Made by a program: the position numbers and the translations under genes
DNA from: Strix aluco
Taxonomy: Eukaryota > Chordata > Aves > Strigiformes > Strigidae
Assembly (NCBI RefSeq): GCF_031877795.1
Contig: NC_133954.1
Location: 7,903,256 to 7,967,255, forward strand
Reading direction: 5' to 3'
Length of the DNA: 64,000 nt
Notes under the pieces: model-generated
What the model saw: the letters and a program-made list of their open reading frames with translations, nothing else
Told to the model about the DNA's origin: nothing
The model's database searches: none
Part shown: one piece after another, positions 1 to 64,000 of the stretch
How positions within the stretch are numbered: the first letter of the stretch is position 1
How the letters are laid out: every line of letters starts with the position of its first letter

Positions 1-480
1 GACTACAAGTCCCAGCAGCGCGGCCGGGGCCGCCCAGGGGGAGGTGTCCTGGCTGGGCTCTGCCTTTCCTAGTCCTCCACCTCCTCCTCGCAGCCGCGGA
101 GGTTTCCAGCCGTGCCTCTCGGTGAGTGAGGTGGCGGGGGGGCGGTGGTGATGGGGTCCCGTATACCCCTCCCGGAGTCTGATTCCCCCTCCCAGGGCCG
201 TACGGGAGGCCAGGGGGGGCGGGGGGGGGGGGCGCTGCGAAACGGCGGCGACACTTTCACTTTCGTTTCTTGGCGGCGAAGTCGAGGGTGCCCGGTCTGG
301 GGAGGGGGGACAGCCCGGTCCGCTCCCCGCCCTCCGCCGGCAATCCACGCACACGGGGGATGCTAACGGGGACCCCCGTGGCACATGCTGCCGGCGGCGG
401 GGGAGCTGCCCGGTGCACCCGAGCCACGGTGTCCCGGTGTCCAACCGCGGCTGGCAGTTGGTCTCACTTGAGAAGGGAGA
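1..480 (+). promoter_or_regulatory. CALCOCO2: CpG-island promoter and noncoding first exon of CALCOCO2
   Basis: This stretch is dense in CG dinucleotides and G/C runs. A probable noncoding first exon ends at base 121, where CTCTCG is followed by a good donor, GTGAGTGAG. The next exon (acceptor at 1451-1452) holds the start codon nine bases in, so the 5' leader is split by an intron of about 1.3 kb. The transcription start may lie within or left of the window. The short ORFs here are compositional and I do not call them genes. Confidence 0.65.
2..20 (+). promoter_or_regulatory. ZNF143/SBS-type promoter motif
   Basis: The window opens with ACTACAAGTCCCAGCAGCG, which fits the ACTACAnnTCCCAGnrnGC motif bound by ZNF143/STAF and common in CpG-island promoters just upstream of the start site. 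It lies in GC-rich DNA before the inferred CALCOCO2 first exon. The match is seen in the sequence; binding is inferred. Confidence 0.6.
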
Positions 481-1452
481 ATCCGGGTTTTTCTGCATCT
501 TCGGGGCGCTGCAGGTTAATGAAAGATGAAACGGCAACAGCGAAAGAAATGGGGGAAAAAAAACCCCAAAAAACCCCAGAAAGTCCCTGGAGAGAGGCTC
601 GGCGGTGAACACCGGCGGAAACGTTATTTATTCCGCTCTGCTCCGTGTGAGCTGTAACGGGACCTCATTAGCTCGGCTCTGGGCTGGGACTGTCCGATAA
701 TTACCGACACCCCGAAGGTGTGGTTGTCACCATCCCCTCGGGGGGCAGCAGTGGCCTCGCAGGGCCTCTCCTGCCTTCACTGATGACTTACAGACTGTTC
801 ACGTAAAAAAATTTCAACGTTAATAAAATGTCTTCCCCACTCTACTTCCTGTCGTCTTTTCCTGGAAGTGAACTGCAGACTTTGCCATCAGCGCACTCTG
901 CACGGCCTCTGGGTGTGTTTTCCTTCAAGATCGCAAGTATTTTTGCCAAAACCAACATCTTTTTTTTTGCAGCAGAATGCATTGTTCTGCTGCACCCAGG
1001 CACTGACTCTTTCATTTTCTTTGCAAGTTACTTTTAAGCCTTGTGGCAGCAAGGGCTCACATCCTGTCCTGAAGCTTTATTTTCTTTTTTCTGACTGGTG
1101 GCTGTCAAGAGTTCCCTGCCATTTGGGAGCTGTAAATCATAAAGGCACATCAGGGTAGGAAAGTTGGTGAATCGCACGCCGTTTCCTCGCTTTACTGAGG
1201 TAACTAAAAGTGAAACTGCAGCCCTGGGTGTCCTGCACCAGGGACAAGAGATGTTTGTGCCACACCTATTTCTACGGTCTGCCCTGTTTTCCGCTCCCAG
1301 CAGGACAAATTCTCCGTCCTCCCGAGGCAGCCGTTGTCAGTGCCGTTATCACCACTCTTCACAGCTGTGGATACCTTTTCCTTTCTGAGCACAGCCCTGC
1401 AATCTCCATCTAAGCTTCTGCCTGCTTTTCAGGCTATTCTTTCCTCTTGTAG

Positions 1453-3100
1453 ACTTCCACGATGAATGGGACCTCCGATGAGCCTCCCACCTCTGCTGTC
1501 CTCTTAGACAACTGCTACTTCTCTCAGGTCATCTTTAACAACGTGGAGAAGTTTTATGTTCCCGGAGAAGACATAACCTGTTATTACACCCTCACACAGA
1601 ACATTGATCCTCGCGGGAAGGACTGGGTGGGAATCTTCCAGGTGAGTGAATACTGTGAAACCGGTTGTGCCAAGTGTGAGGAAGCAGAAGTAGGCAGAAA
1701 CAAATAGCTTGGGCTTTGATAGAACAGGGTTGGGGATTTTTTTTCGCAGAATCACAGAATCATCTAGGTTGGAAAGGACCTTGAAGATCATCTAGTCCAA
1801 CCGTTAACCTAGCACTGGCAGTTTCCAACTACACCATATCCCTAAGTGCTATGTCAACCCACCTCTTCAACCCCTCCAGGGATGGGGACTCCCCCCCTGC
1901 CCTGGGCAGCCCATTCCAACGCCCAACAACCCCTTCTGCAAAGAAATCCTTCCTAAGAGCCAGTCTGACCCTGCCCTGGCGCAGCTTGAGGCCATTCCCT
2001 CTTGTCCTGCCGCTGGTTCCTTGGCTCAAGAGACTCATCCCCCCTCTCTGCACCCTCCTTTCAGGGAGTTGGAGAGGGCCATGAGGTCTCCCCTCAGCCT
2101 CCTCTTCTCCAGACTAAACCCCCCCAGTTCCCTCAGCCGCTCCCCATCAGACCTGTGCTCCAGACCCTGCACCAGCTCCCTTGCCCTTCTCTGGTCACGC
2201 TCAAGTCATTCAGTGGCCTTTTTGGGGTGAGGGGCCCAAAACTTTCAGTAATAACCTGGTGTAATGGAACATCTTTATTGTGCCTAGGGACAAAGTGCCA
2301 GACCTGTTGTGGTCTGAAGAGCTTCAAGGCTGAGCAAACACCGATTATTCTTTCATGCATAGACCACAACTCTCAGAAGTCAGGATATCAGTGCAAAATT
2401 CCTCCCAGTAACTGATCTATATGGAAATACAGTCCCATTACCATAGGATAAACATGAACTGAGTGATGCCATATAACAATTTTGCTGTTGCAGGTGGGAT
2501 GGAAAACAACGCGGGAATGTTACACATTCATGTGGGCTCCTCTGCCCGGTGACATCCACAGGGACACCCCTGTGCAACAACAGATCTGTTTCAAAGGTGA
2601 GTTGGGAGCTTGGGTCACTCGGGGGATGGATGTACACAAGCACACACAGCCACGCACAGGCAGACTCCCACTTTGCTGCCACTAATAAGCGCTACGTTCG
2701 GAATTACAGAATATCTGTAGGATCATGCTTTGGGGGACTTATTTCAAATGCCATAATAAATCACAAAATTTTGAATCTGCCAAATTCTGCCATCCTGACT
2801 AAGTGATACTGTTCTTATCACTGCCACAAGGAATTACTCACAGTGCAGGAACAATACTGAACTAGGATGTCTCAGTTTTCTGGGGTTCTCACTTTCTGTG
2901 CTGTGTAGTTAAGACACTTGAATAATTAGAAGCTGCATATGATGAGGCTGTTGTGTTTCTTTGAAGCTTGCTACCTACCGAAAGATGATGAATACTACCA
3001 GTTCTGCTACGTCGATGAGGATGGCATGGTCCGAGGAGCCAGTGTGCCTTTCCAGTTCAGAGCAGAAGCTGAGGATGATATCCTGGTGGTTACCACACAG
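1453..3100 (+). CDS. CALCOCO2: CALCOCO2 exons 2-4: SKICH domain and CLIR motif
   Basis: Three exons (1453-1641 with ATG at 1462, 2494-2596, 2967-3100) encode residues 1-139. The reading [20 protein letters not shown] and the later DWVGIFQ and [15 protein letters not shown] segments are diagnostic of the SKICH fold of NDP52/TAX1BP1/CALCOCO1, which recruits NAP1/SINTBAD-TBK1 and the ULK complex. The last exon ends [13 protein letters not shown] falls at residues 133-136, the same numbers as the human noncanonical LC3C-interacting motif. All three donors are strong (GTGAGT, GTGAGT, GTATGT). An antisense CR1 copy sits in the intron between the first two of these exons. Confidence 0.95.
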
Positions 3101-6100
3101 GTATGTGTCCTCTCTTCCCCTGCGTTTTACTGCCTCTGCTTTTCGTGGCATATGCTCACTGCTAACGGGGAGTGATCCGGTAAATTGGATGCTGAGATAG
3201 AACTCAGCAGACTTGGATACTAATCTTGGCTTTTCTACTGATCTGTCACACAAATTTGGGCAGCCTTTTTTTCTCTACCTGCCATTTATCATTTAGATTG
3301 TGAGCTCTTTGAAATGCAGAGTGACTTAATGCATAATGTTTCAGGATGTTTTGAATATTTTTAAAAGAAAATGTCATTTTTATGGAATCAACCCACCAAT
3401 AAATGGGAGTAAGCACGTGCCCATGGTCTGGTCTGTGCTAGTAGTGAAGGCACGGGGAGGTACACGGTGTTCCCTGTGCAGGGCTCAGCTTGCTTTGCTC
3501 TTCACCCTGTGCTATTTGGAATGGAGCTTTTCGGTGCTCCTGTATGACCACATGACTTTGTTTCTTGCCAGGGAGAAATGGAAAAGATTGAACTACAACA
3601 CAAAAATTTGCTTAAAGAAAAGGAGGAGCTGCAAGCAAGCTGTGCAGGACTCCAGAAACAAAACAGCGATCTGCAGGAAGAGCTCAAGAACACACAGGTA
3701 CACAAAAAAGTTAATACGAGAAGTCAGAATAAAGCTGTAAGCCTGAAGGATGAAGAGGGACTGAGTCAGGTCTTGCTTCACTGTATGCTTCCAGGAGAAA
3801 ATTTAGGAGGTTTCTCCCCATATTATCTGTTTAATCCTTTACCAAATCATACGACACCTCTACTGCAATAAGAAGGATAATGATGAACAGGAGACATCTT
3901 CAGGCACGGGAGCCAGGAATGGACAGGAAGGAGAGTGTTTAAAAATGTTATGTAGGCTGTCCTGAAATCACGTTATCGCTACCATTTCCTCCTGAAGTTT
4001 TGCTCAGGGCTTCATATAAATGCATCAGGGGCTGAAAGCGTCGTCAGGATGCAAAGGAGAGATTTTCCTCCTTCACATGGGCTGCCTGGCAGTGTTGCAT
4101 TTGAGGGTTCTTGCAGTTCCAGTGCAGAGCAGGAGTATTGCTTGGGTCCCATTTACCTCCTGTTGACCTCTCTGTGATTTTCAGGACAATTTAGAGTCTC
4201 TAAGGAGCAACACAGAGAATCTGGAGCTGGAGCTGAATTCCCTGAAAAAGGAAAAGCAACATCTAAAGGAGCTGGATGACTGCAGAGAGGCAGAACTGCA
4301 CGAGTAAGTGTATTTACAGCACATCTCAAAACAGGATTTCCTGTAAGCACCTTGCCTTGATGGATTAAATTTCCACCTGTGAATGTATGGTGTGTTTTGA
4401 TTTGTTCTGAGTAGACTCAAAGCGCAAATTCAGAACGTGATCTCTGACAAGGAACAACTGGACACCAGACTGAAAACAGCCCTGGATCACATGGATCAGC
4501 TGCAGGTAGCAAACATACAGCTTTGCTTTTATGAACTGTCTCTGATGGAACCGGTTTCCCTCTGACAGAGGAGTGAACAATCTTGAGCCAGTATGCGGTG
4601 TACAAGCTTTGCTAGTGATCTGTCACACAAATCTGGGCAGCCTTTTCTTCTCTACCTGCCATTTTTCACTTGTCTTGTGAGCTCTTTGTAATGGGGAGTG
4701 ACTTAAAACATAGTGTTTCAGGGCATTTTGAATATTTGTAAATGAAAATGTCATTTTTATGGTAACAGCCTGCCATTAAACGGAGTAAGCACATGCCCAT
4801 GGCCAACAGTTGAGGTGCTGTGAAGCCAAGCACTCTCTTTGCAGTGTCTTGTGTGCAGCCCTTTTGTTAATGACTAGACTGCACACATGGTCCTGATCTA
4901 ACAAACTGCAAGAAGCCCCAGAGCTCTGCCTCTGCGACTTCTGCAGACACAGAAGGCGTTGAGCATCTCCAAAGATCAGGGTAGTATGTGCTCAGTGTTC
5001 AGGAACTGGGTTGAGGGTCAGCTTTGGGCAGGCTGGGGAGAGGGAAGCAGCAGTCTGGTCTGTGCTAGTAGTGAAGGCACGGGGAGGTACACGGTGTTCC
5101 CTGTGCAGGGCTCAGCTTGCTTTGCTCTTCACCCTGTGCTATTTGGAATGGAGCTTTTCGGTGCTCCTGTATGACCACATGACTTTGTTTCTTGCCAGGG
5201 AGAAATGGAAAAGATTGAACTACAAAATAAAAATTTGCTTAAAGAAAAGGAGGAGCTGCAAGCAAGCTGTGCAGGTCTCCAGAAACAAAACAGCGATCTG
5301 CAGGAAGAGCTCAAGAACACACAGGTACACAAAAAAGTTAATATAAGAAGTTAGAATAAGCTGTAAGCCTGAAGGATGAAGAGGGACTGAGTCAGGTCTT
5401 GTTTCACTGTATGCTTCCAGGAGAAAATTTAGGAGGTTTCTCCCCATATTATCTGTTTAATCCTTTACCAAATCATACGACACCTCTACTGCAATAAGAA
5501 GGATAATGATGAACAGGAGACATCTTCAGGCACGGGAGCCAGGAATGGACAGGAAGGAGAGTGTTCAAAAATGTTACGTAGGCTGTCCTGAAATCACGTT
5601 ATCGCTACCGTTTCCTCCTGAAGTTTTGCTCAGGGCTTCATATAAATGCATCAAGGGCTGAAAGCCTTGTCAGGATGCAAAGGAGAGATTTTCCTCCTTC
5701 ACATGGGCTGCCTGGCAGTGTTGCATTTGAGGGTTCTTGCAGTTCCAGTGTTTGGGTCCCATTTAGCTCCTGTTAACCTCACTGTGATTTTCAGGAGCTG
5801 CAGAACAATTTAGAGTCTCTAAGGAGCAACACAGAGAACCTGGAGCTGGAGCTGAATTCCCTGAAAAAGGAAAAGCAACATCTAAAGGAGCTGGATGACT
5901 GCAGAAAGGCAGAACTGCACGAGTAAGTGTATTTACAGCACATCTCAAAACAGGATTTCCTGTAAGCACCTTGCCTTGATGGATTAAATTTCCACCTGTG
6001 AATGTATGGTGTGTTTTGATTTGTTCTGAGTAGACTCAAAGCGCAAATTCAGAACGTGATCTCTGACAAGGAACAACTGGACACCAGACTGAAAACAGCC

Positions 6101-9100
6101 CTGGATCACATGGATCAGCTGCAGGTAGCAAACATACAGCTGCTCACCTTTACTTTTACAAACTGTCTCTGATGGAATCGGTTTCCCTCTGACAGAGGCG
6201 TGAACAATCTTGAGCACAAGTAGGTGGTGTATGAGTTTCTTTTTTGGTTATGTGGGTTCTTTAGGAAAATGTCAATCTTTGATATGATTTGACCTCCAGA
6301 AAACCTCAAGAATGCTCTATTCTGGAAGGAATGTTTGAGGGTGATGTGCTAAGAGAAACTGTAAGGATTTTATTCTCTAAAAACATCCCCTTTGCTTGCT
6401 CATGAAGTTGATCAAAATTCCACTGTTTACCTCCTGCTAGCTAATGATTCAGGCAGAAAACACTTCTGTTTTAGAAAACATTTGATAATTATATTCAGTA
6501 CTTCAGTGAAAACAAGCCTAGCTGGGAGGTGTGTGAAGGGAGAAGGTAGATTGAAAATAGCTTAGTTGTTAGGTTTGGGTCACAGGAGACCCAGAATGAT
6601 GGGTTAACCATCAGGCTATAGAGTCTCTGTTTTTCTCTCTCTCCTCTGACTTCCCAGACTAGAAGTGTTGTGTTGAAACTTAGCTCTTCACAGAACGTAT
6701 GAATGAATACTGTGTTCTGATGAATACATCAGCTCCAGTATATCTCCAGTTTCTACAAAGGTTTTAATGAAAAAATGTTTGCAGAAAAAAAATTCAAGCG
6801 ACCATAGTTTCTGGAGCTTTGCCTTCTGTAGCAAAAGGTGCCTGTGCTGTTTGATCTTCACTTTTTGCCCACTCATCTCTCTCCTTAGTCTCAGGTGTTG
6901 AGTTATGAGAAAGAAGTGGAAAACTTGTCTCTCATGGACCGTGACAAGGCAGAGGAGCTTGAACATTTAAAGGAAGAGAATCAGCAGTTACGCATGAGTA
7001 GAAGTCAACAGGTAAAGCCTTCCCTGATTATCACGGTGCTTGGAGGAGCCAGGCTGGAGAGATTGAGGCATCCTCAGCAGTGAACACGTTCAAATATTGC
7101 TCAATCTTACAAGAATCTAAGGGATTCCGTGACAGAAAGAGAAGTGTCCATGGTGGCGTGAGTGTCCTCATAGGTGGTTCTGTGAACACACCATCTGACA
7201 GATTCTTACAGTCTACATCTATTCTTATAGTATACATTTTAGTTCTGGAAGAAACATCTGTGTAACTAGAGATTGTAATTCTGATTCTCTGTAGCAGGAA
7301 CATTCAGTCTCTGTCTTGATCTCTTTTGAGTCAGCTCAGGGGATAAAGTAAATCGGTGGAAAATCAGGATTAATATTCGGCTGATTGCGAGTCATTGCAT
7401 CTGAGCATAATTGTTTCAGGACTGGGACTTAGGGGTGAATAAAACAAGTTACCCTAAATCTGCCCAGACTATATGCTGTTAATTTTACCTCCCAACAGGA
7501 AGCTGACTAGTAATTGGTGTGAGGCAGCAACCTTGCTCCTCTCCTCTCCTCTCCTCTCCTCTCCTCTCCTCTCCTCTCCTCTCCTCTCCTCTCCTCTCCT
7601 CTCCTCTCCTCTCCTCTCCTCTCCTCTCCTCTCCTCTCCTCTCCTCTCCTCTCCTCTCCTCTCCTCTCCTCTCCTCTCCTCTCCTCTCCTCTCCTCTCCT
7701 CTCCTCTCCTCTCCTCTCCTCTCCTCTCCTCTCCTCTCCTCTCCTCTCCTCTCCTCTCCTCTCCTCTCCTCTCCTCTCCTCTCCTCTCCTCTCCTCTCCT
7801 CTCCTCTCCTCTCCTCTCCTCTCCTCTCCTCTCCTCTCCTCTCCTCTCCTCTCCTCTCCTCTCCTCTCCTCTCCTCTCCTCTCCTCTCCTCTCCTCTCCT
7901 CTCCTCTCCTCTCCTCTCCTCTCCTCTCCTCTCCTCTCCTCTCCTCTCCTCTCCTCTCCTCTCCCCTCCCCTCCCCTCCCCTCCCCTCCCCTCCCCTCCC
8001 CTCCCCCCTCCCCTCCCCTCTCTCCTCTGATGTTTTTGACTCTTTCTTATCCTTAATATCTCAAATTTAGCATTTAATAATCAATAACATAAATGCAATA
8101 TGCTCAGAATGCACCAAAATAAGCTGTAAACAATGCAAAGTTTCTGTTCCGTACTTTGGTGCTCTCACCCACATCCTTCTCTGACACCTCTTTGCAACTC
8201 TGCTTGTGAAAATCTGGGATTTCTGTGCAGAAGGAGCAAAATAAGGAGCTTGAACATTGCATGGAAAACTTGAAGGGGTCAGAGGCCAAACTCTCACTTT
8301 GTCTGTCCCCCTGTCTGCAGGATGAGCAGGTGCCCAGCGTTGCTGGCAGCTGGGGAGATGGTCCTAAAAGTGCTGAGCACAGAGCTCTGCTGTATTGTAT
8401 GGAACCTGCTGGTACCTGTGCAGGGGAGCTGAGATTCACTCACAGCACTCTTTTCCACCTTCTTTTGAGTTGCTGAACCATCACAATTTCCCTGTGATGT
8501 TGCAGATTTCTATGTGTATAACAAATTCAAGTTTATGGACAAAAGTCTTGCTTTTCTTAGGTAGCTTCTGCAGACCTTTTAGAAGTGATAGACAAACCTC
8601 AGCACTGGAAATCACTCCTTGAAGGAATGTGAAGGATATAAAAGGGCAGCATGCTGTGGCATTTCTTTCCACTGAAGAAACCATCATTGGCAATGACTGA
8701 GGCCGTCACATCATCTTTAGCCTGTTGCCCTGAGTGACCTTCTAAAGGTGCTTCTCCCTCTGTCTGTGCTACTCAGGAGGCTTTTGGAGGCTCTACCCTC
8801 ACTTCAACATTGAAAATTAGATGCCTAAAATAGATGATGTGATTACCTCCGCTGTGATGCCAAATGTTCAGGATTCTCAGAGTGATGCTTTGAGAATGAC
8901 TGCAGAATCCCTGAGTGCTCCATCTTACCTAATTTACTGATTGAATTCAGGAGTCAGCTACAAGATTAATTCCTAAGGATGTGTTAGCTATCCAGCGTCA
9001 ATGCAAGCCTTGCAGCACCAGGAAGCCCGGCAGACTTGGCTAGCTCTCACCTGCCAGGGTGGATTTTTCAGCTGTTTGTGTTCCTTTTCTTCAACCTCCC

Positions 9101-11381
9101 TCTTTCTTTGACCCTTCAGAGGTCATGTGTCATCTCACACGTTGTAATGAAAATAGAGTGTGAGTGGTGACGTGGGGATATCCTAGGGGACAAACTATGA
9201 AGTGGTAAGACTCCCATTGAAAGTGAAGGGTTATTTCTTGGTAATAAATGCAGCATGAGACAGCTCCAAGCACTGGATCTGTCACTGTTTTATTTGCCAG
9301 TTTCCCAAATAACACTCTTCCTTCACAGCAACAGAACTCCAACTTAATTAAAGAACTTGAGGAGCAGAAGGGTTTGGTTCGGGTTCTGCAGGCAAGAAAG
9401 AAGGAAGCTGATGAGGAAAATCAGGTGAGAATGTGGCTCAACTCCCTCGCCTTTCTCCTGTGTTGAATATGACACTAATCACTCAGTCTAGCGTTCAGTT
9501 CCATTAACCCTTCTACCAAACGGGTCCTAATCATGCCTGCACGTGGCCCATCACCCAAACCCGGCTGCCAGGCTGTCTGCAGGCACGTACAGGTGACTCT
9601 GTGGGTACACTCACAGCCTGTTGTTGCTGTCACGTCTGTACAACCTAAGAGGAAGGGTCAAAAAACTTGCACCTTTTTCCCCCACCACAGAATAGATTGG
9701 TTGACCCATAATAGCACGGAGATTTTCAAAAGCCCCTAATGTTACCTTAATTCTGACACCACTGGTATGAATGGACTTACGCATTTAAATGGTCATAGCA
9801 TTTTTGTCCAGTCTAAGCAATGACTGCTCAGATTTGTTCCATACTCTGCATGACTTCAGTATAATCTTCTGTCTTTTAAAGTGTATTACTCTATTGTGAT
9901 CATCCTGTCTGCCTTTCCGAGCAGGCCACAGAACGGATCCTTGTCCTTCCTTACCTCACTTTCCCATTCAGTCAAGCAGGACCAACACTGAGCTACCTAA
10001 AAGAAGTTCAGAGCAATTTTGATTCTGATATCAGAGGATCTATTTTAGTGCGAAGTAGGACTTTTCTCTGAAATGGTCTCCTGAGCTTCTGGAAATTCAT
10101 TCTGACCTTCTGTCCCTTTGCAGAAACTAAGGAAACAGAATGACAATCTTCTGAGGCATCTCTCGCAGGCTTCTTCACCAGCTCAAACTTCAATTCCAGC
10201 TTCTGAACTAGGAGGCCTTCTGTTTGGAAATCCATATTATGGTGAGATTACTTGGCGTTCTGTCTGAAACTGCAAATACATGGCAGTTAAAGTCTCAGCA
10301 AATTATCCTCCCTCTCGAATTGAATGCTGTAGAAAAGACATTATTAGCAGCACCTCTGTGCAGCTTTGCATGTGTGCAGATGACTTGGCAGCTGCAAAAT
10401 GCTGCCAGGTGTTGAGAGTTGACTTAAGTGATCAGCTGTCTGTTCATTTTCTGCCAAGAGAGACAACTATTAGCTAGTTTATTCAGCTGTGAGACTGTTA
10501 GTTCTGTGCTTATATCCAGTTTCGATAGTCCTAAATATGGAGGTTTAGATCCAGAGCCACATCCTCATGTTTCAGGAATTACTAGTTATCAGCACATCAC
10601 ATTGTTAATCATTTTGCTGTGGCTAAATGGACTTCTTTTTCCAGCTGCAGGAGCAAACCTGGGAGCAGGAGCTGCAGATGTAAGTAAAATGGACACAACT
10701 GGACATGAATTAGTGTTTATGCGCATGAACTGGTGGTTTGAAATAGAAAGCTCCAAGTTCAGCTCTGTAGCCAATTGTCTACATACTGGTTTAGTCCTCG
10801 TAAGATAGCAGACAGCAGAATGGAGCCATGTATGCTTAACGTGTAGAATTAATGAGAGTTATATATCTTAAGGAAGAGAAAGGAAACTGTTGACCTTAAT
10901 CTTTAAGGCCCAGCTCTTGGCAGCTTCTAATGTCAGAATGAGCAGCATGCAACTGCTCAAAACCTTGTTTCGTACTGGAGACATGGACATGTGCTATGAA
11001 GGATGGAAAGTCAGGGCACCTCACAGAAGCTCTTGACTTTTAAATGCTATTTAGAGAAGCCTGGAGATATTTGAAAGCTTGAGAATGTTAGAAGTCAGAA
11101 AGACTTGTCCAACAGTGATAATATCTGTCTACTAAACCTTTCTGCTTCTTCTCTTTCAATATAATTTTTTAACTGACTTTATTTGCATTTGCTTTGTACT
11201 TCAGGCTTCTCTAAGGAAATGTCCCATGTGCAATGAAGTATTTCCTGAAGATATTGAGACAAGTCAGTATGAGGCCCATGTGCACAGCCATCTGCTGGAG
11301 TGCCCATTCTGCAGCGAGACCTTTGAAAAGTCCAATAAGCAGGTGTTTGATGACCATATGTTTTGTCATGACCTGGAATAA
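1462..11381 (+). CDS. CALCOCO2: CALCOCO2 (NDP52), selective-autophagy receptor, 15 coding exons
   Basis: CALCOCO2 is a cytosolic receptor that links ubiquitin- or galectin-8-marked cargo (damaged vacuoles, bacteria, mitochondria) to LC3C and the autophagy-initiation machinery. Coding exons read by eye: 1462-1641, 2494-2596, 2967-3100, 3572-3697, 4185-4303, 4415-4505, 5199-5324, 5795-5922, 6034-6124, 6889-7011 (or from 6895), 8231-8329, 9329-9424, 10124-10241, 10645-10679 and 11205-11381 (stop TAA). Phases join without a break into about 581 codons, against 446 residues in human. The excess is mainly a tandem duplication of three coiled-coil exons. Order: SKICH domain (about 20-127), ILVV LC3 motif (133-136), long coiled coil, GNPY segment, two zinc fingers. 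The start is the first ATG after the intron-1 acceptor and matches the family's N-terminus. The 8231 exon is the least certain. Confidence 0.95.
1747..2245 (-). mobile_element. CR1 LINE 3' end, antisense in CALCOCO2 intron
   Basis: On the minus strand this reads as the end of CR1 ORF2 followed by the 3' UTR. The peptide remnant includes [15 protein letters not shown] and [20 protein letters not shown]. The left end, read in reverse, finishes with the CR1 terminal ATTCTGTG repeats. It is a 5'-truncated, non-autonomous copy with no full ORF. Confidence 0.92.
3230..4602 (+). repeat. CALCOCO2: Tandem duplication inside CALCOCO2, unit 1 (three coiled-coil exons)
   Basis: Unit 1 of a direct repeat carries exons 3572-3697, 4185-4303 and 4415-4505 (112 codons) with their introns. 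The peptide starts [20 protein letters not shown] and ends [10 protein letters not shown]; heptad-like Leu/Glu/Lys spacing indicates coiled coil. The block begins and ends in phase 0, so its duplication keeps the frame. Unlike unit 2, the middle exon lacks nine bases (it starts DNLESL rather than ELQNNLESL), and about 250 bp of intron present in unit 2 (about 4802-5054) are missing. Confidence 0.93.
4608..6232 (+). repeat. CALCOCO2: Tandem duplication inside CALCOCO2, unit 2
   Basis: Unit 2 carries exons 5199-5324, 5795-5922 and 6034-6124 (115 codons). Exon pairs differ from unit 1 by one H-to-N change in the first exon and one E-to-K change plus three extra residues in the second; the third pair is identical at the DNA level. 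Splice sites are intact in both units, so both are probably used. The left intronic part (4617-4801 against 3243-3427) is clearly more diverged than the rest. Confidence 0.93.
6889..9424 (+). CDS. CALCOCO2: CALCOCO2 exons 11-13: distal coiled coil
   Basis: Exon 6889-7011 reads [20 protein letters not shown] and onwards, matching the human LSTQEKEMEKLVQGDQDKTE block. Two acceptor AGs six bases apart (start 6889 or 6895) are both in frame. Exon 8231-8329 starts [18 protein letters not shown] but then runs into a pyrimidine-rich stretch, [10 protein letters not shown], and its donor (CAG|GTGCCC) is weak, so its 3' boundary is uncertain. Exon 9329-9424 reads [20 protein letters not shown] and ends at a good donor (GTGAGA). 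The intron between 7011 and 8231 holds the CTCCT array. Confidence 0.8.
7536..8022 (+). repeat. CTCCT pentanucleotide array grading into CTCCC
   Basis: About 85 near-perfect CTCCT units run from 7536 to 7960, followed by roughly a dozen CTCCC units. The array is pure pyrimidine on the plus strand and purine on the minus strand, in a CALCOCO2 intron. The long Leu/Ser/Pro open frames across it are artefacts of the repeat. Confidence 0.98.
10124..11381 (+). CDS. CALCOCO2: CALCOCO2 exons 14-16: GNPY segment and two zinc fingers
   Basis: Exon 10124-10241 ends the coiled coil and contains LLFGNPYYG, aligned with human LAYGNPYSG, the galectin-8 contact region. The small exon 10645-10679 (12 codons, Ala/Gly rich) has alternative acceptors six bases apart. 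The last exon, 11205-11381, encodes two zinc fingers. The first has CPMC, then HVHSH. The second has CPFC, then HMFCH, followed by DLE and stop; this last one corresponds to the ubiquitin-binding zinc finger of NDP52. Finger 1 has a complete Cys2/His2 set here, whereas human finger 1 is atypical. Confidence 0.92.
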
Positions 11382-11930
11382 TTCTGAGTTTATATCTGCG
11401 CTGTAGAATAGGTGGCAGAGGCCGCAGTATAGAATAGACCAAAATCACTGTGTAGGCTTAATTCATGCTAAGATCACCCAGACAAGACTGACTATACCAC
11501 TAGCACTGTAATTCTGAGCTTTCTGTGCCATGTAGCATACGACCAACACATAAATCAGGTCAGACGTGCACATCCTGAAACTGAATCACCGTCATCAGAT
11601 TTAAGTCCTCTGTCTTGGATCCAAGTATATGTGCTTGTTAAATGAGTTACAAATCCTCATTCAAATTTAGCTGAATGTGGTACCAGTTCTTTAGAACAGG
11701 ATTGGCCATGTAACTGTTCATTCAGGTAGGGATCCAATTGATGGGTTGCAGTACAGCAGTTTTCTGTATTTGGCTGATACAGCTGCATTATAATGGGTTT
11801 ATTCTTTAATATAGCACTGTGATTGCTAACCAAAGACCAGGAACATTGTATAATCACACTTTCAGTCCTGCTCAGTAGAATTAATTATTAATAAGTAAAA
11901 AAGCCTAAATAAAAATACATCTTTTACCAT
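11382..11930 (+). other. CALCOCO2: CALCOCO2 3' UTR with poly(A) signal
   Basis: After the TAA at 11379-11381 the sequence is ordinary A/T-rich noncoding DNA. A canonical AATAAA lies at about 11908-11913 and would give a 3' UTR of about 550 bases. There is no clear earlier AATAAA. The exact cleavage site is not visible. Confidence 0.55.
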
Positions 11931-14900
11931 CAGTCATAAAGCAAGTGAAAGATACATGTTTATAAAGAGACTAAATATCTACTTGAAGATCTGAAGGTCT
12001 GGGGCCCTCCTTCCAGCAAAGTAGGCAGCACAGCTTGTTGTAGGGTGAGGCACCATCCATCTCAGAATGAGGAAAACCTGAAATTTCTGAAATGGGGAAG
12101 GTCACTATGGCGTGGAGCCCACAGGAAAGCAGTAGCTGAGTTGTCTTGGTGGCACAGAGGATAAATAGCCTCTCAATCAGAAATTGGGCATCCTCATTTA
12201 AAATAAATTATAAAATTAGATTCTTTCTCTTTTATGTTTCTAAACCTTCTTGATTTAACAAGAAGAAGCTGTTCTCAAACCAAAACATTGTGATTCAAAA
12301 GTAAGTGCCTTGGGATGTTAGTGCTTTGTGCACAGGTTACCCAGTTACTATTTGTATTTCTGCTTCAGAATTTTCTATTTATGATTAACAGCTCTTTTTT
12401 CCATGCAAACACAAATGGGGAAAGATTTAATATCCAGCTGTATTAGACTGTTTCCTGCTGAATAACTGAAGCAGTAGAAAATACTGAGAAGTTTATATAG
12501 AGTTTTAAGAATATTGAGAGTAACAAAAGCTTCAAATTTTTTTTTTTTTGATATTTTGATTCTACACAAACTTTTTATCAGTCTAGGTTTAAATAGAGTA
12601 TTTCTCTCTTGAGGTGTACTAACTGGTAAGCATTATTTAAAAAACCTGTAAAAGAAAATAAGAGTGAAAAAAATCAAAGCTATATGGATAAAACCTTTAA
12701 AAAAGATGTCTATGTTCATTCTTAAAGAAATAAATTGGAGGGTTTGATGGGGTCTTAAGGCAGCTGTTTGTAGGCTTTCCATTACTTGCTGAAGCTTCTA
12801 ACAAAGTACTTAAGCACCTCTCTGAATAACTTTTAGCATGCAACATGGTATCCCTGCAGGTAGCAAGACTGTTTTGTTTAACAAAAAGCACGTATTTTAA
12901 CTGGTTTGTCCTCTGTGGCTCCTCACAGCATGGGAATATATCATGAAGGCCAAAGGATAGTATGGGATAAGAGAATGAATCAGGAAAGTAAAATGAGCTG
13001 CATGGGATCTGTTTATTTATATCCATTCCCAGTAGTGCTGATCTAAAAAGCTAGAGCTGGCCGAATTTCTTCTGGGTCATAGGAACGGCCAGTGTATCAA
13101 CACCTTTCTGCCCTAGGCTAGGAGGAAAAGCTGAAAACCCCCTCACTCAGGATGATAAAATATTATTTAAAAAATACTCGGTATTGTACATGTTTTGACA
13201 TTATTTGATTACTATAGTATATCTCAACATTCCTGGCATAGCTTTATGCCAATTTTGACAATAGAACATTACATCAAAATGAGGCTCATTTTTAGCCGAA
13301 CACTTGTTTCCTCAGGAAAAGTCCCATTGTTTTTCAAGAAAATGCTTTTCCCCCCCAACCTTTTCCCGTACGTCTTCATGCTAAATTACATTTTGCTTCT
13401 TTTACTGCATTGCGTCTTGACAGAAGCAGATCAAACATGGAAAGACACAAAAGCAGTTTTTACTAAAACCCTGGTAATTCACCCAAATGCCAGTTATCAG
13501 ACCTCTTTCCTTTCTACACTGTTGCTAGTACTGGCTTTAGCAGCTTGGATCCTAAACCCAAACCCGGTCACCTGGGCTTAGTCATGTCACGAAGCTATCT
13601 GTGTCCTTCAGCTACCAGGTGCCCCCGAATTGCCTCTCCATCCCTTTTACACGGGTACCTATCATTTTCCACTTGCCTGCTCCTATCATTTCTACAAATC
13701 TCAGTGCCTGTGTTGAGGTGCCGGCCCTGGGACACAGGCAGCGAGCGGGTGACCAGCAGAGGGGGTCAGACTGCAATAAATCTCATGAGGATGCTGGCTT
13801 TCGGAAGCATTTGAAGGTATGTCATTTTTTTTTTCTGTAATAATGGCACAGATTCAGACTCCCAGCCATATACTTCGGCCTGATGCAGGTCATACCTTCC
13901 CTATCCTGGGCGGCCAGGGACCAATTTACCCCTAAGCACAAATTACATCATATATTTTCTGACCAAGTTTTCATTTTGCTTGTAACTTACAGCATTATTT
14001 ATGTTACTGCTGCATTTAGCCTTTGGAATCGTAAGAGGTTTCAATCCTATCTCAATTTTATGGTTTAACACAGAAGAAGCTCAAATGGCTGATAATTAGA
14101 TATAGTTATACTTTGGATGAGATCCAATACTACATTGATATGTATTGGGTAAGGACCTTGAAATAAATTTTCAAAAGGGACAGTAGGGGTTTGGCACAAT
14201 TTATACCCGAATTGATGTAGCATCTGAATGGGAATTCATGAGAAATGTATCTAAAAAGGAAGAAGTCATACTTTGTGAGCCAAATTGCTGTGAATATATG
14301 TATTTTTAATTCTTTACAGGGCGTATCAGTTTGGTCCAGCTTAGGAACAGGCCCAGTTTGCTCTCCATCAGCAATCACTGCTGGGATGCTGCGTAGCATT
14401 TTCTGTTCCCTCATCCAGGCAAAACCACTCAGCCCCAGAGAGCTCTTCTCCCTTTGCTTGGTCCTTTTGCTTCTCTCTCATTTTTGTCAGACCCTTTGCC
14501 TTCCTTTTCCAAGAAGTTGGTTCTTCCCTTGGGATTTCTCTCCTATTCATACAGAGTATATTTTGAATTATCTGTCCCTGTCCACGGCACATTGTTTTCC
14601 AATTAACAGGTATGTTTCTGATGTGTAAAATGCAAACCAGATGGTAACTTCTTTCAGCTGCAAAGAGACGCTGCTAACTGGTCAGAGAGGGCATCACATA
14701 CCAACTGATGTCGGTTCGTTTCATAGGAAGGACCATCGTTTTGCCTGGGAAAAGTTATTTTTTGCTGTAGAAAAAAAAGAGAGAGACTGGCCACAAGGGA
14801 GACGGTTACAGATTCCAGATTCCCAACCTATTTCAGCCCTGAAAGTCTGCAAGGATGCTGAAATAACCGATTGGTGGCTCCGCTTCTTCCAGGAAGCGAT

Positions 14901-17900
14901 TCCTAATCATTCAGCCACAGTCCCCTTCCTCACTTGAACAGCCTCTTTCCTCCACCCATTCTCCTTCTGGTTCCTCTTCATCTATCGTGTCTTCTTTCCT
15001 CTTCCTGCAGAACAATTTGGACCTTCAGCATTGTCAACCTCCTCCAGAAACACAGTGCTGAGGTTTGGGGTGCAGACAAGGGGGAGGCAGAGGCGTGGAG
15101 CAGTCTGGGAGCGCTGCTGCTGCTGCTTCTCTTCACATCACCTTAATGAGGCTCTCGTGGAGAGCAGAGAGAGCTGAAAGGAAATAAAAAGATTCCTGAC
15201 AAAAGGAATGTAAATAGACAAGATGCAGGTGAACCGAGGAAAAGGAAAGGCAGCAATTGAGTGGTTATACTCAGTAATCAACTTGCCAGTTTGGTTTTAA
15301 GACACAGCGGAAGAGATCGATAATTCTTTACAGCAGCAGAATGCACCTCTAGGGTTTAAAGTGTTTTGATCATCGGAGCCCTTATTTCAGGGATCAGTCC
15401 TGCGCTTACTTAGTAAGTGGAGGTGCTTCTGTATTTGGCATGTCAGCGACGGGCAGGGGAAGAGAGCAGAGAAGGGAATGGTGGAAAAAAATGTTCTGAA
15501 ATGACACACAGACTGCCACACTTGGTTAGGTGGGGGGGAAGGAAATGCTCACAGGCCCCCGTGAGATTGAAAAATGAAGATATTACTCTTACACAGAGGG
15601 GGTTTTTTTGTTGCTCCTATTATTTTGTAAGGACACATTCTTTATCTTTGTTCTGCTGTGGAGATCCAGACTGACCTATTCCTGCTTGCACAGGAGTCAA
15701 TGAGTCCCTTTATCTCTAGTGCACTAGTACAAATAGAGAGTGCTTAGTGGGTATATAACGGCACAAAATCCAAACGCTGCCATTTATCACCCTCTTTGTG
15801 CTGAATTAAATCACTACGTGAAATGCGCTGAAGAATCGAACCTTTATTTTGTTGGTGAAAGGATTGGGTCCCAGAATTACATCAGTTGTTTTCTCTAAGC
15901 AGCTATTAGCCTCCTCCATTATACTAACAGAACTGGTTTCCATCCTCTGGCTCATTTATTCCAAACCAGCATTATTGAAGTGAATGGGGTCTAGGCCCTG
16001 GATATTAGAAGAGCTGTTGGTCTACTCATAAATAACAAGTTGTCAAGGATTTTAATGGAAACCCTTGGAGTGCTGTAAATCTGTGCAGTTCTGCCTGCAT
16101 CCCCTCCCTCATTTCCATCACAATATCACTCCGGTGGGACTGCAGCTTGCAGCATGTGCCAGGCAGCCTAGATTGGTAGGACACGGGGGAAGGAGGCAAA
16201 AAAAAAAAAAAAAAAAAGCTGGAGATGGGGTGGGGGATTCAGAACAGTTGGTACTGCGGAAGCATCTGCTGGGTGGCCGGTTTCGGAGTCACCTGGCCTA
16301 TTCAGCGTGGTGAGGGGCAAGGGCCATTCATCCAGGGGGGCTGGAGAGGGGAATAACAGAACCAGGGATGCTTGTGGAATAAAGACGGATGTAGTGCAGT
16401 TTACATTTCGCTCCGTTGGTCTGTGAAGCAGTAAATCTCAGCAAGTAGAAGGTTTTGTTAGGTTTTGATCACATTTTAAGTGGTGGAGCTAGTGCGGTGG
16501 TACTGCATAGACTGTCTCTTGCTGTTAGGCAAAGGGGACTTTTCAAGATGAATTTTTTTAACCTTCCTAGCCAGTCCAAACTACCTCTGGGGAAAATTTG
16601 ACACCGTGTCCTGATCCAAACAGCAATGTTTCTGTAGTTCACTGCATCTGACCAGAATCTGGTTACTACAAACTATGCCCCTTGACTTAGTCATCCCCCA
16701 AATATCTGCAGCTCAGCAGCCTGCTCAGATCACAGCACCCTGCTGCAGGCAACACTAAAGCTTTCTAGGAAGGAACTTGAGCTCACTCATCCATTCTTCA
16801 CTGGCTATATGATATTATGGAATATTTATGATTGGCACAGCCGTGCTTGTGCCCATTGCACTCACCAAGCAGAGGGAACTGCACAGGGGCCTGTTTTAAA
16901 TGAGTGTGTGGACTCTCTGCCTTCTGAGGTGCCAGAGTTCATTAAAATCTGTATGCAAGGTCAGTTCAGGCTTCAATGTAGGCTTGCACCCTGGCTGTAA
17001 TGTAATAAAAATTACATTGGTGACAAAGCTTCTACTAGCTTCAGAATGCCCAGGGCTTATAGTCTTAAATAATTACTAGTCTGGCGCTGAGAGTCTAAAA
17101 CACAGCAAAGCCATCAGCAACACAGATCCTAAATTAATGGCGTTAAATATAGCTCCTTTCACATCACAACCTCACATGACAAGCTCTGAAGAAGCAGGCC
17201 TTACGAGACTTATGTTCTAATTAAATATTACCCCTGTGTTACAGACAGGGAAACAGTTATGCAGACATGAAGGAATTTGGCCAAAGTCACTCAGAAAATT
17301 TGTGGCATAATCCCCCTTTCCCTTGCCAGATTTAACATTCATTTTGAGGGAAGCTGAACAGCACAAGAAGTGAGCCAGTATGGAGAAAAAGTGGATGGCT
17401 GCCAAAAGGGATTGATGCCCTTCAGACTCGAGGGAGTTTTTAACCCTTCCCAATGGTTTTCCCAGCCTGAAAAACCTGGTGGGGTTCATCAGGCTGTACT
17501 TCTCCTCTACTGATCCATAAGAGATTCGCCAGTGGGAGCAGCTGCTTCAAGAGTGAGTTGATAACTCAAGCCCTGAGGCACTTACATCTGTACGTCTCGT
17601 CCCCTGCCTGCTTCCCTTCCCCACTAACAGGATGAGACTAGAATATTGCATGTGCTTTCATAATGTGTATTCCTGTGGGGCCTTGGTCATGATTACGGCA
17701 TCTAAATGCAACCAGAAACAAATAGTGACAATGAAAAAGACAAAAAAGATGGTCAGCCTGCAGATTCCAAGCATTTTTTACACTAAATTTGTTTCTATTT
17801 AATAATAAGTTGCAGTTTCGTAAGCCATACAGTGTAGTTAACTCCTTTTTTAATAACAGTTAGAATATTTTTGTGAGCAGCTGCTGCACATGTTATGTAG

Positions 17901-18760
17901 TACAGCTGAGAGAGCCATATGGATTTTTAATTCCTAAGAGTTATTACTTGGTTGTAGCAGTATCTATGAACCCACGCTTGCCTTAATGGAGTCATTAGAC
18001 TTGACGATCCTTCCTTAAAGAGGGCTATTGTTAGGATAGACCTGATCCAAAATGTAGGAAAGGTTTGGAAGAGCGGCTTTTCATTACGTGAAACAGAGAA
18101 CATTAGTATTTTTTTAGGCAGCTCATGGTTTTTACACCTTCAGGAAGTTCATTCTCTGTTAGTGTAAGGTAATTTTAATGACCTGTATTCTGTCCTTTCA
18201 GAACTACACCTAGAAACTGTGCCTTGAGATGTTATTGTTGCTTTACACTGGTGGGTTTTTTAATAAACTTTCTTGCAAGCTACCAAACCCCTCTGCTCTT
18301 AAAGGAAGAAATCTTATAATACTACTCAGAGTTACAATCCTAACACACATATTTTGGAAGAGACATTAACTTTGAAAGAGATATTAAATCATATCTCTCA
18401 GTGAACTTTTCTAAGACAACCCCTAAACATGAGATTCTTGCACTTTATCCTAAAACATGTGGCCCAATGAGAGACAAAAGATAGACTAGACGCATCACTG
18501 CGGGATCCTGAATGAAAATTTCTTTAGTTCCAGTAAAGGCTCCAACCCTTGTGTTTACAAGCAGCGGAAGAGAAAAATACGCTGCTTGAATGCAGAAGCT
18601 ATATGTACACCTATATATCACTTGAATGCATCATATTGAGTATGCTACAGATTGCTCAAATAAATCTGAGGAGCTCACTGGATCTTTAATTGTATAGAAA
18701 ACATTGGAAAACCCTTAACCTTGTATCAGGATTGTAAAATTTAAAATCAATTCTACTAAA
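11931..18760. other. Intergenic, no gene recognised
   Basis: I see no exon with recognisable homology on either strand. The longest open frame (13195-13581, 128 codons) has no known domain and sits in A/T-rich DNA. There is an A20 run at about 16198-16217. A CTCF-like motif is listed separately. Confidence 0.6.
13753..13768 (+). promoter_or_regulatory. CTCF-like motif
   Basis: CCAGCAGAGGGGGTCA resembles the CTCF core (CCASYAGRKGGCRS) with mismatches only at the right end. A related sequence occurs at 26275. Identification is by eye only. Confidence 0.3.
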
Positions 18761-18761
18761 T

Positions 18762-18914
18762 CTGCTGCTGGCTGCCATGGAAATGGAGCAGGTTAGTTTA
18801 AAGGAATCAGTATCACAAAAAGAAAAGGGAATCCAAGCTTTTGTGTATGTGTGTTGAACAATTAGCTCAGAACAACCTGCTCCATTTTTAGCAGTCTGTT
18901 TCCATGGCAGCAGG
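18762..18914. promoter_or_regulatory. Inverted pair of RFX-like motifs
   Basis: GCTGCCATGGAAATGGAGCA (from 18771) recurs inverted at 18874-18914, where the right arm has an extra 12 bases between the shared halves TGGAGCAGG and CTGCCATGGAAA. The right arm contains GTTTCCATGGCAGC, one mismatch from the RFX palindrome GTTNCCATGGNAAC. The loop is about 80 bases. It lies roughly 1.7 kb upstream of the 20.4-kb CpG island. Confidence 0.4.
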
Positions 18915-19222
18915 AACTGAAATTGTACAACTGTTGCAAATTCTGGATGTAAATGGTGCTACCCATTGTGTCTGCAGCACCAACAGACCTCAAAGTCTTA
19001 ATTTTGGTTTCCCAAAGCTGGTAATTTTGTTTCATTATTTATTTAGGATGGTTTTTGTGTTGATTTAAGACAAGGTCGCACTACCATTAGCCCAGAGTTA
19101 GGATAGCATCGACATCTGGTGTAGATCGCTCTGCAAACTTTTGGCTGTTTAATACCAAGTTGTGAAATCCCACCCAACCAGCTGCAATAGCGTTACGCTG
19201 AGGCGTGTTGCCTCATGAATAA

Positions 19223-19556
19223 AGAATCACAGAATCATCTAGGTTGGAAGGGACCTTGAAGATCATCTAGTCCAACCGTTAACCTAGCACTGACAGACCC
19301 CAACTCCACCAGATCCCTCAGCGCTGGGTCAACCCGCCTCTTGAACACCTCCAGGGATGGGGACTCCACCACCTCCCTGGGCAGCCCATTCCAACGCCCA
19401 ACAACCCCTTCTGTAAAGAAATGCTTCCTAATATCCAGTCTAAACCTTCCTTGGCGCAACTTGAGGCCATTCCCTCTTGTCCTATCACTTATTACTTGGT
19501 TAAAAAGGCTCATCCCAAGCTTTCTGCAACCTCCTTTCAGGTAGCTGTAGAGGGCG
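19223..19556 (-). mobile_element. CR1 LINE 3' end, antisense
   Basis: The minus strand encodes the CR1 ORF2 tail, with [20 protein letters not shown] and [20 protein letters not shown] readable, and the left end carries the inverted terminal ATTCTGTG repeat. It is truncated at its 5' end (right side). Confidence 0.93.
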
Positions 19557-19801
19557 ATGACTCTTGATGGGAAGATCCTGTATGCCCACTGCTGTTTAGG
19601 GATCCCCATTTTGCTCTGTCGAGAACTCTGGTGTGCTGCGTCACCTGAAGCTGTTGTGGGCACCACAACAACCTCCCACCTTCCGGCCCCCCAGCATCGC
19701 CTCCCTCAGCGGCCCCCAGGCAGAGCCCTCCGCCGCCAGCCCTCTGCACGAAGCCTGCCCGCCGAAGGGAACAGGGCTCTGAGCTGGCGACTGGTTTCGC
19801 A

Positions 19802-20290
19802 CCACAGAATCACAGAATCATCTAGGTTGGAAAAGACCTTGAAGATCATCCAGTCCAACCATTGACCTAACACTGACAGTTCCCAACTACAGCATATCCC
19901 TAAGTGCTAAGTCAACTTTACTCTTAAACACCTCCAGCGATGGGGACTCCACCAACTCCCTGGGCAGCCCATTCCAACGCCCAACAACCCGTTCTGTAAA
20001 GAAATGCTTCCTAATATCCAGTCTAAACCTTCCCTGGCGCAGCTTGAGGCCATTCCCTCTTGTCCTGCCGCTGGTTCCTTGGCTCAAGAGACTCATCCCC
20101 CCTCTCTGCACCCTCCTTTCAGGGAGTTTGAGAGGGCCAGGAGGTCTCCCCTCAGCCTCCTCTTCTCCAGACTAAACCCCCCCAGTTCCCTCAGCCGCTC
20201 CCCATCAGACCTGTGCTCCAGGCCCTTCACCAGCTTTGTTGCCCTTCTCTGGACATGCTCGAGTCATTCAATGGCCTTTTTGTAGTGAGG
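19802..20290 (-). mobile_element. CR1 LINE 3' end, antisense
   Basis: This is a second copy in the same orientation about 250 bp to the right. The minus strand reads [20 protein letters not shown] and [20 protein letters not shown]. It ends beside the CpG island, so this promoter region is bordered by a retroposon. Confidence 0.93.
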
Positions 20291-20439
20291 ATGCCTCCCG
20301 GCCATGAGGAGAAGGGGCGAAACAACCCCCACCCCCCTCACAAAGCCCCTCCCCAGGCAGCGCCTCACTGCCACCTCCCAGAGGCCCCTGCGCAGCACCT
20401 CGTTGAATATTCAAATCAGCTCGCTGTTCACAGCTGTGA

Positions 20440-20960
20440 TTGGCTGTGGCTGTTCAAATGAAGCCACGCCTCCCTGGGCGGGGTGGGGCCGTTAGCGGCC
20501 GTTGGTTTGGGGGCGGGAAAGGCGGCCGGGAGCGCTGGAGTGCGCATGTGCAACTCCTGCGCACGCCCGTGACGCCGGCGCGTCCTCTTGTTGCCGTAAC
20601 AACACCACCCCGCCCCTTGCTGTTTTTATCCAATCAGAGACCCTCCTCACCGCTAGGCCCAATGGCGCGGCAATATGTTAATAAAGGGGCGGGGCGGAAG
20701 GGGGATGTGCAGGTCGTTTTGCCCAATCAGAGGGTGGGGAAGGGTAGGGGTCTGTTCGCCTCAGCCTGCTGCGGGCCTGGTGTTTCCCTCAGCGGCTGCC
20801 GGGGCGGGATGGGGTCGCGCTCCCGCCTGCTCCGCGGAGGTACCTCCCCTCCCGGCTCGGCCCTGCCCGTGCTTCCGTGTAGGCCGGGGGGGCGCGGCCC
20901 GGTCCCGCGGGGTGCGACCCCCTCTCCTTGCTCCGAGCTCGGCGGTGCCTGCTGAGGGCG
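20440..20960 (+). promoter_or_regulatory. CpG-island promoter upstream of the TTLL6 relic
   Basis: A dense CpG stretch with several GC boxes (GGGGCGGGG), CCAAT boxes at about 20629, 20657 and 20724 and a TATA-like TTAATAAAGG near 20687. GTTGCCGTAACAAC at 20590-20603 is close to the RFX X-box (GTNRCC, 0-3 bases, RGYAAC; one mismatch), a site typical of ciliary genes. A plausible first exon follows, with ATG at 20811 (MGSRSRLLRG) and a donor-like GAG|GTACCT near 20842, but no further coding exon can be joined. It may be the old TTLL6 promoter, possibly still driving a noncoding RNA. Confidence 0.65.
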
Positions 20961-21977
20961 GGGGGAGGAATGGCGGTCGCTGTAAGGGCGCTCCTGGCCG
21001 TCAGTTCCTGCTTGGGGAGTCTCCCAGTGGCGTTGAGTTAATGTCAGGTCCTACGTGATAACTGCAGGGATGAAACCTTGAGGGGAAAAAAAAAAAGTGC
21101 CTCAAAAGTTGTGTTGTAGCCGTAAGATGGGTTCTAGAGTCCGCTCCTGGCGCAAGGGTGGAGCGTTGGGAGATCGTTTGCACTGCCTCTTGAAGGGGGA
21201 AGCCAAAATAATTGTGGTTTAGTCAATTCCTAAAGGACTAGTAAATTTACATTTGCGCAGGGGTCACAGCATTAACACAGCACTTGAATTGTTAGAAATC
21301 AAAAGCTTTAGTGTCTGTGCGTCTTGTTTTGCACAGAAAGTTTGGCAGCCTGTCTCGGAATTCCCCCATTGATGCAGTTGACTTCAGACACGTGCTACCA
21401 GTCATTAGAGTATTTCTTTATTGGCCCCAGAGTGTCCCCAGTTGTTCTAACACTTGCTCTTTGCAAGGATGCACTATCCCTAATGTTTAATCTTTCTGAA
21501 GTACTAGCTTGTGATCATTATACATATTTCTCTCATAATGACTGAAGTTAGGCAAGAAGTCAAAACTTAATATGCCTGTGAGCTCTTGCCAGTATTTTCT
21601 GGATTCGTGCCTTGAGAGAACATGAAGAAGCACTGTAAATGGCTCCGATCCCAACGCAAATAAAGCATTATTCAGAGTCGTATTCCAGGAATCTTTGTTT
21701 TTTCACCACTCATCAGAAATATCAATGGAACTGTTTGTTCTGGGAGTTATTGCTAGCTAGTATGAAGCTTCTGAAACAAAAATTGTTGGTTTGTTTGGTA
21801 GTCATTTATGACTAATTGCCCAGATTATCATCTAAAGCAGGCAGTTTGTAAATAATACATCCGCAGTGAGCAAAAGCAATCCACCTTGATTGATTGCCAA
21901 GGTCTAATTGAACGGCGATTCTACATCTCCCTCTGAGTCCAAATAGAGTTTGAAATTACAAATCTGCATTCTCTTGA

Positions 21978-22115
21978 AACTGCTGCTCTGTGATGCAGCG
22001 TGTGGAGCTGCCAGCGGGATTGGCTTTTGGGGAGCAAGAGATAACGAGGAGTGAGCAGCATGCTGGACATTATACCGTCTCAACAGATCAGTTAATGGAA
22101 ATGAAAAATAGTCAA
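21978..22115 (+). pseudogene. TTLL6: TTLL6 pseudo-exon with nonsense and frameshift
   Basis: From GAT at 21992, codons are collinear with the family's DSVRRAAQRFGFREAGDNDD, reading DAACGAASGIGFWGARDNEE. The next codon, tryptophan in the family, is TGA. After TGG ACA a single T stands where a GAT codon is expected (two bases lost). In the new frame YTVSTDQLMEMKNSQ matches YSVSLERVMEMKRFQ. The donor reads CAA|GTGCTT and is weak. Confidence 0.88.
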
Positions 22116-22245
22116 GTGCTTATGAGTGTGAGTTGGTTAGGCTATATGCATATGATGATCCCTTTATTGGTTTTTTACAATCAAAAAGGTGAAGATCAAA
22201 ATACTTGTTTAGGGCTTTTTTTTTCCCCTGCACTTCTTTCCACAA

Positions 22246-22345
22246 AAAATTAGCTACTTCCCTGGAAGGGGTGAGATCTGTAGGAAATATTTGCTGGCTA
22301 GGATGGTAAAGCTCTTCCTGAAAGAATTCAACTTCTTTCCCAGTG
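22246..22345 (+). pseudogene. TTLL6: TTLL6 pseudo-exon with lost acceptor
   Basis: The reading KISYFPGRGEICRKYLLAR and then LFLKEFNFFP matches KINHFPGMSEICRKDLLAR and LFPKDFSFFP, with a small in-frame loss between them. Immediately before AAA-ATT the sequence is CACAA rather than the expected CACAG, so the splice acceptor is gone. The similarity fades after FFP. Confidence 0.85.
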
Positions 22346-22837
22346 TCTTCTTGCAGAGTAAGCCCTTAAAGCCTCGCTTCCTTCTTGGCACAATTAATTT
22401 TTGGCTATTAGATTTGAATTCTATTATTTGCATGTCAGAAGGGGCTAACTTCCAGCATATTAGAAGCCTCTGAATACTAGGCAAAGATTAATCTGCTGGG
22501 CTAGAGGAAAGCAAATAGTTTTCTCTGTTTGAAATTAGTGCTGGGAAAAAAAAAAAAAAAAAAAAACAGGAAAGAAGCAATTGTGACTTAGAACTTTTTT
22601 AAGTTCAAAGGACTGAAGGAAGGTAGTTCAATTCTTTAATCTTACAATATTTTTACAATCCTATTTGCTGTTACAGTTAAAGTTATACTTTTACAAAATT
22701 CTTTCAGTAGTTCAAAAATCTAGGCCTACAAAATCTACATTAGAAAGCAGCTTTAATGCATTATTTCATAATTTTTCTAGTGTCCCTCTCTTCTGTTACC
22801 CTCCTCATAGTTATGACAATTTGTAGCCCTATAACAG

Positions 22838-22967
22838 ATCAAGGAAACACAAGACTGCTATCTGTAAACTGGACTCTGGCTGTCAGGGCAGAGGCATCTT
22901 CATCACCAAATCTGAGAAGGACATAAAACCTGGGCAGGATATGATCTGCCAGCTCTACATCTCAAGG
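22838..22967 (+). pseudogene. TTLL6: TTLL6 pseudo-exon, reading frame intact
   Basis: It follows an intact acceptor (ATAACAG). It reads SRKHKTAICKLDSGCQGRGI, then FITKSEKDIKPGQDMICQLY and ISR, collinear with the TTL-domain ATP-grasp segment YICKPDSGCQGRGIFITR. The conserved KPDSG proline is leucine here. The donor is AGG|GTAATC. Confidence 0.9.
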
Positions 22968-24010
22968 GTAATCCCTCCATTCCATGTTTCAAGATTGCTG
23001 CTTTGTCACTGAGCTGGTGTTTCAATATCCAGCTTAGCCTTGCCTTGATGTGGTCAGTCAGCCATAAATAGCATTCACTGGTCATTTTCTTGAGATTCAT
23101 CACTGTCAAAAGAATTCATCGCTGTCAAAAGAAAAACGTCCACTTTACATGTTATTCTGTAAACTCTTGTTCAGAAATGACTTCTAATATTTTGAGGCAG
23201 AATCACCTTGAGAAGAATTCAGGGCATTCAGGATAGATGAATTGAACAAGGAAAACTTTATCCCTCTTCAGTGAATGAGCACTTGAAAGATACTCATTTT
23301 TCATGAGTCCCATTAAGCCGTATCGTCCTATTCCAAACAAGTGTCTCACCAAAGTTGGTTTTGATTGATGCTTTTAAGTCATGTCCCTAATGAAGTTTAA
23401 TATAAAAACTTCTGTAAGCGTCTAGTAGTTTGGACTTCCAATAATTTGAGGAGCAAAAGCTTAATTTACGTTGGTATCTTGTTGACCTTTGAACATACTT
23501 TATTTTATGGGCCAAATTTGTTTGACTTTGCATTGACCTCATTGTTATTTTTTAGGGAACGTTCCAAGGAAAGAATGAAAGTCTGTGAATGACTGGGAAA
23601 AAAGACCTGGAAGGGAGGACGCTTGGAGCCTCTGGCTCGGAGAAAAAGAAAGTAGGAAATCAGATCCTCTTGAGCAGGAGATAGGGTGAACTGACCCACA
23701 GGTACCTTTAATGCTGTAAATGTTTCATTCCTTCAAATGTTCATGCCTGAAGTGAACTTCAAACACTTGCTGAGCTGTACAAAGACCAGCTACAGCTTTA
23801 AATTAAGTGAAGAACCTGTGAACACATATATGAGACATCTCCAGTGTCTTTCCCAGCTCAGCGCCAAGCTAGACTATGGTGGAAGCATACCTGGCATAGA
23901 AAGGTTCAGCTGGGCTTGTCACCTTTGCTATAGCAATTAATGAGTTACCCATGTTGTTCATGTGTTTCAAGCAAGTTTAGAAGCAAAATGGCTTAAAGTT
24001 CTCCTTCCAA

Positions 24011-24154
24011 CCTTTTACTCTTGGTAGATTTGAGTTTGATCTGAGGATTTACGTGCTGGTGACATCCTGTGACCCTCTGAGGATATTTGTCTGTAATGAG
24101 GACCTTACACATTTTGCTACTTCAGCATCCTCTGACCTTTTGCATAATAGCTTG
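24011..24154 (+). pseudogene. TTLL6: TTLL6 pseudo-exon with lost acceptor
   Basis: Exactly 48 codons, the same length as the human exon, reading PFTLGRFEFDLRIYVLVTSC and then DPLRIFVCNEDLTHFATSAS. The bases before it are CTTCCAA where CAG is expected, so the acceptor is lost, while the donor GTAAGT is perfect. The second half of the exon has accumulated substitutions. Confidence 0.9.
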
Positions 24155-24970
24155 GTAAGTAAACAAGCCTATTAGCAGAAGTTAATGACAGTTCAATACA
24201 TATAGCAACCAGAGGTACAGAGAAATCATAATGGTTTGACTGTCCGAAGCATCTTTCTCTTGCGAATCTCTAAGCACTTCATAAATACTAGTAATTCATC
24301 TTTGTAGTATCTGAGTGCCATAAACAAAATTGTGCATGAAATATTTGAGCAGATTCTGTAGTAGAATGTGGCATGTGTTATATTATCCAGATCAGTGCTA
24401 CATACAAGTTTAGGCACAGTGAGTACTTCTATAAATACACACCTAATTAACTTTCTGTGTTATTCTGGTACTATTTTTCATGAAGCATTATTGTGAAAAA
24501 AATATAGTTATGAGAAAAAGAAGTCTTGGAAGGAAAAAAGGTCCTAAACGCTAAGATATTTTGGTTTACTTTATGAAAAGAAGTCGTGGCTTAGCTGAAG
24601 GCTGGAAAAGGTTCTGGTATGCAGTTCTGGATCATTCCAACACAGAATTAGCTCCACTAATAAGCGGTTGTAGAATGGGACCTGACTGAGAAAGAGGGTT
24701 ATCTTCCATTGAAACTGCTGATTTCTCAGAAGTGATGGAATTGGAATGCTGATGAGATTGCAGTGAAGTGAAATTGAAACTGTTGAGCCTCATTTATTGG
24801 GTTCTTTAGAGTAATGGGATCAGTATAGGGCTGATCATATTTAGTGCCATTAAATCTTCTGTACTTAATTAAGATGCTTTGTACATTATGCAGTGTGACC
24901 AGGATCATGTAGAGAAGAAGGGAGGAGGCTAATACCTTTCTAACCCTGCATCTTGTTCATTCATTTACAG

Positions 24971-25056
24971 GATAATGTATGCGTGCATCTGACAAATTAT
25001 TCCATTAACAAGAACAGAGTTAATTCTGCCAGAGAAAAAGACACTGGAAGTAAGAG
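24971..25056 (+). pseudogene. TTLL6: TTLL6 pseudo-exon, intact frame and splice sites
   Basis: Acceptor TTTACAG and donor AG|GTAAAA are both usable. The peptide DNVCVHLTNYSINKNRVNSA then REKDTGSK is collinear over 28 codons with DDICMHLTNYSINKHSSNFS then RDAHSGSK. Confidence 0.9.
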
Positions 25057-25834
25057 GTAAAAAGGAGAGAACATTTCTAAGCTACTCCCAGAGGGGGTAG
25101 TGTTTACCTTTTCTTGTACATCTTCATATGCTTGATGTAAGTCTTCTAGTTTCCCCAAGGCACTGTATATTTTGCTGTTGAATAAATCAGGTGAAGAAAG
25201 TCAGATGACTAACAGAATTGGACACCAAAATTGGGGAGAAAACTCCACAAAGGGGAGTTTGTACTCCAGCTTGACAGCATACATTGAATTTGTTTCAATT
25301 TTTGTCTTGAGATTAAATACTTGCTGCTTTTCCTAGGCACACTGATTTGTCTAATAAAATGTTACCACTTCTTCCAAATTTTGCTTGAAACCTTAGATCA
25401 CCATGCCATAACAATTCTACACCTTCACTGTATTTATCTTCGTCAGCTGTGATAGGCAGTTTTATATTAGTTTACTTAGACATAATATTTTTTTTCCTAT
25501 TGCAAGCATTTCTCCTGTAATGTTCCTTCTATGTTCTTTCTTTTTAAATAAATCAGCTGTACTGCTGTGATGTGCAAGGCATAAGTCTTATGAGGTGATC
25601 CAGGAGCATACATTTCTTTACATTTTGCTTCCTAACTCCTTTCCTGTACTAGGAAATGGGATTGCTCTAACTCAGTAATAGTCTGAGCAATAAGAGTTTC
25701 CAGGCATGAGTGCAGTTATAATGATATAAAGAAGCAGTACAGAGATTGAGCTATTGCAATATCAGGGTGGAAATACGCCAAATTCAGTTACATTCTGTTT
25801 GTTATCAAAGTTTCCAGTATCCTGCCCTTTCTAG

Positions 25835-26058
25835 AAAACTGTCCACTTTGAATAACTGCATGCAGAAATGTGGCTGTGATACCCGCCAGATGTGGCTGCA
25901 TATAGCAGATGTTATTATTAAAATATGGGCAACAGCACATGCAATTATGAAGCATAACTATCACATCTGCTCCCCCAGCCACACCGGGGTAGTGCTCACT
26001 TTGAAATACGCGGGTTTGATGTTATCTTGAATCACAGATCCAAGCCCCAGTTGCTTGA
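25835..26058 (+). pseudogene. TTLL6: TTLL6 pseudo-exon with one-base frameshift
   Basis: After the acceptor TTTCTAG it reads KLSTLNNCMQKC and later IADVIIKIWATAHAIMKHNY and HICSPSHT, matching KLSTFSAYLEDH, IEDVIIKTLISAHPIIRHNY and HTCFPNHT. At 25989-25990 one base is missing; in the next frame SAHFEIRGFDVILNHRSKPQ and LLE match SACFEILGFDILLDHKLKPW and LLE. The KPW tryptophan is replaced by glutamine. Confidence 0.9.
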
Positions 26059-26170
26059 GGACCCTGATAAAAGTCTTTCCTTGATCCTGCAACATGATCA
26101 TGTATTAACTGCCTTTTTTTTTTCTTCTTCTTTTCCAGCCTGTTGGTTGCCATTATCAGCCTCTTTCTTA

Positions 26171-26252
26171 CCGCCAGTTTCGGGTGGGTTTGGCTCTTTG
26201 CAGGGCTCCTGCCCCCAGTTTCGGGTGGATTTGGCTCTTCGCAGGGCTCCCG
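26171..26252 (+). repeat. Two-copy 41-bp tandem repeat
   Basis: A unit of about 41 bp containing CCAGTTTCGGGTGG and TTGGCTCTT occurs twice in a row with a few differences (26171-26211 and 26212-26252). Confidence 0.85.
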
Positions 26253-26274
26253 GAGCCGGATGGCGGGTGGGTGG

Positions 26275-26290
26275 CCGGCAGAGGGGGACA
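26275..26290 (+). promoter_or_regulatory. CTCF-like motif
   Basis: CCGGCAGAGGGGGACA is close to the motif at 13753 and to the CTCF core, on the same strand. It falls just 3' of the TTLL6 relic. Confidence 0.3.
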
Positions 26291-29200
26291 GACTACACCG
26301 AATCAGGGGGAAAACCGGGTTTGTGCTCCCGGACACATGCGGGGAGCGTCGCCTGCCTGTAGGAGGCCTCACCTTTGCGGCCAGCTCCACTCCATCTCTT
26401 TGCATCCATAAGTTTTTCAGAGTTATACATTACCCTCGGTGGAAGTTACTGGGTAATGGAAGGTGGTTCTCAGAGCACAGCAAGTTAATGCCAGTTCCTC
26501 CTCTTCTGCTCCCAGCACGTACCGGACTGGTATCAACTCTGCATTCAACCTCAGGCTGTAATTTCAAACTGTGTTACTTATTTTTTTCCCTCTTTGCAAT
26601 ATATATAAAAACCAGCTGGCATCACCATACCAAGAACTGGCTGGATAAGAAGAGATTTTTTCCAGCTTAAGTGACTTGTTCACAAATCCTTGTTGAAACC
26701 AGCAGCAAAACTCCAGATTTCCTGTGTTACCTCTGACCTTAGATGCTGGGATCAAGCACAGTGCATCTCCTGGCCTGGCTCCACACATCTCTGTCACCTC
26801 TAAGCTATATTTAACTTCCTAATGCACCATATGTACTGTGTTCTAGGTAGCCATCAAACTGCATAGAAATTCAGTTTAGATGCAGCTTGAGGCAGGTAGA
26901 TGAGGGATCTTTTAGGAAGGGTTTTACATCAGTTATTGTATTTTACCAGTTCTAGTAATAAAAGCAGCGGGGCCAGACAGAGGGCCCAGTTTGTGGGCTC
27001 TGCTTTCTGCAAAAAAAGTTCCATGCAAAGGGATAGACTGGGCTCACAATTTCTCCTTTAGCATTTCCTGGAGCCACACAATACAAGCACAGTTAACTCC
27101 AGGCAAGTATGGGGGCTTGAGATAACCCCTAGGGTGTGGAATAGACCCATTTCTTTAGCTCATCTGTGAACTCAGATATGCTGAACAATATTGTCTCTGT
27201 TGCTCCAGACTGGGTTTGATTTTTAGCAAATGTCAAGTAAGATTTGGAGCCACTGGATGGCTACAACTCCAATCCAGACCCAAGAGATCGTGCAGTGTGT
27301 GGTCATCACCCTGCAACAGATCAGAGAGTCAGATTAGCAAGTAAAAAACACTCAGAGGACTATATTAACTGTTTTTTTTTCTGTTTTCTACTTCCAGTCC
27401 TCTAAAATCTTGATCTCCTTATGAGAATACTAAATGTCTTGTGGCAGCAGCATACTAGTTATTTGATGCGAGGAGTAGCATAGTGTGACCTACGTTACAA
27501 ACAGTGGAAGCTACAAATAAATTTGAGGACAAAAGAAGAGGAGAAGGAGAAACTAGGTGGTAATATCTCTCTGTCCAAGGACTATCACCTTCCAGAAGTA
27601 TTCTGCAAATAGTGGGTGCTAGCCAGCCACGAGTGAACTGCATTCAGTGGAAGAGGGTGCAAGTCAGTGGGCCCCATCACTTGCTAGGTTTGACTTCATC
27701 GTGTAGTAAGGAGAGATGTAAGTCAGTGGGTGATTTTTCTTCTCTAACTCAGCATTGTATCCTTGGTATACTATTTATAGATGTTAGGGCAAAACATTGA
27801 AAAAGCAAAAGATTCCTAATTTTAATTTTAAAGTGATTTAGGAAGGAAGGATTGAACGCTGCTAAGAGGGGAACCAATTTGCTTTCTGTGCTAGATGATT
27901 AATCAGCAATATTCAGCATATGATAACTGTCTCAGAAATGAAGTATGAACTTGATAGAAGTTATATTTAAAAGGGAAAACCTTGACAAGGGAGGTGCTAG
28001 CTTCTGCTGCCTTCACTTTGACTGTCATGTTGTTACTGGAGATGCTGCAGGACAAATACACTGCCAGGCAGAGGATCTTCAGGATCTGTTTTGCAAGTTG
28101 TTCAGTGGTCTCAAGCACAGGTTTAACTGAACCTGTGGGAGGGTTGTCACAAGCTGGTGTGGAAGGGTGTGCTTGCTTTCGCTGTACGATTCCAGTCTCC
28201 TTCCAAAGCATCTCTCTGTTCTGCAGTCGTCTAGTGGTAGTAGGGAGTAGCTGGGCTCAAACTGTGATGCCTTTGTGAGCAATGCACACAGGTGATGCTG
28301 AGCGAATACCACCAAAATAATGAAATCTTTTCCTGCATGCAGGTTTGTAGCATGGAGGAGCAAGCTAATTTGGGAACCCCCTTGTGAAGCAATATCCGAG
28401 CTATCTTTGACTTACTTCTCTGAGAACTGACAATGTACATGCAGCTCTGCCTTAGCTATACGACGTCCAGAATGTGAGTTCAGTCATTTAAAGGTTCAGC
28501 CTGTAGTGTGGACATACCATTAATATGTTAATTACTGTATTTCCTTTCTTATGGGGCTTAAACAAACCTCTATTCCCAAAATCTTTGTCTCCACAAATCA
28601 GAGAGATCCCCTCTTCTGTAGACAATATTGTTCACTGGGAACTGACAGAACCATTTTGTTGTTTCTTTTTTTAAATATACTCTTTGACAATTGCTTCCCT
28701 TCTTCCAGCTTTGCTAGCACATAACATCCATCGATAGATGACCCCTGAAATTTGCCTTTAAAAAAGAAATGTCAGGAGTTTGTGGGTGTCCTGATGTGAA
28801 ACTGCTGTAGTGGAACTTGATGTGTATATGCTTGCTATGATGGTAACTGATTGCTGCCAGCTCTTGTTTTGCTCAATGGAAAATCCTTTGCTAAGAATGC
28901 CGGTGTGGTGTCTGATCTGCTTAGTGGAATCCAGTTAGTGAGGAAAAAAGTTCTCTGTGCTGAACTTCAGCTGAACAGCTGAGTGCTTGCACTACGTCTT
29001 GAAAATTTGCTATTCACAAGGCAAGACAGGTTTAAACCAAACCTGTACATTTATGACTCTTCATAAGACTGTAAAGAGTATAAAAATAAATACATTAATA
29101 CGGTAATTCTACTACTTCTCAGGCTCATGAAGAATAAAGGGTGGAAGAGGCCAAAATGAGGAACACCAACTGTGATCTTGTACGTCTGGAGGGTTGGCAG

Positions 29201-32200
29201 GGCTTGTTGTTTATATTGCTCCATTGAGAGTCATTCATTTTGCACTTAACCCTGTTAAGAGAGCACTCGACTACTCACAGATATGCCCTTCCTTGGCCTA
29301 GTTTTCATCTGATTAGAGGCAGAAAGAGACCTCATGTGTCTGACAAATTGCTTCATTGGATAAGGCGATTTCTTTTTCAAGCTCGATTTCAGAAAATGTA
29401 CATTTATTTACTACATATTAACAAAACTGTAGATAAGGAGGCACTGTCCCTGTCTGAAGCACTCACAACATCTGCTAAAAGAAGGATTTGAGGCTATTGC
29501 TTCGTCTTCCCTCTACCAGCAACAGAACAAATATAATCCAGTGCCTCATTCTGCCTGATCTTCACCCTTGTGTCTGGAGCCTACTGCTGTTAATTGTGAC
29601 AACGCGCTCATACTTTGAACTTCACCTGTGAAATTATGCTAGAAAAATGCTGTTGTTTCGTGATTTTTAACAAAAGCACTTTCCGGATCTGCTGCAGAGG
29701 TAGCTACAGACACTGTTCCATTGTTTTCTGTTCAACTGTTCGCTGTTCAGTTCTTTTAGTTCAAAGTGGGCAGTCACTGAGGGAAGGTGGGGAATGAGCA
29801 GCTGACTGAGCAAAGGATGAAAACCTCTGCCCCAGCAGAATAGCAACATGAAACAAAATTAAAAGGTAACCAGTGTCTCATCCTCGCATTTTTTTAGCTC
29901 ATTTTTTAACACAGACTGAGCTGATGCCCTGCATTTCACCGACCTCAGCAATGTTGCACCAAGAATGAATTTAGTCCATGCCATCAATCTGATTTTGAAT
30001 CAGCTCCTGATACAAGCTATTTAGCCTTGTGAGACAGATGTGTCTGCATTAAGGAAGATAATTCCAATGCACGACACCAATAAAATACTAATCTTTTCAT
30101 ATATTTTAATATAAATTTTGGTGGAAATTAAGCTACCCACTCCAAGACTGTTCCTATGTAAAAATACGATACGATGTAAGTCACTGGAAACTACCACATA
30201 TACGACATGCAGTTAATCAGGTTGCTGTGGGAAGGATCCTGTGAGCCTGGCAAGGGGTCCTGAAGTGCCTCCTTGCTCTTTTCCTGGTAGCTAGATTCTC
30301 AGCGCAGTGATCCACTGCCCTGTGAGTACCCACACAGTGGAAGGTAGAGGGATTTCTGAGTTGAAAGGCAAGTGGAGGGAGAAATTTCAGTTTTTCCAGA
30401 GACCTTCTAAATACTAGAAGAACATTTGAGTATAAAGGAGAAGGGAGAAACACTCCTTCAGCACAATACCTAAAGGTTGAGGGGCAGCAATCAAGGCAAT
30501 TAGTACTTTTTTCTTTTATCCTTCATCCTTCAGTTCTGGAGCCAAACGTACACAGAGAAATGAAGCATGGTATATTAGAAACACTGTCGGTACAAAGCAT
30601 CACTAATGGATTTGGGAAATATGGTTATGAAACAGTATTGTGCGTAGGGAAACTGAGGCACTGAGCTTGTTGCTAGTTGGCAGAGATGATCCTCTGTGTC
30701 ACTGGACTTCTCTGGAACTTTCTCTGTGACCCACAGAGTGAGGAGCAGAGTTAAATCTCCTTCTCTCCAATGTGAAGTCGATAATTTTGATAGTTTCAGC
30801 CTGGTTTGGGTTCCTGCTCCAGCTGCTAATGGCACAGTCTTGGAGCCGATAGCAAAGCTAACCCTGAGGGGCTTTAGCTCTTACTGACTCTTGGACAAAG
30901 TGTGAGATCCCATAACATTCCTTTCCACAGCCTTGGTCTGACCATCTCAGAGCTGACAGTGAACCTTCATGGTGCTATCGGATATATTCAGGCCATCCAT
31001 CACCCTTTACCTTTTAATTCTGGAAAAGTGAATTTCATTGAGCTATTATTTTTCTAAGTAAGCTGTTTCAGTAGCAGAATGTCAGTAAAAGAGGATCTAT
31101 GTCTACAAAAGGAAGAGTCTGAGCTGTACAGTTCTTCATTGTCTTGTGTCACTGTGGAAAAAGAAAAAGGACACAGAACTAATTCTTTCATTTTTTTTGT
31201 TTAATAGTGATGTCGGTTTAGGTATTAAAATGGCCAGATTTGTAAATGTAGTCATGCTGTAGGAAACAGCAAATCAAAGCAGCTAGTTTCAGAAGAACTG
31301 GGTATTTGAAAGTTCTTTGGTGTGCTGTTAGGACAGGATGGGATATCCTTGGGAGCAACTGTACTGGGAGTGCACTTTATTTCACAGCTTAAATGGAAGT
31401 TGGCCATTTCTGGCTTCTACATAATTGCTACATACTTAAAATCTGTTCCAAGCTGTTACAAAAGTTTAGTCCCTTGCAAGCCCCTAACACATAATCCCAC
31501 AGATTGTTAATACTTCTGAAAAATCAGATTAATCCAATTCAGTGCGCAAATGAGAATTAGACTCCTTTAAAAATCTGATCAAAAGTGACTATAGCAACGG
31601 CACCTTTTTGTTTAAGTTGAGAAAAACCAGCCAAGCTCATATTACAAAAAAAAAAAAAAAAAAAAAAGCCACTGTCCGCTTGGTCTGGCTGCAAAGCCCA
31701 TTTTCAATAAGTTTATGCTCTAACAAGCTGTATCAGTTTCATCTCAGTAGATCTGATGGTTATTGAACAGTGTTCAATGTTCTGGAGGGTGCCAGGCACA
31801 TAATTGTTTTTACAACACTGTAAAATGAATCAGACTGAAATTAGCGTCACTCAGCAGAATCACTTTCCTTCCCTTTAAATTACTTAATCTGAGGGTTAAT
31901 CAAAAAGAAAATGAAGTTTTGACACTGCCCTTCAGCTAAGGGCAAGTACAGGTTCAGTGGTCTTCACTTCATTTGGCTAGGAAGGAATGTTTTACAATAT
32001 CTGCACTTGTACCTGTGCCACTTCCCTGCTGCTCATCCCGGGGGGAGGCAGGACCCTGCTGACTTTTCAGCGCTTCCCGCTTGGAAGTCAGATTGGCAGA
32101 AGGAAGCTGATGCCATTTTGTCATTTCAACTCCCGTGAAATGGGAGCTAGCGAAGAGGAGTTACAGGGTAGCGAGGAAAAGGGGTATTTCGGGGGGGAAG

Positions 32201-33666
32201 GTCCCCACGAGAATAGGCTGGCAGCTTCATCTATTATAAAGCAGAGACGTTGTCACCCCTCCTTTGGTGCCACTTAAACTCAGGAGCTGAGGAGCTGCAA
32301 ACAGCTAAAACAGCCAAGATATGCTATTGTGTACAAATATCAAATAACATCTCCTTGATTTCTCTGGTATAAATTGGCTCCTTGCTGAGAAAAACCAAAC
32401 CTCCTTTGTTCTGCCCATTTTGAATTGTGTATTTTGGAAGCAATTCCAGTAAATGTCTCTGCCTTGAAGGCTTTCAGATCTCATTGAATGTGACTATTGC
32501 TTTGTTCTGATCATTCACTGTAGCAGGTTTATTATTTTGCACTCCATCATATTTTGTATGCACGCAGGTTTCAGTGGCATTTATTAGTAGTATGTTTTTA
32601 GAACAACGTCTGGCTGATGAGTTATATCAATAACAGCTGGGAAAAGTAAGATGATCATGAGCTATAATTATTATATACAGCAATACTGTCAACTAAAGGC
32701 TCTGAGAAATGATCCAGGCTAAAGAATATCTGTAGTTTCAATAGTGCATAATCCCTTTGCAACAATACAATTATGCAAAATGAGATTAAAGGGTTTATCT
32801 GCATGTGAAAATTGCATCAGTTTCCATTCATATTGCTTTTCAGCTGGTGTAGATAATATTCATCCTCTGATAGCTTCATTTCAAGAGCACAACAAACCTC
32901 AGCTTCCATTTTGCCTGCTTCCCCACCAACAGAAATGGTACATCGGGGGCATTTTGGTCCTTTTGGGTTGAGTTCAGAGAGCCCCTTCTTAGACAGCTGG
33001 TCTGCGAAGGCTCAGCTGCTGCCAGTCAGTCCTCCTCCATCCTACAAATGACCATCAGTTAATTCCATTTTAATACAGTCCTATCATAACCATCAACTCA
33101 ACAAGCAACGTGGATAACCTGCTGCAGGATTAGGGCAGGGCTCTCAGGATATACCCACGTAACAAGTGGAAATGGGAGCGTAGCAGCAGAAGACACACCT
33201 GCCATACCCTCACCAGCTTTAGGTAATAGTAGGAGCAAAACCAGAATAACGGAGGCTTAACACAGGTCACGAGCCAAAACATTTGCTCAGCATCTTTCAG
33301 GGGCCTGTAATTCCACCTACCAGCCAATGGAGGAAGGTGCAAGTCTCCGCTTGTGTGCGTGGAGGAGCTGCGCAGCTCCTGAGGCACATCCCCTCTGTTG
33401 GGAACATGTGATTGGGATTTAATTACTTCCAGTGCATATGGGACAGCTTCTTTCATTACAACATATATCTGAAGATTTATATTCTAGCAGAGACAGGGAG
33501 GGATGTAGCTTGTGGAGTGCTCTGACTCCTTTCTGCTGAAACTATTCTAGATTTCCTTCGCCATAGCAAAGCCAGAAAAGGAATTGTGTCTGAAATCCTT
33601 GGGTCGTTATACCCAAGAAGTGTAGGGATCAGGGGGAGCCAATACAGATTTTTAGAATATCCAAGA

Positions 33667-33714
33667 TGAAACCCTCCTACCTTTAGAAAGTGAAACCCTC
33701 CTACCTTTAGAAAG
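33667..33714 (+). repeat. 24-bp perfect tandem duplication
   Basis: The 24-bp unit starting TGAAACCCTCCTACC occurs at 33667-33690 and again at 33691-33714 without mismatch. Confidence 0.95.
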
Positions 33715-33808
33715 GGTACCAGCTGTTATGGTCTGAGAAAAATGTCTTCTCTACAAGCAGTAAAAAAGGGGGAGCTCAAGCGAAGAGATGATTACAGTAA
33801 GCCAGCCA

Positions 33809-33894
33809 TGAAGAAATAATATTTACTTCTTAATCTCTTTTCTTAAGCAACTGAAGAAATAATATTTACTTCTTAATCTCTTTTCTTAAGCAAC
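33809..33894 (+). repeat. 43-bp perfect tandem duplication
   Basis: The 43-bp unit starting TGAAGAAATAATATTTAC occurs at 33809-33851 and 33852-33894 without mismatch, about 95 bp after the 24-bp duplication. Confidence 0.95.
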
Positions 33895-36800
33895 AACCGA
33901 TAATGGTTTTGACATGTGTTTGGTAACGAATGGAAAATATGAAGCCACCGATGGCAATGTCACACAGCCTGCTTTTAACAGTTGGGGCCTGGGTGCAGAA
34001 ATACAGGATTACATGAAGTCACACAGGTGGTAACATTGCTCACAACCATCGAGGACCAGCAAGCAGCATTTATTGGTCCTGGCATTCATAAAAATGATCT
34101 GGCACTGCCTGATGTCTTGTGGTACGTGACTAGTCAGCAGGAGAAGTTGTACATAATGACAGTAGAAAGGCAACATTAATTGTGAACCATCTGTCAGACG
34201 GGTGCTTGGAAAGTGCTCCGATGTGGTGCACACACTCCGCAAGGAGGGAAAACCCAGATCTGCCTCTCCTGGAGAATATAAAATGATGTGGGCACAGGTA
34301 TCAAAAAGTCTAGATTATCTTGGCAATGGGAAGAGAACGACTAGCCAGCTACAGTCTCCTGCTGCATGGGTGTGCAAGCGTATGCACGTGGTCAACCTCT
34401 TTTGCTATAAAAAACTGGTCTGGGTGATGTTGGAAGGACATTTGCCAAAGGGAATGACTGAAAATGGTTTTTTGAAGGATTTTCTAGTGTGGCAGTGAAT
34501 AACCTTGGCATTGTGAATCTTTTTTTCCCTATATTACGTTTTGAAAATATGAGTTATTCCCCAACTGCATCGATCAGCAGCAAGGACTGGACTAAAATGA
34601 GAAGGAAAAATATAGTCTGAGACCACCAAAATGCTCAAGACCGGTTCCCCAGGGAGGCTGTGAGGTATCACTGCGGGGAGCTCGGGTGTACGGCTGCGTG
34701 CCGGGAGCTGCCTATGTCAAACCTACAACTCTGAAAATTTTGACGCTGGGTGTTCCAATATCTAGACTTTTAAAAATACCGTGCAAGCTAAAAAAAGTCA
34801 GAAAAAAAAGGCAAATCATGATCTGTAGACAACTCCAGAGAGTGCATAAACACCTGGCATGAAGACACAGAGAGTTCTCTGGGTGAGAGAAATGTGGGAA
34901 AAAGGCAAAATAACTTCTGTGCAGACAGAAATAAATGGTAGAAAAAATGTCTAGTTTGCATATAACTTTCCTAACTCCGTGCCTGTGTGTTTTATTTTTT
35001 AATTTATGATTGTGCTGGAATCCGTTTGATTTTTTACATCCTGATTGTTTGATAATTAAGAAAGAAAATGGATTCTCCTTGCTGGAGGACAAGAAGCCGT
35101 AGAGATCGCCTGGAAATGAAGATGTGGAAAGGTATAAATCGGGTTGGGAAAGGTTGCTGTAAGGTGCATTGTTCCATTTCCATTAACGTTTCATGAGGAC
35201 ACGAATGATTCACCGGGGAAAGTTTCGAGTTTTTCCCACCAGACGCAAGGGTCTGTCCCCCTCAAGGACCCCCGGACCCCACAGGGTAAATTTACCGGGA
35301 AGAAGATAAAGAAAATGAAACCAAAATAAACCACAATTTAGCCGTGGAGGTGGTCCCAGCTGAGCCGTTCACAAACAAAACTCTCCTTAAATTAATGGCT
35401 GTATTGGCACCTTTCTGGGCACCTTGGCGGCACCTTCAGTTTTGGCTCATTTTTAATAATTCGGGTAATTAATGTAAAACAAGGCAGTTGCCTTCGCGGA
35501 CGGGATCTCGATCCCTTTGTCAGCCCCCGAGGGAGGAGAGAAGTTGGTTATTAGCGGGCACCGGCAGATCAGTCCCTGCTGCGGACACCTTCCCTCCCGC
35601 GGGAGGGTTTTTGGGGAGCGAGTGAACCCCCAAAGCCCAGCGGGGGTTGCCCCGGGGGAACCTCAAAGTCGGTGGCACCAAAACGGGAGAGGAAAAATCC
35701 ACTGTTTTCCCAGGACAGCTAAAAAACAGGTAACGCTGGAATAGTACGGAGAGGGAGGAAGGGAAAACCTCCTCTCCCGTTCGGGGGGAATTAGGGTAAT
35801 CCGGGCAACACAGGCGCCAAGTGAGAAAAAAAAAGTTTTAAAAAAATTTTAACCGATTTTATAATTATTTCTCTGATTTGCAGTGTTATCTCAGTACTTT
35901 GTTCAAACCCCAGCGGGTTTTGGGGTGGGGTTTTTTTTGTTGTTTTAGGGGTTTTGTGTGTTTTGGCACGCACTAATCAACTAAGGGAAGGAACAGAAAG
36001 AAACTTTTCCGATCCGCTGCGTTAATTCCAACAGAGAAAAAGTGTATTTGTGACTTTAGTAACACGGTACCTTCAGAGCCCTGACGGCGCCTTTCCGCAC
36101 GCTCCTTTGTTCGTATGCGGGTACAGGTGTTAAATAAAAAGATTGTCGGGATTATGTTTTGTTAATTACTATTATTATTATACATATAATTCATTAATAT
36201 GACAATATTTTGCAATATAGTTATTACTGTATCAATATTGATAATGCTAATTTAATGATTGGTATTAAAATTTATTCGTATACTTATAATATATTGATAA
36301 ATGCACTTCAGTTACATAAACCTCTCAGGGAAGCTCTCAAAGGGATAACAGGTCTTAATTATGATACCATAATTAAGATACCACGGGCCAGTGGAAGGCA
36401 GTGGGTTCCCCCCGTGCGAAGCTCCGTGTCCCCAGCACCGGGAAAACCGGTCAGTGCAGGGAGAGGAAAGTGGGTGGGGAACGGGCTCGGGGGGTCTCTG
36501 GGCCGGTGTGAGTGGATCCGGTACCGGGTCGAAAAAGGTATTTGGTCAAAAAGAAAAAAAAAAAAAAATCTATGGCGATCTGGGCATGGTAATCGTTCCG
36601 GCTGGTTTGCAACACAACTCGCCTGAGGTGTTACTCTGCTGCGCAGCGGCGAAGGGAAAATATAAGGAATTTCCTGGCTTTTTAGGGAGAAAACGAGTGA
36701 AAAAAGCTCGGGGCATTGATGCTCATGTTGCCACGAGGTCTGAGCCGTGCCACGTCCTGGCTGCTCTGCCACGGTCCGTATTTATCAGGAGCAGAGCAGA

Positions 36801-37639
36801 GACTAAGAGTATTAAGAGCAGAGACTATTAAAACCTTCATCCGGCTCGGAGGCAACGGAGATGGGAACTCCTGTGCCTCGACCCCCTCTGATTCGGGGCT
36901 GGATTTATTTATCGGAAGTGTAGACAAGGGACAGCTACTTTTTCTTTAACTGCCACTGCGGTTAAACTCTTCAGACGTGATTTCTTCAGTCCCAAAGCAC
37001 TTATTTCTGCATCGACAGAAATTGCTTCTTCCACCAGCCCTGCCCGAGCTCCTGGCCCAGCTCCCCCCGGTGTGTGCAGAAACCTGCAGGGTTTTGAACC
37101 GTCTCTGAGTGCAAACGGCCTGAGAAATCCCCGCGCACCCCCACAGCCGGCGGGGGTGGGGAGAGGACCCCCAATCCTCCCTCCTAGGGTGCAAAAAATG
37201 GGAGGAAAAACGACTGTAAACGTCGGGCTCGGGTAAGGTGGTTCCCCTGTGTTTTGCCCTTTGGAAATTACGGAATTATGTTTCGGCAAAGCAGAATATA
37301 AAGCATCCGACCCCGTCCTTCTCGTAAACCAACAACCCCGCCATTGTATTCACGCGTGGGATTGATGCAGTCTGGCACTTCTCGTAAACAAACAATTCCC
37401 TCACCCATCGGCTAATACTTGGCGTTATTTTTTCCACCGTTCTGGCAAGTAACGTTTGGGCATTTAATAGATTCACGGCAACGCATTTATTCCCCAAACC
37501 AAATGAATTCGGCATCAGCTGGCTAGTCCTAACCGCCGGGAACGAGTCGCGGGGAAGCTGTGAATTCAGCGTTGAAAATGCCAGGAAATACCTGGATTTG
37601 GATTTCGGTTTCTTTCCATTTAAGGGTAAAAAGCTGTTT

Positions 37640-38260
37640 AGGTCTCCGGACCCCCCTGGACACCCCGGAGCCCCCCAAGCCCCGGCTGCAGCCCTGGGAG
37701 GGAGGCGGGAGGCGACTGCGTGTGTGTGTGTGTGTGTGTCCCCGCCGTGACCGCCTTCTTCCCTCCCTGCCTCCCCCCGCCTTTCTCCCCACCCTCCTCC
37801 GCCCCGCCGCACCGGGCGGCCCCGGCCGCCGCCCCTGCAATAAGGAAGGTGGCGGAGGGGGGGGAAAGGGTGACCTTTGAAACCCCCCCCCCCTCCCCGG
37901 GCATCCGCCCAAGCCCGGCGGGGACCCAGGAGTCCTGCGGGCAGAGCCGGGGCGGGCCCGGCGCTCAGGGCCACCCCGGGGGGGGGGGGAGCGTGCAGAG
38001 TGGGGGTCACCCCCGGGCTCCCCGCCCTCCTCGACCCACCCATGGGCCCTGCGGAGAGGAGCGAGGTCCAGGGTGCAAATGGCGAAGGGAAGCAGAGGCC
38101 GGGGGAGTGCAGCCACCAGCCGGGATGCTGGGGGGGACTTCGCTGCCCACCCCGTCTGATTTACGGGGGGCTTTGGACCCCCCCAAAGGGGTGAGCGAGG
38201 GAGGTGAAGGAAACCAGGGCAGCGTCAGGGAAGAGGATCTCTGCAAACCCGGTTTGGCCT
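37640..38260. promoter_or_regulatory. CpG island upstream of HOXB13
   Basis: A G/C-rich, CpG-rich block with a short TG run at 37720-37739 and long G and C runs. It has no TATA box, exon or conserved peptide that I can recognise. It lies about 6 kb upstream of HOXB13 and could be a distal element or noncoding RNA promoter. Confidence 0.45.
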
Positions 38261-41200
38261 CAGAGGGTTTCCAGCGATGCACATCTCACGTTGTGCTTCA
38301 GTCTGTCCCTATCACTCCTCCCGCCCCACGCCAGGATCTCAAACTGGATTCAGGGGCTGAGAGTGAGACAGCGAGGAGACCCTGCTCTCAACCCTTGAAT
38401 TACAGAATAAGTAGAAATGTGTAAAAACATATTAAGACCCACCAGGACGGGGATATCTCTCCCTGTCCCCAACGATGCTGCAGCCCAGGGCACACCAGAG
38501 CTCTGGGATGATCCGGGCATGATGCTCAGTGCCTTTCCATGCTGCATCCATCTTTCCATGCTGCATCCATCTCTTCTCACTGGGAGTCACCCTACGCCGC
38601 AGTGCAGTGGGCAGGGGAGGCAGGAGAGGCAGGAGAGGCAGGAGAGACCTCCCCAGACCTGGCCTGGCAGTGACAGTGGCAATGGCAGTGCTGAGGGCAA
38701 TGCAGGGACCATCTCCCAGCGGCTGTAGTCATCTCTTCGTGATCCTCAAGTCTCCCAACACACTTGCCATGATCTCTGCTCTGCCTGGGCAGTGCTGAGC
38801 CCAGCCCTGTGCCTGTCGGTAACCACCTTCAGGCATTATTGATCCATCACCAGGCTCAGGAAGGCAGAAGAGGCCTGAATGAAGCACTTCTGACCACTTT
38901 TTGGATATACACAGATCTCTCCCTGCAGTACAGGTGAGAAACACACAAGATTCAGCTGGAAAAGCAGCAATGCTGCTCCCCAGACACCTCCATGGGGCAT
39001 CTCCCCAGCGTGGCTGTCCTGGGGAGATTCAGATCCCCGTTATTTTACCTGTTCTGAAGACCTTAGCCCCAAGGGCCTGGGAAAGCTTTGCCATGAAGAG
39101 CAGGAGGCATCATTCCCCCTGCAGTGGTCACTGCAGGCCTGGGGACTTGTCACCATCCTGCCAGCCTGAGCACCTCCGTGCCCAGCCTGGGACTAGGAGC
39201 AGCCATCACTCATCTGGCTGCGATTTATGATCCGTGATTCTGAGCTCAGTGAGACTCCTCTGAGCATAGGGCGTGAATCACACCAGGCACCCGAGTCAGG
39301 GCCTGGCCCTCAGTGGAGATCACCGTATTGATGGCTCGGGCCAAAAAACAAAGGCCTCATGTCTGGATTTCTGCCTGAGGGAGGAATCTCTGATCTAGTA
39401 GCAAGACCAGAAAAGAGAGCAATAACCCATCGAGTGCAGCGGAGCTGCGCTGGAGCAGAGGCACGGTCCAGCCTATAGGCTTGTCTATAGGTTTATGATA
39501 TGAGGGAGGGGGATTCCTCTGGTTCCCACCTCCAGGCTGCCCCACGCCCCGGGGAACCCGGCAGTGACATGTCTGGTACAGGAGAGCTGCTCCTGCCCTG
39601 GCTGGATACCACCAGATTCGCCTCCTACAAGGCATATTTTTGAGAACAAGCCTCAAAATCCTTTTGATTGCACCAAAAATGGGGCTCACCACCAGCCCCT
39701 CCATGCATGTGGTCAAGTTCTGCCCCCTCGCAGGCTGCCTGCGCGACCCACTGCAGGCTCCCACCAGCAGCCGAGGGAGCAGCAGGGAAGAGCAAAGGAT
39801 CCTGACGGCTCCTAACGAATTAAACATCAGAAGCAGGGCTTAAAAGCCAAGCCCAAAGCAACTCCCCTTTTCTCCCACAACAGCTGAAATAAATTGCTTT
39901 AGCCGAGCAGGAACTTGGGGAACACAGAGTTAGTCCCTGGTGCGTGCAGCGATGGGCGCACACTGCCGGGCTCGGCGCCGACAGGGAAATGTGCTCAGGC
40001 GAAAGGGCTGCTCCGGCTGGGTGGGATGGAGGGGATGCACAGCCCCAGTGCGCGATGCACATATACCACGTACAGGAGTGTGTGAGATGTGAGATGTGTG
40101 TGAGATGTGAAATGTGAGGTGCATGTTTTGCCATATTTAAAGAAAGGGCATTTAAAGAGCTGGGTTATACACAGAGCCAACGTGAGCAGGGACACCCAGC
40201 TGCATTTACGTGGCTGTTTCCAGGTCGAGGATGTGCAAACGTCTCTATCTGCAGTACACAGAAAGATAAAACACAAACATAACATATAATACATCTGTAT
40301 TTTGCCTCTCTGCTCTCAGGCAGGAGCATTTGCTTCATAAACTGCACCCAGGCCACATCCCCTCCAGGTTTCTGCTCTGTGGATAAAGCCATCACAGACT
40401 CCCACCACCGCTCCAGAAGCAGGAGAGGGGTCAGGGTTGGTCCCCTTTGAGGTTCTGGCCTCCCTGGCCGAGGAACTTGGGCTGGAGGGGAGGATGCAGG
40501 AGGTGGGAAGGGGGCTCACGGAGAGGCCTTTTCTGAGGGAGCAGATGGGTTTGGGGCTGGGAGTGGGGGGGTCTGGCAGCTGCGGCCTTCAGGGAACCAC
40601 CATAGTATTTCATTTTTCATTTTGGTGAAGAGGAGGGAGAGACCCAAACTGGAGATTTCAGGTTGGACCAGCAGTCCGAGGTGGAGCTCGGCCCTCCTGG
40701 TTTCTCAAAAGGAAACTAAAAGGCAAGGAAGGAGCCTCTGGTCAAGCCCGGGGAGGGGAGAGAAAACCTGGGAGGTGCAGGGATGGTGAGAACCGTGTTA
40801 AACAAAACACCCCGAGTTTGAAATCCCCCCACATTTCACCCCCAAAAGGGGGGTGGGGTGGTGGTGGTGTGTCAGAACTGCGCTTCAGTGATTGCGGCGC
40901 CGGGGCTTCAGCGCAGAGCGGGGATAAAAAGAGCAAAGAGAAGTCAGGCCACGCTCTCTGTTCCCATGCCAGCTGATTTGTTCAAAGGATCCACGAGAAA
41001 TGCGCTATAAAGTGCAGAGTCTGGCCCTCCAGGCAGCGGGGAGAGAAATACTCGCACCTACATCCCCCGGGCTTCCGGGGATGCCTGTGGGGTGGGGAAG
41101 GAGGGGCCGGTGGTGAAGGGAGAAAAAAGAAATAAAAGATCAAAATGTTTGCCTTTATTTGATTTTTTCTTCCCAGAAATATTGCCAAAATCAGAAACCA

Positions 41201-41869
41201 AAGAGCTGGGCTCCCTTCCAGACCCAGAATTCAATTTTCCAACAATTGATTATTTCCAAACGTGAAGTCTTTAAGTAGTTCCAATTTTTTTTTTTTTTTC
41301 CCCTCTTCAAACTGCTTTGGGGTTTGAGTTGGTTTTGAGGGTTTTTTTCCTTGTAGTTTGTAACGACGCCCTCAAATTCAATTGCTAAAAAAAATCACAG
41401 ACTGATAAAAAGTTAATCCACAGCTTTTTCAGATTCCAGCTGGTATAAATATTAAATAGATCCTATCGAGAATATAATAGAATAGTTGCAAACTAATAAG
41501 CGCATTTGATAATTTTAAGCCCGATCATAGAGAGCAGAGAGGAACTAGTAAAAGAAAATAATTTTTCCTTTAAAATAACCCCGTTCCTCTTGCTTTATTG
41601 TGACCTTAAATATTACACTGAATTTTCTCCGTAAAATTGTCAAAGAACGGAAATATTAATATCAGTTTGGAAGCCGCATTTTGAACTATTTCCACGGCAA
41701 AGCGTGCTCGAAATTTTCCGAAAATGTTATGAAGAAGATGACCTGAAGGGACGCGAGGTCTTAAAAGCACGAGGTACGCTGCAATTTCGGAAACCCGTAA
41801 TGCCGCTAAATAAATTAGCCGAAGTGCAGGGTTTTGGGGGTGAAAAAGGTGAATTCCTCCCCGACGCTG

Positions 41870-42480
41870 CTCCTGCCGGGACAGCATCCGCGGGAGGCGG
41901 AGGGGCGACTGCGGGGGCAGAGCTGCCGCCCCCCCCCCGCCCCAGCCTGCCCGAGGAGTCCTTGGGAAAGGGAATAAAATCAGATTTTCATAAATCGGTG
42001 GTTCCGTACCCTCCTTTATCGGGGGGTCTGTGCGCGCTGGGCTGGCCGGGCGCTTCTGTCGTTGGATCCCACACCCTTTTTTTTTTTTTTTTTTTTTTTT
42101 CCCCCGCTTGGATTAAAAATAAAATAAATAAAAGGAAATAAAGTGACATGAAGTACCAGGCAAATCTGCAGCAAGACGCTCTGTCCGCGGATCCCGCTCC
42201 AGCCTCAACCCGGGACATCTCGGGAGCTTCTCCCTGCAAAGCCGCCGCGGGACCGAGCTCTGCCCGTGGCCGGGGGGGGAGCCGGGGGGCGGCGGGGCCG
42301 GGGCAGCCCCGACGGCCGCCGCCACAGCGAAGCCCCGAAGTCAACAGGCTCTTAACTTTCAACTTGGCCTTGACCTCCGGATTAAGCCCGACCTTTCCGT
42401 GAAGGAAAGAGGGTGAGACGCGGGGGAGCTGCGGCCCCGTCGGCAAACACTCGGCCGCCCGTCGCGGCCGCCGTGCCCCA
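41870..42480. promoter_or_regulatory. CpG island upstream of HOXB13
   Basis: CpG-rich with a T24 run at about 42077-42100. No coding homology is seen on either strand. Its proximity to HOXB13 suggests part of the regulatory domain; this is inference. Confidence 0.45.
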
Positions 42481-44261
42481 GCGCCCCAGTTATGGGCTGG
42501 TTCAAAGCAAATGGGGAGAGGGCAGGAGCGGGGGAGAATAAAAAGGGCATCAAAGAAGGAGTGCAGTCGTTAAACTACTAAAAGGGAAGAAAGAAGCTTT
42601 GAAATCGGAAAGGTGAAGGCTAAAAACACGGGGATTTTTTAAAATTTTGTCTTTTTCTCCAGAAAAAGAAAATCATCGGTTTCGGTGAGACTCCGGGATT
42701 TTTAGCGGATGAGAAGGGCCGAGGAGCGAAGATGCAGCTTTGCCATGCGGTTTATTTCTTTCCCTGGGAGAGAGGACGGGGTGCGGGAGCGGATCTCGCC
42801 GAGACAGCCAGGGGCAAAGCCTCTGCAGATGCGGGAGCTGGAAGGAGACGTGGGGATTTTTTTTCAGGGGGGGGAGATGCCCCCTCCTCAGCGAAACGGG
42901 GCTTTTCCCCCAGCCTGGGTGAGCTTTGCAATCACCACTTCTAACCCCTATTTTCCATGGGCATTTCTGTCCCTTCTGTCGCGGCTCCTCTGGGCGGATG
43001 GGTCGATGTTTTGGTGGCCCAAAGACGTGGCAGAATAAGAATTTTTATTGAGATATGACAGTCAGAAGGCAGAAATCTCTCGCTTACTCTGCACGAAATA
43101 AAAAACGCATGATCAAAAGCTGCCTTTGGGAGAATTCCGACAAAAACAGAGAGAAAAAGGAGCGAGAAACGCAGCTCTGTGTGTTTGTAGCATGTGTACA
43201 GACGATTAAAACTGCGCGTACCTGAGTAATTAGCACAGACACAGGCACAGGCCTCAGTGTATTCACCCCAAACTTTCCCAGACCGATGTAATCCCTCATC
43301 GCCACGTCCGTCTGTCTTTCCCCTTCTGCCTGTCTCTCCACCTGTCTGGCGCTCCTGGACCCCAAAGGGACTCTCTGTGTTATTTTCCCACCTCCCTTTT
43401 CCAAATTCTTTCCCTGTGGGATATTTCTTAGCCGGGATCCACAGTGACCCGCAGGCCCGACCCAGGGCCACGCCAGTGGCCTGTGTGGCAATAGCTGTGT
43501 GCAGGCAGATTGTTCTCCCCCCCCCCCCCCCTTTGCAGTTATTTTTTCGGTGTACCGAGGACCCCCTTTCCCCTCTCTCCTTGCTTTTAGGTCCATGCCC
43601 TGTCCCTCCCCTCAAGGATACAGGTTTCAGCCTTTTGCAGCTGAAAGTGGGGGTGAGGGATGATGTGCGTGGGATGAACCCCCCCGAGCAGGGGCAGAAG
43701 GAGAGGCCGGGGCGCAGAGGAGACCCTGTCCCCGAGGGTTCATCGCTGCCCCACGGCTGCCCGCCGTCACCCCACATGGGCTGAGGGGTTCCCCCGGTGT
43801 CCTCGGGTTGGACCGAGTGTTTTCCGAAGGCAGAAGCCCCCGCACCTTTGTGGGAAGAAGGGGCCACACTGGAAAAAAAAAAAAAAAAAAAAAAGAGAAG
43901 AAAAAAGAAGAAAAAAGGTGGTTTTAATCTGAGCCCGGATTTTTCCACCGGGGACTGCTCCTCCGCGCCATTCGCGATCTTCCCTCTCCTCTTCCCCTCC
44001 CTCCCCTCGTCCCCCCCATTCACCCCCCCACCTCTGCCCCCTTTTTTTTTTTTTTTTTTCAAGATGCAGCGCAAGAGGCGCCTCCCGTGTACCCGCCTGT
44101 CACGTGCGGGGGGGGTCCCCCTCCTCCTCCCATTGCAATAAAAGTATTTTCGCAATTTCTGCAGCCAGGGTTTATTGGGGCTGGAGGTTTTTTTGTGTGG
44201 GGTTGGGTCGGTTTGATTTTTTTTTCCTCCTTCTCCGTCCTTTTCCCCCCGAGCGGCAGCC

Positions 44262-44343
44262 AATGAGGCAGCCCCCGACCGTTGCGTCAGGGCAGCCCGG
44301 CAGGGAAAGGCAGCTCTCTCGGCAGCTCGCAGCCTTTTAAAAA
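44262..44343 (+). promoter_or_regulatory. HOXB13: HOXB13 core promoter elements
   Basis: CCAAT box in CAGCCAATGAGG (about 44258-44269), an ATF/AP-1-like TTGCGTCA at about 44282, and a TATA-like CTTTTAAAAAG at 44333-44343. This predicts a start near 44365-44375 and a short 5' leader before the ATG at 44424. The start position is inferred. Confidence 0.55.
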
Positions 44344-44397
44344 GATCCGGGGACCCCCCTCGGGCAGTGCCCGGGTGCTGCCGAGCAGGCTCTCCCC

Positions 44398-44562
44398 ATG
44401 CCCCGGCCCCCACGCCGCCCCCCATGCAGCCCCCGGAGCCCCGAGGCCCCCCGGGCCTCGAGGGGCTCCTGGCAGCCGGCGGCTTCGCAGGCAGCCAGGG
44501 CAGGGGGCTGCTGCCTCCTCCCCCCCCGGCCCTCGGCGGTCCTTCGCCCCCCCCCGGGATGA
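44398..44562 (+). other. Out-of-frame upstream ORF overlapping the HOXB13 start
   Basis: An ATG at 44398 opens a 54-codon Pro/Arg-rich frame ending at TGA 44560-44562. It overlaps the HOXB13 start in another frame. Neither ATG has a strong initiation context. It could lower HOXB13 translation if the transcript starts upstream of it. Confidence 0.4.
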
Positions 44563-46067
44563 ACCCCGGTTACCCGCCGGAGGGGCCGACCGAGCCGCCC
44601 AAGCCGTGCCCCGCCGCCCCGCCGCCCCCCCCGGCCGCCCCGCCGGGTCCCGCCGCCGCCGCCCCGCTGCCCTACGGATATTTCGGCAGCGGCTACTACT
44701 CCTGCCGCGTCTCCCGCAGCGCCCTGAAAGCCGGCCCGGCCCAGGGCCCCTTCCCCGCCGAGAAGTACCTGGACCCCCCCGCGGGCAGCGAGGACTTCCA
44801 GAGCCGTCCCGCCGAGTTCGCCTTCTACCCCGGTTACGGGGCCCCGTACCAGCCCGTCGCCGGTTACCTGGACGTGTCGGTGGTACCGGGGCTTGGGGGC
44901 CCGGGGGAGGCCCGGCATGAGACTCTGCTGCCCGTGGACGGTTACCATCAGCCGTGGGCTCTGGGCGGCGGCTGGAGCAGCCAGATGTGCTGCCCCAAAG
45001 AGCAGGGCCAGGCCGGGTACCTCCTGAAATCCGCCTTTGCAGGTAAATCTCTGTGCTGGGAGAGGGCGGAGGGGGGAGCGGGGGGTGCATCGTGCGCGGG
45101 GCATTGGGATCAAGGCTTAAAATAATCTACGGGGGAGCTTCTCTTGCCGTGTGGTAACACTTGTTTGCGAGCTAGCCCAAATTAGCCACTGGGTAGGTTT
45201 CACAAAAATAATTAATTTAGATTAACACTGCCCTTTGCAACCCATCGCCCTCCGAGCAGGGAGGCAGACGGTGATACCATCCGGGTTGGGACGGTGATAC
45301 TACCCGGGTTCGGACACGGTCCCGGCAGCTGCGGGCCAGGCGCCTTCGGCATCGGGCTGCTTTAAAGGGGTTCAGGGGTGTGCACGGCCCCCACCGTGCG
45401 GGGCAGTGAACGGGGGGGGCCCTTCCCACGCTCCCACGCCGCGCCGGTGGGATTGAACTCGCCCCCGGCCCTGCTCGGCCGCGCACCGACCCCCGCAGCG
45501 AGTACGCGGGTGTCAGCGCGGGTCTCACCCACGTCGGTGCTTTGCCAATACCTGGATTTCTCCCCTCTCCCGCAATAATAATAAATTAAAGGAAGAAAAT
45601 CAATATTTAAATATAAATTTGGATAATAATTTAAATATCCTTAAATATCATCGCTCTCAGGGAGGCTGGAGGGAAGAAATGGGGTGGCAGGGAGAGAAGG
45701 TGTTGCTCGCAGGGAAAGGTGATGGGAGGTGGGTGCAGGGTGGGTGCAGGGTGCGTGGGGACCCCCCCACGGCCCCGCTCAGCCCCGTCTCTCCCTACGC
45801 CCAGACTCCACCGGGCAGTTGCCCCCCGACGGCTGCTCCTTCCGCCGGGGCCGCAAGAAGAGGGTCCCGTACAGCAAGGGGCAGCTGAAGGAGCTGGAGA
45901 AGGAGTACGCCAGCAGCAAATTCATCACCCGCGACAAGAGGAGGAAGATCTCCGCCGCCACCAACCTCACGGAGCGACAGATCACCATCTGGTTCCAGAA
46001 CAGGCGGGTGAAAGAGAAAAAAGTCGTCGCCAAAATCAAAAGCAGCAGCAGCAGCAGCACCCCGTGA
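44424..46067 (+). CDS. HOXB13: HOXB13, posterior homeodomain transcription factor, two exons
   Basis: Nuclear DNA-binding protein of paralog group 13, patterning the tail bud and posterior structures. Exon 1 is 44424-45042 (206 codons plus one base, donor GTAAAT); exon 2 is 45805-46067, ending in TGA. Total 293 residues, against 284 in human. The start aligns with the family through LEGLLAAGG. Residues 31-80 are unusually rich in proline and alanine. The conserved MEIS-interaction segments [17 protein letters not shown] (83-99) and EFAFYPGY...[13 protein letters not shown] are present, and the glycine equivalent to human G84 is kept (residue 88). The homeodomain spans about 222-281, with RKKRVPYSK at its start and [14 protein letters not shown] in helix 3. 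It ends in a short serine run before TP-stop. Confidence 0.98.
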
Positions 46068-46640
46068 GGACACGGTCACCGCAAGCCCCGAGGGGGTCCC
46101 CCGTCCCGGGCTGGGGCGGGGGGGGGGGCTCCGGCACCGTCAGCGGCGGGAGCGAGCGGTGCCCGGGGCGGGCTGAGCCGTCCCCGCTGCCTGGGGCAGC
46201 GCAGGGCGCTGGGCACCGCTCCCCGCTGCCCCCGCGGGGGGAGACCCCCCCCAAAAGGAGGGCGATATAGGGAGAGGCCCCATCCCCGCCCGCTTTGCAC
46301 GCAGAGGACCCTGTACAGTTTGTCTCTTGCCTTACAACGCCGCTGCCACGCCGCGCTTCCCCACCTCCACCGCTTCGGTTTGAATCACATCCTCAGAGCG
46401 CTTTTTTTTTTTTAAAAAAAAAAAAAAGGAAAAACAGATTTAATTGCATTAATGAACCCCAATACGCCACTCCCGGCTCGCCTGCGTGCGGTGGGAGCGG
46501 GGCTGTCCGGGGTTGGAGGGATGGGTCACAGGGAATTTGGTCTTTAGAAACGAAAAAGCCGTACTTATAGCAGAAAAAAAAAAAGCTCCTTAATTGCAGG
46601 CAGAAGTATCAAAATGCGCGTCTAAGGGAGAATAAATATA
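46068..46640 (+). other. HOXB13: HOXB13 3' UTR, probable poly(A) signal
   Basis: Noncoding after the TGA. A first canonical AATAAA lies at 46631-46636; others at about 47258 and 47457 are alternatives. A T/A homopolymer stretch lies at 46402-46428. The used site cannot be decided from sequence. Confidence 0.45.
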
Positions 46641-46769
46641 GTCCAGGCGTGTTCTATAGAAACACACGTGAATTGTTTGCAGAAACGCGCGGGTTTGCGT
46701 GAATGTACAGTATATGCGTATGACATATGCACCCGTAGGCACACATTTATGAAGGCACGTATTTTGCGC

Positions 46770-46840
46770 GGTTATATATAAAATATATATATACATATAT
46801 ATATGTGTGTATATATATATGTATATATAAAAAATATACA
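46770..46840. repeat. TA/TG-rich imperfect microsatellite
   Basis: Runs of TATATA interrupted by TGTGTG, within a broader A/T-rich block (about 46600-47200) just 3' of HOXB13. Confidence 0.8.
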
Positions 46841-47639
46841 TGCACATATTTAGCAATACGCATTATTTTACCTTTTATCATATACAATATTTGTGTTCGT
46901 GTGTTTCTATATACCCAGCTACCCAAACGTATGCACGTATACATGCGATGTAGTACTGGATGTGTGGATATAAATATATACTCGGATAAAGGTGTATATA
47001 CACGTGTTTGCATACGTACATCTAGACATACTTCTATGTATGATCATGCCTATATTTTGATACAGGTAAATGCAATTCGTATAATCCCATACGCGCTTTT
47101 GTTTGTGCTAATATACGTGTATTTGTACACACGTTTTCCTTCTCCTACTAATACAGAATTATAGCGATACGTTTCGTAGCATGTGCTGAAATAATCCCCG
47201 TATAATACTAAATGATCCTGGTTAATATTAAGAAACGTCGTCATCCTTTTCAACAGAATAAATAGGGTGAAAGTAAATATACTCAAAGATGCGCTTCTCT
47301 CTGCTCTTTTCGGGTTATTTACAGCTTCAGGGCAGCGCAACCTCCACGTACACTATTTCTTTGTTTCATATCTCGGGGTTTCAAGGCAGCGGCGTGTCGG
47401 CTCGCAGAGTCCCCGCAGCAGCGTCCTGTAAACCCCGAAAAGCCTCTCAAAGGGTGAATAAACTGCAAAATTGTCACCACAATTAAAAATTTGCCTTTTT
47501 TTCCTGCCTTTTCTTTTATTGTAGAAATTCGAAGCATTAAACAGCACCGTGCCCTAAATAATGGTAATTTTAAATAGTGATTTTTTTTTCTTGTTTAATA
47601 ATGTATTTATTAAATATTTTAGGCTTGGGCCGGCGCTGG

Positions 47640-48420
47640 CTTCCAGCAGGTTCCCGGCGGGGAGCGGTGCAGAGCCAGGCGAACACTCCCCGGTTTTTTC
47701 CCCATTTTTTCCCCTTTTTCCCCGGATATTTTCGCCCCGCGCGTTGCAGGAGGTGCTGGCGGCACCCCGGGGTGCAGCCTTGCCCCGCCTGGGCGGGCGT
47801 CACCCCGCCCGTGACGTCACGGGTGACGTCAGAAGCTCCGGGACGGGAACAGCCAATGGCGTTCGGACTGAGCGTTCCGAGCAGTGACGTAAGCAGGGGG
47901 GGTGGTGGGACAGACGCAATAAATCCCGCCCCACGCGGGGGGAGCCGTCGGGGCTGCGAGGAGGCTCCGCCACCTCCGACGACCGCTCCGGTCCGCGAAA
48001 AAAAAAAAAAAAACAAAAAAAACACCAGAAAAAAAAGGAGGAAAAGGGGCGATATGGACAGTGTGAGCGCAGAAGCGCGTAGGAAACCGCGCGGCTCCGC
48101 GTGTGCGGACCCAGAGCGGGCTGTGAGTCCCCGCGCTCGCCTATAGCGCTCGCATATCGGGCCCGGTGCTCGCCTATAACGCTCCTCCGGCCCCCGGCAG
48201 CCGGAGCGCAGGCGGCAGCGCTGTCGTGCGGGGACCGGTCACACTTTGCTCCTCCCCATCCGGATCCTGCTCCGAATTATTCCGTTTTGAACCAATTCGG
48301 GTTTATTTTCTTAATTTTTGGCGCGGAGGGAGGATCCAGCGGCACCGGCCGGACCCGCCGTTCCCCCCGCGCTAGGAAGCGGCTGGGAGTGTTTGTCCGG
48401 CTTTCCTGAAAAACTCAAAA
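47640..48420 (+). promoter_or_regulatory. CpG-island promoter with ATF/CREB-site cluster
   Basis: Two full CRE palindromes (TGACGTCA at about 47812 and 47825) and a third TGACGTAA at about 47886 occur within 80 bp, with a CCAAT box (AGCCAATGG) at about 47851. This combination is typical of an active CpG-island promoter. No coding exon is recognised downstream; the ATG at 48055 opens only about 30 codons. It may drive a noncoding transcript 3' of HOXB13. Confidence 0.6.
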
Positions 48421-48748
48421 TCTGCTTTTCTTTCTCTCTGTGTTACCGATAATGAACCTTCTCGCCCCGGTTTCTGTGTGTCTGTAGAGGCCGCAAAGCA
48501 GAAGCGGCTTCACCCGACAGGAGGAAGCCCCTCGGATGTCGCCCAAAGTAAAGCAAATAATCCAATCAAATAGAATAAATCCGGTCGTGGTCTTCCAAGG
48601 CCCGTATCTGAGCGCGACTTAATATAAAGCCGGTGTGTTTACGGGTTTGGAAAGAGACGCTCCTCTTAAAGCTCCCCTCTATGGCACTTTAAGGGTTAAT
48701 CCTTTCCGTGAGATGTTTCTTTTTCCCATCTTTTTTTTTGTTCCCCAG

Positions 48749-48773
48749 CCCCCCCCCCCCCCCCCCCCCCCCC
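48749..48773 (+). repeat. Poly(C) tract of about 25 bases
   Basis: An uninterrupted C run between TTCCCCAG and ATCTAGGG, preceded by a T run. The length is likely to be variable and hard to sequence. Confidence 0.9.
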
Positions 48774-49139
48774 ATCTAGGGATTTTTTTCCCTGATGTCC
48801 CTAAACGCGCACTGGGGGGACTGGAAACCCCCAGACACCTCCAGCCCAGTTAGGATCCCTGCCCCAGTGGGAAATTGGGCTGAAACTGGGACACATGACC
48901 CGCCCCCGGCCCTCAATCCCTGTCCTCAGCTCCAGCCCCGAATCCGAGGCGGCAAATGCAGATGGGAAGGGGAGGAGGAGAGTCTCGGGGAGAGCTGTAA
49001 AACCTTTACACGGCGGCCTCAGCAAAGGGCGAGAAAGGCCCGACATCCTCGTAAACCGCCGGGAATGAGCCGCTGCCGGGGGGCGCCGGGCCAGGTGAAG
49101 GCCCCTGCCCCCTCCCTTTGCCGTTGAACTTGAAACTCA

Positions 49140-49210
49140 GAAAACCTGGGGCAGAGCAGCCCAAAACCTGGGGCAGAGGAGCCCCAAATCCGGGGCAGAA
49201 CAGCCCTGGG
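49140..49210 (+). repeat. Three degenerate 24-bp direct repeats
   Basis: Three successive units share the cores CTGGGGCAGAGCAGCCC, CTGGGGCAGAGGAGCCCC and CCGGGGCAGAACAGCCC. Confidence 0.8.
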
Positions 49211-49322
49211 AGGTCCCGGGTGGACGGTGGGATGGGGGAGGTCTAGTATAGTTTTAGTAAGAAAATTTTGTGTAAAAATTGCACCCTGCCCCAAGCTGGG
49301 CACACACCACATTGGCCTCTCC

Positions 49323-49532
49323 CTCTCCTCTCCTCTCCTCTCCTCTCCTCTCCTCTCCTCTCCTCTCCTCTCCTCTCCTCTCCTCTCCTCTCCTCTCCTC
49401 TCCTCTCCTCTCCTCTCCTCTCCTCTCCTCTCCTCTCCTCTCCTCTCCTCTCCTCTCCTCTCCTCTCCTCTCCTCTCCTCTCCTCTCCTCTCCTCTCCTC
49501 TCCTCTCCTCTCCTCTCCTCTCCTCTCCTCTC
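49323..49532 (+). repeat. Second CTCCT pentanucleotide array
   Basis: About 42 near-perfect units of the same pentanucleotide as at 7536, in the same strand orientation, downstream of HOXB13. Open frames across it (for example 49227-49601) are repeat artefacts. Confidence 0.98.
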
Positions 49533-49539
49533 TTTTCCC

Positions 49540-52500
49540 TCCTTTGTTTTTTCTCTCCTAAACCAAATCAAAATGTACCAAATATCCACCTAGGACCTTA
49601 AGAAAGGCAGAAACAGACACAGTGGGAACACCTCTCCGAATCCTTCCTTCACGCCTCCCCCCCTTTCCCAGTCTTTGACTCCTTTCTTTTGTTCAAGTTC
49701 ATGCCCACTGCACAAAGTGTCTGGGCTGGTTTTTGTTTTTTTTTTTTCTTCTTCCACTTTCCCCTTCAAAGGATTTTGTCATTGAACTTGAGCCCACGTT
49801 GTAAACATTCTTGGGTCTTACAAGCATCTTGACGGGATGTCATTAAGAGGGACCTCAGACTGCTCTGTCTTTCCCTGCTTCTCCTGCAGCTGAATCAAAG
49901 GTACATTTTTTACATCCCCACTCCATTTGTTTCCTAATCCGAGACCAAAAATAAAATACAGTATAAAAGGGGGCTCGGCCTCTCTCCCTCTCTTTTTAAA
50001 ATTTTTATTATTATTATTTTTTCAAACCTAAGACGACGTGATCTCTTAGTTGTGTGCTGCTGTACATTACCATGTAATTTTAGACCTGTAAACAAAACAG
50101 GAAAACTCCTCAGAGTAGTTACATCCAATAAATTTAAAATTAAATTCGTTACTCTAAAGCACTGTCAGGGAAATGCCTTTTCGCTATATTATAGTGTTAC
50201 ATTCTGTACAGAGGCAAAAAAATAATTAATTTTCCACGGGAATCAGTGTTATCTTTCCCTGCTAGATGACTTAATTGCTTTCAATAAAATAAAATAAAAA
50301 TAAATTTAAAAGATGAAACAGGTTTATTGTTTGCAAGCAGACTCGCCATTGATGGGTCTCGCCCACTCTGGAAGTGCCACTGGGATGAAATACTCCCTAA
50401 GCAGCAACTACAGCGTTCTTTTCGTTGGGGTTTTTGCTCTGATCTACAGAACTAAGTGTCCAAGTGAGAAATATTTCAATTTTCCGAGCTGAAATTTAAT
50501 ACAGTCATGGTTTTCTAATGGGTTTTCGCTCATTCGCACCCAAACCTATTTCATTCCTACCGCAGAGAACCGTGTGCTGAATGTTAATGCCCACTGTAAG
50601 ACTGTGAAATATCCGCATTATAGATCCCCGTGCGATTTGCTGTTGCAACCAAAAGACGGAGAAAAGGAGGCTCTTTTCAATTCCTTTCAAGCTCCGTTTT
50701 GTCTTTATTCTGATGGCTAAACACTTTTTTTTTTTTTTTTTTTTTTAAAGGACGATAAATGAACAACCCGAAACCCGAGGCTGCCCATTTGCATTTCGCC
50801 GCACCCCTCAGCCTCCATCACGCTCTTCGGCGTTAATTTGCGTGCAAGAAAGTGCAAGAAAGAGGCAATTCCTCCTGCTCTCGGCCGGGCAAGACGAGAA
50901 ACAGGAGCCCGGCAGAGAAATGAGGGGGAAAAGCCCGATTTGTTCGGTCCCACAAACGTTTGCTCCGTCTGAGGCTACACCCCTCCCCGGGGCCGCCGGA
51001 CCTGACCCGCCGGCAGCGGCTGCGGCCCCGAGGACGGGCTAGGGAGGAGGGAAAAACCACTTTTAAAGCACAGTTTTACCTAGAAAGAGAGAATCCCTGG
51101 CTGCACCCGAGCTCACCTTGCAAGGGTCTCCTGTCCCCTTCAACAATTTGTAGTCCAATATATTTTTTACAGCATCTGTAGGGTTGTTTTTTCCCCTAAA
51201 CACCCAAGGCTAAAAGAGATTTTTTTTTTTTTGGAGGATACACCCAATTGCTTTTAATTTTTATAAGAAAGCAAGAAAGCCTCTCTGTATGGCCACAGGA
51301 AGGAAAACACATGGAAATCAGTGTGTTGGTTATTATGAGACTACGGGGGGTTTTGCAGAGAAGGGAAAGAAAATCCCGGTGGTGATTATCTTCAGTTACA
51401 TAAAGCAACCGAATTAAAGGATCTGTTGCTTTTTAATGTCACTAATTCCTGACCGATGCAGAGGTATGAGGCCAGCAAAGGGGCTTGGGGCACTGAGGGA
51501 CAGGACACTTGGTGTGTGCAATGGCCAGAAGAAACCCAGGTCCCACTTGAGTCACCTTCCAGGGACCATTTATCAGAGTATCAAGAAGATTTGAATTACT
51601 GAAATTCACCTCCAACCCCAGCTCACCCTCACACAGCCCTGAAAGCACCAGGGGCCCATCCTGATTCTGCAACCCAGAAACCAGGTCCTGGCAAGAATAT
51701 CAAAAGCGAAAGGGAATGAGGTGTGGGAATGCCAGGGACAGACTCAAACCTGTACAAAAGGAGATGATAGAGAGCTTACAGCAACGCTAAGCCACCGAAA
51801 ATGGAAACTGAGTGTGTGGGCTTTCATATCTGCTTCCCATTGAAATGCACTGAAATGCTGGAGAGGGATGGGAATGGGAGGGGTGGAAGCAGAGACAGGT
51901 CTGTGTTTGCATGCACTCAACAAGTTATTAATAAAAAACGTAACTTGGACTCATGGCTTCATTTCCTCATTAAAGTCTCAGTTTAGCAGGATACTTCAGT
52001 GACTGCTTTAAGCAGGTGAATGAGACTCAGGAGCTTAATCTGGCTTAAAACCACAAGCCCCTTGTGAACCATGGGGCTCCCAAGGTTGTCCCCCAGCACC
52101 ACACGCAGCCGCAGTGGTCACGGTAGCTCTGGGTGTAAATAACTGCAGTGGCTGGGATTGCTCACCTGAAGGGCTTTTAGCAGATGAGGGAAAGGAAAAA
52201 ACCATTTCTGAGTTGGAAAATCCCACCAGGAAAAGGCTAGTTGGAAGAAATCTCTTCCTAAAAAAAAAAAAAAAAAAAAAAAAGTCCTTATTAAAATAGC
52301 TACATGGCTTCATCTTGCCCCCCCCCCAATTTAATGAAGTGATATAAAAGAAATTTCCTTTTGCTTTAGCAGTCACTGGCTCAGGTACTGGCATACACAT
52401 TCACATCGACACACAAAGGCAAATTATCAAAAATGTAAGTATTGCATTGGCTTTCCTGGGTGGGGGAAAAAAAAAAAAAAAAAAAAAAAGAAAAAAACCC

Positions 52501-55500
52501 AAAACCAACAACCCATATTCTTTTCTCACATATTTTGGCTTTTTAGCAATTTACCACATCAAGCAGGAGAGGCAGGAAGTGGAACTTAACTAAATTATGT
52601 TCAATGCTGTTTTTTCCTGCACTGTGTAGTGTTTGAAAGCACTGGGGCTCAGTCAGCGTCGGGAGCTCTGGGAGCAACAGTTTTTTGCCAGGGCAAAGGA
52701 TCTAAATGTGCACCGAAAAGCCAGGAGCTGTGTCGAGGAGCAGCTCGCTGACCGTGCTGAGCACACGTGAGGGTGAGGGTGAGCCTTTCCTCTGCAGGGG
52801 TGCCGGAGCGCAGCACCCCTCCCCGGTGCTCTCTTCAGCTCCTGAGCTTATGTTGATATAAATCAATAGCAATTCCCCTAAAGTGCACCAGCAAAATTGT
52901 GCAGTCCCTTGCATTCGTTAAAGTTCAAAGCAATCTCCTCAAGTTTAGTGCAGAGGAGACTGGGACCATCGTTTCATGCACATTTGTGAGGAATGAAGCA
53001 GAGCCTTTCTACAGCATGAACCGTTATTTTATGTCACCTTATTACGGCTTCTCCTATTTGTCCCTCCCCAATCTCCCTTGGTGGACACTGCTGAAACACC
53101 ACCCTGATGCTGCAGATCCCCTGGGAATGGAGCTGTTGCTTCCTCCCACAGCAGCTGAGATTTCTTCCCCTACAGTGGATTTCTGTGTCTCTTCTCTCCC
53201 GCTGCCCTGTGCAAGCGGTGGCCTATTAAGACAATGTCTTTCAGATGGAAGAGAGATTCGTGACCTGCAATAGCTAAAGTAGCATGTGCTCTTGTGTTCT
53301 TTCATATGTGGACCCAGAAATGGTCCCTGTGGGCCCGTGAAGATGAGGCTGAGCCAGACAGTTGAGAAAGAATTGGGAATTCATGGCTTCACAACTTGTT
53401 CCCTTTATCCACCAAGAAATTTTGCCTTCATGGAAGAAGAGGAATTTGGTCATGGGTTTTGGACATCCAGAAATATGGAACAAAGGAAAGTAGGAAGAGA
53501 TTAACTCCGTGGAGATCAGTGAGTCTGATGCATTTGGGAGGTGCTGGGACGTACTGTGCAGGAACCATCTACACGCAGAGTCACAGGCAGCGAGTCCAGC
53601 ACCCTCAGACGTGCTGCGTGGTCCATGACCTCCTCTCTGTGCCGGGGATTTCCAAGCTGTGACTGTCCTTCCTTCCCCTCCTCCCACCCACACTAACTTC
53701 CTCCCATTTTTTGGATGCTCCTTTGTTAACCCTGGAGAATATTTGTTAGCACAAAATATTTCCTCACCTCTGAATTTGAAATGCACCGCGGCGCACACGT
53801 TGCAATCCGCTGTGTCCTGGTCCTCCAGCAGCGCAAGCAGTTGAGCTGGGCCACCCATGGGGACCATTTGCTGGGCTAATGCTTCTACCGGTGTCACACA
53901 GACACAAAGCACAGATCGGTTGTTAAGTGAAATGCCTTTAGCATCTCATCATTTCTGGCCTAACATATTCCTCAAGACTCTGCGTGAACTCCTGGATGCT
54001 GGTGCTGAGAATATACAAGTTCCTGATTCAGGGCACAACATGCAAACAGCCCACATGTTTTTGGCTAATTGATATTTTTGGGGGGGAATTTTTAATATAC
54101 CTTAGTACTTTCACCTATATGTAAAAAACCAGCCATAGAGTTTAATTATTAGAAGCAATATGTAAACTGATGTGCTTGATTAAATTTAACAGTGTGTGTA
54201 AAGCCATAAAGGCCAGTGCTGAGCTAGAAGAGACAGGCAGGTGCTTCTTGTTAAAATTCCTCTGCTGAATTACATGGCAGGTTGGGGTGAGTTTCCTGTC
54301 ATTTGAAGGCTCACCCTTTCTGCAACCACCATCTATCTCTCCCAAGATTATAAAAGAGTGCTTAACATCTCTGTATTTCTTGAACACACTTTTGAATAAT
54401 GACACGTATCTTCTTTTTAAATATATCAGCCTAATCCAGATCTCATCTTATTTTCCTGAAAAGATCTGATCCTTAGAGAGATGGCCCTAAACAACGACTT
54501 TGTTCCTATTTCTCCCTCCAAGAAGTCAGGCACCGGCATTTAGCACTGAGATAGCTTCAGCGTATTTTTCCAGAACCAACAGAAATAATTTTCCCATTTC
54601 CAGCCCTTCACAGCAGCGTGTTTGCCCAGCCCTGGGACCTTCCTTGCCCAGCCTTGAGACCTTCCTCCCCTCCGACGTTAAAAGAGAAAGTGCTTTTGTG
54701 TAAATGGAAAAACAAGCACTGCGGTGTTGCAGCTCCTCAGACATAAGATTTTCACAAGCAAAGGAAGGTCAGTGGTATTTTTACGGGAATCCCTGGTTAA
54801 TGTATGTTGCCGTCTCTGATAAAGACCCTTGTTTTTCTATCAGTATTCTCATGAACTCCCTCACTCCTTAGTCCCAAGTGCCCCATAATTTAGGAGGGGT
54901 TTCAGAGAAACATGAAGATTTGTACACAGCAGGAAATGTGCCCCAGGTACAGACTCTACTGAGCAGACCAAAGAAACAGCATCTAAATAAATGTTTACAT
55001 AAAAATCACACACCTTAAGCTTTATGGTACCTTCTGGCTCTGTCTGCAGTCTAGGCAGGCGATGCAGGGTGGGGGTGTTTATGTGCACCCTGCACAGCCC
55101 TAAGTGCAGCCCATTGCACTGCCGGGGCCACCTGGGCACTCGTCTTGCTGGCCAGATGGGCTGGGCATGGCTGGAGCCAAGCAGGCTGCTGCCCTCAGCT
55201 CCCCTGGCAGGCGAGGAGGGGGCTGATGAGGCCCCCAGGGCTGGGAATCTCAGCTGGGGCTTTCAGAGGAACCTCAGGGAAATCAGTGTGTTTTTTTTAA
55301 CTGGCAACCAGAGAGATTCTGGTCTCAACCTTATCACTTTGTTCTCATTAACAAATGGGCTTTTCCTTCACAATGACTCAGCTCAGTGCAAATGAAAAAA
55401 AGGACAAAGCTCATTCCTACAGCCTGCACAGTCCCAGTTCTGAGAGAAAAGGGAGAGTCAGGCATAACAAGCCTTCCTCCATGCCCTATTAGTCCCTGAG

Positions 55501-57640
55501 CCCGGAGAGCACTTTACCTTATGGTTATGCTTATTCTGCTTTACCTCTTCAGTCTGAATTTGGCTGCGCTGTGGAACTGCAGTTCTCCGAACCCATCTGC
55601 ATGGTGCTTTCCATGCCCTGGGCCCAGCCCCCATCACTGGAAATCAGTGGAGATAGCATTTTTCACCCCAAACCATTGAACCACCCTCTATTTTTTTTTA
55701 CTTCTGATTTCCCACTTGCTCTTTTTTTGTTGCTAAATCTAATGCTGAGCCTATGCCTGAGCTGCTGGTGTTGGGACACCAGCCACCCAGTTTCCTGTCC
55801 CTCTCCCAAGTTCCCCATCATCATCAGTCCGTAGAGGATGTGAAATCTGGAACGAGATTCCAGGGCTCATAGCCTCCATTCCTGCTGATGCAGCTCTATT
55901 TATTGCCAGTCCCATGTCCTTTCTTGGAGTGCTTTTGGCAGTCTTTTCCTACATCTGTGCTCAGCCATCATTCAGGCACATTCCACTAAACCTAGGCTTA
56001 CACAAACGCATGAAACAATGCGGTATGTATGGAGCAGAACTGGAAATGCACTGAAGGCATTTTGTCACATCCCACCACTGCTGCCACCTTCCTCTGCACC
56101 CCACATCTTAAAATTCCACAAAGAGGTAAAATAGTTGAATCAAGAAATCTCCTTAATAAAATAATTGGAGGTTTTGAATTTGACTGTAGCTATTCTTTAT
56201 CAAAATACTTCCCAGAATCAAGTCGGTTCCCTTCCCCACCCAAGTTTTAGAAGAAGAGGGGAACATTCAGGACTAGGATTTCTCAATGACAAATGTTGGC
56301 TTGTCTCTGTTCACAGCATGAAGTCAAAGCCCAAGACTGAGTGCTTTAAATAAAAATCCCAAGATTTGGTTTGCATTTGGTTTACAGCTTCTGCTGTAAA
56401 GGAATTAATGTATTTCAGAAGACCCAAGAGCCCAGTGGTTGGGGTACTACCCTGGGACTTCAGAGGTTTGAGTTGTACTTCTGGCTTTACCATCATCTCT
56501 GATTTTATTTCCACCTCTTACAGCCATTGTAAACTATGCGGAGATCTCTCTGGAACTTTGCTATATAAGGGCCAATGTAATTTATAGTCTAAATTGCAAA
56601 GAAAACCTCCCGAATCTGCCTAGTATCTAGCTCGTCTGCCAGCAGCAGGCCAGGAGGACTGTGAAATGGCAAACCCAGCCTGGCTGACAGCAGAGTTTGG
56701 AAAAAGGCTGAAGAGATGCTGTGTGTGAACAGGAGGCGTCTCGGTCACGCTGGCCGGATGAATGGCTGCACAATGGACCGGGCCACTGAGAGCCTCGAGG
56801 ACCGTCCACCTCAGAGGGCTGCTCTCTCCCATGTAAACCTGTTTTAACTGTTTCCTTTAACCAGGCTCCATAATCCAGCTTTCTCAAACCCTCCTCTCTC
56901 AGACTTCAAGAGGAAAAGGCCAATTTGACAGCGGCTCTTCTTGGCTTATCAGGCTGCTGTGGGGCAAGGTCACCAATGCCTGAGCAGCAACCACAGACCT
57001 CAGCAAAGCCCCGCAGGAGACCAGGACTGATTTAATAAATGGAATTTCTAGACATAGACTATGAGAAACGCACTTTATTCCCACCTCTGCTGCAGGAATT
57101 TGGGCAGGAGTGTCTCTGGCTTTGCTCCACACACAACAATCAGTGGGAGCTACCCCCGTTCTTCTTTTTCTTTTGTTTTACTTTTCCCTTTGCTGCAAAT
57201 GTCAAACGCAAGTGAGACGAGAAGTGAGATACTGAAATTCTTCGAGGGAATTTGTAAACACTGGTTTCTCTGCTCTCTCCCCTCACACTCTGCCAGTCTC
57301 TATGATGCTGGAGCATTTCCCACCCTTGTTGCTCACTTCACCATCAAACCCTTCTCTGCACCATGGAGCCGCAGGATGATGCGCAGGGCTGAGCCTGCCC
57401 AAGCCCACCCCAAAGGCCCGTGTCCCCTCCCAGGCTCTGACCAGGGGTCTCTGTGTGTGTCTGACCCTTTTCACCCCTGGGGAAGCATAATTCAACCCAG
57501 TAATGCGTTGGATATAAATCAGGATCCCTGTCCCATCAGAGAGCCCGTGTGTGCAGAGACTGACAAAACCGTGGGGTTCACAGCACCGGGGCAACCCTAT
57601 TACTGGGGGGGCTTGTCTGGGGGCGCTGGATCTGACCCCC
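49540..57640. other. HOXB13-HOXB9 intergenic DNA, no gene recognised
   Basis: Unique, mostly A/T-moderate sequence. A-runs lie at about 52261-52283 and 52468-52488. Open frames of 212 (53274-53912, minus) and 195 codons (57061-57648, plus) have no recognisable domain or splice structure. No miR-196 sequence was seen on either strand. Confidence 0.55.
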
Positions 57641-57649
57641 AGGGATAAA

Positions 57650-58540
57650 ACTGCCAAGAATTAAGGGGCTGCAGCAGCGAGCCCTTCCCGGCCCGGCCCG
57701 GGACCCCCCCCCTCTCCCCCCCGCCGCGGTTCAATTTGCTCCGTGCCAGAGGGGAAATTTATCGCCGCCCGAACAAGAGCACGTTCTTCTGGCGACAAAC
57801 TCTGCCTAAGTGACATTCTCAGAGTTTTCTCGCCTCAAGTCTCCTCCGGGAAATGCCGCCGCGACGTTTTTACAGTAAATCCCGGTGCTTCGGTTTCCAA
57901 CGGGCCGGATCCTAAATCGCCCCCCGCGGCTCCGCGCTCCGCGGCCGCGCAAGGAAAACGCGGAAAGGAAAAACCGGGGGGGGACCTTTTCCATGAAATG
58001 AGCCAGGGAGAGGGAAAGGGGTTGGGGATGATCTCGCTTAATAAATGAAATAATGCCACCCCCTGCCCCCGAGTGCCCTGGGTGCAGTCCGGCTTGCCGC
58101 TGGGTGCTCCGGTGTCCCCCCCGCGGGGAGCTCATGGCTGGGATTGATATCCCGGGTAATCCCGGCAAATCCCGGCCCCGGGTCTCGTCCCTCGGCCGAG
58201 AGGGTCCGACGGCAAAGCCACATCCCCGCACCGGCGGGGAGGGGGGAGCGGGGGCCCCGTCCGGGCTCTGCACACACCGTGTGCGGATAAAACGACCTGG
58301 AAAAAAAAAAAAGCTTCGGGGAAGAGGTTGAGGGGTTCACCCGGCCAGAAAAGACGGCGACAGGGTTGCGGGTGCAGCCCCGGGGCCGGATCGGGCTGAC
58401 GGGCAGGTTTTTTACCTTAAAGACGAGAATCTGGGGGGGATCTGGCAGCGTGCGGGTGGCGGTCACCCAGCCGACGGGAGGGTGCGACCCAGCCTTCTCC
58501 CTTCTCGGGGAACAGTTGTGGGCGTTTAGAAGCCCCAAAT
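57650..58540. promoter_or_regulatory. CpG island in the HOXB13-HOXB9 interval
   Basis: G/C- and CpG-rich block without recognisable exons, followed by A/C-rich low-complexity sequence at 58590-58640. It is a candidate regulatory element or noncoding RNA promoter. Confidence 0.45.
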
Positions 58541-59221
58541 TACCCGATCTCATTTTCTTTTCGAAGAAAAGATACTAATAAAGGCAGCGGAAAAACAACA
58601 AATAAACAAAAAAAACAAACAAACACACACACCCCCCTCACTCTAATTTATTATAACAGCGAAACTCGCAGATTACGCAAATTTAATTTATTTTGGACAA
58701 CGGCAACTCTACAATATATAACCTCTATCCCCCCAAAACCCGTAACTCAAAGCCCCACCTGCCATTTGGTCGCAATCCCTGGAAATCCGGGGCTGAAGCC
58801 GGACCCGCAGCGCCGTTCCCCGCCTCTCGTGGCCCTACCGCGACCGCACGGTTGCAAAAGCTCTGGAAAAACCTCTCGGGTTTTGTTATTTCCGTTTTCT
58901 TTGGGTAATTTTTTACCTCCACACATAGCAAATAATAAGAAGGAATTTTAAAAATAATATCGGAGACATTCTCGCGGGGGTAACGATTTCACAAAATGCA
59001 AGTTTCAACCTCGAGAATAATTCTGTAAAAATACTCCTGCTCATATTAACCATTTACGCTGTAGAAAACGTTGCACTGATTCACACCCACAGCCACTATT
59101 ATTCTTCCAGAATCAGAAATAAATCTCTCCCTAGATCTAGACACCGAGTTTTAGGCTACAAATTATTATTTATCTCTATTTGCACTTCCGCAAGGTCAAT
59201 TAAATTATCCGTACCGGTTTC

Positions 59222-59243
59222 TCTGTGTGTGTGTGTGTGTGTG
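59222..59243 (+). repeat. TG dinucleotide microsatellite
   Basis: About 11 TG units in an otherwise A/T-rich noncoding stretch. Confidence 0.85.
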
Positions 59244-60289
59244 AGGTTTTTCTTTGCTCTCTGCCTGACTGAAGAAGAGGAAAGCAAATTGGATACACGC
59301 AGTTAAATAACAATAGAAAGTTATATATATATAACTGAAGATAAGAAGGGTCCTGCAGCCCCAAGTTTCTCAAGAAAAAGCGGAGATCACTTTCGCTGAT
59401 GGTGAGTGAAAGGTAAAGAAGATCCGAATTCTCCTCACGCTGTGGTAGCTCCTGTTGTCATTCTGCATCATCTTCAACTCCTGTTTTGCAGAAAGTTGTG
59501 ATTACAGTTGCGAAAAACAAAATAAACCAAAAAAAGGCCGTTTCTTCCCCGCATAAAGCCCCCGTTTATTTGGTAATTTTCCTTGAGCATCTGCTTGGCT
59601 TGCAAACAAAGGCATTTGTAATCTTTCAAATCCTGACTGCAAGAAAATATATTTTAAACACAGCACAGGGAAGCGGAGGCAACAGTTTCCTCGTTCTGCA
59701 GATTTGAGATGCACCTGGTCAGCTTGCGGAAAGCACAAATACATTGCAGCACTCTGCTACCTTTATTTTATTACTTATCTTCCAGATTTTTCCCTCTCTG
59801 TGGGAAGAAGTTATTCTTTCTGTCCCCCTCTGTTAAATATCGCTGAAGGCGTTTGAATAATTTTAATTATTATTTCTTTTATTTTACTTTCGTAATTCAA
59901 GCCGGTGGTGTTACTTTACTCTTGTAATTTAAATTGGGGGTGTTTCTGCCTTGTGGCACAGTGACTTCATGCAACTGCATGCACAACTACAAATAAATAA
60001 ATTCAGGGAAGAAAAGCAAAGTACCAGCCCAAATAACTGGGCTTACTTCACGTCTGTGTTGCTTCAGGAGAGCGTGGCCGTACCCAGAGCAGGACGGACC
60101 CTTCCCAGTTGTGGACTGGTGAGGACTCACAACCCAGTATGGTTCTTGCTGATCATACCCGCTGCCTTGTCACAGAGAGGAGGGTCAGACCCTCGCTGCG
60201 GGCTCCTCTCAGAGGATTGACTTGGAAAAGAAGCCCCAAACCTCATGAGAAAGGGAGAATCCAAGCGGGGTTTGACGGGTCAGGCGGAG

Positions 60290-60660
60290 CTTTGGCGTGA
60301 GCCAGCGCAGCCGCGCTCTGAAAATCGGTGGATGTCAACCCCCAGCCGGAATGCTGCCCCCACATATACATCTGTGTGTCCATACGCGTGTCTATACATG
60401 GAAGCCCAGGTGATTCCCGAAGCCCGAGCCCTCGGCCGCGCAGCCGGGAGCGCGGCCCGCCCCGTCGGGGGGCGCGGAGCTCTCCGCGGTGCTGCCGGCC
60501 CCGGGTTCAAGCGTGACCCCCGAGGGCGCGGGGGGGCTGCGGCAGCTGAGCCTGGTGCCTGGTTTGGGGGCGCTCCCCGGGCTGCCTGTCCCGGTGGGGT
60601 CTTGCTTCAGGCCTGCCTAGCAGTGCGGTGGGGTTTCTGATCCGCGGCCGGGCTGGGGTG
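60290..60660. promoter_or_regulatory. Small CpG island in the HOXB13-HOXB9 interval
   Basis: CpG-rich island with no recognised exon. The open frames (for example 60245-60640) are compositional. Neighbouring sequence from 60760 is A/T-rich. Confidence 0.4.
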
Positions 60661-62551
60661 TTGCTGCCGGACGGTTAATCAATGCTGACAGCTTCTGATC
60701 TCTGCGCTCTGGTTCCACGGCCCGTTTTCAGCCGTCTGAGCATTTTCTGGGTGATTAAGTAAAAAGTAACATTTATTATATATGTTCTGTCACTAGGAAT
60801 ATGGAGTTGGACATGATTTGTTTATCATTTTCTCTGTGATCTTTCTCCTCAAAGGAACAAGACCCATCTGTCGGGCAGAGCAAAGCTGCTCGACTTTAAT
60901 CCATAAATGTTACCATTTAAGGGGTGCAACCTTTGACAGAACATAGTACAAGTCTTTGAACAAGACAGTTGTGCAACTGGCATTAAATAACCTAATTGAA
61001 TCTTTCACTAACCACACGCTTGCTTTGGGCAAAGGTTTTCTCTGTGCAAATATGATCTTGTCCATTTGCTAGGAAATTTATTACCTTTTCAATCATGTGA
61101 GTTCCATACTATCTGCAGACTTAAAAGCTTAAACATCATGGATTCATCTTCTGTGTGTCCACGTGTTTCATTAAGGTGCCTCATAAATACATTCTGACTT
61201 TCATTAGTTTGCCTTTGCTTCCGTATTACACTTGTTTCTGTCTTTTCAAAGCATCTCAGTTTGATTGTCCCTTTAAGCTCTGCCCCTCTGAGTTGGAGAC
61301 GTGATATTTGTTCTGGTGTGTGTTAAACTGAAGTAATTTCTTCTCGCTGAGCACCTGCCATTCGAGAGGAGCACCCAAAATCTTTGGAAAATGTTGGCTG
61401 CGTGCTTTCTTCTTTCTCCCCAAATGCCTCTGAACACCAGAGGTCCAGACAGGACTAGATTACTAGCAACTCTCAAGTCAACATTTCATGATCTCCTACT
61501 CTGCTGCTTCTCTCATTTTCCCTGATTTCTGCGGATGGGCCGAAGCTGTTCACAGAGGACAGGACTCATGGAGTCAGGTCCTGCCTCCCGCTCCCTCCAG
61601 ACAGGTTTCATCTTGCATATTTGGAGAGCAGGGTCAGGATCCAAAGGCCAGAAGCAGAAGGGGAAGCGGGGACAGGCCGGGGCTGATCTGTAATCTACTA
61701 ATCAGCTGCTCCTGGGTTATGGGATCAGAGGCCAATAAAGGCATTCTGCAAGGAAAGCAGGAGGTGAGAGCTGTAACAACGACTCTCTCGTACCCTCTGA
61801 GTAATACTGGAACCCCTGTCTCAGCTTGCCACATGATCTCAGCCAGTTTTACCTTGTTATCACTGTGACATGTATCCACCCAGCATCAGAGATCCCCCAC
61901 CACCTTCAGGCTCTAAATCCATCCTTTCTGTTCCTTGCAAATACAAAATCCTTGGAAAATGTGTAATATAAATCTTCTTAGTTGTGATCTAAACCCATTG
62001 TTTCTTGTCCTGTCCACCATGAAAGTGAAGAACATGATACACTCCAGTCTTGCCCCCACTTTCACATATTATTTAGCCAATATGCTGAAATTTATCTTTA
62101 GACTTTACTTCTTTAGACTAGTAAGTATTCAAATATCTGCAAGGACTCGTTGCATTTATACCGAAAAGGAGAAATTGTTGTGTAACTCGCAGGGATTCAC
62201 TGCTCAGTGTTTGTAAAGGGTCTGACCAGGGAAAAAAAATAAAAACCATTGGAATTTGTATTTTTCCTACCTTGCAATCAGTTTGCAAGTCCACAGTTTG
62301 GGTCTGGCCTCACATAGCTACTGCAGTGCCATAATTTTTATTAATAATGATGGTAAAATTAGATGTATATGGATTATATTGTTATAATATAACTGGATTA
62401 CATTGTTAGGATTCTCTTTTATTTTTGAAAGAATCATTACAAATAGCTGTGAAAGGGAAGCTTAAATTAGAGAGCTGCTCTGGACACTGGATTTATTGCA
62501 TTGCATAAAACACTCATCAACCTGCTTGATCTGCCTTTTTCCTCTTTATAG

Positions 62552-62685
62552 CTTTCTGGGTGATGGCTAAGATGGGACTTTGCCCAGACTCTGCACCTCA
62601 CAGAAAGAAAGTCACTCCTGATGGTTATCGCTGTTTTGTAGACTTTAAGGAGTTAACTCCAGACCTTGCTCTGGCTCCATTTCTG
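62552..62685 (+). other. Exon-like orphan ORF with good splice sites
   Basis: A pyrimidine tract and acceptor (CCTCTTTATAG) precede 44 open codons, and a strong donor (CTG|GTGAGTGG) follows. The peptide reads MAKMGLCPDSAPHRKKVTPD and then GYRCFVDFKELTPDLALAPF. I recognise no family. It could be an exon of a noncoding RNA or an unknown gene, or chance. Confidence 0.3.
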
Positions 62686-62689
62686 GTGA

Positions 62690-64000
62690 GTGGATTTTAT
62701 GGGCTCCTTTTAACTCCCAGCACAGATTTGACACTCTGGCCTTTCATAATAATCCTCTCACTCATGTTGTTTCTTCTGGAAACTTCTCCTGCTCAGCTTG
62801 TGCCAAAAAAGCTCCGCATTCCAGTTCTCCCAGGCTTGAGTGGTTTTTTCTCATTCCCACTTTCTTTCTGCAGTTAGCAGTTAGCAACAGACAGGATGCT
62901 CCAAGGACTATTTTAGCAAGGTTTTGTTCATTTATTTTCCAGATATCCTTTCTCTGAGCCACACACCCTCACCAGGATGAAGTAGCCCAGTGGGATATCC
63001 ACTTCTCTTCCAGTACTTGTACATTAGGTTTTCCAAACATTCCCCCTGGAAGTGGTTGGGAAATCACTGAGCTGTTGAGCAGCCTTCCTTGAGCAGGTTG
63101 TGTCTTTACTCAGAAACAGTTTGACCCCTTTTCTCTCCCCACTTTTCCCTCCTGCCACTCCTGGGCACATTCAAGTGCAAAGTTAAGGCCATACTCAAAA
63201 GAAGCTTCACTGAAACGCATGGGACACCTCTCACACTTAGAACAAAACACTTTTGAAATACTGGCTCAGATCTTCACCGCCCTCTTAAGAAAGAGGACAT
63301 CTGAAGAAAATTATGTTTAATTCATGGCTTCTGCAATGTGGCATCTTGCAAAATGTTACAGTTTCATGATCCTTATTTTGCAGATGGGGAAACTGAGAAG
63401 AGAAGAGGCTGAGCTATTTGATCTGATACCCGATGATATAGAATAAAACTTGGAATAAAGTTTTGCCAGTGCCTTGCTCACTAGGTTGTCTCCAGAAGGC
63501 AGGTGAAGAATATATTTGCTGGTGTGAGAGTGTATTGCATAAATAAAACTCTGTGTGTCATGGAAATCAAGTATTTGGAGGAGGTTGAGAGGGAGGCCAC
63601 ATATAGATCTGCTTGTTTTACCCAACATACAACTGCATCCTCTGTCTGGGTTTTAAAAAGAAAGATTAAAGATGATAAATTCAACACAAGCCTAATGAAA
63701 ATAAATGGTGAGAAATGCTTATCTGGGGATCACCCCGCATAACATTCCAACTGATTCAAAAGAAGTTCTAGTTTATTTTTAACTCTGCTTTTTGCTTTTC
63801 CTAGAGCCAGTTTGTATTAATGAATGCTACTGTGTAAAGAAACACTGGCTACCCCAAACCTACACTCCCTGCAAGTTCCCCCATCTGTGTTTGCCATTTT
63901 ACAGCCTTCCTCCATCACAGTAATTTGAGCTTTTGCTTGGAAGAAGCAGCGAAAGAGGAAAATCCTCCCAGACATCTCTTTTTAAGCAGCGTTTCTCGGT
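62690..64000. other. Noncoding, nothing recognised
   Basis: No exon, repeat family or RNA gene is visible to me in this stretch on either strand. Confidence 0.5.

Follow-up and report, generated by a model that had tools for sequence, protein, structure and literature searches.

A remnant of the ciliary tubulin polyglutamylase gene TTLL6, almost certainly a unitary pseudogene, between CALCOCO2 and HOXB13 in the owl Strix aluco

The owl Strix aluco almost certainly carries TTLL6, the gene of a ciliary tubulin polyglutamate-chain elongase, as a unitary pseudogene, that is, a non-processed, single-copy gene that decayed in place. This reading of the sequence draws on the orthology of the remnant, its place, its introns, its lesions and its relaxed constraint, and on the finding of no second copy in the assembly (1.41 Gb, 202 contigs). 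The window, meaning the whole stretch of DNA analysed, comprises 64 kb at C24:7903256-7967255. It contains the following features.

1528..11291, + strand: CALCOCO2, with SKICH in two exons and a C-terminal Zn-C2H2_12
20201..21301, no strand: CpG island, lying 0.7-1.8 kb upstream of exon 1 of the remnant
21999..22115, + strand: remnant exon 1 (VRRAA...MEMKSYQ), AG acceptor and GT donor kept; from tblastn and the reptile TTLL6 alignment
22246..22357, + strand: remnant exon 2 (KINHFPG...FFPRTWCLPAD); from tblastn and alignment
22811..22967, + strand: remnant exon 3 (YGDLQTYSRSRK...QLYISR), splice sites kept; from tblastn and alignment
24011..24154, + strand: remnant exon 4 (PFIIDGFKFDLRIYVLVTSCDPL...), open, donor GTAAGT kept; from tblastn
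24971..25056, + strand: remnant exon 5 (DDVCMHLTNYSINKHS...GSK), open, both splice sites kept; from tblastn
25835..26059, + strand: remnant exon 6 (KLSTFNKYM...KPWLLE); from tblastn, with the donor placed by inference from TTLL13
27253..27336, + strand: scrap of the TTLL6 C-terminal tail (LDQYNSNPDLRDHTV...), collinear; from tblastn and a tail profile
44397..46067, + strand: HOXB13, two open exons (HoxA13_N, E 4.2e-16; homeodomain, E 2.2e-19)

The remnant sits in order at the ancestral locus, flanked by recognisable domains of both neighbours, which bears out the position between CALCOCO2 and HOXB13 given in a preliminary description of this DNA. On the CALCOCO2 side, SKICH was matched at about 1528-1647 and 2933-3058 (Pfam E 1.9e-12 and 1.7e-5) and Zn-C2H2_12 at about 11214-11291 (E 1.8e-5), all on the + strand. 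We take CALCOCO2, TTLL6 and HOXB13 to be neighbours in other vertebrates, which is consistent with the papers that name all three. The human CALCOCO2 has the opposite orientation relative to TTLL6, and for that reason the gene may be inverted at the owl locus. Chicken CALCOCO2 and HOXB genes are named in PMC8774586.

A tblastn search with the catalytic domain of mouse TTLL6, a query that agrees with PDB 6vzt, recovered six collinear TTL-domain stretches, all on the + strand within 21953-26059. Of these, five were significant (E 1e-19 to 1e-5), and the first exon was weak when taken alone (E 0.2). Identical exons were recovered with TTLL6 queries from gavial, two turtles, tuatara and Anolis, so that mouse and reptile searches agree on the six exons first described. 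Nine of the 12 splice sites across these exons are still AG or GT; the introns are retained, as had been stated, and this is not a processed copy.

The exons carry several independent disabling lesions, each of which we verified base by base, with exon phases inferred from the open paralogue TTLL13. In exon 1, a tryptophan codon has become TGA (22052-22054) and two bases are deleted near 22070. The acceptor of exon 2 reads AA instead of AG at 22244-22245, and that of exon 4 is changed in the same way at 24009-24010. Exon 6 lacks one base near 25988, and its KPW motif has become KPQ through a CAG codon at 26048-26050. All of these lesions had been listed in the preliminary description and are present in the sequence. 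Its further statement that the three other exons are open was right only in part. Exons 4 and 5 are the only ones open at their full expected length. In exon 3 the reading frame is interrupted by a TAG at 22824-22826, at a position that codes for Gln in reptile TTLL6. Exon 2, although open, has lost 12 bases, and with them the residues NMSR, as well as about 7 bases near its end, so that it ends in phase 1 where phase 2 is needed; the junction of exons 2 and 3 is one base out of step (the required phase being that of TTLL13). Finally, GA replaces GT at the donor of exon 6 (26060-26061), a place inferred from the TTLL13 exon end LLE|GTGAGG.

Beyond exon 6, the catalytic exons that follow LLE, starting from VNHSPSF, were sought without success in the 1.2 kb preceding the tail scrap and in the rest of 15000-50000. 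H362, which is reported to be one of two residues that determine elongation (PMC7970040), lies in these exons. Upstream of 21999, no N-terminal TTLL6 exons were found with reptile TTLL6 queries. The tail scrap was matched by tblastn with two turtles (E 7e-5 and 8e-5), gavial (0.002) and Anolis (0.07), and with E 0.003 in a further search; the tuatara TTLL6 record ends before the tail region. The tail profile gave it 19 bits; the highest score among 12 shuffled versions of the region was 7.9. A second candidate, a displaced tail exon (LGASGSEKKK) at 23622-23678 with splice-like flanks, lies out of order and scored 0.7 bits, inside the shuffled range, and was rejected. The TAG at 22824, the phase break between exons 2 and 3, the lost donor at 26060, the absent following exons and the tail scrap at 27253 are additions to what had been described before.

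Sequence identity and phylogeny identify the remnant as an orthologue of TTLL6 and not as a paralogue. When read through its lesions, it is 68% identical to turtle TTLL6 by BLAST, 63% to tuatara, 62% to gavial, 61% to saltwater crocodile and 56% to platypus, compared with 50-52% to four TTLL13s. In a tree of 38 rows it belongs to the TTLL6 clade (22 rows, support 100/97) and, within that, to the set of turtles, crocodiles and tuatara (8 rows, 96/99). Its end branch is 2.07 and it groups with turtles and not with crocodilians, contrary to what the species tree gives for a bird, so that the tree places it no more finely than among reptile TTLL6s. The ordered TTL-domain exon content is the same as in crocodilian and turtle TTLL6 (tubulin polyglutamylase, PF03133; 61-68% identity), but the stops, frameshifts, lost splice sites and exons not found leave no possible enzyme in the owl. 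The closest paralogue, TTLL13, shares the exon phases of the remnant, but it lies at a different locus (C12:11.3 Mb), and the seven exons examined there are all open.

The constraint that holds TTLL6 in other vertebrates has been lost in the remnant, as judged by counts of invariant sites. Among the residues invariant in 18 annotated TTLL6s, 150 are present in the remnant, and 45 of these are changed. In a leave-one-out control (137-160 sites each), 17 amniote TTLL6s showed 0-5 changes and the coelacanth 10. A reference set of 18 TTLL6 and 6 TTLL13 sequences shares 131 invariant sites, and at these the remnant had 37 changes versus 3 in the TTLL13 of the same genome (Fisher p 1.5e-9). Where gavial, turtle and tuatara agree, it differs at 59 of 216 sites (27%).

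These counts also bear on the age of the loss. In a neutral simulation from gavial residues, about 0.15-0.17 substitutions per site were needed to change 27-30% of the residues. Two stops are seen in about 277 codons, versus 3-4 expected under neutral drift at the observed divergence. The avian neutral rate is roughly 1.3-2.0 substitutions per site per thousand million years, and the simulated divergence combined with this rate yields an age of some 75-130 million years, an order of magnitude only, which takes no account of the lost exons or of changes that preceded the death of the gene. The loss is thus probably old, at roughly that age. The preliminary description had held that it was not extremely old, a view that the 45 changed invariant residues and the downstream catalytic exons that were not found argue against.

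The best surviving alternative is that the locus has been re-used, with the CpG island and some of the exons now part of a putative non-coding or short transcript. The island persists upstream of the remnant, with an observed/expected ratio of up to 0.82, and exons 4 and 5 and their donors are well kept. Inside the island, at 20590, a scan of the + strand found GTTGCCGTAACAAC, one mismatch away from the RFX X-box motif. The same scan gave 9 one-mismatch matches in 64 kb, so that about 0.15 would be expected per 1.1 kb. This X-box match is weak, which counts against re-use, as does the free change of the remnant overall at invariant sites, and we regard this alternative as improbable. The island is possibly the old promoter of TTLL6, as the weak X-box match may faintly suggest.

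It is still less likely that a working TTLL6 exists elsewhere in the genome and that the remnant is a dead duplicate. The assembly is possibly incomplete, and GC-rich bird genes have been overlooked before (PMC5470226). Nevertheless, the remnant occupies the very place between CALCOCO2 and HOXB13. We searched the assembly at E 0.001, scoring the best candidates. The TTL family model gave 34 matches over the 1.41 Gb, two of them in the window, and turtle TTLL6 gave 23, with four in the window and seven at C12:11.3 Mb. We compared eight loci and 13 stretches, together all the family-model places listed beyond the window, with TTLL6 and TTLL13; three of these 21 places matched neither at E 0.001. 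Short conserved pieces of other TTLL loci reached up to 64% identity to turtle TTLL6. Only the C12 locus was close over many exons, and in most of its TTL-domain pieces it is 78-96% identical to bird TTLL13. Its seven joined exons form 352 codons with no stop, and they are 96% identical to TTLL13 of Cathartes, 91% to Anser, 90% to Struthio, 84% to Varanus and 75% to human, with 81-82% to Rhea and Corythaeola, whose records are shorter or odd. Identity to gavial and turtle TTLL6 is 70-74%. By these comparisons the C12 locus is an open TTLL13, and no further locus resembles TTLL6 across several exons. Neither a second TTLL6 nor displaced tail exons were found in the 202 contigs (E 0.001, best candidates scored), in agreement with the earlier claim that the pseudogene is unitary. 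No bird TTLL6 stood among the matches listed in three protein searches either.

Two further alternatives can be set aside. Single-base indels can be errors, but that assembly or sequencing faults make a working TTLL6 look dead is exceedingly improbable, since the lesions are of differing kinds, including splice-site substitutions and 30% of invariant residues, and whole TTLL6 exons were not found while HOXB13 and TTLL13 are open in this same assembly. There is equally little room for a processed (retro) copy or a remnant of TTLL13, the nearest paralogue, given that introns are present with most splice sites recognisable, unlike in an intronless copy, that identity and the tree place the remnant with TTLL6, and that TTLL13 is open on another contig.

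The three protein searches offer good, though indirect, evidence that TTLL6 may be missing throughout birds. No bird TTLL6 appeared among the matches listed for the mouse TTLL6 protein (best 120 of 4010), for gavial TTLL6 (best 120 of 6518) or for the remnant itself (best 120 of 188); the mouse and gavial searches scored only candidates sharing most words. The matches listed included TTLL6 of mammals, crocodilians, turtles, tuatara, lizards, snakes, amphibians and fish. Among the best 120 of 6518 for gavial, no named row was a bird, six rows were nameless (best 959 bits), and six turtle rows scored 1087-1216 bits. The name TTLL6 is attached to five bird proteins (Strigops, Anas, Strix, Calidris and Pterocles); each of them matches TTLL13 better than TTLL6, and the tree groups them in the clade of bird TTLL13s. 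For four further bird proteins, all uncharacterised (Calidris, Bubo, Nothoprocta and Zosterops), TTLL13 was likewise the best match. Since the five tested bird "TTLL6" proteins are TTLL13, annotation hides the loss. We consider it likely, on these sequences, that TTLL6 had already disappeared in the common ancestor of all living birds, in which case the motile and sensory cilia and the sperm tails of every bird would be without this elongase, with TTLL13 as its closest relative left. The most likely time of the loss is before living birds radiated or early in their radiation.

Birds are well known to have lost genes, and TTLL6 adds one more case; as a unitary pseudogene it is ordinary, although the gene itself is interesting. 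We found no description of TTLL6 loss in birds in the titles and abstracts of open papers, and TTLL6 may stand on a supplementary list of missing bird genes. Words beginning with TTLL are absent from the main texts of PMC4290089, PMC12954441, PMC6321700 and PMC5470226, and PMC8875314 and PMC10924212 mention TTLL6 in a reference title. PMC4290089 cites a list from another study of 640 missing or pseudogene candidates, on which TTLL6 may be included. As in the avian gene losses of Lovell et al. 2014 (PMC4290089), a conserved vertebrate gene is missing from a bird; those losses, however, are of syntenic clusters, whereas TTLL6 is one gene decaying in place with traces left. Likewise, PMC12954441 describes no pseudogenes remaining after its lost genes, whereas the TTLL6 remnant is still in place.

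The best account of the sequence is one of decay. Some first lesion abolished TTLL6 function; stops, indels and splice-site changes then gathered and several exons were lost, roughly at the neutral rate, with CALCOCO2 and HOXB13 kept on both sides. TTLL13 or other elongases would carry the remaining task.

TTLL6 is described as elongating glutamate chains in cilia, and its loss lowers ependymal beat frequency in the mouse (PMC7970040, PMC13137484). In zebrafish, its depletion causes mild defects of structure and motility according to one table and also impairs olfactory cilia, and joint depletion of TTLL6 and TTLL3 stops ciliary motility (PMC7970040, PMC13137484). CEP41, which is mutated in Joubert syndrome, delivers TTLL6 into cilia (PMC7970040, PMC13137484). 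Owl cilia probably manage without TTLL6, because the gene is broken where it stands and the assembly searches turned up no working copy. TTLL13 is likewise a chain elongase, of unknown ciliary distribution (PMC7970040), which makes its compensating for TTLL6 plausible. If the loss is true of birds as a whole, it would amount to a natural knockout of an entire class, and it would test in nature which parts of the tubulin code an animal can do without.

Five bird proteins that carry the name TTLL6 in public databases (P0231, P0258, P0260, P0263 and P0271) proved to be its closest paralogue, TTLL13, in both an identity comparison and a tree. The Cricetulus protein P0059 is named TTLL13 and, among the best 120 of 4010 matches, displayed 84% identity to mouse TTLL6 with 93% of the query covered; judged by its sequence, it looks like a TTLL6 under the wrong label.

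CALCOCO2 (1528-11291), the TTLL6 remnant and HOXB13 all lie on one strand. Since human CALCOCO2 is on the strand opposite to TTLL6, the gene is possibly inverted here relative to human. The following features were also identified:

3426-4588 and 5053-6215, tandem duplication, copies about 1.6 kb apart
7536-8022, long CTCCT/CCTCT pentamer array, about 98 copies
49316-49543, long CTCCT/CCTCT pentamer array, about 46 copies
20201-21301, CpG island upstream of the TTLL6 pseudogene

The tandem duplication falls within CALCOCO2 and spans a coiled-coil open frame, and its copies are 98-99% identical in three 300-base stretches and 92% identical in the final 71 bases, representing either a recent duplication or an assembly artefact. 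The CpG island contains an X-box match with one mismatch at 20590, and might be a surviving promoter of ciliary type.
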